Under the pieces are notes generated by a model. The model saw nothing but the letters and a program-made list of their open reading frames with translations. It did not search any database and was not told the DNA's origin. Shown here in pieces: positions 1-64,000 of a DNA stretch of 64,000 bases. Source of the DNA: Halobaculum saliterrae (lineage in GTDB: Archaea; Halobacteriota; Halobacteria; Halobacteriales; Haloferacaceae); NCBI RefSeq assembly GCF_009831625.1, contig NZ_WUUS01000003.1, positions 1-64,000 of the forward strand. Reading direction: 5' to 3'. The position numbers and the translations under genes were made by a program. Each line of letters begins with the position of its first letter. Within the stretch, counting starts at the first letter, position 1.

Positions 1-91
1 CGCGGTCCCGTCCGTCCGCGTAGCGCCCGCGGCCGTCGGCGGCGCCCGCTCCGCGCGACCGCGGCGGAGTCCCGGCGAGTCGGGCGGGGCC

Positions 92-2071
92 ATGGCGGAC
101 GGCGCGGGCGGGCCGTCGATCGTCGATCGAGTGTCCGAGGCGCTTCGCCCGCGTCTGCTGGGCGTCCGAGCGGCGGTTCCGACGGCCGCGACGCTGTCGG
201 TGTTCGTGCTCATCGTGCTCGTCGTCGGCGGACTCGTCGGGACGCTCGCCCCGCTGGCCGGCACGGGAACGGGGACGATCACCGAGTCGGGGGCCGCGCA
301 CCCGTTGAACAGCCGGATCGACGCGGCTCACGCCCGTGTACTCCGGGCGCAGGGTATCGCCGCGAGCCCGGAGATCATCGCCGCGCAGGCGTCCAACGGG
401 CAACCGTACCTCGTTCGCGGCGCCAACTACACCGCCTTCGCGGACGTGAGCGGCGCCGACCTCGTCGAGGGGCGCCCGCCGGATGACCCCGGCGAGGCCG
501 TCGTCGGCGACGGACTCGCACGGACGCTCGGCGTCGACGTGGGTGACTCGATCACCATCGGGGGGAGCGTCTCCCCGGCGGTCGACCGCGTGCGGATCGT
601 CGGTCGGTACGAGGCGGAGGGCCTCGTCGACGACCAGCTCGTCGTCCCGCTCGCGACCGTCGGCGACTCCGCGACGGGCGGGCGCGATCAGGTCCACCTC
701 ATTCGAACGGAGGCGTCGGCCGAGGATGCCCTCGCGGGCGACGGCGGCGCTCGACTGGTCGTCACGGAGGTCGAAACCCCCGACGACGCCGCCGCCGGAG
801 AGCCGGCGCCGGTGTCCTTGACGGTCAGGAACTTCGGGGACGAGGCCGGTTCTCGCACGGTCACCGTCGAGACCGACGGGCGGAACGTCAGCCGATCGGT
901 CGATCTCGACGGCGGCGAGGCGACGACCGTCGATGTGAACGTAACGTGGACCGATCCGGGGACGTATCCGATCGTCGTCGGGCCGTTCGAGCGGTCAGTC
1001 AGGGTCACGCGACCGGGAGCGCTCACCCTGCCCGCGGAGTTCCCCCGGCGGGCGCCGCCGGACTCGACGCTGCTGGTCCCCGTCGTCACGACGAACGGGA
1101 CCCGACTGTCCGAGGGACAGGTCCGCTTCGGCGAGTTCGTCGCGCCGACGAACGCCGAGGGGGTCGCCACCGTCCCGATGCCGTCGGAGCCCGGGACCTA
1201 CCCGGTCGTCGTGTCCGCCCCCGGCCACGGCGAGTTTCGAACGACCGTCGAGGTGACCCCGAACGCGACGCGCGAACTGAGCGCGCGTATCCAGATCGAA
1301 CCCGAGAGCGGCACGCCCGTCACCCGGCCGAACGTCTCCGTCGTCGTCGCGAACCCCTGGGGGGCGACGCTGGAGCGGAACCTGACGCTCGTGATGCCGA
1401 CGGGCGTCGAGGAGCGAACGGTCCGGCTGGAGCCGGGGAACACCTCCCGCGTCCGCGTCGAGCCGGAGGCCGCCGGCTTCGACGGCGAGGTCGACCCCGG
1501 GACGTACACGTTCCGGCTGCTCTCGGACGGCGAACTCGTCGCGACCGAGCGCTACGAGGTGGTCGGCGGCGGCGGCGCCGTCGCCGGCGGGCTCCCCCCG
1601 GGCTCGGCCGCGTACGCCTCCGGAACCGGTATCGGAACCGTGATCACCCGCGTCTTCGGGAACGTGCAGGTGCTGTTCGCGGGGATGGTCCTCCTCGCGG
1701 GCGTCGCGACCGTGAGCGGCACGGTCGCCGCGTTCGCCCGGGCCGTCCAGTCGCGCGGGCGGACCGTCGGGATCTATCGGGCCACGGGGATGAGCCGACG
1801 CCGGGTCCTCGCCATCGTCGCCGGCGACGCCCTCCGGTTGGCCGTCCCCGCCGTCGCCGCCGCCTTCGCGCTCGCTACGGTCGCGGCCGTCATCGCCGAG
1901 GAACTCGACCTGCTCGTCGCCTTCGGCGTGCGTATCGAACTGGCCCTGCTCAGTCCGGCCGTCGCCGTCGCGCTCGTCGGCAGCGTCGGGCTGGCGGTGG
2001 CGAGCGCCGCGGTCGCCTCCGTCCCCTTCCTGCTGGCGCCGCCCGCGGCGCTGCTGCGCGACGGCGACTGA
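92..2071 (+). CDS. FtsX/MacB-type ABC transporter permease with internal CARDB-like domains
   Basis: 659-residue membrane protein, probably the permease of an ABC exporter or lipoprotein-release-type system. A single N-terminal membrane segment (about residues 33-55) is followed by a MacB periplasmic-core-like region (about 60-225), then CARDB/Ig-like beta domains (about 230-490), then a C-terminal FtsX domain with three membrane segments (about 515-655) carrying the typical GIYRATGMSRRRVL loop. Four membrane segments and an extracytoplasmic middle fit the type IV ABC permease layout. No ATPase is visible; it may lie upstream of the window. The ATG at 92 is the first in frame, but the frame is open to position 1, so an earlier start outside the window cannot be excluded. 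The substrate is unknown. Confidence 0.8.
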   Translation: MADGAGGPSIVDRVSEALRPRLLGVRAAVPTAATLSVFVLIVLVVGGLVGTLAPLAGTGTGTITESGAAHPLNSRIDAAHARVLRAQGIAASPEIIAAQASNGQPYLVRGANYTAFADVSGADLVEGRPPDDPGEAVVGDGLARTLGVDVGDSITIGGSVSPAVDRVRIVGRYEAEGLVDDQLVVPLATVGDSATGGRDQVHLIRTEASAEDALAGDGGARLVVTEVETPDDAAAGEPAPVSLTVRNFGDEAGSRTVTVETDGRNVSRSVDLDGGEATTVDVNVTWTDPGTYPIVVGPFERSVRVTRPGALTLPAEFPRRAPPDSTLLVPVVTTNGTRLSEGQVRFGEFVAPTNAEGVATVPMPSEPGTYPVVVSAPGHGEFRTTVEVTPNATRELSARIQIEPESGTPVTRPNVSVVVANPWGATLERNLTLVMPTGVEERTVRLEPGNTSRVRVEPEAAGFDGEVDPGTYTFRLLSDGELVATERYEVVGGGGAVAGGLPPGSAAYASGTGIGTVITRVFGNVQVLFAGMVLLAGVATVSGTVAAFARAVQSRGRTVGIYRATGMSRRRVLAIVAGDALRLAVPAVAAAFALATVAAVIAEELDLLVAFGVRIELALLSPAVAVALVGSVGLAVASAAVASVPFLLAPPAALLRDGD

Positions 2072-2434
2072 TCGTCGTCGCCGCTCCCAGCCTCGTCTCG
2101 ACGTGTCGGTGCCGAAGGGACACCTACCGAGACTGAGTGAAGACATGATCGAATTCGGATACGAACGCGAACGCCGGGTCGCGAACGGTGTCGATCGATC
2201 CCTGAAGTCCGCTCGGTACCCTTGGGCTACTCCGTTGCCCGTCCGGATCGGGCACCCATATGAACGGCCCCGAATCGGAGCATATCGTCGGTGTACGAAA
2301 TGCCGGTCGTTTGGCCGTTATTAATCCGTCCCGAATTCACTCGCAAATTTTATTTATATACTCGGCCGTTCATATATGATATCTGGAATTATCAGCGTTC
2401 CCGAATTTTTAAGATATGAGAGTGTTATTTGCCG
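2072..2434. other. Intergenic region, AT-rich in its second half
   Basis: No gene is supported here. A 73-codon open frame at 2103-2324 lacks recognisable features. The second half is strikingly AT-rich, with several TATA-like stretches around 2350-2385, and serves as promoter region of the large surface-protein gene. Confidence 0.6.
2406..2413 (+). promoter_or_regulatory. TATA-like element of the giant surface protein gene
   Basis: TTTTTAAG is centred about 25 nt before the ATG at 2435, the spacing expected for a leaderless haloarchaeal transcript. It supports 2435 as start rather than the in-frame TTG at 2429. Confidence 0.5.
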
Positions 2435-5400
2435 ATGATGAGTATCTCCAGAGGGCTTCGCCTTACGCTGGTCGTAACGATCACGTTAATGACTGTCTTA
2501 TCTCCCGTCGTCGCGCCGGTGTCGGCGGCGATGGCGGAGAACTCGGCAACGCCAAATGACGCATCTTCCAGATCGATTGACACTGGAACACCGATTACGA
2601 CTGATGTGAACTCTTCAACAGACAATGTACAAAATTTGAGTGAGAACCTCTCGATTTGGTTAGGATCTCCACTATCGCTAGATACTGATGAGTCTACTGC
2701 CGAGACGTTCCTCAGGATTCCTCAAGTCAAGTTCCAGTTACCCAATCTGGGGCCCAATGGAGTTGAACAATCTTATACGAAGACTAGAATCGCGTTCTTC
2801 AACAAAGGAGAAACAGTCAGCGCCAGTTTGGAACCTGTTGCGGGTGCTGTTGACATCTCTGGTCAAAGAGTACAGTATGTCGCAATTCATCTGGGAGAAA
2901 ACGCCTCAGCACCGACCTCTCCGGATTCCATTGAGCCACTACTAACTGGGGAAGCAAATACTTCTGCTCGTATAGTAGGTGAAGAAATCCAGCCGGAATT
3001 AGAGAGTGGTTCCGTTAGCTTCGCCCCTCAGCGGTCGGGACGATATATATTGGTTGCAGTCGCGGTCGAGAACTCTAGTGAACCCGGTATAACCGGACCT
3101 AAAGATAGTCTTGGTAGTTTGTCTATCGAAAGTAATGTGACTGCCGTCGGTTTCGACTTTTTCCCAGTTAAAGAGGATGACGAGGCGGTTTCGGTATCCC
3201 AGACTGGTTCGGCGACCGGCGAGAACGTTTCGTTCGAGATCGATAGTTCAAGTACATTCAGTGAAGGCCAGGTGAGCCATACTGTCCTTCTCATTGATGA
3301 GGAGAAATTCAGTGCCGAGATCGACCCCGCTCAGATTGAACAAATAACGATCAAAGACAATCAGATCTCTTCTCTCGCTACAACTATAAACGATACTGAA
3401 GGGGTCACCAGAGTAGAACCCGGAGCAGAAGTTCTCGGTGTTGCCCCCGGTGAAGCCAAGTTCACCGGTACTACGGACTTGGCATCTTTAGCAAAAGTCG
3501 CGGTCGGAGAGGACAATGTAACCGCGGTTCGTGATACCACAATCAACGCATCTGTGACGAGTGTTGTCGGAAACCCGGACACGACACTCAACGTCGGTAC
3601 GCTCTCCTCATGGCCAGAAGGCGAATACGTGTATCTCTACCTTGGGAGTGCTAAAAACGGGACAACCACCGTTGCAGAGCGCGGGGAAGTCTCTCTTAGC
3701 CAAGGTGTCCCACTGAATGTAACCGCCAACCGGACTGACCCGCTCGCCGGTGAGTCCGTGCAGTTCAACGTCACGCGCGGGGACACCGGAAACGGAACGA
3801 GCGCGGCACTCACTATCGACGGCCCCAGCGGAACGCGGACGGTTGAGACCGACAGCAACGGGACCGCTGTGGTCACCTTCGACGATCCGGGTAGTGTGAA
3901 TGTCACAGCATCGAAACAAGGCGATAGTACGATCTTCTTCGAAGACTCGGTTTCGATCGACGTCCTGCAGCCGGGCGATGCAACCGTCACCGATTTCACC
4001 GTCGATCCGACCAAAGCGGAAGTCGATGAGGACGTGACTGTCACCGCGACGGTCGAAAACCCGGGAGCCTCAAACGACACCACCACGGTGCAGCTGCGAG
4101 TCAACGGGGAAGATGAGGGAGACGGAAAGACAGTTACCGTGGGAGCTGAGTCGACAGAGACGGTCTCCTTCACTACGAGCTTCGGATCCATAGGCGAGCA
4201 AACAGTCGCAGTCAACGACCTCGACCCGAAGACGGTGACGGTAGTCAAGAATACGGTCGAGTTGTCGATGGGTTCGAACCGCAGCGATGTCCCGAAGGGT
4301 GGAGCGGTCGAACTCACCGTCGCTCGGGAGGACGAGCCCGGGCTCACGAGCGCGACGCTCACAATCGAAGAACCGAGCGGCACTCGGACGGTCGAGACTG
4401 GAGAAGATGGGACAGCAGTCGTGACTCTTGACGAGGTGGGTACCGTGAACATCACGGCGTCCAAGACCAGTCCGACGACCACCTTCGTCAGCGACACGGA
4501 CACGTTCGACGTCTACGATGAGATATCCGTCACCGACTTCACGGTCTCACCGACGGAGACTACACTCCGTGAGGACGTCACCGTCGATGCGACCGTCCAG
4601 AATCCTACTCCGGATGAAGAGACTATCACGGTGAGGCTGCAGGTCAACGGGTCCAATATCGAGGAACGGGAGGTCACCGTCGCATCCGAGTCGACGGAGA
4701 CGGTCACCTTCACCACGAGCTTCGACACCACGGGCGAGAAGGAGATCGCGGTCAACGACCTCGACCCGAAGACGGTGACCGTCAACGCTCCGCCCCCGAA
4801 CATCTCCGTCACGGATGTCCGGCTACTGACGCCGGAGAACCTCAACGTGGGCGGCGCGGCGACCGTGCAGGTGAACCTCAACAACACCGGCGGCACGGGG
4901 CTCGTCACCCTGAACTTCACCGAGGACGGTTCGGTGGTCGAGAGCCGGACGGTTCAGGTCGATCAGTTCTCGAACCGGTCGACCGTCTTCACGAAGGCGT
5001 ACTCGACGCCCGGCCAACGGGTGCTCAACATCACGCGCGACGGCTCGGCCGTCGGGAGCTTCACGGTGAACGTCTCCGCGCTCGACACGACGCCGCCGGG
5101 GATCTCCCACACCGCACCCGGACAGGGTCGAGTCGCGTACGGGAACGACCTGACCTTCGCAGTCACCGACGACACGAACGTCTCGGCGGTGAACTACACC
5201 GTCCGTAACCGGGTGACGGGACAGACGGTTCACAGGCATCCGACCCTCGACGGCGACGGGCGGTTCACGATCGACACGTCGGGTCTCGACGAGGGGCCGA
5301 TCGCCGTCACGGTGAACGCCACCGACAACGCGAGCGTGGACAACACCGCGACGCGGACGTTCACCTTCGACCTGGTGTCCGCGCCGAGCGTCGACAGCGT

Positions 5401-8400
5401 CTCCCCGACCGGGACGGTCGACTCGTCGGTGACGTTCGACGTGCGGTTCAGCGACGCACGGTTCGGCGCCAACGAGACGGGGGTGAACGCCTCCGCGACG
5501 CAGCTGTATATCAACAGGGAACAGGTCAGCCTCGCGAACGCGAACGTCGACAACGAGAGTCGGTTGACCGTGACGTTCGGCGAGAGCACCTCCGCGCTCC
5601 GCTCGGGCCAGAACACCGCGACGGTCGTCGTCGTGGACAACGCCGGCCACGCCACGACGCGGACGTTCACCTTCCAGCGTGACGCCGCGGAACCGGAGGT
5701 GAACCTGAGGCGCAGCGGCTCCGGCGTCGTTAGCACGGCGGCGCCCGCACGCCTCGGCATTCAGGCCAACGACCGGAACCCCGGCACCACCACCGTCGAG
5801 GTGCTCGATGACGACGGGAACGTCGTCTTCAGCAACGACGTCAGCAGCGTCGCGGCCATCACCCGCGGCACGATCCGGCAGACGTGGGCGGCGACCGACA
5901 ACGGGTCGGCGGCCGCCGACGGGACGTACACCATCCGGGTGACGAGCACGGACGCGTTCGGAAACACCGCGACCGAGAACCTCACCGTCGAGGTGGACAA
6001 CACGGCGCCGCCGGTGGATATCGCGAACATCACCGCCGACGGAGAGACCGTGTCCGACGCGCCCGGAACGGTCATCAGGACGAACGGGTCGATCACCGTG
6101 AGCGCGGCTTCTGAGACCAACCTCAGAACCGCGGCCGTCGGCGCACAGCGCGCCGGGAGTCGGTTCCGGTTCCGCATCCCCGCGACCGAGACGGCGTCCG
6201 GCAGCGGGGAGTACTCCGCGTCGGTGCCGCTCCAGCGGCTCCCTGACGGGAACTACTCGGCGACCGCGTCGGTCGTCGGCGAGAACGGACTGCAGAACGC
6301 CACGACCGGCGACGCGACGGTCGTCCTCGACACGACCGACCCGAGCATCGAGGCGTCGCTGTCGGTCAACCCGAACGACCCGCTGGAGCTGTTCGTGAAC
6401 GTCTCCAGCTCCGAGCCGCTCGTCGGCGCGCCGAACGCGACCGTCACCAAGAGCGGCAACAGCGCGAACGTCTCCCTGTCGGGCGACGGCGACAACACGA
6501 CGTTCAGCGGGACGATCAACGTCACGGACATCGACGCCAGCACCACCGACGGCACGTACCAGCTGCGCGTCGCCGGGAGCGACCGCGCCGGAAACGGCGA
6601 CACCAGTCGGGGAAGCGCGCAGGTCCAAACGCAGGACTTCGCCGCCGGCGACAGCGTGATCGTCTACAACCCGAACAGCGGGATGTACCTCAACATCACG
6701 ACGAACGAGTCGGTCGATCAAGGATTCGTCGCGCTGACCTCCGGGGACGACACCTCGGCCGACCTCGGCCGGCAGCTCGTCAGCGGAGGCCTGCTCAACG
6801 CCGAGATCGGACTCAACCTCACGAACGACGACATCAGTAACGTCGAGCTCGGTATCCCGGCGGACGCGGTGAACGTCCCGGCCAACGCCGGACAGACGAA
6901 CATCACGTTCATCAACGAGTCCGGCGGGCCCAACGAGCGGCTGGCAACGACCTTGGACGAGCGGACGATCAACGGAGAAACGCGGACCTACTACATCGCG
7001 AACCGGTCGCACCTCTCGAAGTTCACCGTCTCGAGCACCGACGACACTGCTCCGACGGTGGAGATCAGCCAGCCGACGAACTCGACGACGCTCACGTCCA
7101 CGACGAGCACGGACGTGGTCGCGACCCTGAACGACACGGGGACCGGCGTCAACGCGAGCAACGTGACGGTCACACTCGACAGCGAGGACGTCACCGACGA
7201 GGTGTCGATCTCCACCTCGAACGGGAACGTCACCGTCGAGTACACCGCCAGCGGGCTGACCGCCGGCGACCACACGCTCGTCGTGAGCGGGACCGACGAG
7301 GCGAACAACGCCGGAAGCGACACGGTGACCTTCAGCGTCGAGGACACTGAGCCGACGGTCGACGTGACCTCCCCGAGCGAGGGGGAGACCTTCGCGCCCG
7401 GCACCGAGGAGGTCACCATCGAGGCCGACTTCGCCGACTCGGGCACCGGGATCAACGAGAGCGCGATCACCGTCCTGCTCGACGGCACCGACGTGACGTC
7501 CTCGACGGACATCGACGTCGCCGCGGGCACGCTGACGGTGAACGCGACCGGGCTCACCACGCCCTCGGACCACAACGTGACGGTCACGGTGGCCGACAAC
7601 GCGACCAACACCGCCAGCGACATGGTGAACTTCTCGGTGCGCGGCGACACGTCGCCGCCGACGGTCGAGTTCACCACCCTCTCCGAGGGTGAGGAGCTGT
7701 CCAACACGACCCGGGACGTCACGGTCGGCGTCAACGTGAGCGACGCCGGCCTCGGCGTCTCGCAGGGCAACGTCACCGTCACCTTCGACGGCATCGACGT
7801 GACCGGTTCGGCGGACACGACCGACCTGAGCGACATCACCTACGACGCGACCGGACTGTCGCCCGGGACGAGCCACACCGTCACCGTGACGGCGACGGAC
7901 GACGCGGGCAACACGACGACCGAGCAGGTCAACTTCACCATCGCGCCGGACACCCAGAAGCCGACCGTGACTGTCAGTGCCCTCGGGCGGACGTTCACGA
8001 ACGGCTCGACGACGACGCTGCCGTCCGGTTCGAGCGCGTTCAACGTGACCGTCGCATACAGCGACGACGCATCCGGCGTCGACACGAGCTCGCTGTCGGT
8101 CACCTTCGACGGCACGACCCTCGCGAGTTCGAGCGCCGCCACCGTGGTGTCCTCGAACGACACGGCGACGGTGTTCCGGGTGAGCGGCCTCGCGAACGGG
8201 TCGAGCCACACCGTCGGCGTCTCGGTCCGCGACAACGCGAGCAACCTCCGCGAGACGCTCTCGACGGTCGCCATCGCCGACCCGTCCCGGCTCTCGCTGT
8301 CGGATCTGAAGAGGAGCTCCAAGACGGTCCGGACGGGTCAGAGCGTCACCTTCACCGCGACGGTGACCAACACCGGCACCGTCAGCGACTCGGGGACGTT

Positions 8401-9850
8401 CCGGCCGGTCCTCTCGGGGACCGCGTTCGGGACCAGCCAGTCGGTGTCGCTGAACCCCGGGGAGTCCACGACCGTCAGCTTCAGTCGCTCGTTCAGCACG
8501 AGCGGGACCTACACTGCGACGCTGAACGGCGTCTCCTTCCCGAGCGTCGAGGTCCGCACCGGACCGTCGTTCAACCTCCGGAACCCGAGCCTGAGCGCGA
8601 CGAGCGTTCAGACCGGTGAGAACGTCACGATAACCGTCGACGTTCGCAACACCGGCGGGTTCTCCGGATCCAAGTCCGTGCGGTTCCGTGCGAACGGGGA
8701 CAGCATCGCGACGCGGTCGGTGTCGGTCGGGTCCGGCGGGACGAGGACGGTCAGCGTCACGACCTCGTTCGGTTCGCCCGGTACCTACAACATCACCGCC
8801 GACGGCGTCCGCGTCGGAGCGGTCACCGTCAGCTCCGCCGGCGGCGGTGGCGGCGGTGGCGGTGGCGGTGGCGGCGGTGGCCAAGGTGGCGGTGGCGGTG
8901 GCGGCGGTGGCCAAGGTGGCGGCGGCGACGCCGGCATCGAGACCGACGTCGTCAGGACCGGCTCCGGCGCGACGGTCAACGTCGGACAGGGGCGTATCGG
9001 CCAGCAGTTCACCGCCGACCTCGGGGACTCCGCGACCGACAACGGCGTCGGCCTGACCGGCATCACCGGCGAGCTCGGCAGGAGCGCCGACGACTTCCGG
9101 GTCGAAGTCACCCGGCCGTCGGCGAACCCGCCGAGCGGAACCCCGGCCGTCGACGAGGCGACCGACAACGCTCGCGCGCTGAGCTACTTCAGCGCCGACC
9201 CGATCGGTGACGAGCTCCTCTTCGACGAGGTGAACTACACGTTCAGTCTGCCCGACTCGGAGCTGCCTGAGGGGACCTCGAACGACCGCGTCGTGCTCCT
9301 GCGGTACACCGAGGACGGCTGGACGCAGCTGCCCACGACGTACCTCGGCGACGGGACGTACGAGGCGCGCTCGCCAGGCTTCTCCGCGTACGCCATCGGC
9401 GTCCGCTCGGAGCAGGCGACGGGCCCGCAGTTCAGCGTCTCCGAGACCGCCATCGACGCGACGACCCTCGACGTGAGCGAGGAGACGACCGTCGAGGCGA
9501 CGGTCACCAACGACGGCGACTCCCGTGGGACGTTCACCGCGGAGCTCACCGTCGACGGAGAGGTCGTCCAGACGCGCGACGTGACGCTCGACGCGGGCGG
9601 CTCCGAGACGGTGAGCTTCACCGTCTCCTTCGACGAGGCCGGCTCCTACGACGTCGCGGTCAGCGGGACCGACGCCGGGTCGGTGACCGTCGAGGCACAG
9701 GAGACCGCGACGACGGCCACCACAACCAGCTCGACGACCACGAGCGTCGGCGAGCCCGCGGGGCTCCCGATGGGCCTGATCGTCGGCCTGTTGCTGGTCA
9801 TCGCCGTCATCGCCGGGGTCGCCATCTACCGGACTCGGATGCAGGAGTAA
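2435..9850 (+). CDS. Giant secreted Ig/CARDB-repeat surface protein with PGF-pre-PGF domain
   Basis: About 2471 residues. An N-terminal signal peptide (about 1-32, hydrophobic core ending in APVSAAMA) is followed by an N-terminal domain of unknown family (about 35-400). Next come Ig-like and CARDB repeats, including two related copies around residues 515-790 that each end NDLDPKTVTV. A run of about 90-residue Ig-like repeats lies near 1530-1930, then further CARDB units. A polyglycine/Gln linker leads to a PGF-pre-PGF-like domain (about 2165-2330) and a last CARDB. The C-terminus is a Thr/Ser-rich stretch and one membrane helix (LPMGLIVGLLLVIAVIAGVA). It probably forms a cell-surface stalk or S-layer-associated adhesin. 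Many N-glycosylation sequons (NxT/S) are present. The first 1.2 kb is clearly AT-richer than the rest, suggesting a mosaic gene. Two tandem ATGs (2435, 2438) are both possible starts. Confidence 0.85.
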   Translation: MMSISRGLRLTLVVTITLMTVLSPVVAPVSAAMAENSATPNDASSRSIDTGTPITTDVNSSTDNVQNLSENLSIWLGSPLSLDTDESTAETFLRIPQVKFQLPNLGPNGVEQSYTKTRIAFFNKGETVSASLEPVAGAVDISGQRVQYVAIHLGENASAPTSPDSIEPLLTGEANTSARIVGEEIQPELESGSVSFAPQRSGRYILVAVAVENSSEPGITGPKDSLGSLSIESNVTAVGFDFFPVKEDDEAVSVSQTGSATGENVSFEIDSSSTFSEGQVSHTVLLIDEEKFSAEIDPAQIEQITIKDNQISSLATTINDTEGVTRVEPGAEVLGVAPGEAKFTGTTDLASLAKVAVGEDNVTAVRDTTINASVTSVVGNPDTTLNVGTLSSWPEGEYVYLYLGSAKNGTTTVAERGEVSLSQGVPLNVTANRTDPLAGESVQFNVTRGDTGNGTSAALTIDGPSGTRTVETDSNGTAVVTFDDPGSVNVTASKQGDSTIFFEDSVSIDVLQPGDATVTDFTVDPTKAEVDEDVTVTATVENPGASNDTTTVQLRVNGEDEGDGKTVTVGAESTETVSFTTSFGSIGEQTVAVNDLDPKTVTVVKNTVELSMGSNRSDVPKGGAVELTVAREDEPGLTSATLTIEEPSGTRTVETGEDGTAVVTLDEVGTVNITASKTSPTTTFVSDTDTFDVYDEISVTDFTVSPTETTLREDVTVDATVQNPTPDEETITVRLQVNGSNIEEREVTVASESTETVTFTTSFDTTGEKEIAVNDLDPKTVTVNAPPPNISVTDVRLLTPENLNVGGAATVQVNLNNTGGTGLVTLNFTEDGSVVESRTVQVDQFSNRSTVFTKAYSTPGQRVLNITRDGSAVGSFTVNVSALDTTPPGISHTAPGQGRVAYGNDLTFAVTDDTNVSAVNYTVRNRVTGQTVHRHPTLDGDGRFTIDTSGLDEGPIAVTVNATDNASVDNTATRTFTFDLVSAPSVDSVSPTGTVDSSVTFDVRFSDARFGANETGVNASATQLYINREQVSLANANVDNESRLTVTFGESTSALRSGQNTATVVVVDNAGHATTRTFTFQRDAAEPEVNLRRSGSGVVSTAAPARLGIQANDRNPGTTTVEVLDDDGNVVFSNDVSSVAAITRGTIRQTWAATDNGSAAADGTYTIRVTSTDAFGNTATENLTVEVDNTAPPVDIANITADGETVSDAPGTVIRTNGSITVSAASETNLRTAAVGAQRAGSRFRFRIPATETASGSGEYSASVPLQRLPDGNYSATASVVGENGLQNATTGDATVVLDTTDPSIEASLSVNPNDPLELFVNVSSSEPLVGAPNATVTKSGNSANVSLSGDGDNTTFSGTINVTDIDASTTDGTYQLRVAGSDRAGNGDTSRGSAQVQTQDFAAGDSVIVYNPNSGMYLNITTNESVDQGFVALTSGDDTSADLGRQLVSGGLLNAEIGLNLTNDDISNVELGIPADAVNVPANAGQTNITFINESGGPNERLATTLDERTINGETRTYYIANRSHLSKFTVSSTDDTAPTVEISQPTNSTTLTSTTSTDVVATLNDTGTGVNASNVTVTLDSEDVTDEVSISTSNGNVTVEYTASGLTAGDHTLVVSGTDEANNAGSDTVTFSVEDTEPTVDVTSPSEGETFAPGTEEVTIEADFADSGTGINESAITVLLDGTDVTSSTDIDVAAGTLTVNATGLTTPSDHNVTVTVADNATNTASDMVNFSVRGDTSPPTVEFTTLSEGEELSNTTRDVTVGVNVSDAGLGVSQGNVTVTFDGIDVTGSADTTDLSDITYDATGLSPGTSHTVTVTATDDAGNTTTEQVNFTIAPDTQKPTVTVSALGRTFTNGSTTTLPSGSSAFNVTVAYSDDASGVDTSSLSVTFDGTTLASSSAATVVSSNDTATVFRVSGLANGSSHTVGVSVRDNASNLRETLSTVAIADPSRLSLSDLKRSSKTVRTGQSVTFTATVTNTGTVSDSGTFRPVLSGTAFGTSQSVSLNPGESTTVSFSRSFSTSGTYTATLNGVSFPSVEVRTGPSFNLRNPSLSATSVQTGENVTITVDVRNTGGFSGSKSVRFRANGDSIATRSVSVGSGGTRTVSVTTSFGSPGTYNITADGVRVGAVTVSSAGGGGGGGGGGGGGGQGGGGGGGGGQGGGGDAGIETDVVRTGSGATVNVGQGRIGQQFTADLGDSATDNGVGLTGITGELGRSADDFRVEVTRPSANPPSGTPAVDEATDNARALSYFSADPIGDELLFDEVNYTFSLPDSELPEGTSNDRVVLLRYTEDGWTQLPTTYLGDGTYEARSPGFSAYAIGVRSEQATGPQFSVSETAIDATTLDVSEETTVEATVTNDGDSRGTFTAELTVDGEVVQTRDVTLDAGGSETVSFTVSFDEAGSYDVAVSGTDAGSVTVEAQETATTATTTSSTTTSVGEPAGLPMGLIVGLLLVIAVIAGVAIYRTRMQE
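8840..8926 (+). repeat. Polyglycine-encoding GGC/GGT tract with 30-bp period
   Basis: Low-complexity GGN codons interrupted twice by CAA (Gln) at 8882-8884 and 8912-8914, giving a 30-bp tandem unit. It encodes a flexible linker between the last Ig-like repeats and the PGF-pre-PGF domain, and is a likely site of length variation. Confidence 0.85.
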
Positions 9851-9863
9851 GCATCCGAACCCG

Positions 9864-9888
9864 GCCCCTGTCGGGAGCCGATAGGGGC
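9864..9888 (+). terminator. Strong hairpin downstream of surface protein gene
   Basis: An 11-bp stem with one G-T pair (GCCCCTGTCGG / CCGATAGGGGC) around a 3-nt loop starts 14 nt after the stop codon and is followed by a modestly T-rich stretch. It is a probable transcription terminator or 3'-end stabiliser. Confidence 0.6.
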
Positions 9889-10031
9889 GAACCGCCGATT
9901 TCTGCGTTTCGCGTTACTTGATACTCTCCCTATGATTCAGCACCGTTGACTCCTCTATCGGGTATCTGTAGGTTTCAGTTGGGATATTTTGGTCGATCGG
10001 TTCTAATGGGACCACCGGCTCGGTCCGGTCG

Positions 10032-10922
10032 ATGATCGATCGCGATCGCGCATGGCTGGCGGCCGATATCCTGCTGTTGGCTGCCGTACCGACGGCCCTG
10101 CTCGCCGTGTTCGCGTTGCCGCTGCCGGTCCGGCGCTCGCTCGCCTTCTCGTACATGGATCCCACGCCGGTCACCGCATACACCGCCCACTTCGTTCATC
10201 TGGAGGTGGGCCACCTGCTCTCGAACCTCGGCGGGTACCTGTTGGTCGCTCCGACGGCGTACCTCCTCGCCCGGATCCGCGGATCGGAGATGCGGTTTCG
10301 CGTCGTCCTGATCGCGACGCTCGTCGGACTCCCCTTCGCGTTGTCGGCGCTGAACGTTGTTCTCGTTCGGCCGCGGGTCGGTTACGGCGCCTCCGGCATC
10401 GTGTCGGGCTTGTTCAGCCTCCTCTCGCTGGAGCTGTTCGGCTACGTTCGCGCGGCCCTACGCCCGGAGATCTCTCGGTGGTGGGCGGCGGTCGTCTTCT
10501 TCGTCGACGCGATGCTCATCGCCGCGGTCATGATGCCGCGAGCGGAGGGCGCATGGCTCGGCGCCGTCGTCGGGTGCGTCGTCGTCCTCACTTACGCAGT
10601 CGAACTCGGCCGGGAGCTCGCGTCCGTGGACGACCTCTGGAGGCCGTGGGTCACTCGTCCGGGGTACACGGAACTGGGAGTCGGTGCGGGGATCCTCGTG
10701 CTGGCGTTCCCCGTGCTGGCGTTCCCGCGGGTGGGAACCGGCAACGGGACGGTGTTGAACCTCTATGCACACTTCCTCGGGTTCAGCCTGACGTTCATCG
10801 CGGCGTACGTGCTCCCCGCGATCGACGACGTGGAGTCCGTCTCGGACGCCCCGACCGGGGAGTCCGACGATGGATTCGCCGCCGGACACGACTCGAAGCC
10901 GGAGCGGGCCTCGGCGGACTGA
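10032..10922 (+). CDS. Rhomboid family intramembrane serine protease
   Basis: 296 residues with about six to seven membrane segments. Rhomboid hallmarks are visible. The HLLSNLGGY stretch (about 61-69) resembles the HxxxN region of transmembrane segment 2. GYGASG carries the GxSG nucleophile (Ser121), and His247 sits in YAHFLGF in the last core helix, giving a Ser/His dyad. The C-terminal tail (about 270-296) is acidic and cytoplasmic in character. It would cleave single-pass membrane substrates within the membrane; the substrate is unknown. It lies between the giant surface protein and the MoxR locus. The preceding ATG-free region and the ATG at 10032 make the start likely. Confidence 0.85.
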   Translation: MIDRDRAWLAADILLLAAVPTALLAVFALPLPVRRSLAFSYMDPTPVTAYTAHFVHLEVGHLLSNLGGYLLVAPTAYLLARIRGSEMRFRVVLIATLVGLPFALSALNVVLVRPRVGYGASGIVSGLFSLLSLELFGYVRAALRPEISRWWAAVVFFVDAMLIAAVMMPRAEGAWLGAVVGCVVVLTYAVELGRELASVDDLWRPWVTRPGYTELGVGAGILVLAFPVLAFPRVGTGNGTVLNLYAHFLGFSLTFIAAYVLPAIDDVESVSDAPTGESDDGFAAGHDSKPERASAD

Positions 10923-11038
10923 CGGTCGCTCCAGTCGTCGGATCGCGTCGTCGACCGAACCCGCGGCGACCGTGACTCGACGGGGAAGGTTCGATCGGAT
11001 CGACACGTTGGTATGCGCTCGGACGCAGGTACTGGCCG

Positions 11039-11314
11039 ATGGCCACCCGACGGCGTGCTCGGTTCGTACGGGCACAGCTCGCGTGGAGCCTCGCGGCCGT
11101 CCTCGCGCTCGTGTTGCTGGAGTCGCTGAGCTACGAGCTGGTGTTCGTGACGACGCTCATCGGCTTCCTCGTGGTCACGGAGCTGACGGCGCCGTTCGCG
11201 GTGACCCCGACGTGGCGGGGGCGGCTCCGCTGGCTCATCGGCCTGGGGCTGTTGGTGTTCGGCTACGTCGTGATCCGGCGCGTGATCGAGATCCTGCCCC
11301 CGGGAGTGATCTGA
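11039..11314 (+). CDS. Small haloarchaeal membrane protein, first gene of MoxR operon
   Basis: 91 residues with a basic N-terminus (MATRRRARF) and three hydrophobic segments (about 14-31, 33-50, 63-82). I recognise no family. It ends one base before the start of the DUF4350 gene, so it is almost certainly co-transcribed with it and with moxR. In related archaeal loci, small membrane proteins accompany MoxR/DUF58 genes, so an envelope-related role is likely but unproven. Confidence 0.65.
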   Translation: MATRRRARFVRAQLAWSLAAVLALVLLESLSYELVFVTTLIGFLVVTELTAPFAVTPTWRGRLRWLIGLGLLVFGYVVIRRVIEILPPGVI

Positions 11315-11315
11315 G

Positions 11316-12488
11316 ATGGGCGTGTGGCCCGACGGCTGGGGATATCCGCACGCGCTGGCGGTCGGCCTGGCCGGCGTGATGGCGGTCGCGGTCCTGTTCG
11401 CCGGCGCGACCTCCGCGGCGGCGTTCGGCGCGTACAACCCCGCGTGGGACGGCGCCTCCGACCTCCGCGGCGTCGCCGAGGACGAGGGCGTCGCCCAGGC
11501 GACCGTCGCGACGAACGCGTCCATGTACCGAACGGTCGAGCCGAACGGGACCGTCGCGGTCGTGCTCTCCCCGGACCGGCCGTACACGAACGCCGAGGCG
11601 TCGGCGGTCGAACGGTTCGTCCGCGCGGGCGGGACGCTCGTCGTCGCGGAGGACTACGGCCCTCACGGGAACCGACTGCTCGCGGCCGTCGACTCGGAGG
11701 TCCGGGTCGACGGCCGACCGCTGCGCGACGACCGGGAGTACTACCGCTCCCCGGCGCTGCCGGTCGCGCCGAACACCGCCGATCACCCGCTGACGGCCGG
11801 CGTCGACAGCCTCACGCTGAATCACGGGAGCGTCGTCGTTCCGCGGAACGCGACGGCGAACGCGACCGTGAGCGGGACAGATCGACCCGCCGACCAACCC
11901 GCAGTCGATGGAACGAACGCGACGGTGCTCGTCCGATCCTCGGAGTTCTCGTATCTCGACGCCGACGCGGACGGGGATATCGACGACGACGAGACGCTAC
12001 GCACCCGGCCGGTCGCGACCGCCGAGTCGGTGGGCGCCGGGCGGGTGATCGTCGTCTCGGACCCGAGCGCGTTCATCAACGCCATGCTTGAGCGACCGGG
12101 TAACCGCCGGTTCGTGGCGAACCTGTTCGCGGACCGCGAGCGGGTGCTGCTGGACTACTCCCACACGGCCGACCAGCCGCCGCTCGTCGGCGTGACGCTT
12201 GCACTTAGGCGTTCGACACCGCTCACCGTCGGCGTCGGCGTCCTCGCGCTGATCGGCATCGGTGTGTGGGGACGGTGGCCCCGGCTCCGGTCGGCACTCG
12301 GGATCGACGAGTCGACCGGCCCGGGACCGACGCCGACGGGCGAACCGGGCGATTCGGACGAGTCGATCGATCGAGCGGCGCTCGCGGAACACCTCACACG
12401 GAGGCATCCCGAGTGGAGTCCCCGCCGGATCCGCCGAGTGATGACAGGCGTTTTACCAACCCGGGACGAACCGTCCGAGGATGAGTAA
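11316..12488 (+). CDS. DUF4350 domain membrane protein of MoxR locus
   Basis: 390 residues: an N-terminal membrane helix (about 11-33) and a DUF4350-like domain (about 35-265) with the recognisable FVRAGGTLVVAEDYG core typical of GATase-like/DUF4350 proteins. A second membrane helix follows (about 291-310), then an acidic cytoplasmic tail ending in a basic helical motif. DUF4350 genes are typically found with moxR and DUF58 genes, as here. The last 8 bases overlap the start of moxR, indicating translational coupling. Function is unknown; a role in assembling or checking extracellular proteins is an inference from context. Confidence 0.75.
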   Translation: MGVWPDGWGYPHALAVGLAGVMAVAVLFAGATSAAAFGAYNPAWDGASDLRGVAEDEGVAQATVATNASMYRTVEPNGTVAVVLSPDRPYTNAEASAVERFVRAGGTLVVAEDYGPHGNRLLAAVDSEVRVDGRPLRDDREYYRSPALPVAPNTADHPLTAGVDSLTLNHGSVVVPRNATANATVSGTDRPADQPAVDGTNATVLVRSSEFSYLDADADGDIDDDETLRTRPVATAESVGAGRVIVVSDPSAFINAMLERPGNRRFVANLFADRERVLLDYSHTADQPPLVGVTLALRRSTPLTVGVGVLALIGIGVWGRWPRLRSALGIDESTGPGPTPTGEPGDSDESIDRAALAEHLTRRHPEWSPRRIRRVMTGVLPTRDEPSEDE

Positions 12489-13482
12489 GGCAGAGGGGGA
12501 TCCCGCGGCGGTGTACGAGGCGCTCCGCGAGGAGGCGGGACGGGTGCTGATCGGCAACGAGGAGGTGCTCGAGCGGATCACCATCGCGGCGCTGACGGGC
12601 GGGCACGTCCTGCTGGAGGGGGTCCCCGGCGTCGCGAAGACGACCATCGCGAACCTGTTCGCCCGGGCGACCGGACTGGAATTCACCCGCGTGCAGATGA
12701 CGCCGGACATCCTCCCGGCGGACATCACCGGCTCGCACATCTACCGGGAGAACGTCGGGGAGTTCGAACTCAACAAGGGACCGGTGTTCGCGAACGTCGT
12801 CGTCGCCGACGAGATCAACCGCGCGACGCCGAAGACCCAGTCCGCGCTGCTGGAGGCGATGCAGGAGCGGACCGTCACCATCGAGGGCGAGACGCTCGCG
12901 CTGCCGGACCCGTTCACGGTCATCGCGACGCAGAACCCGATCGAGATGGAGGGCGTGTTCGAGCTGCCGGAGGCACAGCGTGACCGCTTCCAGTTCAAGC
13001 TCACCGTCGACCTGCCCGACCGGCCGGTCGAGCGGGAGCTCCTCGACCGGTTCGACGCCGACCCCGGACTGGGTCCGAGCCAGACCGAGCGGGTGATCGA
13101 CGAGCGGGACCTGATGGCTGCCCGCGAGGCGGTCGGCGAGGTCCACGTCGCCCCGCCGGTGAAGGAGTACATCCTTGACGTGGTGCGGGCGACCCGCGAG
13201 TCCGAGGACATCGAGTACGGCGCCTCTCCGCGTGCGACCCTGGCGTTCCTGAACGCCGGAAAGGCCCGGGCCGCCATCCACGGCCGGGAGTACGTCATCC
13301 CGGACGACGTGAAGTCGCTCGCGATGCCGATCCTCGTCCACCGGCTCGTCCTCTCGACGGAGGCGGAACTGGGCGAGGAGTCGACAGAGCGGGTCGTCGA
13401 GCGCATCCTCGACCGGGTTGCGGTCCCCGCCGACGCGAGCGAGCCCGGACCCGACCGCGCGACCGGCGCGGGCGACGACTGA
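12481..13482 (+). CDS. MoxR family AAA+ ATPase
   Basis: 333 residues, normal length for MoxR. Walker A GVPGVAKT (47-54), Walker B VVVADEIN (about 107-113), the MoxR-typical ATPKTQSALLEAMQE stretch just after it, a sensor region IATQNPIE, and the C-terminal lid domain. MoxR ATPases act as chaperone-like remodelers with vWA/DUF58 partners. The DUF58 gene is nearby at 15180-16694 on the opposite strand, and the two arms converge. The start overlaps the DUF4350 gene by 8 bases. Confidence 0.93.
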   Translation: MSKAEGDPAAVYEALREEAGRVLIGNEEVLERITIAALTGGHVLLEGVPGVAKTTIANLFARATGLEFTRVQMTPDILPADITGSHIYRENVGEFELNKGPVFANVVVADEINRATPKTQSALLEAMQERTVTIEGETLALPDPFTVIATQNPIEMEGVFELPEAQRDRFQFKLTVDLPDRPVERELLDRFDADPGLGPSQTERVIDERDLMAAREAVGEVHVAPPVKEYILDVVRATRESEDIEYGASPRATLAFLNAGKARAAIHGREYVIPDDVKSLAMPILVHRLVLSTEAELGEESTERVVERILDRVAVPADASEPGPDRATGAGDD

Positions 13483-13587
13483 ACTGATCCTCGGTCGCCT
13501 CGATCCGGAGGACCCCCGGTAGCGACGTCTCCACCTACGGATACCTCGTCGCCGTCGGTGCCCCGGTGCCGTCGAGCGCAACCGGCG

Positions 13588-14571
13588 TTACTCGTTCCCG
13601 TCCTCGACGCTGTCGGCTTCAGCCTCGCCGCCGGCGTTCCCGTCTCCGTCCGCACCGTCGCCGTACCATCGACAGGTCACCGTGTATCCGCCGTCGACGG
13701 ACGCCGACTCGACCCTGACGGGCGCGTCCAGTCCGACCGCGAGCCCGACCGCGATTAGCGATCCCACGGGGTCGTCGAACCGGTCGCCGGCCCCGAAGGC
13801 GCCGCCGGTCACCTTGACGGTGGCGCGACCGGTCGCGGCGTCGACGTCGGTCTCGACCGCGTCGGCGATCTCGAACGTCTCCACGCACGACTCCGAGAGC
13901 TGTTCGACGAGGCGGGTCGGGGCCTCCGCCGGCTCGCCCGGCACCGTCCGCGTGAACTCGCGGTACAGCGATCCGCCCGTCGGATCGAACGCGACCCCGC
14001 GTGCCTCGGGCTCCTCGGGCACGACGAACGTCGCCTCGAGCGCCTCGCCGTCGGGGACCTCGTACTCGCGGCGCTGGGGGACGAACAGCCGGGCGGGCGG
14101 GTCGCCCGGGCCGACCGGGACGTACACGCGCTCGTCCTGGAGGCCGAGTTCGGCTGTCACGGCCGCCTCGTTGTCCGCGAGGGCGGCGTACACGCGCTCG
14201 CCCACGTCCGCGGAGACGAACCGCTCGGGCGTGAGATACCGCGTCAGGACCGCGCCGAACAGTCCTATCGCGCCGAGCACGAGCAGCACCTCACGGACGG
14301 CGGGGAACAGCGCGGCCGCCCCGACCGCGACGGCGCCGAGGCCCGCGAGCGCCAGCGCCGCGCGACGGTACTCCGTGCGCCTGACTCGTGCGTACTGCTC
14401 GCGGAGGCGGCGGTTCTCCGCCGACAACCGCTCAACGCGGGCGACCGTCTCGGCGTCGGTCGACTCCGGGGCGGTCGGTCCGTCGTCGGCCTCCGGGTCG
14501 CTCGGTTCAGACGGTTCGTCCCCGGATCCGAGCCTCTTCGGGCCGATCCCGTCGCCGGCGTCGCGACTCAC
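13588..14571 (-). CDS. Haloarchaeal MoxR-locus protein with coiled coil and two membrane helices
   Basis: 327 residues if started at the GTG at 14571, one base after the upstream stop; an alternative GTG at 14583 adds four residues. An acidic disordered N-terminus is followed by a short coiled coil (ERLSAENRRLREQYARV), two adjacent membrane helices, then a soluble alpha/beta domain ending in an acidic tail. No named family is recognised with confidence. It is the last gene of a three-gene leftward operon with DUF58, converging on moxR. Confidence 0.65.
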   Translation of the reverse strand: MSRDAGDGIGPKRLGSGDEPSEPSDPEADDGPTAPESTDAETVARVERLSAENRRLREQYARVRRTEYRRAALALAGLGAVAVGAAALFPAVREVLLVLGAIGLFGAVLTRYLTPERFVSADVGERVYAALADNEAAVTAELGLQDERVYVPVGPGDPPARLFVPQRREYEVPDGEALEATFVVPEEPEARGVAFDPTGGSLYREFTRTVPGEPAEAPTRLVEQLSESCVETFEIADAVETDVDAATGRATVKVTGGAFGAGDRFDDPVGSLIAVGLAVGLDAPVRVESASVDGGYTVTCRWYGDGADGDGNAGGEAEADSVEDGNE

Positions 14572-14572
14572 C

Positions 14573-15136
14573 TCAGCGGTCACCCCCGTTCGTCGCACCG
14601 GCCAGTCCCGTGACGACCAGTTCGTAGCGATGGAGCCCGTACGCCGCGAGGACCGCGACGGCGACGAGCGTCGCGGCGACCGCGGCGTAGGAGTCGAGGG
14701 CGATGACGGCGATGGCGGCCGCGGCGCCGAGTCCGAGGGCGGCGAGCCAGGCGACGCCGGCGTCCCGGCGGTCGAGACGACCGGCCAGCGGGACGGCGAC
14801 CAGCGGGAGGATCGCGAGCTCGAGTACGAGCACCGACCCGAGCGTCGGCTGGGGAACGACGACCACCGCCAGCAGGTGTGCGAGAAGGATCGCGAGAGCC
14901 GGGCCCGCAAGGACCGCGAGCACGACCGCGATCAGTCCGATCGGGGCCGCGACCGGGCCGCCGAGGACGGCGAACCCGAGCGGGAGGGTGACCACGCATG
15001 CCAGCAACGGAGCCGACGCTTCGGACCGGCGCTGGGCCCCCGTCGCGACCACCTCGGCGAGGGATCCGCCGCGCATGAGGCCGGATAGACCGGCGACCGT
15101 CATAGGTGTGTTCGTTCCGACCGATCGGGCCGCCAT
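14573..15136 (-). CDS. Haloarchaeal polytopic membrane protein of MoxR/DUF58 operon
   Basis: 187 residues, almost entirely hydrophobic after residue 40, with about five membrane segments in an Ala/Val/Leu-rich composition. It sits 43 bp downstream of the DUF58 gene and 1 bp upstream of the next gene. No catalytic motif is seen. It is probably a partner of the DUF58 protein in the membrane; function is unknown. Confidence 0.65.
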   Translation of the reverse strand: MAARSVGTNTPMTVAGLSGLMRGGSLAEVVATGAQRRSEASAPLLACVVTLPLGFAVLGGPVAAPIGLIAVVLAVLAGPALAILLAHLLAVVVVPQPTLGSVLVLELAILPLVAVPLAGRLDRRDAGVAWLAALGLGAAAAIAVIALDSYAAVAATLVAVAVLAAYGLHRYELVVTGLAGATNGGDR

Positions 15137-15179
15137 GAGGGGGACGGCGTGACCGTTCTCCCGACTGGGGGCGACGTGC

Positions 15180-16694
15180 TCATCGGTCCCGACGCCCGGC
15201 GGCGAGCAGGCGGTCGAGCCGATCGCCCGGCCCGACCTCGAAGGCGGTCACGCGCGGCAGGCCGTCGAGGTCGCGCCGGAACTCCTCGGCGGCGACGTAT
15301 CGGTCGTAGGCCGCCTCCGGGTCGGCGAGCACGTCGCCGTCGAAGAGGACTCGCGGGGCGAGGAAGACGACCGCGTGATCGCCGCCGCGGGTCGCGAGCC
15401 GCGCCGCCTCGCGGACGCGGTCACGACGAGCGTCATCGGTGAACAGGACCGTCCACGTCGTCCCGCTCGTCTCCGCCCGAAGGCTCCGGACGGCCCCGAA
15501 CAGCGGGTCGCCCTCGATCCGCCGAACGTACGACGTTCGTGACCCGAGGAAGGGCCGGAGCCGACGCGCGAACGGCGTCTCGTCGGTCGCGAGCCGGGCG
15601 TCGGCCAGCGCCGCGCGGCCCGGATGCGCGCCCCGTGTGTCCGCGGTGATCGCGTCCGTCCGACCGGTCCGCGCGTCGCCGGGGTCCCCGTCGCCGACCG
15701 CCCCCCCGGCAGTCGGGACGGAACCGTCCGCAGTCACCGGAGGGCGCACCGTCGGGACGAGTTCGGAAAGCGTCGTTCGGATGCGGTTGTACCCCGAGGC
15801 CGCCGTCGTCGGGTCGTGTCTGTTCGTGACGCCGTCGTCGCCGACGGTCCAGCAGCCGACGGGGTCGGAGAGGCGTTCCGCGGCGTCGGTGAACGAGAGC
15901 GCGACCTCCCGGAGGTACGCGAACAGCGTCGCCCCCTCGTGGCCGAGGTCGGTCGCCCCGCGGTGGTCGAACACGAGCACGCTCCGCCGGTCCGTCTCGG
16001 CCTCGAACTCGCGGACGTACAGGTCGTCGAGGCGGGCCGTCGCCTTCCAATCGATCTGGTCCGTCGCGTCCCCGGGCTGGAACTGCCGGATCTCCTCCGG
16101 GGAGATACCCCCGGCCCCACGACCGGCGGGATGCTCGCCGTAGGCCATCGCGACCTCCTCGCCGCCCCGGCCGATTCGGAGGTCGGCCGGGGTCCGCGCC
16201 GCGACCGTCACGGTCGGCGTCGGCCCACGCGGAAGCGTCTCCGTGAACAGTCCGTCTCGCGGCCGGACGGTCACCGACGCTTGCGGGATCTCGTAGCGAC
16301 CGGCGGTGGGGACGGTGAACTCGACGGTCGTTCCCGCCTCGGTCTCGCCGGCGTCGAGCCGGAGCGTCCGATCGTCGACGGGCGGCCCGTCGGCGGCGAC
16401 GGGCAGGTTCACCCTGATCTCCGTCGGCGCCGGCGCGGGCCCGTCGACCCGCGCGGTGACCGCCAGTCGTACCTCGTCGTCGACGGGGACGCGACGGCGG
16501 ATCGGCGTCACGTCGAGGGTCAGGTCGCGGTCGACCGCGCGGACGGCACGGACGGCTGCGGCCTGTCGCCCGACGAGCCACGCCGCGAGCGCGACGCCGC
16601 CCGCGACGAGCAGAACGCGTTCCGCGAGGACGCCGAGCACGACGACGGCGAGCCCCATGATCGCGACCGTGCGGGCGCGTCGCTGCACCTGCAT
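15180..16694 (-). CDS. DUF58 domain membrane protein
   Basis: 504 residues. Two N-terminal membrane helices (about 10-42), an extracellular or intracellular beta domain (about 55-165), then the DUF58 core with the diagnostic stretch GGISPEEIRQFQPGDA followed by DQIDWKATAR and the VREFE strand, leading into a vWA-like region (SVLVFDHRG). DUF58 proteins pair functionally with MoxR ATPases. It is first gene of a leftward operon, with a 195-bp divergent promoter region shared with the DUF4129 gene. The ATG at 16694 directly precedes a basic stretch and the first helix. Confidence 0.9.
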   Translation of the reverse strand: MQVQRRARTVAIMGLAVVVLGVLAERVLLVAGGVALAAWLVGRQAAAVRAVRAVDRDLTLDVTPIRRRVPVDDEVRLAVTARVDGPAPAPTEIRVNLPVAADGPPVDDRTLRLDAGETEAGTTVEFTVPTAGRYEIPQASVTVRPRDGLFTETLPRGPTPTVTVAARTPADLRIGRGGEEVAMAYGEHPAGRGAGGISPEEIRQFQPGDATDQIDWKATARLDDLYVREFEAETDRRSVLVFDHRGATDLGHEGATLFAYLREVALSFTDAAERLSDPVGCWTVGDDGVTNRHDPTTAASGYNRIRTTLSELVPTVRPPVTADGSVPTAGGAVGDGDPGDARTGRTDAITADTRGAHPGRAALADARLATDETPFARRLRPFLGSRTSYVRRIEGDPLFGAVRSLRAETSGTTWTVLFTDDARRDRVREAARLATRGGDHAVVFLAPRVLFDGDVLADPEAAYDRYVAAEEFRRDLDGLPRVTAFEVGPGDRLDRLLAAGRRDR

Positions 16695-16889
16695 TGCCGG
16701 TGTGTCGTGTCGGTCGACATATGAGTGTTCCCGTCGACCGGCTCACTGTGTGAGCGGACGGTCGGCGTCCCCGCCGTCACCAGCCGCTCGGCCCCGACGC
16801 CACACAGAACTTCACATCTCGCCGCGGGGCATCCACTGGACCGCGAACGCTTCCGCTCGTTTCATTACGCTCCGCCGATACGTTCGCTC

Positions 16890-19049
16890 GTGAACCGTGC
16901 GGCGGTGGTCCGGGCGATCGCGGCGTGCCTCCTCCTCGCGAGCGCGGCCAGCGCCGTGGGTGCCGCCCCGGTCGTGTCCGGCTCGGGGGCAACGCAGGCC
17001 GACCTCACGGACGCCCCCGTCGCACAGGTGGCCGACGACGGCACGCGAAACAACTCGACCGTCCGCCACGAGGACCCCGAGTCGGTCGACGGCGACGGCG
17101 ACACCGCCGCGATCAGCTCGCACCTCGTCGGGCAGTTGGCCGGGAACCTCAACGGCAGCCTGACGAGTCTGAATCAGGAGGAGTACGAGCGGGCGAAGGA
17201 GCTCCTCGGGTCGGGGTACGACGACGACCTCGAGAAGTACGTCGACGTGCAGGGCGACATCGACGGTGGCGACGGCGACGACGGCGGGGGGTTCGAGTCG
17301 GCCCAACGGACTCAACAGACGTACGTCGAGCAGGTTCAGTCGTTCCGCCAGACGCGCGAGGAATACCGGGAGGCCGTCGAGAACGGAAACCGCGAGCGGG
17401 CACGCCGCCTCGCGCGCAACCTCACCGAGACCGCCGACCGGATCGAGACGACCCAGCGGGAGCTCCTCGCGGCGTACTCGCGGATCGAGAACACGACCGG
17501 CGTGAACCTCGCAGGCGAGCGGGAGATGATCCAGGAAACGACTGCGAACGTGAGCGAGACGGCCGCAGAACTCGAGACGGCGGAGCTGACGCGAACGCGG
17601 CTCTCCCTGTCGGTCGCGGACCCGCGGGCCTCGTTCCTCGACCCGCTCACGATCTCCGGAACCCTCCGGACCGCCAACGGGACGCCGGTGGCGAACCGCA
17701 GTATCGAAGTTCGGGTCGGCCAGCGGACGCTCACCGCGACGACGGACGAGTCCGGGGCACTCACGCTCAGGTATCGACCGACGCTGCTCCGGGCGAACGC
17801 GACGGAGGTGAGGGTCGTCTACCGGCCGGAGAACGCGTCGGTGTACCTCCCGTCGAACGGCACCGTCCCCATCGACGTCCAGCAGGTCGAGGCGACTGCG
17901 ACGCTCACCGCGCCCGCCGAGGCGTCGTTCGGCGACCGCGTCGCGGTCAACGGAAGCGTCACGGCCGACGGGGTCGCCGTCGACGGGATCCCGCTTCGCC
18001 TTCGGGTCGGTAACGCGACTCTCGGGACGGGAACGACGGGCGAGGATGGTGCCTACAGTCTCGCCGGGACGCTCCCGGCGGAGGTTGACGACGGGCAGCA
18101 GCGGGTCGTTGTCGCCCCAGCGTCGGACGACCGTGCGGTCGTCGTGACGGCCGTCGAGTCGGCGCTCGCCGTCGAGCCGACGACCACACGGCTCGCCGCG
18201 AACGCGAGCCTCGAATCCGCCGACACCGTCGCCGTGCGCGGCAGGCTCACGACGAGCGACGGAACGCCGGTCGCCGGGGAGAGCGTCGACGTCCGCCTGG
18301 GCGACCGCGTCGTCGCGAGCGTCACGACCGGCCCCGACGGCCGCTACGCCGAGACGGTCGCTGTCCCGGCCGCCCTGTCGGACGCGGAGACGGCGACGCT
18401 CGTGGCGTCGTACGCGGCGCCGGAGACGAACCTCGAACCCGCACGTGCGCGAACGACCGTCTCGCTCGTGGCACCCGATGGGGAGGCCGACGACCCCGCT
18501 GGGAACACCGACGGCCTCGGGATCCTCGGGCCGGGCGTGTCGGGCGTGCTCACCCCGGTACTGGCCGCCGTTCCCCTCCCGGCGGAGCAGATCGGGCTGC
18601 TCGTGGCCGGCCTGTTGGTGGTGCTCGCGGGAGTCGGCGCGTACGGGTTGGCGACCCGTGAGGACTCAGACCCGACGGCGCCGGCCGAGTCGACGGCGGC
18701 GACGGCCGGTGCGGACGCGGACGCCCCTGCGGCCGCCGCGGCCGCCGAGTCGACGCCGGCGCCCCTCGACGACGCCCGCGCGCACCTCGCCGAGGACCCG
18801 ACCGTCGCGACGCAGGTCGCGTTCGCGACCGTTCGCGACGCGCTCGCCGAGCGCCACGGCGTGGACGACGCGCTCACCCACCGTGAGATCGCTCGCGCGT
18901 ACCGCGAGGCGACCGACGCCGACGCCGCGGCCGACGCGCTCGACCACCTCACGGACGTGTACGAGCGCGCGGCGTTCGGCCCCGCCGGCGTCTCCCAGGC
19001 GGACGCCGAAGGCGCCATCGAGGACGCCCGGACGGTGCTCGACGCCTGA
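16890..19049 (+). CDS. Secreted DUF4129-type protein with Ig-like repeats, no transglutaminase core
   Basis: 719 residues from GTG 16890, chosen because a signal peptide starts there (VNRAAVVRAIAACLLLASA). A helical charged region (about 75-225) is followed by three carboxypeptidase-regulatory/Ig-like beta domains (about 235-530), a membrane helix (about 575-595), and a C-terminal cytoplasmic helical domain resembling DUF4129. The latter holds HREIARAYREAT and YERAAFGP, the usual C-terminus of archaeal transglutaminase-like envelope proteins. No Cys-His-Asp transglutaminase triad is seen, so this is a non-enzymatic relative. Divergent from the DUF58 operon, it completes the MoxR-type envelope locus. 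Confidence 0.75.
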   Translation: MNRAAVVRAIAACLLLASAASAVGAAPVVSGSGATQADLTDAPVAQVADDGTRNNSTVRHEDPESVDGDGDTAAISSHLVGQLAGNLNGSLTSLNQEEYERAKELLGSGYDDDLEKYVDVQGDIDGGDGDDGGGFESAQRTQQTYVEQVQSFRQTREEYREAVENGNRERARRLARNLTETADRIETTQRELLAAYSRIENTTGVNLAGEREMIQETTANVSETAAELETAELTRTRLSLSVADPRASFLDPLTISGTLRTANGTPVANRSIEVRVGQRTLTATTDESGALTLRYRPTLLRANATEVRVVYRPENASVYLPSNGTVPIDVQQVEATATLTAPAEASFGDRVAVNGSVTADGVAVDGIPLRLRVGNATLGTGTTGEDGAYSLAGTLPAEVDDGQQRVVVAPASDDRAVVVTAVESALAVEPTTTRLAANASLESADTVAVRGRLTTSDGTPVAGESVDVRLGDRVVASVTTGPDGRYAETVAVPAALSDAETATLVASYAAPETNLEPARARTTVSLVAPDGEADDPAGNTDGLGILGPGVSGVLTPVLAAVPLPAEQIGLLVAGLLVVLAGVGAYGLATREDSDPTAPAESTAATAGADADAPAAAAAAESTPAPLDDARAHLAEDPTVATQVAFATVRDALAERHGVDDALTHREIARAYREATDADAAADALDHLTDVYERAAFGPAGVSQADAEGAIEDARTVLDA

Positions 19050-19248
19050 TCGGTCGACCCACGAAGGCGTGCGGGCGATCCGATCGCCGCGTTCACGTGT
19101 GGGCTTGCGAGGCGTCGCGTTGACTTCGGCACCGATCCCACCGGACGGCGAGGGTTGGGGCCACTGCGTCGGATGCCCGATCGTTCGAGTCGATACTTCG
19201 ACATCACGGAATACTTCCGCGGACGACCCGGATCGAGCGAACACATCA

Positions 19249-19934
19249 ATGAGCGCAGACGACTCGGACCACGCCGACGACGCCTCCGGCGGGCTCGTCA
19301 CTCGTCGGCGACTCCTTCTCGGCGTCGCGGGGGGCCTCGGCCTCTTCGGGGAGGCGGGCTCTACATCGCGCGGTCGCTGGACGGCGACTCCGGCGGGTAC
19401 GACGCGCCGGAGACGCAGCCGATGGTGACGACGCGGGGGCGACTCGACGCGGCGGACCCGACGGAGCGAGTGGGCTCGTGGGATCTCGACGGGGCCGACG
19501 CGGTGGTCCTCTTCGTCCACGGACTCGGCGCGGATGCCGGCTCGGCCCGAGATCAGGCGTACACCGCTCGGCTGGGGCTCGCGGCGGCGACGGGAGTAGC
19601 CGCGGAGGCCGACGCCCCCCCTGTGGTCGGCTACTCGTGGGCGTCGAACGTCGACTGGGGACCGGCGAAGCGGACCGCGGACGCCAACGCCACCCCGCTC
19701 GCCGACTGGTTGGCGGCATGGGCGGCGGACGACGGGCGACCGATCCACCTGTTCGCCCACTCCCTCGGCGCCCGCCTGACAGGAGCGACGCTCAGCGAAC
19801 TCGCCGACCGCGGGCGAACGGACGTCCTCGCCTCGGTGTCGCTGTTCGGCGGGGCGATTCCGAACGACAGCGTCGCGGCCGACGGACAGTACGGGTCGGC
19901 CATCGCGGCGATCGACGCTCCCGTCTATCACTGA
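19249..19934 (+). pseudogene. Tat-exported alpha/beta hydrolase, frameshifted and truncated
   Basis: Translation from ATG 19249 gives a twin-arginine-like signal (TRRRLLLGVAGGLGLFG) that is lost by a frame change near 19350-19365. The remainder continues in another frame from GGLYIARSLDGD onward. That part has lipase features: FVHGLGADAG (oxyanion region) and FAHSLGARL, a GxSxG-like nucleophile elbow with Ala in the first position. It stops at 19934 (AIDAPVYH), before the expected Asp/His part, and the following sequence drifts between frames. Most likely a decayed secreted esterase/lipase-like gene; a sequencing indel is the alternative for the first lesion. Confidence 0.7.
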
Positions 19935-20248
19935 TCACCTGTGACGACCGACACCGGCGCTGGGCTGTCACCGTCGCTTGTATGCTCGGGGTACCATCGA
20001 CATCTACGACTATCTCGCGCGGGACCTAGACCCCCCCAGGGCAGTTGGGTCGCCAGCTTGGCGAACTGCTGTGGGAGATCTCAAGGACGCGTGGTGCCGG
20101 TCCCCGAGAGGGTCCTCACCACCACCGCCTCGTCCATCGCATCCGATTCGGAGATCGTCCCCCAGGCCGTTGATCTGTCGTCGGTAGCGTCTCAAATCTT
20201 GTATTTGATTCCATAACGTTATATGAGGTGATCGGGAATCCGTGGCCA
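19935..20248. other. Intergenic, remnant of hydrolase 3' end plus promoter
   Basis: No intact gene. Short frame fragments such as TIDIYDYLARD near 19990-20030 look like out-of-frame leftovers of the broken hydrolase. The last 35 bp form the promoter of the downstream sensor kinase. Confidence 0.5.
20217..20226 (+). promoter_or_regulatory. TATA-like element of sensor histidine kinase gene
   Basis: CGTTATATGA is centred about 27 nt before the ATG at 20249, fitting a leaderless haloarchaeal promoter and deciding the start against the in-frame GTG at 20228. Confidence 0.5.
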
Positions 20249-22633
20249 ATGAGTACAGCGGAGGGTATCCATGTCCTCCATGTCGACGACGACCCGGACT
20301 TCGCGGAGTTAGTAGCGGAAATGCTGGAAAGGGAGGGAAAGTGTATCTCTGTCGAAACAGCAACCAGCGCCGCTGAGGGATTAGATCGACTTGCAGCCAC
20401 TGAGTTCGATTGCGTCGTAAGCGACTATCAGATGCCCGGACAGAACGGGATCGAGTTCCTCGAAACGGTCCGCGAGGACCGCTCCGATCTCCCGTTCATT
20501 CTCTATACGGGCAAGGGGAGCGAGGAAGTTGCCAGTGATGCGATCTCTGCGGGTGCGACCGATTACCTCCAAAAGGGAGATGGAATCGACCAATACAGAC
20601 TATTGGCGAATCGGATCCAGAACGCCGTCGAACAGTATCGAGCACACCACCGTGCTGCCGAATTCGAACGGATCCGGACACTTGCCAGCGATATCAATCA
20701 GGCACTCGTCCGAGCTGACACGCGATCAGCGCTCGAAGATCGGGTCTGTGAGGTCGTCAGTGACTCCGACCCGTATCTGTTCGCGTGGATCGGTGAGGTG
20801 GACGCTGAGACGGATCGCATTGAACCGCGAGCATGGGCCGGCCTAGAGGAGGGGTATCTCGATGCGATCACCGTCACCGTTGACGAGACGGCGACCGGAG
20901 TTGGTCCGGGCGGAACCGCGGTACGGACGCACCGCGTCGCCGTGTCTCAAAACGTCCACGAGGACGCTGTAGTGACGCCGTGGCGTGACGCGGCGCTTGA
21001 ACGTGGATTTCAAGCGATCGCTGCGGTCCCACTCGTATTCAAAGGCACGCTGTTTGGAGTCCTGTGTATCTATTCAGAGTGCCCTTACGCGTTCGATGCG
21101 GACGAGCAGGAGCTCTTAGCGGAACTCGGTGACGACATCGCTCACGCCATTCACACCCTGGCCTTACGGGATGAGCTTCGTGAAGAGCGTGAGATGATCG
21201 ATCAAGCCATCAACAGCCTCGACGACATCTTCTACCATCTCGATCCGGACGGTACATTGCGACGGTGGAACGACCGCTTCACCGAGGTCACTGGCTACAC
21301 CGATGCGGAGCTTGACCAGATGCAAGCCACCGACTTCTTCGCTGAGAGGGACCGCCCAACCGTTGAGACGGCGCTCGATGAGGCGTTAGCGACCGGCGAA
21401 TCGATCGTCGAAGCGGAGCTCCTGACCGCCGAGGGTGTGTCCATTCCCTACGAGTTTACTGGGTCACGATTCACGAGCACTGACGGCGATGTGCTTGGGA
21501 TCATTGGCATCGGGCGGGACATCAGCGACCGGAAAGCCCGTGAACAGAAGCTGACGGCCCTCCACACTGTTGCGAACGAACTCACTGCCAGCGAGTCGGC
21601 CGAAGCGGCGTACGAACACACCATCAGAGCTAGCGCGGAGATCCTCAATCTCGACGTGAGCGTGGTGAACATTGAGAACGGTGGGGAGCTGGTCCCCGTT
21701 GCAGTTCCAGACGAGGTTCCCGAAGACCGAGTCACCACGATGTCGGTTGACGAGGGGATCACCGGCAAGACCTATCGAACGGGGGAGTCGTTCCTCATCG
21801 GGGATCTGACCACGTGGGAGGACGCACGACCGCAGGGACCGTTCAACTCGGTGATCAGCATCCCAATTGAGAACCACGGGGTGTTCCAGGCCGTCGCTGA
21901 AGCGCCCAACGCGTTCGATGAGACCGACTTCGAGCTGACGAAACTCCTGATCAACCACACCGCGAGTGTCCTGGATCGACTCACGCACGAACAGCAACTG
22001 GAACAACAGACGGAACGCCTCAGGGAGTTCGCCAACGTGGTCTCTCACGACCTTCGCAATCCGTTGAACGTTGCACAGGGTCGAGTGGAGTTGGCTCGGG
22101 AGAACTGTTCCAGTGAGAACCTCGCTGACGCAGCGAACGCGATCGACCGCAGTCTGACGCTCATTGATGATCTGCTCACGCTTGCACGGGAAGGAGAGGA
22201 AGTGAGCGATGTCGAGACGGTTGACCTTGCGGATCTCTGTTCCAGAACGTGGCATAACGTCGAGACGGCTGCTGCGACCATAGAGGTCAACACGACCCTG
22301 TCGATTCGAGCCGACCCGAATCGAGTGCAACAACTCTTGGAGAACCTGTTCCGGAACGCTGTCGAACACGGTGGTGAGGACGTGACTGTGACTGTGGGGA
22401 GCCTCGATGATCGGCCTGGATTCTTCGTTGCCGATGACGGCCCGGGGATTGCCCCGGACAACCGCGATGAGGTGTTCGAGGCCGGGTATTCACGCATCGA
22501 TGACGGAACGGGATTCGGGCTGAATATCGTCCGTAAGATCGCACAGGCGCACGGGTGGGACACAACTGTCGGGCACAGCAACTCTGGTGGAGCGCGGTTC
22601 GAGATCGGTGGCGTCGACATCGAGAGCCAGTAA
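20249..22633 (+). CDS. Hybrid sensor: receiver-GAF-PAS-GAF-histidine kinase
   Basis: 794 residues. An N-terminal receiver domain has VDDDP acidic pocket, phosphoacceptor Asp59 in VVSDYQMPGQNG, and Lys109. It is followed by a GAF domain (about 135-305), a PAS domain (about 316-428, DDIFYHLDPDGTLRRWNDRF), a second GAF (about 435-575), and a HisKA helix with FANVVSHDLRNPL (His600). The ATPase domain has N-box LLENLFRNAVEHG, G1 DDGPGIAP and G2 GTGFGLNIV. It is a typical soluble haloarchaeal two-component sensor (no membrane segments). The receiver at the N-terminus suggests input from another kinase or bacteriorhodopsin-regulator-like signalling. No cognate regulator is adjacent. Confidence 0.92.
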   Translation: MSTAEGIHVLHVDDDPDFAELVAEMLEREGKCISVETATSAAEGLDRLAATEFDCVVSDYQMPGQNGIEFLETVREDRSDLPFILYTGKGSEEVASDAISAGATDYLQKGDGIDQYRLLANRIQNAVEQYRAHHRAAEFERIRTLASDINQALVRADTRSALEDRVCEVVSDSDPYLFAWIGEVDAETDRIEPRAWAGLEEGYLDAITVTVDETATGVGPGGTAVRTHRVAVSQNVHEDAVVTPWRDAALERGFQAIAAVPLVFKGTLFGVLCIYSECPYAFDADEQELLAELGDDIAHAIHTLALRDELREEREMIDQAINSLDDIFYHLDPDGTLRRWNDRFTEVTGYTDAELDQMQATDFFAERDRPTVETALDEALATGESIVEAELLTAEGVSIPYEFTGSRFTSTDGDVLGIIGIGRDISDRKAREQKLTALHTVANELTASESAEAAYEHTIRASAEILNLDVSVVNIENGGELVPVAVPDEVPEDRVTTMSVDEGITGKTYRTGESFLIGDLTTWEDARPQGPFNSVISIPIENHGVFQAVAEAPNAFDETDFELTKLLINHTASVLDRLTHEQQLEQQTERLREFANVVSHDLRNPLNVAQGRVELARENCSSENLADAANAIDRSLTLIDDLLTLAREGEEVSDVETVDLADLCSRTWHNVETAAATIEVNTTLSIRADPNRVQQLLENLFRNAVEHGGEDVTVTVGSLDDRPGFFVADDGPGIAPDNRDEVFEAGYSRIDDGTGFGLNIVRKIAQAHGWDTTVGHSNSGGARFEIGGVDIESQ

Positions 22634-22869
22634 CTGTGCAGGGATCAGGGGACCCCCGTTCACTCAATGCATGCTGATGCACACGTGGCTGCCGGTGGCC
22701 CGCCAACAGGCACTACGTTCCCTAGACCGCTGGACCCGTGAGGCCGTCTTCATCGATAGCAGTGCGGGACTGACGGCCAACTGACTGGCCGAACCAGCGC
22801 CGTCACTCAGGGGTGGCTCCACTGACTGGCCAGCGGTGTCTGGTCAACCTTCTTCGCCCTCGCGGTGGG

Positions 22870-23595
22870 ATGGCCCCCATGGTACTGACGCAGGCGCTGT
22901 CGTACACTGCACTCGCAGTTGTGGCCGCGATGGTCGGCGGAGTCATTGCCATCACCTACCCGCCGGACGCACAGATGGAGAGCAACATCCAGCATTTCGC
23001 GGCGGGTGTCGTGATCGCCGCCGTCGCCGCCGAGCTCCTCCCTGAAGTGCACGAGCGAGCCCCACTGATCGTTGTCTTGGGGTTTACAATTGGAGTCGTC
23101 ACGATGCTCGGCATTCACAAGCTGAGCGAGACCATCGAAAAGCGCGAGTTCGGGGGGCATTTCGCCAGTGCCTCGGGGTTGCTCATCACAGTCTGTATCG
23201 ACATGCTCATCGACGGCGTGTTGATCGGAGTGACTTTTCTCAACAATCCCGACACCGGTGCCATCATCGCTGTCGCACTGGCCATCGAGGTGCTGTTCCT
23301 GGGGGTCGCCGGCGTTGTCGCGCTCCCGAACGACCTCGGCGTAGCCCGGAAACTCGCGGTGCCGGCTGTATTCGGGCTGTTGCTCACTGTCGGAGTCACT
23401 GGGGGTGTACTCGCACTGGACGGAGTGACCGGCGCACCGATCGCGATCATCCTCGCATTCGGCTCTGCAGCCCTGTTGTATCTCGTGACAGAGGAACTGC
23501 TCGTGAAAGCCGGCAAGGTCCCGGAAACCCCAGTGTCGACGACACTGTTCTTCGTCGGCTTCCTGACGATCTTCCTGCTAGATATGCTCCACTGA
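22870..23595 (+). CDS. ZIP-like metal transporter family membrane protein
   Basis: 241 residues from ATG 22870 (ATG 22879 also possible), with about seven to eight membrane helices. The layout resembles ZIP permeases: IQHFAAGVVIAAVAAELLPE in an early helix, and the ITVCIDMLIDGVLIG helix where ZIP proteins carry the H/N-x-x-D-G metal site (Asp-Gly kept). EVLFLGVAG is at the place of the second signature helix. Several metal-ligand histidines of classical ZIPs are missing, so substrate and even transport activity are uncertain. It stands alone between the sensor kinase and the polymerase locus. Confidence 0.65.
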   Translation: MAPMVLTQALSYTALAVVAAMVGGVIAITYPPDAQMESNIQHFAAGVVIAAVAAELLPEVHERAPLIVVLGFTIGVVTMLGIHKLSETIEKREFGGHFASASGLLITVCIDMLIDGVLIGVTFLNNPDTGAIIAVALAIEVLFLGVAGVVALPNDLGVARKLAVPAVFGLLLTVGVTGGVLALDGVTGAPIAIILAFGSAALLYLVTEELLVKAGKVPETPVSTTLFFVGFLTIFLLDMLH

Positions 23596-23737
23596 GAGCG
23601 TCGTCAGCCCGCCCAGTGGCAGACAGCGTCCTGTTTTTGACACCCTCATGGCGATCAGTGCGGGTCGCAGCTAGGGCGAGAACACCTACGTCCAGCGAGC
23701 GCGGTCGCTGCTTGAGTGAGTGATGGTTAGCAGTCGG

Positions 23738-25942
23738 TTATCGAAACTCCCCCAGCGACGGCTCCACGACGCCTGAAACCGCCCGATGGAGCCGCTCACG
23801 GTCCCACCCGAGCGGCGACACCACACTCTCGGCGGCCCGAATCGCCTCGCGCCGGTACCACTCGACGTCGTACCGCTCCAGCGACTCATCCCCCAGTCGA
23901 ACGCGCCCGAGTCCCGTCGCCTCGTCATCCACCACCAGATACTCGACGCGCTGGCCGGGTTCGAGCGCACGGTCCTTCCACTTCGCCCGCTTCAACGCCG
24001 CCACCGTCACCGTCTCGTACCGGTACTGCTCGGCACGCTTCGACACGCGCTGGGTCACTAACAACTCGACCGGATCCACCTCCCCGTCCTCCAACCGCCC
24101 GAGCCACCGTCGTAACTCCCCCACCACCGCCTCCACGTCGTGCGTCCGGTCCACCGTCCGGATCAGCGCTTCCTGTAACCGCGAGATCCACGCCGGCGTG
24201 TCGTCCTGCCGGCACTCGATCCCCCGAGTCTTCACAGCCTCACCCACGCCCTGATCGGGCAGCTCCACCCCATGACGCCGTCCGAAGTACCGCGTGAGCG
24301 CCCCCCCGTCGCCGCCGCGTCGCGGACAGAACGCGACCCACTCGAAGGCGCCCTCGTACTCCAACTCGATACCCACCTCCGAACTCACCTCCCGAGCGAT
24401 CTCCACCAACTCTCGCCGCTCCCCGTCCGCGACATCCGGCGCGGGCGTCACCCAGATCGAATCGACGATCCCATGCAGCACGCGCCACCCACCGCCCTCG
24501 AGCGCTTCCTTCGCATCGAGCAGGATCTCTCGGGCGAACGCGTTGATCGCCTCGTGGCACTCGATACGGCCGTACTTCGCGTTCGAGAAGCCCTGGTACC
24601 CGAAACACGACACGAGGATCCACTTGATCGCCGCCGAGCGCGACTCCAGCGCCTCGATCTCCGCCGGATCGTCCGCCTCGCGAATCCGCCGTTTGATCGC
24701 CTCCCGTCCGTCGATGAGCGGCCCCAACACGGCGGGAAGGTACCCGTCTCGTTCACAGATCGAATACCCCACGTTCGGAACCGCGTCGTTGTCACAGCAG
24801 CCACAGCGCACCGTCTCGGGTGAGACATTGTACTCGCGGATGACGTTCGGATACAGCGACGAGAAGTCGAGCTCGTGGACGTCCTCGTGGACACCGACCT
24901 CGGGCGCGAGCGTCGTCCCGCCGCGGTCGGCAGTATCCAGCGTCGCCGCCGAACGGAAGAACTCCGGGCGCCACGCCCGCCACGGGACCAACACGCCGCG
25001 GGACCGCGCCTCCCGGATCTGCATCGCCGTGAGCACCCGCCCGATCGACGCCCAGCCGAGTTCCTGTAGGGGCAGTCCAGCGCGCTCGACCAGATCGAGA
25101 CAGCCCTCGAGACCTGCCTCGTGCACGAAGAAGGAATTCGACCGGTCGAGTAGCACTCTCCCCGGCACCGAATACCGTGCCGGTGAGTGCCCGACGTTCC
25201 CGTAGCTCGTGTACGTCGACGCCGACGCCAACTGTGTATACCCCGGCTCACGCCCGAGTTCGAACGGCCGCAGGCCGTACTCACCCGCGGCCTCGAACAA
25301 CAGCGGGACCACGTCGGCGGTGTCGACGACCAGCACGTCCGGGTCGACGCTCGCGACGCGCCCTGCGACGGCCTCAACCACTTCACGCGGCGTCGATCCC
25401 ACGGACTCCCCATCGACGGTGAGCTGCGGAAGCGCCTCCACTCCCGATACATGCGCCGGGAAGCCCAGATCCAGCGTTCGAAGCTCACGAATATCGGTGT
25501 CCGGCGCCGGTTCAGTGCCGGTTTCAAGCGTATAGCGGAACTACCGCGTGAGATCGACGTTGTAGCAGGTGTAGGCATCGGCGTCGCCGAACTGCTGGAC
25601 CCGCCGGGCGACCGAACGGACGTCGTCGATCTCACGACACTCCACCCGGAGGACGGGTCGGGCGTCCGCCCGGAACGTCTGGCGCCACACGTCCACCGAG
25701 AGCGACTCGACGGCCGCCTGGCCCTCGAGGAACGAGCGCAACTCTCGGAGGCCCTCCGTGAGCGCCCCACGTGCCGGCAACTGCACTCGCGGCGTCGGCC
25801 CGCCGTGTTCCCCGTACAACTCCGAGACGGGCGCCCCGACGTACATCGTTGGCCGGTAGCCGTCAACACACGTGCGTTCGACGCCGTCGGTCGTGAGCCG
25901 CCACTCGACGACCGTGGTGCCGTCGTCGTCGATCGTGAGCAC
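23738..25942 (-). pseudogene. Divergent family B DNA polymerase (PolB2-like), interrupted by in-frame TAG
   Basis: One continuous frame of 735 codons with a single amber codon (TAG at 25543-25541, codon 134). Both sides clearly belong together: NVDLTR before the stop and FRYTLETG after it. Motif A DFSSLYPNVI and motif B KWILVSCFGYQGF are present. Motif C reads HGIVDSIWV, so the first Asp of the usual DTD pair is replaced. Exonuclease motifs are degenerate (LRTLDLGFP where DIE is expected). This matches the known archaeal PolB2 lineage with altered active sites. It is third gene of a leftward module with a small coiled-coil protein and a RecA-like protein. It could be a pseudogene, a split gene (internal GTG at 25441 gives 567 residues), or carry a sequencing error. 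Confidence 0.85.
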
Positions 25943-25948
25943 TATCCG

Positions 25949-26260
25949 CTACCCCTCACGTTCGGCTGGCGTCTCGGCGTCACCGGGGATGTCCTCGAGG
26001 CGCCCTTCCAACGTCTCCACGCGCTCCTCGAGCTCGTCGATTCGATCCTCCTGTTCGAGGTCGATGCTCACCAACACCGGCGCGAGCTGGTCGGGGTGGT
26101 TCAGGTGACTCGCGGCGTCGGCGTGCTCGCGAGCGTAGGTGAACAGCCGGTCGAACAACGGTCGGTGTCGCCGGCGCAGGGCTCGCCGGAAGTCGCTCCA
26201 CTCGTCCTCCATGCGCGAGAGCACGTCGCGGAACGTCGGGTTCGTGCGGCCCATGCTCAC
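25949..26260 (-). CDS. Small helical protein between PolB2-like and RecA-like genes
   Basis: 103 residues from GTG 26260, whose GTGA overlaps the stop of the upstream RecA-like gene; ATG 26254 is the alternative. Mostly helical: a basic middle (RRALRRRHRPLFDRLF) followed by a C-terminal coiled coil (EDRIDELEERVETLEGRLEDI). It ends six bases before the polymerase start, so the three genes form a coupled operon. No family recognised; it may be an accessory or bridging subunit of the polymerase. Confidence 0.65.
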   Translation of the reverse strand: MSMGRTNPTFRDVLSRMEDEWSDFRRALRRRHRPLFDRLFTYAREHADAASHLNHPDQLAPVLVSIDLEQEDRIDELEERVETLEGRLEDIPGDAETPAEREG

Positions 26261-27009
26261 CACCCCTTGGGTGTGACCGGCGACGTCACCGATGTCGACG
26301 AGGCGGACGGCGTATCGCCAGCGGTATCGATCGGCGCGTCGACGGCGCGAGCGCGGTGTTGCAGGATCTCCCGCCAGAAGGCGAGCGTCGTCTGGAGCCA
26401 CCCGTCGCCCGTGTGATAGACGAGTGTCTCCGCGTCGGACTCCGCGTCGTCGCTGGTGAATCGTGGGCCGAACGGTGTCGCCCGACAGGCGAGCGCCTCC
26501 TCGGCGGCGGCCTCGAGCGGCGCCGACAGCTCGTCGTCGCGAGTGCGTGTGAGTACGACCGGAAGGTCGCGATCACGGGCGAGTCCCGCCAGCGTCGCCA
26601 AGCGCTGGACGAGCAGCTCCCGTGCCTGCTCGCGAGGGATGTCGTCCTCGCGATACAGTAGATCCATCGCGGGGACGACCACGAGCGCCGGGTCGGTGCG
26701 TTCGAGCGCCGCGTTCGAGACGATCCGCGGGAGCCGATCGAGGAGCGATGCGTGCTGGTAGGCCGTAAAGCCGCGAGCGACGGTGATCCGTTCGAGGTAC
26801 TGGGGGTGTGGGGCAAGGGTCGCGAGGGTCGACGTCCGAACGTTGTCCCCGGCGTCGACCCAGAAGGCGTGGTCGCCCGAGGCCAGGAGCTGATCGAGAA
26901 CGAGCGCACACAACGGCTCGGCGCCGAGCTCGGTGTCGACGTCAAGCAGCGTCACGCCCGCCTCGAGCGCCGGCAGTTCGACACCGTCGTTCGGCTGGTC
27001 GCGAAGCAT
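26257..27009 (-). CDS. RecA/RadA-like protein lacking a Walker A motif
   Basis: 250 residues from ATG 27009. The fold pattern resembles the RecA/RadA core: an early strand (GVTLLDVDTELGAEPL) where the P-loop should be, FWVDAGDNVRTSTL as a degenerate counterpart of the helix after YIDTEG, then the hydrophobic Walker B-like strand PALVVVPAMDLLYRED, and LPVVLTRTRDDEL as a sensor-like strand. No GxxGxGKT is present, so ATP binding is doubtful. Position upstream of a PolB2-like polymerase recalls bacterial ImuA-type RecA-like proteins next to mutagenic polymerases; this parallel is inference. Tail after about 220 is Thr/Ser/Pro-rich. Confidence 0.6.
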   Translation of the reverse strand: MLRDQPNDGVELPALEAGVTLLDVDTELGAEPLCALVLDQLLASGDHAFWVDAGDNVRTSTLATLAPHPQYLERITVARGFTAYQHASLLDRLPRIVSNAALERTDPALVVVPAMDLLYREDDIPREQARELLVQRLATLAGLARDRDLPVVLTRTRDDELSAPLEAAAEEALACRATPFGPRFTSDDAESDAETLVYHTGDGWLQTTLAFWREILQHRARAVDAPIDTAGDTPSASSTSVTSPVTPKGW

Positions 27010-27343
27010 ACTCGGACGTACGGAGACCGTGGATAAGGGACTCGGCCATGCATGGAGGGTGGAAGTGAAAGTGAACGACACAGCGAGTACGATCGTGCGG
27101 CCCTGAGCCTGCTCGCGGCCGGTTGCGGCAGGTGCGACTCTGTGGTCGTTTATCCCGGCCGGAGTGTGTGTCACCCGGAAGTGGACCACGTTTCGTGGCT
27201 GTGCTGCGGCGGTCGCGAGAAACGGAGCCGCTGCAGTCAGCAACGTGGTCGGTCCGGTGGTCAACTGGGGAAGGGGAAGGGGGAGCGTGCTCGAGCAGCC
27301 ACGGACGCTGCACAGTGCATCGTCAACGACGCGGCGATCTCGC
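27010..27343. other. Intergenic region between polymerase operon and antiporter gene
   Basis: About 330 bp without a supported gene. It contains the leftward promoter of the RecA-like gene (CCTTATCC on the minus strand roughly 25 nt before the start codon) and the 3' end region of the antiporter gene. Short open frames on both strands show no family features. Confidence 0.45.
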
Positions 27344-28351
27344 TCAGATACCCTGAACGGTCTCGATGACGCCGAGCGACTCCAGCGTCATCCACAGGAG
27401 AAACAGCACGTACAGTCCGAGGAAGCCGTACGCCTCGCGGTCGGTGAGTTCGAGGTCCGTCCGCGTGAACACGATGAAGACGAGCGTCGCGAACGCGAGG
27501 AACCCCATCGTCGGGATCGCGACGAGGAAGTCGATGGTCGCCGACCCCGCCAGGAGCACGCCGATCGGGATGGCAACGAGGAGGTTGAAGGTATTGCTCC
27601 CGAGGACGTTCGTGAGGCTGGTGACGCTGTCGTCGTTCTTGGCGGCCCGAATGCTGACGAACGCATCGGGCAGGCTCGTTCCGGCCGCGATGACGGTCAG
27701 CCCCCACAGGAACGTCGGCGTCCCGAAGATCTCCCCGAACGACAGGGCAGCGCGAACGATGCCCTCAACGCCGACAGCGATGACGATCAACGTCACCGCC
27801 AGCGTTCCCCACTCTCGGAGCGGACGGACATCGGTGGGCTCGTGAGCAACGTGATCACTGGCGTCCTGCTGGTGGAGGAAGACGTAGATCCCATAGGTGG
27901 CAAGCGGGAGGACGACGAGCGTCGGCGTCAGGATCGCTGCACGGTTCGTTCCCCCCGGCACGTACGTCGCGCCGAGCGCGAAGACGATGAACAGGACGAG
28001 GACGCTGATGATATAGAACTGTGCGTCCTTGTGAACGATGTCCCGAGTCGATTCCAGTTCCTCGCTGAAGAGCGCGGAGAGGGCCGGGATGACCAGCAGG
28101 TTGAAGATCGCGCTCCCGACGATAGCCCCGACTCCGAGGGAGAAGTCGCCGTGAACGACCGTACTGATGACGATCGAACTCAGTTCGGGGAAACTCGATC
28201 CCACAGCCACGACGATGGCCCCGTGGACGGCGACGGGTAAGCCGTAGTGCTTGCTTAGCCGCTCCGCGGCCCGCTCGAAGTGCTCGCTTCCCTTCCAGAT
28301 GACGAGCGTTGCGACGACGGCGAGGACGAGAGAAACGAGCAGTCCCGGCAT
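27344..28351 (-). CDS. CaCA family sodium/calcium antiporter (YrbG-like)
   Basis: 335 residues, about ten membrane helices in two halves. Both alpha-repeats of the cation/calcium exchanger superfamily are visible: AVGSSFPELSSIVIS followed by GSAIFNLL in the first half, and AAGTSLPDAFVSI followed by VLGSNTFNLLVAIP in the second. The conserved acidic residues (Glu in SSFPEL, Asp in TSLPDA) are present in the ion-binding helices. It exchanges Ca2+ (or another divalent ion) against Na+ at the cytoplasmic membrane. It has its own promoter; the neighbouring polymerase operon reads in the same direction but is separated by about 330 bp. Confidence 0.9.
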   Translation of the reverse strand: MPGLLVSLVLAVVATLVIWKGSEHFERAAERLSKHYGLPVAVHGAIVVAVGSSFPELSSIVISTVVHGDFSLGVGAIVGSAIFNLLVIPALSALFSEELESTRDIVHKDAQFYIISVLVLFIVFALGATYVPGGTNRAAILTPTLVVLPLATYGIYVFLHQQDASDHVAHEPTDVRPLREWGTLAVTLIVIAVGVEGIVRAALSFGEIFGTPTFLWGLTVIAAGTSLPDAFVSIRAAKNDDSVTSLTNVLGSNTFNLLVAIPIGVLLAGSATIDFLVAIPTMGFLAFATLVFIVFTRTDLELTDREAYGFLGLYVLFLLWMTLESLGVIETVQGI

Positions 28352-28646
28352 CGGTACCGTGTTCTCGACACGTGTTGAAAAGCGTATTTCACCGAGCCGA
28401 CGGCGGATCGCGTTCGAGTTCGCTCGAACGGGCGGCGATCGATCTCGCCTCGGGGAGTCGGCCGAGGGCGGCGACCTGAACGCACGGCATTGGGGCAGTG
28501 AGACGCGGAGGCCCGACGACGGTCGGTGAAGACATCCGCATGAGATCGTGTGAGAGGTGCAGCGACTGCGGCACGGGGTCGAGGAACTGCGAGCGGAAGT
28601 CGAAGACCGGCAGTCGGGATCGTGGAGGGGGCAGGTGACCGTCCGT

Positions 28647-30122
28647 TCACTCGAGCCAGTCGACGAACGGCTCGGTCGGTTCGGCCCGCCGGATGTACTC
28701 CTGTTGCATCCCGGAGATGGCGGCCGTGAGATCGTCCCCGGCGTCGAGTCGACTTCCGACTCGGTCCCGTTTCCACGTCGCTGGGGTCGTCCGGGCCGTC
28801 CAGCGGCCCTCGACAGGGGCGAGGAGGTCGTCGATGTGGGCCTCCGTCAGCCCGCGGTCACGGAGCCCTGTGCGCGCCAGTGCGAAGAGGTCCGGGTAGA
28901 GGACCGTCGGGTCGTCGGTTCGTCTGCCGTCGCGGGTCACCCACGCGAGGGACGCCTCGAACCCGTCACGGCTCGCGGCGTAGAGCGACTCACGGGCGGC
29001 CTGCTAGGGCAGATCGAGCAGGGGATGGTCCGTGCAGACGACACCGTGTAGCAGGCCGGCAACGAGCACTTGGAAGCCGACGACGTCGGGCACGCTCGGT
29101 TGGGCAGCGAGCGGTCGGTACTCGATGCGTGGCCCCTGGGGGCCGAAGACGGGTCGGATCCATCGCCAGCAGGTTCCCTGCTTGTGAAGCAACTCCCAGT
29201 GGTCCGCTTCGAATCCCTCGGGAGAGCCTTCCGAGAGCCATTCGCGAAGGTAGGGTGCACAGAGCCTGTCGTCGACGACGAGATCGACGGCGTCGGCTGG
29301 AGCATCGATGTCTCGGGGCAACCGAACCTTTCCCCGATCACGAACGTTCATCGACTCGAACACGGGGATCCGGAGCTCGACCCCGGCAGTCATCACCGTC
29401 TCGACGTCGGCGTCGGTGTACAGTTCGGGGGGGAGAAACGGTGAGTTCGCCGCCAGGGCGACCAGCGGTCCGACGGTGCGGAGTGCCGCGTTGAAGTACT
29501 GCGGGAACGCGTCGGTCGGCGACTGGAGGTGAACCTGCATCGAGGCGGCCAACGACTCAACGAGGATCGTCGGGAGGCTGCGCTGACAGCCGGGGAGATC
29601 CAACCTGACGGGCCCGTCGGCGGTGATGTCCGCATCCAACGCATAGTACCGGCCCTCGGGGGAGAGGTTCGTTGCGACCTCGATACCCCGTCTCGGTTCG
29701 GTTGCGGTCAGGTACGTCAGTGTCCCTTCCGGCGGACCGACGGTCCAGATTCCGTCGGTGACGAATCGGCGGTCGTGGGCCGCAAACTCCCTTCGGATCC
29801 CAGTAAGGCGTTCGGAAAGACTGGTTGCTTGTTGCCGGACGCCCGCCGAATCGAACCCCGTCGGTGGAGTGTTCAACTCCGCGTTGTGTTTCCCCAACTC
29901 CCGCTCACAGACCGATGCCATCGCGGGTTCCGGGGCCACAGCGAGCCGTCCGTCGCCGTTCACGGCGTAGCCTTCGAGTTCGAGCCCGAGTCGAAACCCG
30001 CCCTCGAACGTGCCGTCACCGAGCGCCTCACGGAGCGATGCTGCCTGCTCCCGGACGCGACGTCGGAACGTTCGGCGCGTCGACGCGCTCTGGCTCCGGC
30101 GAACGGCGTCGTCCCAGTCCAT
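28647..30122 (-). pseudogene. GCS2-type glutamate-cysteine ligase-like gene, interrupted by in-frame TAG
   Basis: One open frame of 492 codons with a single internal amber codon at 29006-29004. The upstream 372 residues have features of the glutamate-cysteine ligase GCS2 family: [12 protein letters not shown] near the N-terminus (substrate/metal Glu residues), [27 protein letters not shown] and [12 protein letters not shown]. Directly after the stop the frame continues with AARESLYAASRDG and a normal C-terminus ending EPFVDWLE. Homologues commonly have a Trp or charged residue here, so a one-base change is likely. Gamma-glutamylcysteine is the main haloarchaeal thiol, but a truncated enzyme lacking the last 119 residues may be inactive. 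Genuine mutation, error or readthrough cannot be separated here. Confidence 0.75.
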
Positions 30123-30374
30123 ACCGTCTACTATCGCTCATTCAGTTCGTTATTTGGTACCAAGAGACTTGCGGCAGCCCCTCCGACTCAGAGGGGCTCA
30201 TGGCCTCGGTGTTCGATCCTCACGGGAGAACTGAGCTGACGTCGCTGCGGGTCCCTTCGGACACGTGTGCTCCTTCGTTGGACCACGGCAACGGGTCTGT
30301 ACTCGGAGGGCTCTGTGCCATAGTCGACCAGCGGAGGGCGTGAGTTGGACGGGGTTTCCGAGTCGGGCAGAAAG

Positions 30375-30384
30375 CCTATATTAT
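30375..30384 (+). promoter_or_regulatory. TATA-like element of zinc-ribbon gene
   Basis: CCTATATTAT lies about 25 nt before the ATG at 30405, the typical spacing for a leaderless haloarchaeal mRNA. Confidence 0.55.
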
Positions 30385-30404
30385 GCACGTCGAGTGGGCG
30401 AACT

Positions 30405-30560
30405 ATGCCGACATGTGGTAACTGCGAGGGATTCGTCACACAGCGGTATGTGGACGTCTTCGCGCCCACGGGTTCGGAGACTGTTCGCGTCTGCCCGAAC
30501 TGTGAGGACCTCGTGCGGGACGGCAACGGCGTTCGGGAAGCCCGAAGCTCACGGCAATGA
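30405..30560 (+). CDS. DUF7563-like small zinc-ribbon protein
   Basis: 51 residues. Two CxxC pairs (CGNC at 4-7, CPNC near 29-32) form a probable zinc ribbon, separated by FVTQRYVDVFAPTG. The acidic end VRDGNGVREARSS is characteristic of a very common haloarchaeal small-protein family that I know as DUF7563. The molecular role of the family is unknown; many haloarchaea carry several copies. It has its own TATA element. Confidence 0.8.
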   Translation: MPTCGNCEGFVTQRYVDVFAPTGSETVRVCPNCEDLVRDGNGVREARSSRQ

Positions 30561-31223
30561 CACCCTCGTGCTCACTGCGTGAGACGCTCCAATCGTCGTG
30601 ACGGGGGTGGTCCCATCCGGTCGAGACGATCCCTGATGAGCGGGGCGGCGTAGTGGTCGCCCCCGCGACCTGCGCCCGGGGGCGGGCCCTACAGCGCGCA
30701 CGCACTCGTTGGAGTCCCGCGTTCACGTCCCTCGTACCAATTGCATTCCTGTCCCCGCCGTGCCCCGACAGGGGCAGCGCCTCGCCGTCCTCGGTGACCA
30801 CATGCTTCGCCGGCAGTCGCTTCCGCATGCTCCACGCTGGAGTTGTCGACGGCGCCGGAGGCGTGTGTTCGTGCCTTCGGATGAGACCGCTCGTGTCCAA
30901 CCGACTCCGAATCGGCTCCGCCCGAGGGTCTCCTCATCAGCTGCTGATGTCGGAGCATTACAACCCGCGAGTCCAACGATGCCACCGATAGCGACCACCG
31001 AGAGTAACTGACGACGTGAACCGACCTGTCGACCGCCTTGGAGGTCTCTTTCACACCGCTAATAATGTGCACGAATTTCATACGTGCCTGTTGTCGCATG
31101 TCTGACAGACCGGGTGAGTTGGTGCTGGGAGACGGGCTTCATGCGGGTACAGGTACAACAGCCAGTAGTGATCGTCTCGAGCGAACCTCAGCCGGAAATT
31201 GGCAGCGGTCCCCAGACAGTGAG
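30561..31223. other. Gene-poor stretch at the left edge of the kinase island
   Basis: About 660 bp without a convincing gene. Open frames on both strands (for example 30689-31099 on the minus strand) have biased, repetitive composition and no recognisable domain. A promoter-like AT-rich patch (CTAATAATG) occurs near 31060, ahead of the HD-domain gene; an in-frame ATG at 31098 could also start that gene. The stretch may contain remnants of a mobile element but I see no ends or target duplication. Confidence 0.4.
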
Positions 31224-32852
31224 ATGGACCCGGAATTGACCCCCTCCCAACAGTCCGCGCTGCAGGCACTCGTTACGGCTGCCCGCGATCACATCGCCGC
31301 TCAACCACAGGAGACGGCCGGGCTAAATATCGCTATCGTCGGCCCGCCGGTTCGCGATGCGATACTCGACCGGCCCGGTCGAGATCTCGCGTTCGTCGTG
31401 ACCGAGACCGATGCAGCGACACTGCGCGAGCGTGGGTTCGATCCCGTACCGGGGTCAGATGACGTGGTTCAGGACGCGACCGGGACATCTTGGAGGCTCC
31501 CGCGCCGTCCCTCAGTCCACTCCGCCGATCTCCCGGTCGGCGACACCGACGACGAATCGGGCGAGCTTCGAATGGACCTTCGCGGACGCGGACTCCGAGT
31601 GGACGCGCTAGCCGTCTGGCTCACCAGCCCCGACAGCTCGGTTGCGGCTACAGAGTCTCACCAGCTTGACATCGACCCTGCGGCGACGCTGCTGGATCCG
31701 TTCGATGGACTCAACGACATCGCAGCGGGTCGGCTGCGACATACGCCCGGCGCGTTCGACACTGATCCGTTGTGTGTTGTTCGAACGGCTCGCCGCGCTG
31801 CAGAGCTCGGTGCTCCCGGAAGTTCGATCCCCGAGTCGACGCCCGGGCCGACACCGGCGACGCCGGACACCTTCGCCGTCGCGGAGTCCACACGCGCACG
31901 GATGGCCGCGGTCATCGCGGATCTCAATCTCGTTGACCGCGACCGCCTTGGCGACGAGATCCAGGCGGCGATGGCTGAGGCAGTCGATCCCCGGAGGTTC
32001 TGGGAGGTACTCGCGGACGTTGGTGGGCTGGCCGTGCTTGCGTCAACGCTGGACCGCGGCCGCATCGTTCCGGCCGGGCCCGAGATGTTCCACGCCGAAG
32101 GTGACGTGTTCACCCACGCGATGGAGGTCCTCGATCAGATGCATGCCCGGTGTGTTGACGCAGATATCACCGGCCAGGACCGTGTCCGACGGTATCTCAT
32201 GGCGATCGCCCACGACCTCGGGAAAGTCCCCATCGCCAACGAGGGTGGAGGGCTACACTCCGAGGACCCACCCACGTCGTTCCCAAATCACTCCACACGT
32301 GGGAAGGCGCCTGCTGACCGCTTGGCGACGCGATTAGGCCTCCCCGATCACGTCGGCGAGGCGATGGTAGATGCCGCCGACCTGCACATGACCGTTCCCG
32401 ACGTAGTGACCTGGGAGCCGGACCGCCTGCTCGAGTTCATCGAGGCGCACACACGCCCGCAGGACGACGCGCTACCGGATTTTGCGACCGTCGAGGAGTT
32501 GCTGGATCTGATCCGAGCCGATCATCAGGGACGGTGGCAGGCTCGAACGTCCTTCGATCGATCGAGCGCCTATTACGAGGACCCGACACTCCCGAATGAC
32601 GTCGTTCGACCGCGGTTCCACGAAACCGCATACGAAACCCGTGTCGAGACGGCACGGACGGCACTGGAGGAGATCGACGGCCACACCATCCTTCGGCGGG
32701 GACTCTGTCGCGACCATGCCGAGGGCGACCTCGAAAACGACGCTCTCGCCGCGACCGCGCGCCGCTGTGCTGACTGTCGATCGCCGGGGGCGTGGGTCGG
32801 CGAGGAACTCGCGGCAGCCCGTCAGGAACTGTTGACCGACGATTCCGGGTAA
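31224..32852 (+). CDS. tRNA-nucleotidyltransferase-like protein with HD domain (class II CCA/PolyA-pol fold, degenerate)
   Basis: 542 residues from ATG 31224 (ATG 31098 possible, adding 42 residues). The N-terminal half follows the class II CCA-adding/poly(A) polymerase pattern: IAIVGPPVRDAILD in place of GGxVRD, then RDLAFVV where the catalytic DxD is expected (second Asp lost). The middle holds DPFDGLNDIAAGRLRHTP and DPLCVVRTARRAAELG. The C-terminal half is an HD domain: VFTHAMEVLDQM (metal His) and IAHDLGKVPI (HD pair). Cys residues CRDHAEG and CADC near the end may bind zinc. Archaeal CCA-adding enzymes are class I, so this is not the housekeeping enzyme. The altered NTase site suggests the HD phosphohydrolase may be the active part. 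Confidence 0.65.
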   Translation: MDPELTPSQQSALQALVTAARDHIAAQPQETAGLNIAIVGPPVRDAILDRPGRDLAFVVTETDAATLRERGFDPVPGSDDVVQDATGTSWRLPRRPSVHSADLPVGDTDDESGELRMDLRGRGLRVDALAVWLTSPDSSVAATESHQLDIDPAATLLDPFDGLNDIAAGRLRHTPGAFDTDPLCVVRTARRAAELGAPGSSIPESTPGPTPATPDTFAVAESTRARMAAVIADLNLVDRDRLGDEIQAAMAEAVDPRRFWEVLADVGGLAVLASTLDRGRIVPAGPEMFHAEGDVFTHAMEVLDQMHARCVDADITGQDRVRRYLMAIAHDLGKVPIANEGGGLHSEDPPTSFPNHSTRGKAPADRLATRLGLPDHVGEAMVDAADLHMTVPDVVTWEPDRLLEFIEAHTRPQDDALPDFATVEELLDLIRADHQGRWQARTSFDRSSAYYEDPTLPNDVVRPRFHETAYETRVETARTALEEIDGHTILRRGLCRDHAEGDLENDALAATARRCADCRSPGAWVGEELAAARQELLTDDSG

Positions 32853-33127
32853 GTCGCCCGACGGCCGTTTCTTCGGTCCACAGTCGCGACTGTCGTTGTC
32901 CGGACCGGTCTGATTCCCGGTTGTCTCAGCGAGAATGAAACAACGGGTTCTACCGGGTACAGGCCCAGTGAGTCAGCCCGATCTCCTCGCTTGCTACAGC
33001 CGAGGACACGCCGGCCCGAACACGGACCCTATTCGAACGGAGCAGGCCCTCAAACGCTTCAGTGCGAGGTCTGTGCTCCATAATGGTTAATAGGCTGATC
33101 GAGTGAGTGATGGAGTAGACAGCCGAG

Positions 33128-34741
33128 ATGAGTAATGAGACAACGAACGAATCAACTGGGTCTAGTAACCGATCACAGCTTCAACCGGGGGATTTCGTTC
33201 ACCTCTCCGTCTCTTGGATCGGCAACCCCGATCGGAGTTCTCCATTCGGTGACCGCATCGGAACCGTTCTCGGAAGTGGCACATACCCCACGATAGAACG
33301 GGACCTGATCAACGCAGATCTCGACACCGAAACGATCTATCTGGTCGCCGACGCGGACGACGACGATGACTCTCACCAGATCACCAAGCCACCGACGCTG
33401 AACGATCTGTTCGACCAGCGCACGAATCAATTACTGGAGCAACTGGGATTCACGTCGTTGGTATCGTTCCTCACCGCCGATCTCTCGGGAGTTGGATCCC
33501 TTCCCGTCGACCAAGACCGACTGCGAGAGATGCAACGGTCGGTGAAGGACTCTCTCGATCTCGAGAGGCGTGACCTCCTCCGAGTCTCACTCGATGAGGC
33601 CTACCGCTGGTCCGATCCGCCGGCTGGTTTGGCCGATCCCGACGTCGTGAACCGCTTGGGATCGGAGCCGTCGGAGTGGCCTACCTCCGGGGGCGACGTC
33701 GCACGAACTGGAAGCCACACGACGGACATCGCCGTCGACGTCACCGGCTCAGTCCGGTGGACAGCGGGTCCACCCAATTTCGAGGTCTCAGACGTCGCAC
33801 CGTCAGCCCTGCACGACACGGTGTTCGTGTGGACGGATCGGGGCATCGCTGCACTCTCCGTGGACTCCGGTGAGCAAACTTGGGAAGTCACCGACGCGGA
33901 GATCGTCGGGGAGGACCCAACTGAGAGCGCTCACCCGATCGTCGGCGCCGAGGGAATGATCTACGTCGGTCCGCACTGTTCGGCTCTCGATGTGGCGACA
34001 GGAGAACGGGAGTGGGTGTACTTCCCAGACGCTTGGAAGAGGGTAGGATACGTGTCCCTTACAGACGAACGTATTTGCATAATCGATGGCTCTGGAACCT
34101 CCAAAGTCAAGCGGGTAGACAATTCAGAAGACACGGTGCGGCTCGCTCGCGTCTCAGGAGGACCGTACGGGGATACTGCGTACGATTCGATTCACGACGC
34201 CGTTATCACTGGCGGCAGGGGGAATATGTACTCTCACTCGATAGAGGACGGGAGAAGAAACTGGAGGACGAATTCGGTAGGTGGAGAACTCGGAACACCG
34301 GCAGTTGGCACCCTTCTCTATGCAACATCAGATGACCGGGTACTCTTCGCCGTCGAGCAGGGTTCAGGTGAAGTCCTCTGGGAGACAGAGATCACGGACA
34401 CACCGATATCGGACCCGGTAAGCACAGATGACGGAGTGTACGCTGTCTCGCAAACTGGACTACATGAGTTCGAACAGGACTCCGGAGAGGCACTTACCGT
34501 CTACACGTTCGATGAGGAGTACTCGGATATGGACTCGCCCATCCGTCCGGGTATCGTCAAAGAACAGGGGTACGAGAGGGGATTCGTAGCCGCCGGGGAA
34601 CGCGTTCACGCTATCGACCTAGGGAGCGGCGACTGCGAGTTGACGGTCGAGTTCGAGGCCACAGTGACGACCCAGCCGACGTATATCGATGGAACGGTCC
34701 TCGTCCGGACAGCCGACGGACGGCTTCACGCTATCGAGTGA
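33128..34741 (+). CDS. PQQ/BamB-like beta-propeller protein with FKBP-like N-terminal module
   Basis: 537 residues without signal peptide, so cytoplasmic. N-terminal module (about 18-155): QPGDFVHLSVSW and TVLGSGTYPTIERDLINADL, resembling the GDxVxL and GxGxxxxxLExAL strands of FKBP/SlyD folds, followed by a helical hairpin-like region (LLEQLGFTSLVSFLTAD) ending in EAYRW. From about 180 on, seven or so PQQ/WD-like blades (DSGEQTWEVTDAEIV, GSGEVLWETEITD). The C-terminus (VLVRTADGRLHAIE) closely matches the protein at 54775-56451, so the two are paralogues. Starts the island's propeller set; probably a protein-protein interaction platform for the kinases. Confidence 0.75.
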   Translation: MSNETTNESTGSSNRSQLQPGDFVHLSVSWIGNPDRSSPFGDRIGTVLGSGTYPTIERDLINADLDTETIYLVADADDDDDSHQITKPPTLNDLFDQRTNQLLEQLGFTSLVSFLTADLSGVGSLPVDQDRLREMQRSVKDSLDLERRDLLRVSLDEAYRWSDPPAGLADPDVVNRLGSEPSEWPTSGGDVARTGSHTTDIAVDVTGSVRWTAGPPNFEVSDVAPSALHDTVFVWTDRGIAALSVDSGEQTWEVTDAEIVGEDPTESAHPIVGAEGMIYVGPHCSALDVATGEREWVYFPDAWKRVGYVSLTDERICIIDGSGTSKVKRVDNSEDTVRLARVSGGPYGDTAYDSIHDAVITGGRGNMYSHSIEDGRRNWRTNSVGGELGTPAVGTLLYATSDDRVLFAVEQGSGEVLWETEITDTPISDPVSTDDGVYAVSQTGLHEFEQDSGEALTVYTFDEEYSDMDSPIRPGIVKEQGYERGFVAAGERVHAIDLGSGDCELTVEFEATVTTQPTYIDGTVLVRTADGRLHAIE

Positions 34742-34957
34742 TCTGAATCCGCTCGCACGGCTGTCGTGGTGGCGCGTGGGTGACTACTGTCACCGAGCAG
34801 AACTTCTCACTTCGAACGGAGTGGACGCCAGCAGTGTCGGTCCGGTTGTGCGGGATAGGACCGTACGAGTTCGTCGTGGGATCGTCGGAGTGACTCGCTT
34901 CGAGAGCCGGTGTCACACCACAGCTAGCTTTCTTGGCAATGAACACGTGGTCGGAGT

Positions 34958-35872
34958 GTGACCACGATCACCGTTCTCAACGACCTCCATCTCAAGCCGG
35001 CCTACGACGGTGTCGGTTCGGAGCTGACGCTCCCCCCCGAGACGGATCTGATAGTGGTCGTCGGTGACCTGCTAGACACCCCGAATCGGGAAAGCGTTCA
35101 GCTCGGACGCGACGTCTTAGAGCGGTTCGATCGGAGTCACGTCCCGACGGTTCTGATCCCGGGGAATCACGACCCGCTCGACACGTGTTCGGAACTGGCC
35201 GCCGACTTCGACTCCGTCTACCTGGCCCACGAACGACGCGTACAGCTGACGGACCTCACAGACGACAGGTCGAACGGGTCGGAGCTGAGCGTCGTCGGGG
35301 TGGGGTGTACTCAGTTCGACGCAGGACGAGAGATCCCATACGAGACGGGTGACGCGTTCGACGTCTACACCGAACATGGACACGTCGATGAGTATCGGGA
35401 GGGTGTCGCCGTCGACGAAGTGCTTGCCGGGGTCGACGACCTGGTCGCCGGCACTCGGACGCCTGCCGAGTTGTGTAGCGACTTCGGGCTCGACCGGCGG
35501 CACCGAGACGGGTTCGATGCGATACTCCGAACTGCCGACTCACTCATCGAGTTACTCCGGGTGGACCACCCGACCGTGCTGGCGAGCCATGTACCGCCGT
35601 TCGGGACGACACTCGATGTCCATCACTCAGCCGAGGGTCGCGCCGAGGACCGGCTGCACAACGGCTGGATGGCGCTGAGTGGTGCGATCCGGCAGGCAGC
35701 ACCACTCGTCGGAGTGTTTGGCCACAGCCATATCCGGGGATATGACTCGTTTGAGGACTCAGAGACACATCTCCTCAACGGTGGGTTTCGCGGTGTGACT
35801 ACGATCGAACTCGAAGGCAGTGGGGTCGGATTTTCGTTTCACACGGCTGAGTGGCTCCCGGGTGAGTCGTGA
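34958..35872 (+). CDS. Calcineurin-like metallophosphoesterase
   Basis: 304 residues from GTG 34958. Metal-site motifs of the family are in order: NDLH (Asp9, His11), VVVGDLLDT (Asp37), IPGNHDP, then VLASHVPPFG and GVFGHSHIRGY near the C-terminus. Cytoplasmic, no signal peptide. It hydrolyses phosphoesters; nuclease, cyclic nucleotide or protein substrates are all possible. Its sequence differs from the PPP-type enzyme at 59594. It sits between two propeller genes on the same strand, within the kinase island. Confidence 0.85.
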   Translation: MTTITVLNDLHLKPAYDGVGSELTLPPETDLIVVVGDLLDTPNRESVQLGRDVLERFDRSHVPTVLIPGNHDPLDTCSELAADFDSVYLAHERRVQLTDLTDDRSNGSELSVVGVGCTQFDAGREIPYETGDAFDVYTEHGHVDEYREGVAVDEVLAGVDDLVAGTRTPAELCSDFGLDRRHRDGFDAILRTADSLIELLRVDHPTVLASHVPPFGTTLDVHHSAEGRAEDRLHNGWMALSGAIRQAAPLVGVFGHSHIRGYDSFEDSETHLLNGGFRGVTTIELEGSGVGFSFHTAEWLPGES

Positions 35873-36043
35873 GCCGGCCCACAGTACGTAGATCCCGAGT
35901 CGTGTATCGATACGGCCGACCGATCTCTGGCGGTACCAAACCTCGATGCGATCTACAGAAACGTTACAGCGGGATGAAGTGGCTATCTGAACCCACTGTC
36001 GCGACAGATATTTTGTAGTAGGTCCCTCCACGATGAACAGCTA

Positions 36044-37708
36044 ATGACAGGTGAGGCTTCCGTCGGCGTTCAAGCGGGGGACTTCGTGTACCTAGCTATC
36101 TCGTTTACTGATCCCCGAGTCGAGGCTCCCAACGGTCTCTCCGTGGTGCATCCGTTTCGAGACTCGTTCGCACTGCTCGTTGGTGCCGGCGCATGCCCGG
36201 ACCTTGAGGAGCAACTGTACGGTGCGGAGAAGGGAGACACGGGCAGTATCGAGATCATGTGGAACGACCCTCCGGACCGAGCAGCCGGCGGTGCCGAACC
36301 GATCGGTGAGATGGATATACAGGTCCAGGCTCCGGCACGCTCCATCGACAACCTCCTCCCGGACTGGTTAGCGACGATCGCCAGACAGGAAGGAATAGAA
36401 ACACCTCATGCGTTTCTCAACGTGTCAGCGGACCGACTGGCTGATGAGTACATGCTTGACTCGGACCGACTCGAACAGTTCCAGTCCGAGTTGGTCCAGA
36501 AGTTCGAACAGTCGACGCTCGCCGAATACGAGATCACGGATGTCTATCGGTGGCAAGCACACGCATCGGAGACCACCGGCCAAGGCGAATCGACCGAGGA
36601 CTCGAACGGCCCTACGACTGCGTCTGGACCGGTTGTCGATGAGGCCTACCCCAAAGCTCCGCACGACAGCTGGCCGATGTTGGGCGGGACGAGCCAGTTA
36701 ACGAGCGCGACCCGGTCATCGATCCCGACTGAGTTGCCGACAACGAAATGGGAGGCAGACCTCGAGGAGACTATTGGATTCGCGCCGGTCGTCGCCGAGA
36801 CGACCGTCATCGTCGGGGACGATAGCGGACGCGTCGTCGCCATTCACCGAGCGACCGGAAACTGGGCCTGGAGCTGCGAAGTCGGGGCGTCGCTTGCCAC
36901 ACCGCTAGCGTACCGGGATGGAACTGTGTACGCCGGGACCGTCGACGGAACCGTCGTTTCCATCGACGTCGCTACCGGGGAGACCAATTGGACCCACGAA
37001 CACGGCACTGCGGTCTATCACATCGTTCCGTCCGAGCACGGTGTGCTGGTTCGGTTCTCCAACGGTGCGATATCCAGCCTTGACCCAGCTACGGGATCGG
37101 TTCTGTGGATGCAATCTGAGTTCTCCGACCACGGTGCGACGATCCTGTTCACGGACGGCGTCGCGATCACCCGCTCCTTCGGGTCCCTCCGAGCGATCGA
37201 TCCGGAATCGGGTGTCGTGACACAGTTCGATACGAAGACGGGAACGTCACAGACTCCAACAGGGGCGGTTTCCAACGGAAAGCTGTTCACGGGGGATGGA
37301 AACGACGTCGTTTGCCGAGACCTCGCTATCGGAGGCGGCGAGAGTGTCAGCTCATCGGATATCCTGTGGCGGACATCGATAAACGAGCCGGTCCAAATCA
37401 CACCGACCGTCTCCGACTCGAGACTGACGATAGTGACCAATACGGGACGAGTTCACGGGCTGGATACGGAGTCGGGCGACGTCCGATGGTCGACGGATCT
37501 GTGCGACGACCCACTCACGAGTAGTGTTACCGACGGGGACACCGTCCTCGTCAGCAGCACATCGACTACCGTATTCGCGTTATTTGCCGCCACCGGGTCG
37601 GTTCGATGGAAGGTCGCGAGGTCCGCCGGTGTCGCGTCATCTCCGACCGTCGCCAGTGGCACTGTGTATATCGCTGATGCAGACGGAACTGTGCAGGCAA
37701 GAGACTGA
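36044..37708 (+). CDS. PQQ/BamB-like beta-propeller protein with FKBP-like N-terminal module
   Basis: 554 residues. N-terminal module (about 8-165): VQAGDFVYLAISF, then HPFRDSFALLVGAGACPDLEEQLYGAEKG in FKBP-like order, then a helical part (WLATIARQEGIETPHAFL) ending in VYRW. This version is closest to the module of the cold-shock fusion at 48680-49612. A Ser/Thr/Glu-rich linker leads to a propeller (about 205-554) with repeated blades such as HRATGNWAWSCEVG, DVATGETNWTHEHG, DPATGSVLWM and AATGSVRWKVARS. Cytoplasmic. Converges with a kinase gene 22 bp away. A TATA-like GATATTTTG lies about 33 nt upstream of the ATG. Confidence 0.75.
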   Translation: MTGEASVGVQAGDFVYLAISFTDPRVEAPNGLSVVHPFRDSFALLVGAGACPDLEEQLYGAEKGDTGSIEIMWNDPPDRAAGGAEPIGEMDIQVQAPARSIDNLLPDWLATIARQEGIETPHAFLNVSADRLADEYMLDSDRLEQFQSELVQKFEQSTLAEYEITDVYRWQAHASETTGQGESTEDSNGPTTASGPVVDEAYPKAPHDSWPMLGGTSQLTSATRSSIPTELPTTKWEADLEETIGFAPVVAETTVIVGDDSGRVVAIHRATGNWAWSCEVGASLATPLAYRDGTVYAGTVDGTVVSIDVATGETNWTHEHGTAVYHIVPSEHGVLVRFSNGAISSLDPATGSVLWMQSEFSDHGATILFTDGVAITRSFGSLRAIDPESGVVTQFDTKTGTSQTPTGAVSNGKLFTGDGNDVVCRDLAIGGGESVSSSDILWRTSINEPVQITPTVSDSRLTIVTNTGRVHGLDTESGDVRWSTDLCDDPLTSSVTDGDTVLVSSTSTTVFALFAATGSVRWKVARSAGVASSPTVASGTVYIADADGTVQARD

Positions 37709-37730
37709 CCGCGTGGTGACTCTCACCGAC

Positions 37731-39005
37731 TCAGGTTCCGTTGGTTGTCCATCCGTTCGTGTTCACTCTCCGGAAGGATACAGACCGGTCGACGACGTCG
37801 TCATAACCCACTGTGAGTTCCCGAAGGAACAGTGAGACGTCCGGATGCCTGTCGTGTGGGTCTCGCTGGAGTGCCTTCAGTATCGGTTCGTCGAGACTGG
37901 ATGGGAGGTCGTCCACGAGTTCGCTCGGCGGCTGGGGTTCGTACTCGAACTTGGCGTGCCCCAACCGATACTCGTCGGTCTCGAACGGGAACGTCCCGGT
38001 CAGGAGCTCGTAAATCACGACTCCCAACTGATACTGGTCGATCTCAGTGGTGGAGCTGTCGAAGCGCTCCCACTCGATGCCCAGGTCCCTCGCGAGGCTG
38101 CGGTCGTCGTGGAGATGCTGCTCAGGTGCCGCATACTTCGGCGTGAAGGTGGTTGAGGACTCATCGGTTTCGACCGTTTGTGACTCTCCCCAATCGCCGA
38201 CTTTCGGGATGTCCCACGCGTCCTCCATCGAGGTGAACAGCACGTTACTCGGCTTTATATCGAGGTGTTGAACTCCTTGTCGGTGGGCACGGTAGACTCC
38301 GTATACGATACAGATACCGGTCCAAAGCGCCTGTTCGATCGACAGTTCGCCGATCCGTTCGGTCAGATCGCCCCCATCCATGTACTCCATCACGATCCAC
38401 GGGTTCCTGACCGAGTCACCCGAGTTGAGGAGGGTGACGACGTGATCCGCGTCAGCAAACCGACGCCACTTCTTTGCCTCGTCGACGATCGGTTGGAGGT
38501 CCTCCCGGTTCCGTGTTGCAGTCAGGTTCGGCCCCTTCAGCACGACCGGATCGTCGATATCGGGATGTTCTGCCTTGTAGACCCTGGTCAATTTGTCTTC
38601 CCGACGGCCCGGGTGCAGCCGTTCGACGACGTATCCGTCCTTCCCCAAGGGGGCATCGAACGTCGGCGGTGACGGAATCGCCGTCGGCTCATTCGTCGAC
38701 CTGGACAGCGAAGCGCCGGCTGCGTCTCCCGCTTCGGTAGCGGTGTCGGGGTCGGCAGACCGGCCGACCTCGTCGTTCGATTCCGGGTGTTGTGATTCGG
38801 CGGAGTTAGCTGACCGGGTGAGCTCAGTCGCAGTAGCGTCCGGCTGTGCGGTTTCCGCTGGTTCAGTGCCCGGTACGTCAGAGACCCGCGTCCCCGCAGT
38901 TGTCGTCGCTGGTTGGTCGGACTGGTCCGAGCCACCCAAGCGGACGACACGGTCGGTGAACTGTTCGCGGATCTCTTCCCAAGTGAGCTCCGTGTCGTCA
39001 CTCAT
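37731..39005 (-). CDS. Ser/Thr protein kinase (Hanks type), cytoplasmic
   Basis: 424 residues. An acidic, Ser/Thr-rich disordered N-terminus (1-115) precedes a kinase domain (about 125-400): beta3 Lys157 in PVVLKGPN, hinge VMEYMDGG, catalytic loop HLDIKPSN (Asp249, Lys251, Asn254), DWG (271-273) instead of DFG, and YAAPEQ activation-segment end. The glycine loop is atypical (RLHPGRREDKLTRVYKA). No membrane helix, so it is a soluble kinase that phosphorylates Ser/Thr on partners. It lies 205 bp downstream of the Mrr nuclease gene in the same direction and may be the last gene of the ESCRT/Vps4-like operon. Confidence 0.9.
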   Translation of the reverse strand: MSDDTELTWEEIREQFTDRVVRLGGSDQSDQPATTTAGTRVSDVPGTEPAETAQPDATATELTRSANSAESQHPESNDEVGRSADPDTATEAGDAAGASLSRSTNEPTAIPSPPTFDAPLGKDGYVVERLHPGRREDKLTRVYKAEHPDIDDPVVLKGPNLTATRNREDLQPIVDEAKKWRRFADADHVVTLLNSGDSVRNPWIVMEYMDGGDLTERIGELSIEQALWTGICIVYGVYRAHRQGVQHLDIKPSNVLFTSMEDAWDIPKVGDWGESQTVETDESSTTFTPKYAAPEQHLHDDRSLARDLGIEWERFDSSTTEIDQYQLGVVIYELLTGTFPFETDEYRLGHAKFEYEPQPPSELVDDLPSSLDEPILKALQRDPHDRHPDVSLFLRELTVGYDDVVDRSVSFRRVNTNGWTTNGT

Positions 39006-39210
39006 GATCGGTCGTTGTAACGAGGATCGTCCGTGACTGTCAATAGTGTATGGGTCCGCTCGCTGGCGTGGGGTGACTGCATAGAGGTGTGAGCCATCCG
39101 CAGCAAGCGAATCGGGGAAACCATCCCGATGTGGGTACCCCGGATGCTAGCTCCGATACTACCACTGAGTGCTCCTACTGAGGACGTCCACTGCGGTGCA
39201 GCCACACGAG

Positions 39211-40209
39211 TCACGCTGACTCGGCCATGAACGGCGGTGCAAGTGACGAAGCGGTGAGCCACGCACACAGTTGCTCTCCATCGACGAGGGTGAGCAGTCC
39301 GATCTGTTCGGCGCTCTCGGTCGCTTGGCGGGTGTAGTTACTGCTGGTGACGACTACCGCACGATCGATATCGAATTCGACCGTGAGTCCGGCCGTCCGC
39401 TGTACAGTCGCGATCCCGACCGTGTTCGACCGCTGATATCGCTTTGCTTGGATAGCGAGACGGGTTCCGGTGTCGGTTCGGGCGATGACGTCGATCCCAC
39501 GGTCGCTTGATCCCCGGGTCGTTATCACAGCGTTCTGGTACTCGCGCCAACAGTCCGCCACCAGCTCCTCAAACGCGATCGGTGGGAACGCAAGCAGATC
39601 GCCGCGTGTCCACTCACGAGTGCGGGCGTCCGTGAGGGACTCACGGAACTGCTGGACCGTCTCGAAGGACCCATCCGAGAGGTGCTCCGTGACGACGGAT
39701 GCGAAGGCCGCTCGGGTGTCGTCCGGGTGTGGGAACGCGTCTGCGAGCCGGACGACCGCTTCACCGTGTCCGATCGCGGTAGCGACCTCAAGCGCTCGAT
39801 GTCCGGCGTTCGTAACGGTCTCCGGATCGAGTCCGTTCCGTGCGGCGTCGTTGATCGCTCGTGTGAGGGTCGTACTGTCGAGTGAGGGATACTGTAGCGT
39901 TGCATCGACCAACACGACCGCTGCCGCCGTGACTGTGGCGTACCGCATGGCCCGCCCGAGCCGGATCGCTCCGGGGCTGTCGTCCGCGAGCGCCGAGTCG
40001 AACTCGTCACTCGCGAGGTCGCACGTCGTCCGCTCGGCTAATTGTCCCAGAACGGACCGGTACCAGTCCGGATCTGTCGGTGGACCCTCGACACACTGGT
40101 CGAGCACACGGGGTACCGCCAACTGATGGGATATCAGCTCCCGGGTGTACACCGACGCGAGCTCCGAAAGGACGTCTCCGACGGACTCCGCAGACGACTC
40201 CTCACTCAT
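39211..40209 (-). CDS. Mrr_cat-type restriction endonuclease-like protein
   Basis: 332 residues. An N-terminal helical domain of unknown family (1-205) is followed by a PD-(D/E)xK nuclease domain of Mrr type: FEELVADCWREY, then RGIDVIART and LAIQAKRYQRSNTVG (Asp...QxK, as usual in Mrr enzymes), and RAVVVTSSNYTRQA. Mrr-like enzymes cut modified or foreign DNA. It overlaps the end of the PP2C gene by 8 bases, so it is translationally coupled to phosphatase, FHA-like and Vps4-like genes. This suggests the nuclease is an output of the phospho-signalling operon. Confidence 0.85.
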   Translation of the reverse strand: MSEESSAESVGDVLSELASVYTRELISHQLAVPRVLDQCVEGPPTDPDWYRSVLGQLAERTTCDLASDEFDSALADDSPGAIRLGRAMRYATVTAAAVVLVDATLQYPSLDSTTLTRAINDAARNGLDPETVTNAGHRALEVATAIGHGEAVVRLADAFPHPDDTRAAFASVVTEHLSDGSFETVQQFRESLTDARTREWTRGDLLAFPPIAFEELVADCWREYQNAVITTRGSSDRGIDVIARTDTGTRLAIQAKRYQRSNTVGIATVQRTAGLTVEFDIDRAVVVTSSNYTRQATESAEQIGLLTLVDGEQLCAWLTASSLAPPFMAESA

Positions 40210-40918
40210 CGCGCACCAGTATCACGCTGATATTGTCCCGGCCACCGGCGGCGTTCGCCGCCGTGACCAACTCCTCACACGCGTCCGTGAGGGAGCCGTT
40301 CTGACGTCCCAGTAGCAGCTGATCGTCGGAAAGCTCGTCTGTCAGGCCGTCCGAACACAGCAACAGGACGCCGTCGTACTCGGTGTCGACGATCTCTGGG
40401 TCGATCTCCTCTGAACCGCCCACAGACTGCTCCAGGACGCTCGAGAGCTGGTGGTCGTCGGCGGCCTCCGGGTCCAACTCGCCGTCCTGCACGAGCTCGT
40501 TTGCGAGGGTCTGGTCGGTCGTCAACTGGGTCGCCTCGGTGGTGATCTCGTAGGCTCGGCTGTCGCCGACGTTCGCCAGTACAGCCGTGTTCGGGGTAAC
40601 AACTCCGCCCACGAGTGTACACCCCATATCGGCCTTCTCAGGGGACTCCACCGCTTTCTCTCTCACAGCGCCGTGTGCGGATTCGACGGCGGCTTCGACG
40701 ACACCGGTCGGGTCGGACTCCCAGTCACTGGTGAGAACGTGGTCCGTAAACGCTTCGCCAGCCGTTTCGCTCGCCGTGGCACCACCGGCGTGTCCACCCA
40801 TGCCGTCAGCAACGAGGACGAGCGCCGCGTCCTCTGCGAGCGACTCACACCGAACCGTGTCTTGATTCTCGTCACGTCGATGACCGACGACGGTTCGGCA
40901 CCGGAACTCGAGTGTCAT
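40202..40918 (-). CDS. PP2C-family protein Ser/Thr phosphatase
   Basis: 238 residues, standard length of the bacterial-type Stp/PrpC enzymes. Conserved metal and catalytic motifs: RRDENQD (14-20), VADGMGGH (37-43), NVGDSRAY, LCSDGLTD and GGRDNISVI. It removes phosphate from Ser/Thr residues phosphorylated by the island's kinases. Its ATG overlaps the stop of the FHA-like gene in an ATGA junction, and its own end overlaps the Mrr gene, placing it in the middle of a tightly coupled operon. Confidence 0.93.
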   Translation of the reverse strand: MTLEFRCRTVVGHRRDENQDTVRCESLAEDAALVLVADGMGGHAGGATASETAGEAFTDHVLTSDWESDPTGVVEAAVESAHGAVREKAVESPEKADMGCTLVGGVVTPNTAVLANVGDSRAYEITTEATQLTTDQTLANELVQDGELDPEAADDHQLSSVLEQSVGGSEEIDPEIVDTEYDGVLLLCSDGLTDELSDDQLLLGRQNGSLTDACEELVTAANAAGGRDNISVILVRDE

Positions 40919-41583
40919 GACTCGAAGGCGTAGACGTTGATGATCCGGTTCGTGAGACGTTCGATGTCGTTTACTCTGCCCTCGCCGAGTTCGTCTCGGA
41001 CCGACTCCAACGAGCGGAGTGACTCGAGTAGCCGTTCCAGTTCATCAACAACTGACTCGTACTGCGCGTTGTCCATCGGGTACCGCTTGAGGACGTCCAG
41101 CAGCGACTGCCCATGCATGATCGTCTCGTGGTCGCTACTCCGTGCAGATATTTCGAGTGTCCTACAGCCGGACTTCACGAGGACCGGCAGTGGAACGTCG
41201 TCGTCGGTTCTCTCCGCCGCCTCAAGCGTGACCAAGAACTCCGTGTGCAGTCCCGGCTCGACGACGCAGTCTCCCCGGAGCTTCGCGCTGTCCCCCTTCT
41301 CGAGGACGTCGGTCGACCGGAGGTAGTTGATCTCGACGTCGTTCGCATTGTCGACGTTTCTGACGAACACCTCGTCGTCCTCCTCGAAGAACTGAACCGG
41401 GGCGCCGTCCGGGCGAAGTCTGGAGACGCCGATATCCGCATATCCCAGATCGACCTCCCCCTGTTCGGTTCGAAGATGGACGTACCACTCCTCGTCGTCG
41501 CGTGCGTAGACGCCGAGACCGGATCCGACCTGGATCGGATCCATCTCCGAGTCTTCCAGCACCGGGGTGACGTATCCATTCAT
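40915..41583 (-). CDS. FHA-like domain protein with C-terminal coiled coil
   Basis: 222 residues from ATG 41583. The first 120 residues have the beta-rich pattern of FHA phosphopeptide-binding domains: QVGSGLGVYARDDEEWYVHL, GVSRLRPDG at the SRxH position and VRNVDNANDVEINY where FHA domains have the N-G-T loop. The match is degenerate (no His in SRxH). A helical C-terminus (about 150-222) contains a heptad-like stretch VVDELERLLESLRSLESV. It starts one base after the stop of the Vps4-like gene and overlaps the PP2C gene by four bases. Likely a phosphothreonine-reading adaptor between kinases and the AAA machine; the FHA call is an inference. Confidence 0.5.
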   Translation of the reverse strand: MNGYVTPVLEDSEMDPIQVGSGLGVYARDDEEWYVHLRTEQGEVDLGYADIGVSRLRPDGAPVQFFEEDDEVFVRNVDNANDVEINYLRSTDVLEKGDSAKLRGDCVVEPGLHTEFLVTLEAAERTDDDVPLPVLVKSGCRTLEISARSSDHETIMHGQSLLDVLKRYPMDNAQYESVVDELERLLESLRSLESVRDELGEGRVNDIERLTNRIINVYAFES

Positions 41584-41584
41584 G

Positions 41585-42709
41585 TTAGTTGTTCCATGCT
41601 TCGAGGCTTGCATCTGTTTCGGCCACGGCGTGTTTCAGATGGCGTTGAGCGATCGGCTGGAAGTCGCCACGTTCGCGAGTGTCCTGTAAGGCATTTCTCG
41701 CGGCCTCATCGACGATGATCGCCAGATCGCTGGGCGTGTATCCGTCGGTGTGTTCGGCGAGGTGGTTTAGATCGACACTGCCTTCGTCCACAGGGCAGTC
41801 CTCGAGATGCTTCGACAGTACTGCCCGGCGGCCGTCCGCCTCCGGCGGTGGGACCTCGATCCGCTTGTCGAATCGTCGCCAGGCGGCGCCGTCGATCTCG
41901 TCGGGGAGGTTGGTCGCCGCGACGAACACGACGTCTGTGTCTCCCAGGCTCGACATCTCGGTCAGGAACTGGGTGATCATCTGGCTCTCGCTCATCGTCT
42001 TCTGCATGCCGCCCGATCGCTCGGTTGCGATCGCGTCGATCTCGTCGAGGAACACCAGACACGGTTGGTTCGCCTTGGCTGCCTCGAATACATCGGCGAC
42101 GTTGTCCGCGGCCTCCCCGACCAGTGAACTGGTCAGGTCGTTCGCCTCGAGCTCGATATAGCTGAACCCCATTGTCCCGGCCAGCGCGCGGGTGATGAAC
42201 GTCTTCCCGGTTCCCGGAGGCCCGTGGAGCAACACGCCGTTGACAGTCCCCAAGCCGTAGCGGTCGTACAGTTCAGGCTCCTCCAGCGGGTCGATGATAC
42301 TCTCGGTGAGCGTGTCCTTGAGGTCCTCCATCCCGCCGACGTCTTCGAAGTCGATGTCCGGCGACTCGACGAGATAGCGGTCCGTATCGATCGTGTCCTC
42401 ATCCGCACCGGAGTCACCGTTCGACCCATCCGAACTTCCGTCCGACCCGGAGTCGGCAGCTGAACGCTCCGCCTTCGCCTCCAGATCATCGGCTGCAGTA
42501 GCCAGGTTCTTCGCCAGTTCCTTCCGCTTTCTGACGAGCTTCTCGGTGCTTTCGAGGTCCGCGAGCTGATCGACGACGTCCGCACACTTCCGGTAGAACC
42601 GGGCGGCCTCCTCGTGTTCTCCGTCTTCTTGCGCGGACTCCGCACGGGAGCGGTACTTGCTGTAGTTCTTTTTCAGGATCTCCTTTCGTGTGCTGTCGCC
42701 GAGTGACAT
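41585..42709 (-). CDS. Vps4-like AAA ATPase with MIT-like N-terminal helical domain
   Basis: 374 residues. N-terminal three-helix segment (about 5-80: YSKYRSRAESAQEDGEHEEA, then FYRKCADVVDQL and later KRKELAKNLATAADDLEAKA) matches the pattern of MIT domains of Vps4/CdvC. An acidic Ser/Gly linker (82-110) leads to a single AAA domain: IDFEDVGGMEDLK, Walker A GPPGTGKT (163-170), pore-loop-like SLVGEA, Walker B CLVFLDEID (217-225), sensor VAATNLPDEID, and Arg-finger region WRRFDKR. A single AAA ring plus MIT is the layout of Vps4 rather than of CDC48. Follows the ESCRT-III-like gene by 174 bp. Predicted to disassemble or remodel filaments of that protein in an ATP-dependent way. Confidence 0.75.
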   Translation of the reverse strand: MSLGDSTRKEILKKNYSKYRSRAESAQEDGEHEEAARFYRKCADVVDQLADLESTEKLVRKRKELAKNLATAADDLEAKAERSAADSGSDGSSDGSNGDSGADEDTIDTDRYLVESPDIDFEDVGGMEDLKDTLTESIIDPLEEPELYDRYGLGTVNGVLLHGPPGTGKTFITRALAGTMGFSYIELEANDLTSSLVGEAADNVADVFEAAKANQPCLVFLDEIDAIATERSGGMQKTMSESQMITQFLTEMSSLGDTDVVFVAATNLPDEIDGAAWRRFDKRIEVPPPEADGRRAVLSKHLEDCPVDEGSVDLNHLAEHTDGYTPSDLAIIVDEAARNALQDTRERGDFQPIAQRHLKHAVAETDASLEAWNN

Positions 42710-42883
42710 TGGTTAGGTGTGTTGTGGTCGCTGTGAGGGAACGCTCCGGGACGACATGACCACACCGAACAGGGGTCGTCCGATCGAACGCAGACGTGTG
42801 GAACCCGCGTTCGTGACTCGGTGGGTCATGGAAGCAACTCGAACGGGTGGTACCCCGTTCGGAACTCTACGCCGGGCTGTCGG

Positions 42884-43555
42884 TCACAGGCTCTCGGGGC
42901 CGATCCCGACGTCGCCGTCCAGCCCCTCGTCGATCGAGGAGCCGAGTCCGACATCCTCCTCGACATCCTCCTCGTCATCGTCCTCGATGTCGACCTGCTC
43001 GCTGTCGATCTCACCGGCGGCGATCTCGCCCATGATCTCCTCCTCCTCGCCACCGCTCATGTCCATGTCAGCACCGATGATGTCGATGTCCAGTGCCTCC
43101 TGCACCTCCAGCATGACATCGGTCTCGATCTCGTACTGGACCATCTCCTCACGGAGGTGCTGCTGGACCTCTCCGTAGTCGACCTCAGTCATGTCGGGAA
43201 GGTTCAAGTTATCCTCGTCTGACATTTCCATCAGCTCGCGGGCACCCTCGATCGTGACGATCGTGGCCATCTGGACACTGTTCTTCTGGAACTTCTGCTG
43301 CTTGACCTGGTACTTCTTCTTCTTCATCCGGGCCCGCTGCGCGTACTGGGGGCGCTCGGCCTCGCTGGCCTTGGCACCCTCCTCCAGCAGCTCGCGGTAC
43401 TCGCGGCGTAGCGAACCCATGTCCTTGTTCAGCTGCTTCCGCTGCTGCTTGAGCCGGATCTTGTCCTCACGGATCTCGTCCTCCGTGTAGACGTCGTCAT
43501 CAAGCAGCGTGTCCGTACTCCCGAACGTCTCCGTGATCCAGTTGCGAAGCTCCAT
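42884..43555 (-). CDS. ESCRT-III/Snf7-like charged helical protein (putative)
   Basis: 223 residues, almost wholly helical with strong charge asymmetry. A basic N-terminal half (about 28-95, with KIRLKQQRKQLNKDM and RARMKKKKYQVKQQKFQKNS) forms a long helical hairpin. A less charged middle follows (MATIVTIEGARELMEM, EVQQHLREEMVQYEIETDVM). The C-terminal third (about 165-223) is very acidic (EDDDEEDVEEDV). Basic hairpin plus acidic autoinhibitory tail is the hallmark of ESCRT-III subunits, and the next gene encodes a Vps4-like ATPase. I see no decisive sequence signature, so homology is inferred from charge, helix order and context; it could be another coiled-coil AAA substrate. Follows the small membrane protein by 4 bp. 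Confidence 0.5.
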   Translation of the reverse strand: MELRNWITETFGSTDTLLDDDVYTEDEIREDKIRLKQQRKQLNKDMGSLRREYRELLEEGAKASEAERPQYAQRARMKKKKYQVKQQKFQKNSVQMATIVTIEGARELMEMSDEDNLNLPDMTEVDYGEVQQHLREEMVQYEIETDVMLEVQEALDIDIIGADMDMSGGEEEEIMGEIAAGEIDSEQVDIEDDDEEDVEEDVGLGSSIDEGLDGDVGIGPESL

Positions 43556-43559
43556 TGTG

Positions 43560-43847
43560 TTAGCTCTCTAAGCTCGGCTTGACCGTCAGCACAGTTGCCG
43601 TCACGCCGACCGCCGCACCGACGGCAGCAGCGATGACCAGCAGTTTCATCTCGGCCACCGTGACCGTGAGCATCTGTTCTCCCAGGGTCGCCTCGGCGTA
43701 GATGACAGCCGCACCGATCGCGATGCCCCCGAACGCACCGAGACCGATGTGACGCTCCATCAGGCTGTACATGGCCAACACGAGCACCCCAGCCACGACG
43801 GCGTTGAGGACGCTAGCGCCGGCCACCCACGCAGTGAACCCGGTCAT
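43560..43847 (-). CDS. Small three-helix membrane protein heading the ESCRT/Vps4-like operon
   Basis: 95 residues from ATG 43847 (MTGFTAWVAG). The in-frame ATG at 43883 overlaps the TATA element and is therefore unlikely. Three hydrophobic helices (about 6-28, 34-50, 62-86) with short loops, and a short polar C-terminus (TVKPSLES). No family recognised. As first gene of the operon, 4 bp before the ESCRT-III-like gene, it is a good candidate for the membrane anchor or recruitment factor of the filament-forming protein. Confidence 0.6.
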   Translation of the reverse strand: MTGFTAWVAGASVLNAVVAGVLVLAMYSLMERHIGLGAFGGIAIGAAVIYAEATLGEQMLTVTVAEMKLLVIAAAVGAAVGVTATVLTVKPSLES

Positions 43848-43880
43848 CAGGTCATCACACCACCACGTGTAGACGGCAAC

Positions 43881-43889
43881 CATATAAAG
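43881..43889 (-). promoter_or_regulatory. TATA element of the ESCRT/Vps4-like operon
   Basis: On the minus strand the sequence reads CTTTATATG. It is about 35-40 nt upstream of ATG 43847, giving a short leader of about 10 nt, and it overlaps the alternative ATG at 43883, which decides the start. Confidence 0.5.
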
Positions 43890-43917
43890 CTATCGGCTAT
43901 TAGGGGTTTCACACTAA

Positions 43918-43932
43918 TCTCCATATTGGAGA
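43918..43932. promoter_or_regulatory. Inverted repeat in the divergent promoter region (candidate operator)
   Basis: TCTCCA-TAT-TGGAGA is a perfect 6-bp inverted repeat with a 3-bp spacer, about 35 bp upstream of the leftward TATA element within the 228-bp divergon between the ESCRT/Vps4-like operon and the coiled-coil gene pair. A dimeric regulator could bind it. Confidence 0.35.
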
Positions 43933-44075
43933 CTACTATCTCAGTCCGCGCCTGAATTCCTCCATCGTGGAAACAACTATGTGTAGTGGGAATGTAGTGT
44001 GAGGTATGGCTCGATGTCCGCACTCCGCACCCGACGGACGTCAGCCACGGAATCGGCAATCTCCACACCGTTGTT

Positions 44076-44612
44076 ATGTCTGAGAACCCATCACCTGCTG
44101 AAGAATACGAACACCTGTTCGTCGTCGACTACGAGGACGACACCGAGCGCAAGCGGATCGAGTATCTGTTCAACAACTGGGACGGCGGAGAGATCTCGCG
44201 CCCGGAGGGGATCATCCGAGTGATGAGCGATGTCGACCACGACGCACTGTACGAACAGTTAGTGACGAAAGTCCCGGAAGAACAGGTCTCTTCGTACGAA
44301 CTCGCCCGGTCCGAGCCGTCGGTCGACAAACAGACCGAACGGATCGAGCGAACCATCAACGCACCTGTGGACACCGTCGAGTCGTTCCTCAAGTACGTTT
44401 TCTCTAAACGGAAGGCGGTCGTCCAGTCACCTGACCGAAACGAATACGAGGTTGTCACGAAGAAAGGACGTGCAGACGTGCGGTACACAGTCTCAGCGGA
44501 GAACGGTACTACTACTACCCGGATCGTCATCGAAGGGTACGAGCCGACACTGTCGTTCCTGAGCGAGTTCTTCGAGGAAGAACTCGACGAGTTCTCAGCA
44601 AGCCAACAATGA
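44076..44612 (+). CDS. Hypothetical protein coupled to coiled-coil gene
   Basis: 178 residues, acidic, no membrane segment. N-terminal half alternates helix and strand (KRIEYLFNNWDGG, IIRVMSDVDHDALYEQL). The C-terminal half (about 90-165) has a helix-strand order loosely like a START/SRPBCC fold (RTINAPVDTVESFLKYVF, then antiparallel strands VRYTVSAENG and TRIVIEGYEP). I do not recognise a family. It is first gene of the rightward arm of the divergon opposite the ESCRT/Vps4-like operon, and its stop overlaps the next start in ATGA. Confidence 0.6.
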   Translation: MSENPSPAEEYEHLFVVDYEDDTERKRIEYLFNNWDGGEISRPEGIIRVMSDVDHDALYEQLVTKVPEEQVSSYELARSEPSVDKQTERIERTINAPVDTVESFLKYVFSKRKAVVQSPDRNEYEVVTKKGRADVRYTVSAENGTTTTRIVIEGYEPTLSFLSEFFEEELDEFSASQQ

Positions 44613-46633
44613 GTCAAAACTGCATCGACTGGCTCGAGGAGTTACGTGCACCGCTCAAGATCGTTCTCGGGGAAAGTCGTACGTCGGGAGAGGACTTGGC
44701 GTCGCTATCCCGGATGAGCGACCGGCGGCTCATCGAGAAGTACAACGAAATCAAAGAAAACGAGGAGGAGTTCCAGTGGGAGTTCCGTCAGGAGTGCCCG
44801 GAGACGCTCAAAGACGACGAGCCAGAGATCCTCCGGAGTCGGTTTCGATTAGCTCGCCTTCTGATCGTCGCGAGTTTCGCGCAGGACGGTGCCGATGTCG
44901 CCCACGACCAGATCCCAGAGGGCCTCGACGGGGAGTTCGCTGATGAGGCGATCAAGGCGGTGATCGACTTCGAGCAGTACAAACAGTTCGACAAGCTCTC
45001 CGAGGAGCAGATCAACAAACGCATCCGTCGGATGGACGGGGAGGTGTACGACCTCGTCAAGAACTACACCAACACCCAATTAGCGAACTTAGACGAGTTA
45101 CTCGACGTTCCGGACATTCAGGGGGACGTCATGGATCAGCTCTCAGACCGGTATGAAGACCGGCTGGAGAAGATCCGGCAGGGGTTCTACACGTATGTCG
45201 AGTACCACGGGATGGACCACGTGGTCACCGAAATCGAGGCGGCCGTCGAAACCGTCGCTGAAGCACAACGGACCGAACTGGAAGTCGAATCGGATCTGAC
45301 AGACCAGTTGGAGGACCTGCAGGCAACCGTCGAGACCGGGTTCCAGCGACAGGAACAGCACCGGCGCCAGCAGTTCCTCGATATCGAAACCGAACTCGCG
45401 TCGTCGGACCCCGACGTCGACGCGCTCGAACGAAAGATCGACGCGTTACAGACCGGGCCCAGCGCGGAACAACGAGAGGCGATCGATCAGCTGCAGTCGA
45501 CGATCGCCGAGACAGAGGAGCTCCGGGCAGACCTCGAGGACAAGATCGAGTCGCTTGCGGACGCAAAGCGGGATGCGTCCGCCGCCGATACCGAGGAACT
45601 GACCGACGAGGTTACCACGATCGTTGAGGGGCAGATGTCCGCGCTCGAAGAGCAGCGGTCAGAGGTAGCCGCGGAGATCGAGCGCCTCAGACAGGAACGC
45701 GAACGGCTCGAGGCGTCGAGTGAAGACCTCGAATCGCGACAGTCAGACCTGGCCGAGCGCGTCGAGGAGATCCGCTCGTCGGTGCAGACGGATACGGGCG
45801 GCCTCGACGGAGATTCGGTGGTCACGCCCACGATCGCCAGGCTGCTCGAGATGGACTACATCGGTCGGTTCGAGGCGTCCGTTCACAGCACTCCGTCCGT
45901 CCGACTCGCCGACGAGACACGGTCGATTCCGGAAGGCTACTGGGAAGGACGCTCGGAGCGACGCAACGAGCGCCCGCGTCTGCAAAACTTCCTCGATGAC
46001 GATGAGCGCGCCGAGCGATACCCGGTGAACACGAGCGCTCGGTTCACGATCGACTCCTCCGGGTTCCTCGGGGTCGGTGGTTCACCGGAGATGGTCATCG
46101 AAGCGGCGGTGTGTTCGCATCTCGAAGCCCACGCTACCAACGGTTTCGATGCCGCCCCAGCGACGCTCGAGACGCTCTTGGAGTACGTCAACCGTTCTGT
46201 CTACGAAGCCGAGAAGACCGACGTCGAAGTCTTGCTCGGGATGGCTTCCCCGACAGGGTGGAGTGATTCGGTCCGTGCACAGATAACTCAGGACGGAATC
46301 TCACGGACGAAATACAGCCGCCGACTGAGTATCGTCCTCGTCGATCTGCAGACAGGCGAGTTGATCTACGACGAGTCGGACCCGGTGGCGGCGGAGAACG
46401 CCCGCCTGTTCGAACTCCCCATCGACCAAGAGCAACAAGTCGCGTGCCGGGAGGAGATCATGGACCGCTTCGGTCGAACGGAGTTCGGGAGTGAGGGTGT
46501 CGTTCTGGAGTCCCTGGTCAACGAGGAGACGTTCGAGCCGCACGTGGTCAAACGGACGTTCAACGAGCTCGCCGTCGACGAGGGGTACGAACAGAAGTAC
46601 CTCGATGGCGATCTCGTGCTGTTCCAGACCTGA
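44609..46633 (+). CDS. Long coiled-coil protein of the ESCRT/Vps4-like divergon
   Basis: 674 residues. N-terminal helical domain (1-200) of unknown family. A long, highly charged coiled coil follows (about 205-395, for example QTGPSAEQREAIDQLQSTIA and RQERERLEASSEDLESRQ). The C-terminal alpha/beta domain (about 410-674) has strands such as SIVLVDLQTGELIYDESDP and a Gly-rich loop FLGVGG. No nucleotide-binding motif. SMC-like in length distribution only; there are no Walker or hinge sequences. Coupled by a 4-base overlap to the gene before it. Divergent arrangement suggests it works with the ESCRT/Vps4-like proteins, perhaps as scaffold. Confidence 0.6.
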   Translation: MSQNCIDWLEELRAPLKIVLGESRTSGEDLASLSRMSDRRLIEKYNEIKENEEEFQWEFRQECPETLKDDEPEILRSRFRLARLLIVASFAQDGADVAHDQIPEGLDGEFADEAIKAVIDFEQYKQFDKLSEEQINKRIRRMDGEVYDLVKNYTNTQLANLDELLDVPDIQGDVMDQLSDRYEDRLEKIRQGFYTYVEYHGMDHVVTEIEAAVETVAEAQRTELEVESDLTDQLEDLQATVETGFQRQEQHRRQQFLDIETELASSDPDVDALERKIDALQTGPSAEQREAIDQLQSTIAETEELRADLEDKIESLADAKRDASAADTEELTDEVTTIVEGQMSALEEQRSEVAAEIERLRQERERLEASSEDLESRQSDLAERVEEIRSSVQTDTGGLDGDSVVTPTIARLLEMDYIGRFEASVHSTPSVRLADETRSIPEGYWEGRSERRNERPRLQNFLDDDERAERYPVNTSARFTIDSSGFLGVGGSPEMVIEAAVCSHLEAHATNGFDAAPATLETLLEYVNRSVYEAEKTDVEVLLGMASPTGWSDSVRAQITQDGISRTKYSRRLSIVLVDLQTGELIYDESDPVAAENARLFELPIDQEQQVACREEIMDRFGRTEFGSEGVVLESLVNEETFEPHVVKRTFNELAVDEGYEQKYLDGDLVLFQT

Positions 46634-46765
46634 CTACACGCCGATTTCCGCAGGTCGATTCCCCAGATCAGTTCCACGTCCGTCGCTTCGCGGGCCTCGT
46701 GTTCTGTGCGCAGATCGGGGTAGCGTGCAACTCACTGGAACTGAGGTGTCTGTACAGCAAACCAC

Positions 46766-46903
46766 TCAGAGAGACACTGTGCCGTTAGACGGCATCCGGG
46801 CGGGGGCGTTCTCGCACTCGACCGTCTTCCCGGGCTTGTCAGGGGTGGTGTCGCAGATCTGCTTGAACGTCTCCTCCGCATCGAAGTCGGGGGGAAAGTT
46901 CAT
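46766..46903 (-). CDS. Possible 45-residue small protein
   Basis: ATG 46903, 26 bp from the divergent phosphorylase-like gene; reads MNFPPDFDAEETFKQICD and ends PARMPSNGTVSL. It has two Cys residues and typical acidic haloarchaeal composition in its first half. It fills the 295-bp gap between the coiled-coil and phosphorylase-like genes. No family is recognised and it may be a remnant or chance frame. Confidence 0.3.
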   Translation of the reverse strand: MNFPPDFDAEETFKQICDTTPDKPGKTVECENAPARMPSNGTVSL

Positions 46904-46928
46904 TTCCCTGTCCGGGCTGGGTTGGGTA

Positions 46929-48635
46929 ATGCGGTCGTATGACGTCGTCGTCGTCGTCCCGTTGGCAGAGGAGTTCGATGCAATAAAACGCGTGTTCGAT
47001 GTCGAGCGTTCGTTCGTTCGAAACGGGATCACGTTCTACGAACTCTCGATCGCAGATTCCGAGCTCGACGCCCCCGAGTCGGATGTCGTTGCGATCGTTC
47101 TGTCACAGATGGGCAACGCGAACGCCGCTCAGAAGACGGAACGTGTGCTCTCGATGATCGACCCACCGGGCCCCCAGTTGGTCGCACTCGTCGGGATCGC
47201 CGGACGGCTCGACGACGACTTCGGTCTCGGTGATGTGGTCGTCGGCACGGAGGTAACGAACTACGAGATCCGGTCGAAGCTGACTGAGGCGGAGGACACG
47301 ATGGCGAACGGGTCCGCAGAGAGCGACTCCGAAGCAGATCAGGACGGGTCCGAGGCTACTGACGATGAACGGAACCGGCCACAGGGGGGCGGCGACATGA
47401 CGTTCCCCCTAGTCAACTGGCAACCAGGCGGGCGGACATATTCGACCGCTCCCGAGGTCGCGGAGGCAGTCGCGCGGTTCCGCAACGAGACGGCACACTA
47501 CGAACCGTGGCGTACCGACACGACAGAACAGGTAGCCACTTGGGTTCGAGAGGAGATAGACAAGACGGACGACATCTCCGTGACTGAGGAGGTCGAACTC
47601 GATATCAAAGACTGGGCGGGAGGAGACCTGAACGCGGATGTCGTGGCGCCAACAACGGCTGATGAGGACTCCACCGAGACTCATGACGAGGGCCCCCTTC
47701 GAGCCGATCAGTTCTCGTTACCGTTGCAAGCTGCCAACGAGCCGTTGGCGTCCGGGTCGTTCGTCATTACGTCCACCGACTTCACCGAGACACTCGACAA
47801 ACAAAACCGGAACTTCGCCGCCGTAGAGATGGAAGCGGCGGGTGTGCTGTTGGCAGTCGGCCGGGCGACCGGTGTCAGCGGCGTCGTCGTTCGGGGGATC
47901 TCCGATCTCGCGGATGGTGAGAAGGGGAGCCTCGATGACATGGGGGGCGGACTGTGGCGGGAGTGTGCGGCATACGCTGCGGGAAGCTACGTGGCGCACT
48001 TCTTGGCGAACGGATTGGTTCCTGTTGCCGCATCACCGACAGAGCGTCCGGCCGTCCACCAGACACAAGCACCAGTGTCGGAGCAAGCAGCTGCGTCTCC
48101 ACGCGACCCCAGCGACCTCGTGGCTGCGGACGTTGACCTCACTGGCGGTGGGCCAGCAACGAACTATGTCCGTCGGTACGTCCGCTCTGAAGGGCCTGTC
48201 ATCAGGTCAGATCCCGTACGAGATGGCATCGCTGTGCGAACGGAGTTCGACGTCTCCGTTCCGATGCTTCTGCGACTGGAGGCTGTGGATCTCTCTGTCA
48301 GTGCCGGTTCCACGTCGGACCCACACCAGCAGGAGATACTGGTCGACGGATCGCGACAGCCGACACGAGTCGACAGTACTCGACGTATCGAACACCCTAT
48401 CGAAGTCTCTGCGAACACGCCAACGACGATACGGATCGAATCGCATTTCACTGCTGAGGACCCCCGGTCGCCGTCGGTTACCGCCGATGACGCGACCGCC
48501 GTCGAGATCGAATGTGCGTTCGGATCCGACGGTCTCGATGAGCGGATCCGGTTGCTCGTGAACGGATACATCGACCCGACTGCTGGACTGCAGGTGACTG
48601 AGTCAACGCTGAACACGATACCCTCCGAGAGGTAG
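46929..48635 (+). CDS. Nucleoside-phosphorylase-superfamily protein with C-terminal beta domain
   Basis: 568 residues from ATG 46929. N-terminal 1-370 follows the PNP/UDP phosphorylase (MTA/SAH nucleosidase) fold: VVVVVPLAEEFDAIKRVF, VALVGIAGRLDDDFGLGDVVVG, and the nucleoside-site region FAAVEMEAAGVLLA with VVRGISDLADG, where Glu and Asp are the expected catalytic/ribose residues. A long acidic insertion (about 118-160) interrupts the domain. The C-terminal 400-568 is a beta-sandwich-like domain of unknown family. Such phosphorylase-like domains occur as sensor or effector parts in bacterial conflict systems. In this island it may sense or degrade a nucleotide. Confidence 0.7.
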   Translation: MRSYDVVVVVPLAEEFDAIKRVFDVERSFVRNGITFYELSIADSELDAPESDVVAIVLSQMGNANAAQKTERVLSMIDPPGPQLVALVGIAGRLDDDFGLGDVVVGTEVTNYEIRSKLTEAEDTMANGSAESDSEADQDGSEATDDERNRPQGGGDMTFPLVNWQPGGRTYSTAPEVAEAVARFRNETAHYEPWRTDTTEQVATWVREEIDKTDDISVTEEVELDIKDWAGGDLNADVVAPTTADEDSTETHDEGPLRADQFSLPLQAANEPLASGSFVITSTDFTETLDKQNRNFAAVEMEAAGVLLAVGRATGVSGVVVRGISDLADGEKGSLDDMGGGLWRECAAYAAGSYVAHFLANGLVPVAASPTERPAVHQTQAPVSEQAAASPRDPSDLVAADVDLTGGGPATNYVRRYVRSEGPVIRSDPVRDGIAVRTEFDVSVPMLLRLEAVDLSVSAGSTSDPHQQEILVDGSRQPTRVDSTRRIEHPIEVSANTPTTIRIESHFTAEDPRSPSVTADDATAVEIECAFGSDGLDERIRLLVNGYIDPTAGLQVTESTLNTIPSER

Positions 48636-48679
48636 CTGGACGAGCGAGATCACGCTGACAGGGGTTGAGTATCGACCTG

Positions 48680-49612
48680 TCAGCGCTGACCAGCGATGCC
48701 GGCTCCGTGTTCTCGCCACCGTACCGCGTCGACGACCTCGTATGCGACGAGTTCCCAGTGTTCGACCGCCGATTCGAGTTCCGCCTGCTTTGCTGCCAAC
48801 TGCTCCATGTCAAGGAGCTCTCCGTCGGTGAGGCGGTCACCTGACGCCGTAACGAACTCGCGGACGGTCTCGACTCCGGCGTCTTCGGCTAGGCGTGCGA
48901 GCCAAGCCGGTTCGATCCGGTCGCCGGGGCGGAGCGGCATTCTGATCTCTCCGGTCGTCGTAGCGATCTCGATCCGTCCTGTCGTGCCGACCGATTGGCC
49001 AACGAGCGCCTCCTCCAACTCCGGACAGTCACCCTTCCCAAGCAGGACTGTGTAGCTGTCCCTGAACGGGTGCCGGTCGCCGAGTGGGGTACCACCGTGA
49101 CTGAGTCGAAGGTACACGAGGTCACCCACGTCGAGTGGCTCGTCTACTGCGGCCGGATCGGGCCGGGGAACTGAATCGCGGTCATCAGTCGAGGGGATCC
49201 GAAGATCCGAGCGGTCCCCATCAACTGTGGAGGCTCGTGGGCTGTCAGCCGTTCCATGCGACGGACTGTCGTCGTTCGTCGAATGGTCAGCCGTATCCGA
49301 GACCGTCTCATCCGGAACCCCCTGTGTCGATCCTTCTGTGGATGAGGGGGTCACTGCGTCCGGGCCTTCCGCATCGACGTCAGTCTCCACCCCACCTCCG
49401 GGATCGTGTGGTGAGTCCGGGACGGGTTTCATTGCCGTCGCTCGCGGTCCCTCGTCGGTTGCCTCGTAGTCGAATCGAACCCGCTGCCCGACGACTGGGT
49501 CCTCGTCACCGACTTCAGTCATGTGGAAGAAGACGTCTTCTGCCGTCGCTGGGGACTCGATGAATCCATACCCGCTCGTCTCGTGGAAGTAGTCGACTGT
49601 CCCCTCCTGCAT
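48680..49612 (-). CDS. Cold-shock domain fused to the island's FKBP-like/helical module
   Basis: 310 residues. N-terminal cold-shock domain (1-62): GTVDYFHETSGYGFIES, then DVFFHMTEV, containing the RNP1-like YGFIE and RNP2-like VFFH. It binds RNA or single-stranded DNA. A disordered acidic linker (65-155) leads to the module shared with the propeller proteins (about 158-305): VGDLVYLRLSH, HPFRDSYTVLLGKGDCPELEEALVGQSVG, a helical part WLARLAEDAGVETVREFV, and terminal DAVRW. The FKBP-like resemblance is most visible in this copy. Cold-shock proteins are normally 65-70 residues, so the fusion is unusual. Confidence 0.8.
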   Translation of the reverse strand: MQEGTVDYFHETSGYGFIESPATAEDVFFHMTEVGDEDPVVGQRVRFDYEATDEGPRATAMKPVPDSPHDPGGGVETDVDAEGPDAVTPSSTEGSTQGVPDETVSDTADHSTNDDSPSHGTADSPRASTVDGDRSDLRIPSTDDRDSVPRPDPAAVDEPLDVGDLVYLRLSHGGTPLGDRHPFRDSYTVLLGKGDCPELEEALVGQSVGTTGRIEIATTTGEIRMPLRPGDRIEPAWLARLAEDAGVETVREFVTASGDRLTDGELLDMEQLAAKQAELESAVEHWELVAYEVVDAVRWREHGAGIAGQR

Positions 49613-50010
49613 GCACGCGAACGTCAGACCACAGCGACTTCAATCTGCGGTCAACTGTCGATACCAGTCCGTACTGTTACGGAGCGGGCCGATATGAAAC
49701 AGCCCGCATCAGGACCGGGCTGCGCCCGTACGAGGCGATTCACGTTTCAGCGACGTGAATTCTCGGTCATGATACCGCATTATCAACGGTCATCACAACG
49801 GAGCGGTTTCCGTTGCGGATAAAGCGGATCACGACGTCCCTCGTACATTAACCCAACTGGTCGTCCTCGACCTCAATCTTTTGCCGGAGAGGCTGTGGGC
49901 ACCCAGCGCATGGGTCCGACCTCCTCGATCGCCGCCACCTGCTGGTTGCAACCCTGTCGCCAGGCAGCGCTGGAACCGTACTGCGTTCAGCAAGGGAACA
50001 ACTAACACAG
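49613..50010. other. Divergent intergenic region with hairpins
   Basis: About 400 bp between divergently transcribed genes. No coding sequence is supported. It contains two inverted repeats: 49700-49722 (7-bp arms CAGCCCG/CGGGCTG) and 49738-49760 (8-bp arms ATTCACGT/ACGTGAAT). AT-richer patches near 49770-49860 could hold promoter elements. Confidence 0.45.
49738..49760. repeat. 8-bp perfect inverted repeat, 7-nt loop
   Basis: ATTCACGT and ACGTGAAT flank TTCAGCG. It sits about 130 bp upstream of the cold-shock fusion gene and may be an operator or an RNA hairpin. Confidence 0.5.
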
Positions 50011-50820
50011 ATGACCCGCAAGAGCGGCATTGTGACTGATTCGTTTGAGGGAGACGAGGAGGTCCCGGCCGAACTCGACGCGGTCATCGAACGGATTGAG
50101 GGCGATGAAACCCTGTCCCCGCAGGATCTGACAACTATTGAGGATTCAATCGGCGGGTCGATCACCGAACACGTCGCTGCGACGGAGGCAGCGATCTCGA
50201 TCGCAAGGAGGAGGCCGGGGTTCATGCAGGAACGCTACCCCGACATGGTCGAGTCGATACTTCGATCGAGGAAGGCTCGGACCGTGGCATACACCTACCT
50301 GCGGAGTATCATCAAGCTCCGAGACATAGAGGTGACCGTATCCGACATCCACAGCGGAACTGAGACTGCGATCGACCAACTGATGGAGCTGCTCGATGAC
50401 ATCGCAGAGGAGACCGATGGGACAGACGAACACGTCCCCGGGAGAGGTGCGACGTCGACAGAACTAGCCATGCGGCTTCGGGAGTTTGCGGACAGTGTCT
50501 CCGACCGAGAGCTGCTGGTCGTCGAAGCCGTCGCGGATGTGGTCGAGGCGGTCCCACGATGGTACGCGTCCGAGACGGGCCTCGATCAGATCGACGCCTT
50601 AGTCGACCTCCGGGCACAACATGAATTCGGCGAGATCGATCACGGCGTGACTGAGAACGGACGCGTCGACCAGGTCGACGACGAAAGCGGCTGGACCGAG
50701 AGCGAACTACTGTTTCGCGACCTCTACGACGGTCTGGCAGCAGGACTCCTCGTTCTGCAGTTTGAGCGTGACTCGGCTCCGTTACTCAGGAGTGCTGCGG
50801 TCATCAACGAGCGGATCTAG
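50011..50820 (+). CDS. Hypothetical helical protein upstream of kinase
   Basis: 269 residues, acidic, all-helical by composition, no membrane segment or known motif. Central region (about 50-130) contains SITEHVAATEAAISIARRRP and YTYLRSIIKLRDIEV. It precedes a protein kinase gene by 45 bp on the same strand, though that kinase has its own TATA-like element, so they may or may not be co-transcribed. Could be a kinase substrate or regulator; no family recognised. Confidence 0.6.
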   Translation: MTRKSGIVTDSFEGDEEVPAELDAVIERIEGDETLSPQDLTTIEDSIGGSITEHVAATEAAISIARRRPGFMQERYPDMVESILRSRKARTVAYTYLRSIIKLRDIEVTVSDIHSGTETAIDQLMELLDDIAEETDGTDEHVPGRGATSTELAMRLREFADSVSDRELLVVEAVADVVEAVPRWYASETGLDQIDALVDLRAQHEFGEIDHGVTENGRVDQVDDESGWTESELLFRDLYDGLAAGLLVLQFERDSAPLLRSAAVINERI

Positions 50821-50865
50821 ACACGCCCCGGCATTTCATATCCTTCGGGTCGCAACGGGCTCTCA

Positions 50866-52260
50866 ATGCCGCTCGACCCCGCTGTCGACAAACGGGTCCC
50901 GCCGAGTCCAGACGCTGGAACGGATCTGTCGGTCTCCTTCACCGAATTTTCCATCACGGACGAGATCGGTAGTGGCGGGTCGGCAACGGTGTATCGAGCC
51001 GATGTGCCCGACGGACCGGTCGACCACGTCGCGGTGAAACAGCCTGACTGGGAGTCGACGATCACACGGGACGCTATCGATTCCTTTCTGGCGGAGGCAG
51101 AAGACTGGGACCGGATCGATGACCACCCTCACATCGCATCGGTCTTCGGCAGCGGACCGTCTCCCCGTCCCTGGCTCGCGATGGAGTATCTCGACGGAGG
51201 GGAGCTCGCGGATCGTCTTCCGGTCGAGGACCCACTCGAGGCGCTGTGGATAGCGAGCGCGGTCGCAGATGCGGTCCAACACGCCCATAACCGAGGCGTA
51301 GCACACCGCGACCTCACTCCTTCGAACATCCTGCTTGCATCAAGCGACGAGGAGCAGTGGGACCAGCCGAAACTCGTCGACTGGGGTCTCGCGACGGTCC
51401 TCGGAGAGTCGGAGGAACCTGAGGGATACACGATCGGCTATGCGGCGCCCGAGCAAACTGCGGGTGCTGCCTCGGGGTCGGTCGGACCAGTGGCTGACGT
51501 CTATCAACTCGGGGCGGTTACGTACGCGCTGCTCGTCGGTACTCCCCCTACCCAGACAACTGCGCGGGGGTCGGGTGACGGGACACACCCGGTGACGCCC
51601 CCGAGCGAGCGTCGCGATGACGTGCCGCACGAGATCGATCCGATCGTACTCAGAGCGCTCGAACCCGAACCTGCGGACCGATATCGGGCGGCCGCACAGT
51701 TCGGCGAGGCGTGTGAGCGGTGTTTCGAATCCATCAGCGAAGGGCGATCTTCGGCTGATCGCAACGACGGGACTGAACGGACGGACGCAAGCGCACATCC
51801 GGACCAAGCGCAATCGCCGACGACAGACCCGTCTCCGTCTGGCCACCGATCAGCGGAGACTACCGCTCACGATTCCGCCACGGCCGAGGACGTGAAGGAA
51901 GCGAAATCTCGTGTGAACAATGCTGCGGCGAAGTTGGGGCGGGCGCCAGTCTTCGATACCAGTGACGACGGAGACGACGGAACCGGCGAGGTAGCTGTCG
52001 AAGTCGGCGATCGCGATCAGGAGCGGACGCGAGACCGAAGCCACGACTCAACTCGAGACCGGAGTGCAGACTCCATTGCGGCCGGACTTCACGGCTTGCA
52101 TACCGATTCGATCGCAGCCGCGATTCGAGATCTCCGTGAGACGACGGGTGCCAAGCGGACCGCCTCAATAGCCGAAGCGCTCCGCCGAGAGCCGACACGA
52201 CCCACTGAGGACACCATCGGTGATTCGCTTCGGGCAATGCACAACAAGCCCAGCAGATAG
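50866..52260 (+). CDS. Ser/Thr protein kinase (Hanks type) with long disordered tail
   Basis: 464 residues. Kinase domain about 25-290: glycine loop GSGGSATVYRA, Lys58 in VAVKQPD, hinge AMEYLDGG, catalytic loop HRDLTPSN (Asp149; Thr in place of the usual Lys), DWG (172-174), YAAPEQ. A Ser/Asp/Arg-rich disordered stretch follows (295-400) and then three short repeat-like helices (SIAAGLHGLHT, SIAAAIRDLRE, SIAEALRREPT), each starting with a Ser-Ile pair, which may bind partners. TATA-like CATTTCATATCC lies about 30 nt upstream. Cytoplasmic. Confidence 0.9.
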   Translation: MPLDPAVDKRVPPSPDAGTDLSVSFTEFSITDEIGSGGSATVYRADVPDGPVDHVAVKQPDWESTITRDAIDSFLAEAEDWDRIDDHPHIASVFGSGPSPRPWLAMEYLDGGELADRLPVEDPLEALWIASAVADAVQHAHNRGVAHRDLTPSNILLASSDEEQWDQPKLVDWGLATVLGESEEPEGYTIGYAAPEQTAGAASGSVGPVADVYQLGAVTYALLVGTPPTQTTARGSGDGTHPVTPPSERRDDVPHEIDPIVLRALEPEPADRYRAAAQFGEACERCFESISEGRSSADRNDGTERTDASAHPDQAQSPTTDPSPSGHRSAETTAHDSATAEDVKEAKSRVNNAAAKLGRAPVFDTSDDGDDGTGEVAVEVGDRDQERTRDRSHDSTRDRSADSIAAGLHGLHTDSIAAAIRDLRETTGAKRTASIAEALRREPTRPTEDTIGDSLRAMHNKPSR

Positions 52261-52327
52261 CAGGAGACTCCGGAGCCACACGCAGACGGAACGCGATATG
52301 GAGAGCGGCCGGACAAGCCGCTATCGC

Positions 52328-54730
52328 TCATTCAACGACGCTCTCCGCGTTCTCTTGGAGTCTCTCGATCTGTTCTATCGAGTAGCCGTATCCCAGTAGT
52401 CGTGCCAGGGTGTCCGGTGGCACGGCCACGAACTCACCGACGTTCTCGATGCCGAGGTCGGTCAACTTCTCGGCACGGGGTGATCCGATCCCGCCGACGT
52501 CTGTGAGCGGGATCTCACTGTCGTGATCGCTCCGTACCGACAGACAGGTCGCACGATCGATCCACTCCTGCACTTGCTCCTCGCTATGGTTGCGACCAAG
52601 TTCGGCCACGAGCGGGTCGAGCGGTGTGGCCGCGAGTTGCTCGACGGTCTCGATACCGAGTGCCGCGAGGTCCCCGGCGTAGTTTCGGCCGATTCCGTGG
52701 ACTGCCGTCACCGAGTCCCCGTCGGAGTTGTCGGGTGTGGCTGCGCCGATCTGAGCACGACGACGGACGCTGTTCGCACGGTGGACAGAACAATCGAGCA
52801 CCTCGGCGATAGTCTCGGTATCCCTCTCGGCGAGGGCTTCGATCGTGTCGATCCCGTCATCCACGAGTGCCTGCCGCTCGCCTCCCTCGAGAGTCAGCCG
52901 TGGCGCGGTAAACATGGGGGGTGGATCGTCGGGAACGGAACCGTCGTCGGACTCGACCCAGTCATTCGCGCGGTCGATCCACGACTGAAGCTGCGCCTCT
53001 GAGACGGACAGCGACGCAGCGAGGTCGTCGGGGTCGGCCTCGGCGAGCTGTTCGACAGTCACAACACTCGCATCTTGGAGTCGCTCGCTGTATTTGTCGC
53101 CGATTCCATCGAGTGCTGTAACGTGTTCGCCGGAGTTGGCGAGGTCTCGAGCGATCGAGACGAGATTGACCGCTGTCCCACACGGGATCGTGGTTTCGTC
53201 TGCGACCTCGGCGGGGTCGGCCGTAGCGAGTTCACTAACGGTCTCGATATCGACCGAGCGAAGGTGGGTTGCGACCGAGTCCCCGACTCCGTGCACGAGC
53301 GTTGCCGGCCCAGTGTCGGTGAAGCGCGCTTCCAGCCGCGCACGCACATCGCCCGCCGCCGGATGGGCCCGAGCACGGGACACAGCGTCGGCTGCGGTTC
53401 GGACCCCGAAGTCAGCGATGTCCATGATCGTGGCTGGATCCGCCATGGCTACCTCCTCGATCGACTCGATTCCTGCGTCCACGAGCGCGGTCGAGCGGGT
53501 GGATCCGATACCGGTGAGATCGGTGAGTGAGTCAGACCCGCCACCCTCGGATGCTGTCTCCTCCCTGTCGTCAGAAGTCGACGCATCTCGTGGTGGCGAC
53601 TGAGTTCGGGCTGGCTCCTCAGCCGGGGGTCGGTCCGACGACGCCGGGTTCGCGTCCGATGGCTGAACGCCATCGACAGCATCGGTCGATCGGTGAGCGG
53701 CGTCGAGGTGCCCCGCGGACGGATCGGCGTCGTGACCGTCGTCGTCCGGTTCGGACGGTTCGTCCTTGGATACGTTTGGCTGACGTGGAGTGGTTGCTGC
53801 GTCACGACGACGAGCGACGACCGGCGGGAAGTAGCCACCGTCCCAGAGCGTCGAGATCGCGTCGGCGAAGTTGTACACCGTTTGGTAGCGATCCGACTGA
53901 TCTGTCTCCAGTGCCGGGAGGACGACGTCATCGAGGACTGGAGGAAGATCTGGCTTCACCTCGCTGGGTGGCGGCGGCAACGACGGCTCACACACCCGCC
54001 GCATCAGCGCAACGCCCGTTTCATCGTACGGGAGTTGGCCTGTCAGGAGTTCGTATGCGATGACTCCCAACTGATAGATGTCCGTCTGTCGCCCCGGGTC
54101 GCCGAACTCGTCGCTGTCGAACTGTTCGGGAGCGGCGTACGCCCGAGTCAGCCCATCGACCGTCGAGTGACGGATCAGTTCACGAGCCAGCCCCCAGTCG
54201 CCCACCTTCGGAACGTCCCAGACCTCGCCGTCCGTCGACTGGAACACGACGTTCCTCGGCTTCAAATCGAGATGTGCGATCCGACTGTCGTGAGCGTGTT
54301 TGACCGCAGCCGTGATCCGCGCGAGTATCCACAGCGCCTCGTCGGTCGGGATCGGCCCCCCGTCGTCGATGCGCTCTCGGAGTGACCCGCCATCGAGGAA
54401 CTCCAAGGCGATCGTCGGGATCGACCGGTAGTAGCCCCAGTCGACGATCTTCACGATGTTCGGGTGATCGTCGAGCCGGTCCCACGTCTCGGCCTCGTTC
54501 AGAAACGACTCCATCGCGTCGGCGTCCATCGTCTCGTCGACGCGTGGCTGTTTGATCGCGAGCGTGTGAGTGCGGTCACTGTGAACCGGCTCGGCTCGAT
54601 GAATGACTGCCGCACCGCCGCCGTCGACACGGGCTTCGATGTCGAGCGTGTCGAACTCGACCGACACGCGTCCCGGCGTGTCGAGCCGGTCCAAGTCGGG
54701 GATCCGGTCCCGGCGGAGGTCAATCCACAT
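52328..54730 (-). CDS. Ser/Thr protein kinase with six C-terminal helix-hairpin-helix-like repeats
   Basis: 800 residues from ATG 54730, chosen because it gives the same N-terminal length as the kinase at 50866; a GTG at 54778 overlapping the upstream stop is the alternative. Kinase domain about 25-310: Lys60 in LAIKQPR, hinge LEFLDGG, HLDLKPRN (Asp155, Lys157, Asn160), DWG (178-180), YAAPEQF. A disordered linker (320-410) precedes six roughly 55-65-residue units, each with an L.GIG....L...GI.T...LA..DP pattern (for example LTGIGSTRSTALVDAGIESI and VGGIGSPRAEKLTDLGIENV). HhH repeats usually bind DNA or proteins. Follows the propeller gene 54775-56451 closely and is probably co-transcribed with it. 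Confidence 0.9.
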   Translation of the reverse strand: MWIDLRRDRIPDLDRLDTPGRVSVEFDTLDIEARVDGGGAAVIHRAEPVHSDRTHTLAIKQPRVDETMDADAMESFLNEAETWDRLDDHPNIVKIVDWGYYRSIPTIALEFLDGGSLRERIDDGGPIPTDEALWILARITAAVKHAHDSRIAHLDLKPRNVVFQSTDGEVWDVPKVGDWGLARELIRHSTVDGLTRAYAAPEQFDSDEFGDPGRQTDIYQLGVIAYELLTGQLPYDETGVALMRRVCEPSLPPPPSEVKPDLPPVLDDVVLPALETDQSDRYQTVYNFADAISTLWDGGYFPPVVARRRDAATTPRQPNVSKDEPSEPDDDGHDADPSAGHLDAAHRSTDAVDGVQPSDANPASSDRPPAEEPARTQSPPRDASTSDDREETASEGGGSDSLTDLTGIGSTRSTALVDAGIESIEEVAMADPATIMDIADFGVRTAADAVSRARAHPAAGDVRARLEARFTDTGPATLVHGVGDSVATHLRSVDIETVSELATADPAEVADETTIPCGTAVNLVSIARDLANSGEHVTALDGIGDKYSERLQDASVVTVEQLAEADPDDLAASLSVSEAQLQSWIDRANDWVESDDGSVPDDPPPMFTAPRLTLEGGERQALVDDGIDTIEALAERDTETIAEVLDCSVHRANSVRRRAQIGAATPDNSDGDSVTAVHGIGRNYAGDLAALGIETVEQLAATPLDPLVAELGRNHSEEQVQEWIDRATCLSVRSDHDSEIPLTDVGGIGSPRAEKLTDLGIENVGEFVAVPPDTLARLLGYGYSIEQIERLQENAESVVE

Positions 54731-54774
54731 TACGCCGACACGGAGGCACGACAGTTCTTGACTCTGACGGAACG

Positions 54775-56451
54775 TCACTCGATCGCATGGAGCACCCCGT
54801 CGCTGGTCCGGAGATAGATCCGGCCGTTCACGTACAGTGGCTGGGTGGTCACGGTGGCGTCAAACGGGATCGTCCACTCACAGTCCCCGCTCCGTGGGTC
54901 GACCGCATACAGCGTCTCGCCGATAGCCGCGAACACTCGTCGCTGGTAGAATGGCTCCCGTGCGATGGTTGGACGTGGCGGGACCGATTCGGGTGCCGTC
55001 GAGTCGAGCGTGTATTCGAACTCGATTTCTCCGGTGTCGGCGTCCAGGCCGTACACACCGTTCGGTGCGGCGACGTAGACACGGTCATCAGTTGCAACCG
55101 GATCAGAGATCGGTGTGTGAGTGACGTCGTTCGCCCAGAGCGAATCGCCGAACTGCGTGTCGACAGCTTCCAGCAGTTGTTCAGTCGTCGTCCCGAACAC
55201 GTGTGTCCCGATCGCGGGTGTTCGAAACGCACCGGACCGTTTGGCGCGCCATTCCTCGGATCGCGTGTCGAGTGAAATGCCGACGAGTTCACCTGACCTG
55301 TCCGGAACGACAGCCAGTTGCGTGTCTGCGTCATACGCCGGGGGTTGTGGATCGGCCTCGACGCCCTTCGGATGGACCTCCCACGGGTCGACAGAGTCCT
55401 CGAGCGGAACGACCCGGAGCGCGGTGTCCGTCGTGCTGATCAAGAGTTTCTCATCGGCAATGCTCACATGTGCGTCGTCTACCCAGTCACCGAAGCTCCC
55501 GGTTCGGTCACCGGTTTCCGCATCGAAAGTCGTCAACACCGGTGGGACGAAGAGGGACCCGTCACTCCCGACCGGCGGTCGTGGTGTCATCGGTTCATCG
55601 GCGCCGTCCTCGAGGAGTGGATACTGTTGCTCCCACAGTTTGTCCCCGGTCGATGCGTCATAGGATTCGAACGCATGACCCGTCCACGTGTACACCCGGC
55701 CGTCCATCACAGCCGGTTCGATGTCGGCAACCGTGCGGTCGATGCGACTCACGGTCCAGCGTTCCGTTCCAGCGAGGGACGCTGGGGATTCGTTTCCTCG
55801 ACAGCCGGTTCGAGCGAAGTCGGCCCCTGCCGTCCACCACTCGGTGATGGACTTCTCTCCGTTTGCTGTGTCGCTTCGGTTTCCCGAGCCTAGCCGGGCT
55901 TCCAATTCGGGCGTGTTACTATCGAACTCGCCGGCTGGGCTGTCACCGTCCCATCGGTACGACTCATCGATGGTTACCTCAACCAGATCAGCGTCTCCGA
56001 CGGAGTCCACGAGGGTGTTCTGCAGCTGTTCGAGCCGCGACGTGCTCACGAGCGGGGAGTCAACGGTCGATGGGTCCGCCCGCAGGAACGATACGACGGT
56101 GTCGAATCCGAGTTCCTCCAGGATGCGTTCCGTCGACCTGTCGAACACGTCTCGTATCGACGGGGCAGGTTGAATCATCAGCGCATCCATCGACGGCGAC
56201 TCGTCTTCGGTCTCCTCCGCCGGTTCGGTTCCCACTCGAAACGTCACCGTCGTGTCCAACGCCGAACCGATGACCTCCCGTTCGATCACAGGGTATCGAC
56301 CGCTCCCGAGCAACACGCCGGCCCGAGTACTGAACGGCGACCCCCGGTTCGGTGGATCGACCCACGTCACGGAGAGATACACAAAATCACCAGGTCCGAG
56401 CACTGGACGTCCGGACCCGCGTACTGGTTCACTGGAACGCTCGTCTGACAT
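54775..56451 (-). CDS. PQQ/BamB-like beta-propeller protein with FKBP-like N-terminal module
   Basis: 558 residues from ATG 56451. Module at about 15-165: LGPGDFVYLSVTWVDPPNRG, VLLGSGRYPVIEREVIGSAL, then ERILEELGFDTVVSFLRADP and end DESYRW. The propeller follows (about 190-558), with blades such as DASTGDKLWEQQYPLL and DPRSGDCEWTIPFDATV. Paralogue of the protein at 33128-34741; both end in a DGxLHAIE sequence. Its stop is immediately before the downstream HhH-kinase gene, so propeller and kinase form a two-gene operon and likely a complex. Divergent from the winged-helix kinase at 56590. Confidence 0.75.
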   Translation of the reverse strand: MSDERSSEPVRGSGRPVLGPGDFVYLSVTWVDPPNRGSPFSTRAGVLLGSGRYPVIEREVIGSALDTTVTFRVGTEPAEETEDESPSMDALMIQPAPSIRDVFDRSTERILEELGFDTVVSFLRADPSTVDSPLVSTSRLEQLQNTLVDSVGDADLVEVTIDESYRWDGDSPAGEFDSNTPELEARLGSGNRSDTANGEKSITEWWTAGADFARTGCRGNESPASLAGTERWTVSRIDRTVADIEPAVMDGRVYTWTGHAFESYDASTGDKLWEQQYPLLEDGADEPMTPRPPVGSDGSLFVPPVLTTFDAETGDRTGSFGDWVDDAHVSIADEKLLISTTDTALRVVPLEDSVDPWEVHPKGVEADPQPPAYDADTQLAVVPDRSGELVGISLDTRSEEWRAKRSGAFRTPAIGTHVFGTTTEQLLEAVDTQFGDSLWANDVTHTPISDPVATDDRVYVAAPNGVYGLDADTGEIEFEYTLDSTAPESVPPRPTIAREPFYQRRVFAAIGETLYAVDPRSGDCEWTIPFDATVTTQPLYVNGRIYLRTSDGVLHAIE

Positions 56452-56589
56452 TCGGTTTGGATGAAGACTCGGACGTGTCCACAAAGCCGTTTCGTCGACG
56501 AGTCCCGGTTCCTTTCACCCACTCCGAGGGCCGGTCTCAGATCCCACGGGAAAACAGTTTTGCCAGTTGAATCGAGCTACTCACACCGA

Positions 56590-59484
56590 ATGACCGACCG
56601 AGCGTTAGTCGAAACAGCCTACGAGGCGGCCGTTCCGGAGCGGCGCAAACCTGACAACGAGGGAGTAGTTGACGTGCTCTGTGCAGTCGCCACTGAGGGA
56701 CCGATAGGGGTGGTGCAGCTGTCGAGGCTGGCGGGTCTCACTCAGCGGGAAGTCCGCGACGTGTTACGGTTCTTGGAGGAACACGCGTTAGTGGAGTCGA
56801 CCACCGATGGTCACGTTCTTACTTACTCGTTCGGCAACGTTCTCATTGAGTGTCAACAATCCAATGACGGGAAGGCGGCGGAAGATATCGCGGTAACGAA
56901 TGAAAAGTCCGAGTCCTCCACGCTGGAGGAACGCTTGACCGACATCGAAGACAGGGTTGTGACCAGTTCCGACGGGGCAGTGCGTCGTACATACGACGCA
57001 GACGTGGTCGACGTGGTCGACCTCGCGGAGATCGCGATCGAGGGGGACGCTGGATCCGGGACCACCGGTAATGAGGCGGGAGACCTGCTCCTCGAGGTCG
57101 TAACGACGTTCAACCGCGAGCAGTGTGAGGAGCTGATCGACCGAGCGACGAACGAGTTCACTCCCGCACTGCTGTACGCGGCCGGAATGGTGGTTGAGGA
57201 GAGCGAGCTAGCGTTCTCACGGGGAATGCTCATCCCCGCTGTTCCGGACTTAGTCGATATCCTCGTCGACGAACGGGCATCGCGACCAGTTCTACAGGCC
57301 GTTTCCTATCTGTTGGCGGGCCTCGCTGAGGAAAGCCCCACTGTCCTTCTCGATTGGGTAGACGAGGTGACAGCCACGCTCAAGCGGGAGTCGGGACGCG
57401 GCTCCACGGTGCCGTTCTACATGGGACTCGTCGATACGCTCGAGAGTCTCTCGATCGCGTCACCTGACAGTTTCGAGGCGACGCATGTCGGGGACCTCGT
57501 CGAGTCCGCACACGCACTCCCGCGGAGTTGGGCACGCCGGGTCGTTCGCGTCCTCGTGAATATCGCCGACGAAGACTCGCGTGCCGTCTGGCTCCACAGC
57601 GATGACATCGAACCCATCGTGGACGATGCCGTCGACGCGGGCGACGAACGGTTGCTCGCTGAGTTATCTGAGCTCCTAGTCAGACTCGACGGGATCACGG
57701 CCGGACGACTGCTGGACCGCGTTACGAGCGCGGGTGGATCCCCTGATCTCGATGGGGACACCCAGCGATCGGACTCACCCACGGCTGATGAGGAAGTGAC
57801 CGAATCTCGAGGGTCCGATTCCGCACAGACAGCGACCACCGGCGATACTGCCGCCACCCAGTCAGCGGGAACCGCCGATAAGTCCGAGTCGGCGGACGAT
57901 CCTCAAGCTGTCACCCGGCATGCAACCGAAGAGAGCCGGGGACCCGTCGGTCAGCCGACGGAGGAGCTGCCGATTCCAACTGTCGAATCGGTCGCAAGCC
58001 CGCGTCGGCGGGAGATCGACCGAGGCGAGATCCGAATCGAAGGGACGATCGACACAGGTGGACAGGCGGTCGTTCGTCGGGCAGTCTTGCCGGGCGACGA
58101 TTCGACGACGATCGCACTCAGGGAGCCGCTGGGTGGCGACACGCTCACTCGTTCCACAGTTGAGGCGTTTAACGACAGGGCAGACGTGTGGGCGACAGTC
58201 GACGATCGGGAACGGACGCTCGGTCGCTGGACGGACAACGACCACGTCGTGGGCGTCCTCGACATCGGCGAACGAATGCCGTGGGTTGCAACCGAGTTCA
58301 TGGACGGTGGGGATCTACGCGGGTTGCTGGAAGACAACCCCGACGGGCTGTCCATCCAGCAGGCCCTGTGGATCGGTGAGTGCATCTGCAAGGGCATCTA
58401 CGTCGCCCACGAGACCGGGGTCGCTCATCTCGACGTGAAGCCCGAGAACGTGTTGCTCTCGACGACAGACGGGTGGCCTTGGCCGAAGGTCGCGGACTGG
58501 GGACTCGCTCGGCGACTCGCTTCCGAAACCGGGACCGCGGACGGGGCCTCCGTCGCGTACGCGGCGCCGGAACAGTTGGATCGCGAGGAGTTCGGGGAGC
58601 CGGACACGCTGAGTGACGTGTATAGCGCCGGTGCAACAGTGTACGAACTCCTGACTGGCTCCCCGCCGATCACGGGGACCCCAACGGAGATCATGCGTGA
58701 GACGGTGGCTTCGGAGTCTCTCGAACCGCCGAGTCGCCGACGATCGGAGGTCCCGCCCGTCGTCGACGCGGTCGTGACGCGTGCACTCCAGCGCGAGAAG
58801 ACCGAACGGTACAGCGGGATCAAGGCGTTCGGACAGGCGCTTGAAGCAGCGCGAACCGGGGGGCGTCTCCCTCCCGCGGTGACACTACCGAAGACTCACA
58901 CGAGTCCATCAGGCGGGCACTCCGGCGAGCGAAGCAGACAGTCCTCGGTGAACGAATCAAACCGTGGGAACAGTGTCGATCGAAATACCAGCGTAACGCA
59001 CGGGGGGACAGATGACGAGCTGTCCACCAGCGGAGCGGATGAGAGGGATACCAAAGAGCCTCTCGCCGACGGGACTGATGGTACCTCCGTAGCGTCGAAC
59101 GTCATTGAAACGCCCGACGACGCAGGCAAGGGCGTGCCCGTCGACCGGATGAAGAGCATCGGTCCGGGATACGCCGACCGACTCAAAGCAGTCGGAGTTG
59201 AGACGGTCGCCGACCTCGCGGCTACCGACGCGCAGACACTCGCGGCGAAGAGCAGTATCGCCGAGAGACGTGCCGAGTTGTGGATCGACCGTGCGGCGGC
59301 GTTCGAACCCCAGCGGCGAGCACGAGAGGAGAATACACGGGACGTTGGGGGTCAAGGATCAGACGACACAGACGCCGAGTACTACTGTCCAGAGTGCGGG
59401 GACTCGTTCCAGGAGGGATCGGCCCGTGCTGGAGATATCTGTCCGGAGTGCAAACGAGGTTACTTGGAAGCGGTCAAGCCGTGA
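56590..59484 (+). CDS. Winged-helix / Ser-Thr kinase / HhH / zinc-ribbon protein with beta3 Lys replaced by Arg
   Basis: 964 residues from ATG 56590. N-terminal winged-helix domain (about 25-80, GPIGVVQLSRLAGLTQREVR), an alpha-helical HEAT-like region (about 140-370), a disordered linker, and a kinase domain (about 475-755). The latter has TIALREPLGG, where the invariant Lys is Arg511 (AGG codon at 58120-58122), hinge TEFMDGG, HLDVKPEN (Asp615), DWG and YAAPEQL. Then an HhH-like unit (MKSIGPGYADRLKAVGVETV) and a C-terminal zinc ribbon with YYCPECGDSF and ICPECKRGY. The Lys-to-Arg change often abolishes catalysis, so this may be a pseudokinase scaffold that reads DNA or a ligand. Confidence 0.88.
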   Translation: MTDRALVETAYEAAVPERRKPDNEGVVDVLCAVATEGPIGVVQLSRLAGLTQREVRDVLRFLEEHALVESTTDGHVLTYSFGNVLIECQQSNDGKAAEDIAVTNEKSESSTLEERLTDIEDRVVTSSDGAVRRTYDADVVDVVDLAEIAIEGDAGSGTTGNEAGDLLLEVVTTFNREQCEELIDRATNEFTPALLYAAGMVVEESELAFSRGMLIPAVPDLVDILVDERASRPVLQAVSYLLAGLAEESPTVLLDWVDEVTATLKRESGRGSTVPFYMGLVDTLESLSIASPDSFEATHVGDLVESAHALPRSWARRVVRVLVNIADEDSRAVWLHSDDIEPIVDDAVDAGDERLLAELSELLVRLDGITAGRLLDRVTSAGGSPDLDGDTQRSDSPTADEEVTESRGSDSAQTATTGDTAATQSAGTADKSESADDPQAVTRHATEESRGPVGQPTEELPIPTVESVASPRRREIDRGEIRIEGTIDTGGQAVVRRAVLPGDDSTTIALREPLGGDTLTRSTVEAFNDRADVWATVDDRERTLGRWTDNDHVVGVLDIGERMPWVATEFMDGGDLRGLLEDNPDGLSIQQALWIGECICKGIYVAHETGVAHLDVKPENVLLSTTDGWPWPKVADWGLARRLASETGTADGASVAYAAPEQLDREEFGEPDTLSDVYSAGATVYELLTGSPPITGTPTEIMRETVASESLEPPSRRRSEVPPVVDAVVTRALQREKTERYSGIKAFGQALEAARTGGRLPPAVTLPKTHTSPSGGHSGERSRQSSVNESNRGNSVDRNTSVTHGGTDDELSTSGADERDTKEPLADGTDGTSVASNVIETPDDAGKGVPVDRMKSIGPGYADRLKAVGVETVADLAATDAQTLAAKSSIAERRAELWIDRAAAFEPQRRAREENTRDVGGQGSDDTDAEYYCPECGDSFQEGSARAGDICPECKRGYLEAVKP

Positions 59485-59593
59485 CGTCTACTGGTTCGAC
59501 GGCTGCGCAAGCTGAGGTTGGTGATAGTCCACCGATCACTAATTCCGGTGCGGCCGCTGGACTGATGAGAATCGCCCGCTGAGTCTCACGAGT

Positions 59594-60484
59594 ATGGAGT
59601 ACGATCCTGGTCCGGTACCGGACAGCGTCGACTGGTACGGACGACAGGGACAGGAACCCACGATCGTCTCGATCAGCGACATCCACGGATACCTTGACGC
59701 CGCCCGCAACGCCCTCACAGCCGTCGGTGAGACCGACGTGTACTCACCGGTCGTGACAACTGACGAGGAGGGACGGCTACACTGGGCCGACAACGACTAT
59801 TTGCTCGTGATCAACGGTGACCTGATCGATAGAGGGCCCGACAACCGTGCGTGCCTCGAACTCCTAACGCGACTCGCGGAGGAAGCTCCGCCGGGTCGGA
59901 TCAGGTATCACCTCGGGAACCACGAGATGGCGGTCCTGTTCCCCAACCGGTTCCGCTGGCCCGGCGTGTTCAGTATCGAACTTGACCGCGACCTCAGACG
60001 GGCGTTCGTTACTCACGTTGCAGCGGGTCGGATCACGGCCGCCTTCGATGGCTATCGGTACACCTACGCACACGCCGGCAGCACTGATTCGTTCGACGTG
60101 ACGACCGTCAACGAGTCGGTGCGTACCGCCGGGGGGAAGTTACGCGCCATGTTCGAAGACGGGCAATACGACGACGATCACCTCGATATCCTTCCGGAAC
60201 ACGAGACCGTGTTCGGTATCGGGGAGGGCGGCGGCCGTGGGCCGTCGGCAGGCCTGTTATGGATGGACTTCAAGCACATGACCGCTGACGCGCCGCCGCA
60301 AATCGTCGGGCATTCGCGCCATCAAGAACCGACCCGAACGGGACAGGTCGTCTGTGAGAACGTCATTCGGACGAACCTCGGATCACCCGGCGGTGAGGCG
60401 GTGTTGCTGGAACGACCCGATGAGTTGGCCGCCGTCGTGAACACCCCAGCGGGCGCAAGGGTGCGGACTATGGATGCTGACTGA
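59594..60484 (+). CDS. PPP-type (calcineurin-like) protein phosphatase
   Basis: 296 residues. All three PPP signature blocks are present: SDIHGY (Asp29, His31), NGDLIDRGPDN (Asp76, Arg80) and LGNHEM (Asn109, His110), plus the later metal histidines in TYAHAGS and IVGHSRHQE. This is the pattern of PrpA/PP1-like Ser/Thr or Tyr phosphatases rather than generic phosphodiesterases. It lies 109 bp downstream of the winged-helix kinase on the same strand and probably reverses phosphorylation by the neighbouring kinases, alongside PP2C at 40202. Confidence 0.85.
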   Translation: MEYDPGPVPDSVDWYGRQGQEPTIVSISDIHGYLDAARNALTAVGETDVYSPVVTTDEEGRLHWADNDYLLVINGDLIDRGPDNRACLELLTRLAEEAPPGRIRYHLGNHEMAVLFPNRFRWPGVFSIELDRDLRRAFVTHVAAGRITAAFDGYRYTYAHAGSTDSFDVTTVNESVRTAGGKLRAMFEDGQYDDDHLDILPEHETVFGIGEGGGRGPSAGLLWMDFKHMTADAPPQIVGHSRHQEPTRTGQVVCENVIRTNLGSPGGEAVLLERPDELAAVVNTPAGARVRTMDAD

Positions 60485-60531
60485 GGATGGCTGGTAGCTG
60501 GCTTGGCTCTATAATGGAGTTCAGTATGCTG

Positions 60532-60537
60532 TTTTTT
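60532..60537 (+). terminator. T-run between convergent phosphatase and kinase genes
   Basis: TTTTTT about 48 nt after the phosphatase stop, inside the short convergent gap. Poly-T tracts act as archaeal intrinsic terminators. Confidence 0.5.
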
Positions 60538-62045
60538 CAGCGGACTCTCTGAGCTTCTTCACGCCATCTCGCGATCGCGTTGGGGGACCGGTCGAGTTTT
60601 CGGCCGATCTCAATGTCGTCGACATTTGCGAGATCGTGTAAGTCCGTGATATTGACGGCTGCGAGTGCCTTTGCTTCAGCCTCAGTGATCCGATCGAGTC
60701 GGTGGTATGGAACTGTCTCGGAGGCCGGTGTGGTCCGGTCAGTTGTATTATTGTCTTTCTTTGGTGTCTTCGAGGTAGTTTGTTCATCTCCGGTCAGCGA
60801 TGTATCTGTCCCACGGACGGCTTTTGCTTCACCGATCCATCTCGCGACCGCATTCGGAGACCGATCCAATTCGTGAGCGAGCGAGGTTTCGTCTGCGCCT
60901 GCGAGATCCGCGACTGTTGAGATACCGTTCATCTCGAGATTCTGGATTTCTTTCCCGTCGACCCGCGACAGCTCGGCTAATTCGGACGTACTTTCCGGGG
61001 TATCGGTCCGACTGCCTGTGGCTTCACTACCTCCTTCGGCCACTTCAGTGGAACCTGTTGGGTTCGTTTCCGTCGGTGGTCGTTCAACCGGTCTCGAGCG
61101 GTCCTCAGGGCGGATACCATCCACTGAACATCCCGTAGCGAGTACGTCATTCAGCGCCTTGCGGAACTCGGTCACGTTAGCGAACCGGTCGGTCTTTTCG
61201 GCAGAGAGTGCACGGCTTATCAAGCCATCTACCTCGCTGGGTACGTCAGAACGATGTGTCTGTACCGATGGTGGAGAGCCCCCATCGACGACCGATCGCA
61301 TGACGTTAAGACGCGACCCAGTGTACGGCGGGTCACCAGTAACCATCGCGTAGAGGACCGCTCCGAGTTGGTAGATGTCAGTTACAGTATCGGGTTCGCC
61401 GTATTCGCCTGGGTCGAACTGTTCCGGTGCAGCGTACTGTGGCGAGAGCGCTTCCATCGTTCCAGTTTCCTGAGCAAGTAACCGGGCGAGACCCCAGTCG
61501 GCAATCTTCGGAACGTCCCACATCCCATGCCCAGTCTCTCTGAGAAGGATATTCCCTGGGGTGAGGTCGAGATGAGCGATACCGTTCCCGTGAGCGATTT
61601 CCAGTCCACGGGCGACACACGCAGCTGTCCAGATCGCTCGCTCGACATCGATCCCCGCCGGGTTCGACTCCAACAGCCCTTCCACGCTCCCGCCGTCCAT
61701 ATATTCCATGGCGATCCAGGGGAGCTGGTCGCCCGTGCTGACGACGCCGACGATGTGCTCATAATCCGACCACCGATTCCGGTGTCGCTCCCGTCGGTCG
61801 ACAAGTTCCCAATTCTCCACTTCCGAAAGAAACACCTTCTGAGCCTCTGCAGAGAGTGTTCCAGATCTCAGAGGTTCTTTCAACGCGATGTGATTTGGAC
61901 CAGACTCCTCGGTGAGAGTCACACGGTAAACAGCAGCTTGTCCTCCACGACCGATCGGTTGCTCCTTCTCGATCGTCCGATAGTCGACTGACTGTCGTGG
62001 CGGCGACGCAAACTCCGTCACATCTGGCACACGTTCGTCTCTCAT
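60537..62045 (-). CDS. Ser/Thr protein kinase with two C-terminal HhH-like units
   Basis: 502 residues. Kinase domain about 20-290: glycine loop IGRGGQAAVYRV, Lys56 in IALKEPLR, hinge AMEYMDGG, HLDLTPGN (Asp160; Thr instead of Lys), DWG (183-185), YAAPEQF. A Ser/Thr/Glu-rich linker is followed by two related units: LSRVDGKEIQNLEMNGISTV (about 370-415) and LDRITEAEAKALAAVNITDL (about 450-500). Each ends with a conserved LDRSPNA.ARW sequence that also resembles a DNA-binding helix. Closest relative in the window is the kinase part at 56590. Soluble. Confidence 0.9.
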   Translation of the reverse strand: MRDERVPDVTEFASPPRQSVDYRTIEKEQPIGRGGQAAVYRVTLTEESGPNHIALKEPLRSGTLSAEAQKVFLSEVENWELVDRRERHRNRWSDYEHIVGVVSTGDQLPWIAMEYMDGGSVEGLLESNPAGIDVERAIWTAACVARGLEIAHGNGIAHLDLTPGNILLRETGHGMWDVPKIADWGLARLLAQETGTMEALSPQYAAPEQFDPGEYGEPDTVTDIYQLGAVLYAMVTGDPPYTGSRLNVMRSVVDGGSPPSVQTHRSDVPSEVDGLISRALSAEKTDRFANVTEFRKALNDVLATGCSVDGIRPEDRSRPVERPPTETNPTGSTEVAEGGSEATGSRTDTPESTSELAELSRVDGKEIQNLEMNGISTVADLAGADETSLAHELDRSPNAVARWIGEAKAVRGTDTSLTGDEQTTSKTPKKDNNTTDRTTPASETVPYHRLDRITEAEAKALAAVNITDLHDLANVDDIEIGRKLDRSPNAIARWREEAQRVR

Positions 62046-62185
62046 GATTCATTCCGGAAACGGGGTTGAGCGACGTTCACCAACGGAGACCTGTACTTGA
62101 ACGACCAAGTATCTAAGCCTGAGTCCAGTTCTTACTCGTCTGGGCCCCAGACGAAGTCGAAGGTCCTCGAGAACGCGACCGGATT

Positions 62186-64000
62186 TCAAACTGAGAGTCC
62201 TGTCAGCCGGTCTCGAAGGTAGATGACGTCCTCGAACCTGTCTGCCGGGTCTGTCGCCATGGCGGTGGTAACGATCTCATCAAGCGCTGAGGGGACAGCC
62301 CGTTCATGGCTGGGGACGGGCGGATCGTCTCGAACCACTGACTGCGGGACGGTAGCTGTCGGACCTGTGTACGGCTGCGCTCCCGTTGTGAGCGTGTACA
62401 GCAACGCGCCCAATTGATACACGTCCGTCCGTTGGTCGAGTTCTCCTATCGAGTCGTCGAGCTGTTCCGGCGCTGCGTACGGCGGGGAGAGTCCCGATCT
62501 CCCGTCCCGGGGATCCAGTGTTCGTTTTGCCAGCCCCCAATCGGATAGTTTCGGAACGTCTAAGCCGTCCGTTGCGGTCCGGAACAAGACGTTCTCGGGC
62601 TTCAGATCCAGATGGATGACGCCACGTCTATGCGCGTGGAGGATCGCATCAGTGAGTGACGTAGCGATGGTCACGGCCTGTTCCAGAGAGAGTCCGTCCG
62701 CCCGCTCGCTGAGGCTCCCCCCGTCCATGTACTCCATCGCGATATGAGGGATCGGTGAGGAGTCGTATCCATATACGTCGACCACATGCTCGTGATCATC
62801 TAGTTTATTCCACGTTTCGGCTTCGGACATGAAGCGCTCGATGGCGTCGACGTGGATCGTGCCGTCGGATTTGGGTGTCTTGACCGCAACCCGTTGATTG
62901 TCGGAGGTACTGGCAACCGAGACTTCCCCGAAGCTCCCCTCGCCAAGTCGCCTGTCGATCTCGAGGTCGAAGTACTCGAGTTCACCCACTGCTGTCGCAG
63001 ACGTGTCGCCATAGGACACGGGCGGTTCCGTATCATCGGTGGCGTCCGTACCGGACTGCTGGGTGTCGATCTGGCCCCGATCACGGTCTCGTTTCCCGGG
63101 GGTACTTGCTGTGTCTGCCGTAGCGTTCGACACGTCCGCGGTGGAATCCTCCGATCGTGTCGGTTGACCATCGGGCTCAGCGGCGTCACTCCCCGAGAGT
63201 GCTTCCTCGAATCGGTCAGTGAGAAGCGGGCCATCCGATGTCTGACGCACCCACCCGCGTTCGTTGAGGGCGCGGAGCAACTCACGAGTCCGTTCGTGTG
63301 AACAACCGATGCTGTTCGACAGCCGAACGAGCCCGATCGGACCGTGCTTCGCGATCGTCGTGACCGTATCCTCGTACAGATCGAGATCCTCACCCGCACC
63401 CTCCAGTTCGGAACGCAGGAGTCGACCGACTCTGTCCGACGAGATGTCCAGTTCACTCGAGTCGCCGGACTCAGATGGTCCTTCACTCCGGATATCGGCC
63501 AGTGCCTCCTCGAATCGCTCTGTCACGACGGCTCCGTCGGAGTCCGGCTGCACCCAAGCGAGTTCCTCTGCCGTACGGAGTAGTTCGCGAACTCGTTCGT
63601 GCTCGACGTCGAGTTCGTTGCTGAGTTCGACTACTCCGACAGCAGTGGCTCGGCCGGCGAGATACGCCAGCATCTCGACGAACTCAGGCTGCTCTTCCGG
63701 CGAGAGACGCGCTTTCTCCCCGACTACTCGCTCGACGTCGCTGTGGTACCCCGACCGGAGGAGGATCGACCACGTCGTCGGGGTCGACTCGACCGTCGAC
63801 TCCTCCTCGCCGAACGACCACTCGACCAGACCCAACGTCTCCATTACGCCGGCGATCCCTTCAACGCGGTCGCTCGAAATGCCCGTCTCCGCGGAGATTC
63901 CGTCCAGTTCGATCGACCGATTCGCTGCGACACACCGTAGCACCGCACCATAGCCATCGAGGTCCCACTCGTCGAATTCGCGCTCCTCATGGGGGTCGTA
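62186..64000 (-). CDS. Winged-helix repeats fused to Ser/Thr protein kinase (5' end beyond window)
   Basis: At least 604 residues; the frame is open to position 64000, so the start lies outside. Three winged-helix-like units come first (LDGISAETGISSDRVEGIAG; VGVVELSNELDVEHERVREL; IGLVRLSNSIGCSHERTREL), the last two ending in a repeated TxRFEEAL sequence. A disordered linker follows, then a C-terminal kinase domain: LGEGSFGEVSVAS, VAVKTPKSDG (beta3 Lys intact), AMEYMDGG, HLDLKPEN, SDWGLAKR, YAAPEQL. It ends right after the kinase fold without HhH. Winged helices suggest DNA binding or protein interaction that recruits the kinase. Upstream neighbour is unknown. Confidence 0.9.
   Translation of the reverse strand, partial: YDPHEEREFDEWDLDGYGAVLRCVAANRSIELDGISAETGISSDRVEGIAGVMETLGLVEWSFGEEESTVESTPTTWSILLRSGYHSDVERVVGEKARLSPEEQPEFVEMLAYLAGRATAVGVVELSNELDVEHERVRELLRTAEELAWVQPDSDGAVVTERFEEALADIRSEGPSESGDSSELDISSDRVGRLLRSELEGAGEDLDLYEDTVTTIAKHGPIGLVRLSNSIGCSHERTRELLRALNERGWVRQTSDGPLLTDRFEEALSGSDAAEPDGQPTRSEDSTADVSNATADTASTPGKRDRDRGQIDTQQSGTDATDDTEPPVSYGDTSATAVGELEYFDLEIDRRLGEGSFGEVSVASTSDNQRVAVKTPKSDGTIHVDAIERFMSEAETWNKLDDHEHVVDVYGYDSSPIPHIAMEYMDGGSLSERADGLSLEQAVTIATSLTDAILHAHRRGVIHLDLKPENVLFRTATDGLDVPKLSDWGLAKRTLDPRDGRSGLSPPYAAPEQLDDSIGELDQRTDVYQLGALLYTLTTGAQPYTGPTATVPQSVVRDDPPVPSHERAVPSALDEIVTTAMATDPADRFEDVIYLRDRLTGLSV

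Follow-up and report, generated by a model that had tools for sequence, protein, structure and literature searches.

The stretch of Halobaculum saliterrae DNA analysed here (64,000 nucleotides, hereafter the window) contains a mobile-looking gene island of this salt-loving archaeon that encodes six protein kinases, designated k1 to k6. These are all six of the Pfam-detectable kinases in the genome. Archaeal Hanks-type kinases are poorly understood. In three of the six (k1, k2 and k3), the C-terminal part carries helix-hairpin-helix (HhH) domains, with nine units in total downstream of the kinase domains. The genes and domains are as follows.

37731–39005, minus strand: kinase k6, without HhH
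40202–40918, minus strand: PP2C phosphatase (PP2C_2, E 4e-13)
44609–46633, plus strand: coiled-coil protein, island marker, with homologues in L136, L137 and G352
50866–52260, plus strand: kinase k5, without HhH
52328–54778, minus strand: kinase k1, 816 aa, with N-terminal kinase domain, acidic linker and six C-terminal HhH units (Pkinase E 9e-33)
53834–54658, minus strand: k1 kinase domain (family HMM, residues 41–315)
53354–53533, minus strand: k1 HhH unit 1, GIG, with FGVR at the second hairpin
53129–53311, minus strand: k1 HhH unit 2, GVG (RadA N-domain, Z 11.3, rmsd 1.7, 60 residues)
52937–53128, minus strand: k1 HhH unit 3, GIG and WIDRA (NusA AR2, Z 10.3, rmsd 1.8, 64 residues)
52739–52906, minus strand: k1 HhH unit 4, shortened hairpin without GxG
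52535–52723, minus strand: k1 HhH unit 5, GIG and WIDRA (aligns to Pol theta and Rad51 N-domains)
52331–52516, minus strand: k1 HhH unit 6, GIG
56590–59484, plus strand: kinase k2, 964 aa from the 56590 start, with wHTH, kinase domain, one HhH unit and zinc ribbon
58018–58863, plus strand: k2 kinase domain (family HMM)
59131–59313, plus strand: k2 HhH unit, SIG (HHH_5 E 1.4e-6)
60537–62045, minus strand: kinase k3, 502 aa, with kinase domain and two degenerate HhH units
61131–61985, minus strand: k3 kinase domain (family HMM)
60819–60989, minus strand: k3 HhH unit 1, no GhG hairpin (leave-one-out profile, E 4.2e-12 for the protein)
60540–60713, minus strand: k3 HhH unit 2, no GhG hairpin (leave-one-out profile)
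62186–64000, minus strand: kinase k4, wHTH and kinase domain, without HhH, 5' end at the window edge

The island also encodes a CdvC/Vps4-like AAA ATPase, an Mrr-type nuclease and a thermosome-fragment protein. The PP2C phosphatase is 41–43% identical to its island homologues in the related loci L136 and L137, and the coiled-coil marker gene has strong matches in about 17 of 292 haloarchaeal genomes. The kinase domains of k1, k2 and k3 match Pkinase at E values from 4e-26 to 9e-33. The Lys motif, HxDxxxxN, APE and a DWG in place of DFG are all present in k1 and k3 (LAIKQP, HLDLKPRN, DWG and APE in k1). The k2 translation, the start of which is given as either 56461 or 56590, includes HLDVKPEN, but its ALREP motif lacks the lysine and hence its kinase activity is uncertain. 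A possible HEAT-like region was noted by eye between the wHTH and the kinase domain of k2, and its zinc ribbon matches small proteins adjoining kinases in L136 and L137.

The first-pass annotation had assigned six, one and two HhH units to k1, k2 and k3, respectively. In k1, Pfam HHH_5 matched six stretches (E 7.4e-35), while the k3 units were too degenerate for Pfam (E 0.038). A profile was built from the units of two kinases and searched against the third, which recovered all six units of k1 (E 6e-24), the single unit of k2 (E 3e-14) and both units of k3 (E 4.2e-12). These matches are well above chance, and the unit counts of the annotation are thus correct; its three open reading frames and their kinase domains are real as well. 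The L.GIG pattern by which the units had been recognised holds for a part of them: the GhG of the first hairpin is intact in five of the nine (k1 units 1, 2, 3, 5 and 6), replaced by SIG in k2, and absent from k1 unit 4 (LEGGERQAL) and from the k3 units (RVDG and RITE), though the latter retain the W motif of the subfamily.

AlphaFold2 modelled the k1 array as six separate domains of the RadA-N/NusA-AR2 type (pLDDT 84.4), and as the units fold as HhH in this predicted structure, the proposed fold is supported. The model covers the k1 array; the k2 and k3 units are placed in HhH by sequence profile. Units 2, 3 and 5 of k1 match the four-to-five-helix HhH domains of RadA-N, NusA AR2 and Pol theta, respectively, at Z of about 10–11. 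For the array as a whole, the top Foldseek match was DNA-bound topoisomerase V, a weak match at E 8.5e-3.

The annotation had suggested that such fusions either sense DNA or polymerise on a common scaffold. A DNA-sensing kinase would bind DNA with its HhH tail, the GxG hairpins contacting the backbone, and would thereby dimerise and become activated; the DNA might be broken or foreign, for instance. HhH is classically a DNA-binding fold, and the matches to topoisomerase V, the RadA/Rad51 N-domains and Pol theta, the GhG kept in five of the six k1 units and the Mrr-type nuclease encoded in the island are all consistent with this. There are also precedents in YabT, a kinase activated by DNA (PMC6333020), and RqkA, a PQQ-propeller kinase activated by PQQ and DNA ends (PMC11007091). 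However, the GhG hairpin is lost in the k3 units and k1 unit 4, and the glycine of the second hairpin is missing from seven of the nine units, which thus lack the two glycine hairpins per domain seen in DNA-binding (HhH)2 proteins. Net charge was uninformative in this acidic proteome, as it did not separate the units (−4 to −11 in k1) from RadA/TopA units of the same genome (−10 for the RadA unit). The nearest sequence relatives point the same way as the hairpins, and we regard DNA sensing as unlikely, though it deserves serious consideration.

Those relatives are neither DNA enzymes nor RadA or TopA. Among the 30 closest units elsewhere, which have intact hairpins, eight are tails of PHA synthases and 15 belong, by motif, to small acidic proteins, with two or three more of the latter recognised by eye. 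In addition, k1 matches the NCBIfam model for the phasin PhaH (E 9e-9). According to PMC12028471, the function of the HhH tail in PhaC is not known.

The family-wide search for kinase-HhH architecture suggested by the annotation was run, and HhH was found in only three of 79 family kinases (40 loci), all three in this island. Other family members carry PQQ propellers, HEAT, copper-binding, tubulin/FtsZ, EF-Tu/eEF1A or substrate-binding domains according to Pfam, and cold-shock domains (CSD) likewise take the place of HhH on relatives. Examples include tails of FtsZ (L042:8103-10085) and EF1A domains 2–3 (L147:13422-15224), and PQQ or CSD fused straight to kinases in related islands (L136:27880-30771, L136:38791-41178, L137:11593-13572). 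None of the six kinases in the window has a PQQ propeller, versus about 21 of 73 elsewhere, a difference that is not statistically telling. No homologue of the six-unit array was found in 292 haloarchaeal genomes, which had just scattered single or double units; a search of 72,556 plasmids returned six records, none with 80% coverage. In viral contigs, no relatives of k1 were found, and GTDB genome contigs yielded three distant bacterial kinases and nothing else. In the literature searched, we found no report of kinase-HhH fusions, and a 2005 survey (PMC1262709) mentions neither 'hairpin' nor 'HhH'.

In the kinase tree, k1 lies outside a clade with 100/99 support that comprises k2, k3 and nine HhH-less kinases. 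Three changes in HhH content are needed, at least two of which are forced, and a single HhH clade gave p-AU 0.049. Hence, the kinases of this island acquired HhH at least twice, a view also backed by the resemblance of the k2 unit to a protein of the same genome (below). Such recurrence within a single island hints that a shared tag was selected for. The tails might instead be neutral or loosely used add-ons, recombined from resident haloarchaeal HhH genes and with no function common to the three kinases. The k2 unit shares 55% identity with the HhH of a small acidic protein that this genome encodes (G000:C6:98507), and a gene of that kind is a possible source; the lack of a counterpart to the six-unit array in the 292-genome class sample and the degeneracy of the k3 units would also fit. 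Given that the kinases of this island gained HhH two or more times, and given the predicted good fold of all six k1 units and the W motif preserved in k3, this explanation appears improbable.

HhH is not confined to the kinases. The annotation listed the three kinase genes but missed degenerate HhH in five neighbouring proteins, three with PQQ-type β-propellers in the window, one a cold-shock protein, and one just outside the window. In each, the HhH is predicted to be inserted at the flap of an FKBP fold. These FKBP-HhH carriers are newly described here:

33128–33616, plus strand: FKBP-like module with HhH, N-terminus of a PQQ-type β-propeller protein (33128–34741)
36044–36562, plus strand: FKBP-like module with HhH, N-terminus of a PQQ-type β-propeller protein (36044–37708)
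48707–49138, minus strand: FKBP-like module with HhH, C-terminus of a cold-shock-domain protein (48680–49612)
55948–56451, minus strand: FKBP-like module with HhH, N-terminus of a PQQ-type β-propeller protein (54775–56484)
contig 71703–73382: gene with the fifth FKBP-like module with HhH, just outside the window

The AlphaFold2 model of the 36044 module (pLDDT 85, pTM 0.75) placed SlyD on top in Foldseek (probability 0.87 at the best rank, though E 0.02), with the HhH at residues 98–157 ahead of the last strand and matching HhH of RAD51 paralogues. An hhalign comparison of the carrier modules with the k1 array was weak (probability 15%, E 0.0018) and has been superseded by the profile searches and the fold model. 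When the related islands were examined for further adaptors that kinases share with non-kinase proteins, PQQ propellers, HEAT-like regions and the zinc ribbon were the only ones to come up.

The variety of modules raises the further idea that the slots hold integrated decoys, i.e. copies of housekeeping modules (FtsZ, EF1A, chaperonin, FKBP, cold-shock, HhH) whose attack by a virus triggers the kinase. The FtsZ and EF1A tails and the thermosome-fragment and FKBP-like proteins of the same islands would suit this, as would the resemblance of single proteins to PADLOC defence models (the kinases to PD-T4-6/MADS mad6 and the AAA protein to IetA of IetAS), which is below NCBIfam equivalog cut-offs. 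However, the HhH units are closest to a domain without a known viral attacker rather than to RadA or TopA, and many slots are filled by ordinary sensor or scaffold domains, which makes decoys very improbable.

The scaffold half of the original suggestion is better supported, since the closest relatives with an intact hairpin are PHA synthases and small acidic proteins, the nearest solved folds include the protein-binding NusA AR2, GhG is changed or lost in four of nine units, and related HhH occur on non-kinase neighbours; no positive evidence was found for DNA sensing. The HhH tails probably serve to dock proteins and not to sense DNA. On balance, we lean slightly towards the view that the RadA-N/NusA-AR2-type units serve as protein-protein adaptors, with the k1 tail assembling HhH-bearing proteins for activation by proximity; the reading favoured is a protein scaffold that stands in, to some extent, for kinases fused directly to sensors. 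This family of haloarchaeal Hanks-type kinases, encoded in an accessory island, has variable N- and C-terminal slots, filled in relatives by propellers, HEAT repeats and other modules. Three kinases of this lineage took HhH into the C-terminal slot, on two or more occasions. In the proposed scheme, the hexavalent k1 tail would draw k2 and k3 into a single complex, perhaps together with the FKBP-HhH carriers and their PQQ and cold-shock domains; kinases would there be activated by proximity and substrates reached near the sensors of the carriers. Slot swapping, the identity of the closest units, the protein-binding NusA AR2 among the nearest solved folds and the recruitment of HhH more than once in one island argue for adaptors, as do the five carriers, which join a related HhH to PQQ or CSD domains of the kinds that related islands fuse directly to kinases, and the match to the effector-associated-domain (EAD) principle of one helical adaptor in several copies per locus on different functional domains (PMC8195603). 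Against this reading, k1 units 1–3, 5 and 6 retain the GxG hairpin by which HhH can also bind DNA, and in topoisomerase V a tandem HhH series is DNA-binding.

A prediction set beforehand, that the carrier-bearing genome G352 also has HhH kinases, failed. The island of this genome, which belongs to another genus, encodes three propeller carriers of the FKBP-HhH type, yet HhH is absent from all ten of the genome's kinases, two of which bear PQQ propellers themselves. The HhH of the carriers thus needs no kinase HhH partner, and the specific docking model is weak. A full plug-in code in place of covalent kinase-sensor fusion, in which HhH-tailed kinases and sensors on FKBP carriers with an HhH flap are wired by HhH-HhH contacts, much as death-fold or EAD adaptors form networks outside the archaea, is doubtful.

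In this island, Hanks-type kinases appear as exchangeable cores whose accessory domains are swapped from one to the next, within gene clusters that are rare and hold several kinases; the fusions in this family include kinase-HhH, kinase-FtsZ and kinase-EF1A. Should docking be what the HhH tails do, archaea would have an adaptor-based kinase network that follows a logic like that of death-domain signalling and is open to tests in haloarchaeal hosts. The locus also cautions that a conserved GIG hairpin alone does not imply DNA binding.

Compared with known systems, the k1 units resemble NusA AR2 and the RadA/Rad51 N-domain (HHH_5, PF14520) in unit fold (Z 10–11, rmsd 1.7–1.8 over 60–64 residues) and, for most, in the GhG first hairpin. 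They differ in being six in tandem on a kinase, in the mostly missing second hairpin glycine and in a sequence closest to the HhH of haloarchaeal PhaC tails. The latter, in PHA synthases and the phasin PhaH, are likewise C-terminal add-ons with the signature L.GIGP.YA.RL..AGI.TV..LA.ADP...WI..A, but the synthase tails are single units on a granule enzyme. Topoisomerase V shares a long tandem HhH series in an archaeal protein, but its array is DNA-bound and part of a topoisomerase. The carriers resemble SlyD-type FKBP in that their predicted FKBP fold is interrupted by a second domain ahead of the last strand; this insert is HhH in the carriers and the insert-in-flap domain in SlyD. EAD conflict systems (PMC7159879, PMC8195603), in papers whose text contains neither 'hairpin' nor 'haloarch', share with the island a locus in which one small helical adaptor recurs, along with neighbouring genes for kinase, PP2C, nucleosidase, restriction endonuclease, HEAT and vWA proteins. 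In the island, the recurring adaptor is the HhH of three kinases and, in degenerate form, of five FKBP-PQQ/CSD proteins. EAD systems place one adaptor copy on a central NTPase and others on effectors; in the island, profiles detected no HhH in the AAA ATPase, though distant forms could escape them. With PQQ-propeller Hanks kinases such as RqkA (DR2518), the common feature is that related islands fuse the same kinase family to PQQ-type propellers, whereas in the window the kinases are without propellers, and these are found on the separate FKBP-HhH carriers.

As judged by Pfam, the 3.78 Mb genome of H. saliterrae encodes six detectable Hanks-type kinases, all inside the window on contig 3 (at 37731, 50866, 52328, 56590, 60537 and 62186). 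Three of these, designated k1 to k3, carry helix-hairpin-helix (HhH) units behind the kinase domain:

k1, 52328-54778, minus strand, kinase with six HhH units
k2, 56590-59484, plus strand, kinase with one HhH unit
k3, 60537-62045, minus strand, kinase with two HhH units

The unit counts of the first-pass annotation were correct, because Pfam HHH_5 finds the units of k1 (E 7.4e-35) and k2 (E 1.4e-6), and both units of k3, not supported by HHH_5 (E 0.038), were recovered by a profile trained on the k1 and k2 units (E 4.2e-12). Leave-one-out profiles in the reverse directions, with the other kinases' units as target, likewise succeeded. HhH repeats on three kinases are thus confirmed, although the hairpin calls for qualification. 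The GIG pattern attributed to the repeats holds for k1 units 1, 2, 3, 5 and 6, where the GhG hairpin is intact, but the hairpin is shortened in k1 unit 4, reads SIG in k2 and is lost in both k3 units. The second-hairpin glycine pattern is kept in only two of the nine units, and many units have the signature L.GIGP.YA.RL..AGI.TV..LA.ADP..LA....S..R...WI..A in common.

The AlphaFold2 model of the 401-residue k1 array (mean pLDDT 84.4, pTM 0.42), built on an alignment deep for unit 3 only, predicts six well-defined helical domains of undefined mutual arrangement. Taken singly, k1 units align structurally with the N-terminal domains of RadA/Rad51 (Z 11.3, rmsd 1.7, 60 residues), with NusA AR2 (Z 10.3, rmsd 1.8, 64 residues) and with Pol theta, a Z near 10 being only moderately specific for small helical domains. 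These relatives are consistent with the sequence profile, and the predicted structure supports the HhH fold proposed earlier.

The main rival to a role in protein contacts is that the tails are DNA sensors of the kinases, for which the DNA-stimulated Hanks kinases YabT (PMC6333020) and RqkA (PMC11007091) are precedents. Matched as a whole, the array comes closest, though weakly, to DNA-bound topoisomerase V (E 8.5e-3). Net charge is no help in judging DNA binding, being -4 to -11 in the k1 units, -10 in the RadA unit and -7 in the TopA unit of the same genome. Across 292 haloarchaeal genomes, the best unit matches were single or paired units; among 30 relatives examined, eight were PHA synthases bearing the HhH at the C-terminus and 15 or more were small acidic proteins with an N-terminal MGLLxKLKSLLG-like helix, and in NCBIfam the array also matches phasin PhaH (E 9e-9). 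Hence, DNA binding does not follow from the conserved GIG hairpin of this subfamily. The HhH of the Haloferax mediterranei PhaC tail has been named a domain of unknown function, with PhaH in Caulobacter pointed to (PMC12028471). The HhH of haloarchaeal class III PHA synthases (loci L080, L081, L085, L097-L100 and L105) and of the small acidic proteins have one common signature, and are possibly a shared granule-docking tag.

A local HMM identified 79 kinases of the family at 40 loci from this and related genomes, and the kinase-HhH architecture was found in the three window kinases but in none of the remainder. In the other members, PQQ-type propellers (7 C-terminal and 14 N-terminal regions) occur, as do HEAT repeats and copper-binding, FtsZ, eEF1A or substrate-binding domains. 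Among them, a kinase of genome G233 (L042:8103-10085, minus strand) ends in an FtsZ/tubulin-type GTPase domain with the GGGTGTG signature kept, one of genome G352 (L147:13422-15224, plus strand) is fused to EF1A/EF-Tu domains 2 and 3 (GTP-eEF1A_C, E 7e-28), and one on a Halarchaeum plasmid (L137:11593-13572, plus strand) has four C-terminal cold-shock domains. DWG replaces DFG in 66 of 77 family kinases, and the kinase activity of k2 is uncertain since ALREP stands where the VAIK lysine is expected. In the kinase tree, k2 and k3 fall in a 100/99 clade with nine HhH-less kinases and k1 lies outside. The HhH label needs three changes on this tree, at least two of them forced, a single-clade constraint was borderline rejected (p-AU 0.0485), and the k2 unit is 55% identical to a small acidic protein resident in the genome. 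The kinases thus most likely acquired HhH tails on two or more occasions.

The genes around the kinases encode a PP2C phosphatase, an Mrr-type nuclease, two calcineurin-type phosphoesterases, a coiled-coil protein and the following:

41585-43555, minus strand, CdvC/Vps4-like AAA ATPase (matched nearly end to end by NCBIfam CdvC and weakly by MIT)
46491-48635 (probably starting near 46914), plus strand, nucleoside-phosphorylase-superfamily protein resembling a PADLOC PN-superfamily effector
50011-50820, plus strand, thermosome/TCP-1 chaperonin fragment (profile positions 370-482 only)

The thermosome-fragment protein is also conserved in related plasmid islands. An acidic helical protein adjoining the ATPase is ESCRT-III/Snf7-like by eye and 64% identical to an island protein of G352. 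Beyond the window, the island includes two proteins classified by eye, one HEAT-like (1450 aa) and one vWA-like, and just downstream of it on contig 3 lie a TnpB-like transposon gene (L039:13037-14341, plus strand) and small toxin-antitoxin-like genes, which are consistent with mobility. Much of the gene set is also found on the Halomicrobium mukohataei plasmid pHmuk01 and the Halarchaeum sp. CBA1220 plasmid pCBA1220-02. The island is accessory, since strong homologues of the coiled-coil marker were found in only ~17 of 292 haloarchaeal genomes. Single proteins resemble defence models, namely PD-T4-6/mad6 (kinases), IetA and the PN-superfamily effector, and comparison with these models identified no full known defence system in the island.

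HhH also occurs inside FKBP-like carriers, a new observation of this analysis. A ~160-residue module is shared by a protein at 71703-73382 of contig 3, another encoded on contig 1 and these four window proteins:

33128, 36044 and 54775, module with PQQ propellers
48680, module with a cold-shock domain

The contig 1 protein, a sixth FKBP-HhH carrier, with PQQ (61816-63459, minus strand; L138:9816-11459), lies outside the island with no kinase nearby, next to OLD-nuclease-like and GHKL-ATPase-like genes (by eye). The first half of the module matches haloarchaeal proteins resembling SlyD-type FKBPs, and the second half matches HhH proteins. The 36044 module is modelled (pLDDT 85.4, pTM 0.75) as an FKBP fold with the HhH (residues 98-157) inserted before the last strand, at the flap position. 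RAD51-paralogue N-domains can be superposed on the HhH of this model (Z 9.0, rmsd 1.9, 60 residues), and the resemblance to FKBPs is modest (for SlyD, Foldseek E 0.02, Z 7.0, rmsd 3.7). Neither the remaining 291 genomes of the class sample nor ten congeners contain the full module.

Kinases of related islands bear PQQ propellers and cold-shock domains as direct fusions (L136:27880-30771, L136:38791-41178 and L137:11593-13572), whereas in the window these domains reside on the FKBP-HhH carriers and HhH tails are present on three of the kinases. HhH docking might therefore take the place of kinase-sensor fusion, by the same logic as effector-associated domains (PMC8195603). G352 is the only other genome found with such carriers, and a prediction set beforehand, that it would also have HhH kinases, failed: one island holds three carriers and ten kinases, two with propellers and none with HhH. 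Hence, the HhH of the G352 carriers must have another role or partner, and for the window the docking model may hold, though it is not well supported. Of the two readings offered in the first-pass annotation, a common scaffold is the more likely and DNA sensing is unproven; we favour HhH units as protein-protein adaptors on modular kinases.

No description of a kinase-HhH fusion was found in the literature searched, where it appears undescribed. Since the two domains are each known, as is the principle of domain swapping, the fusion is a variation on a known theme.
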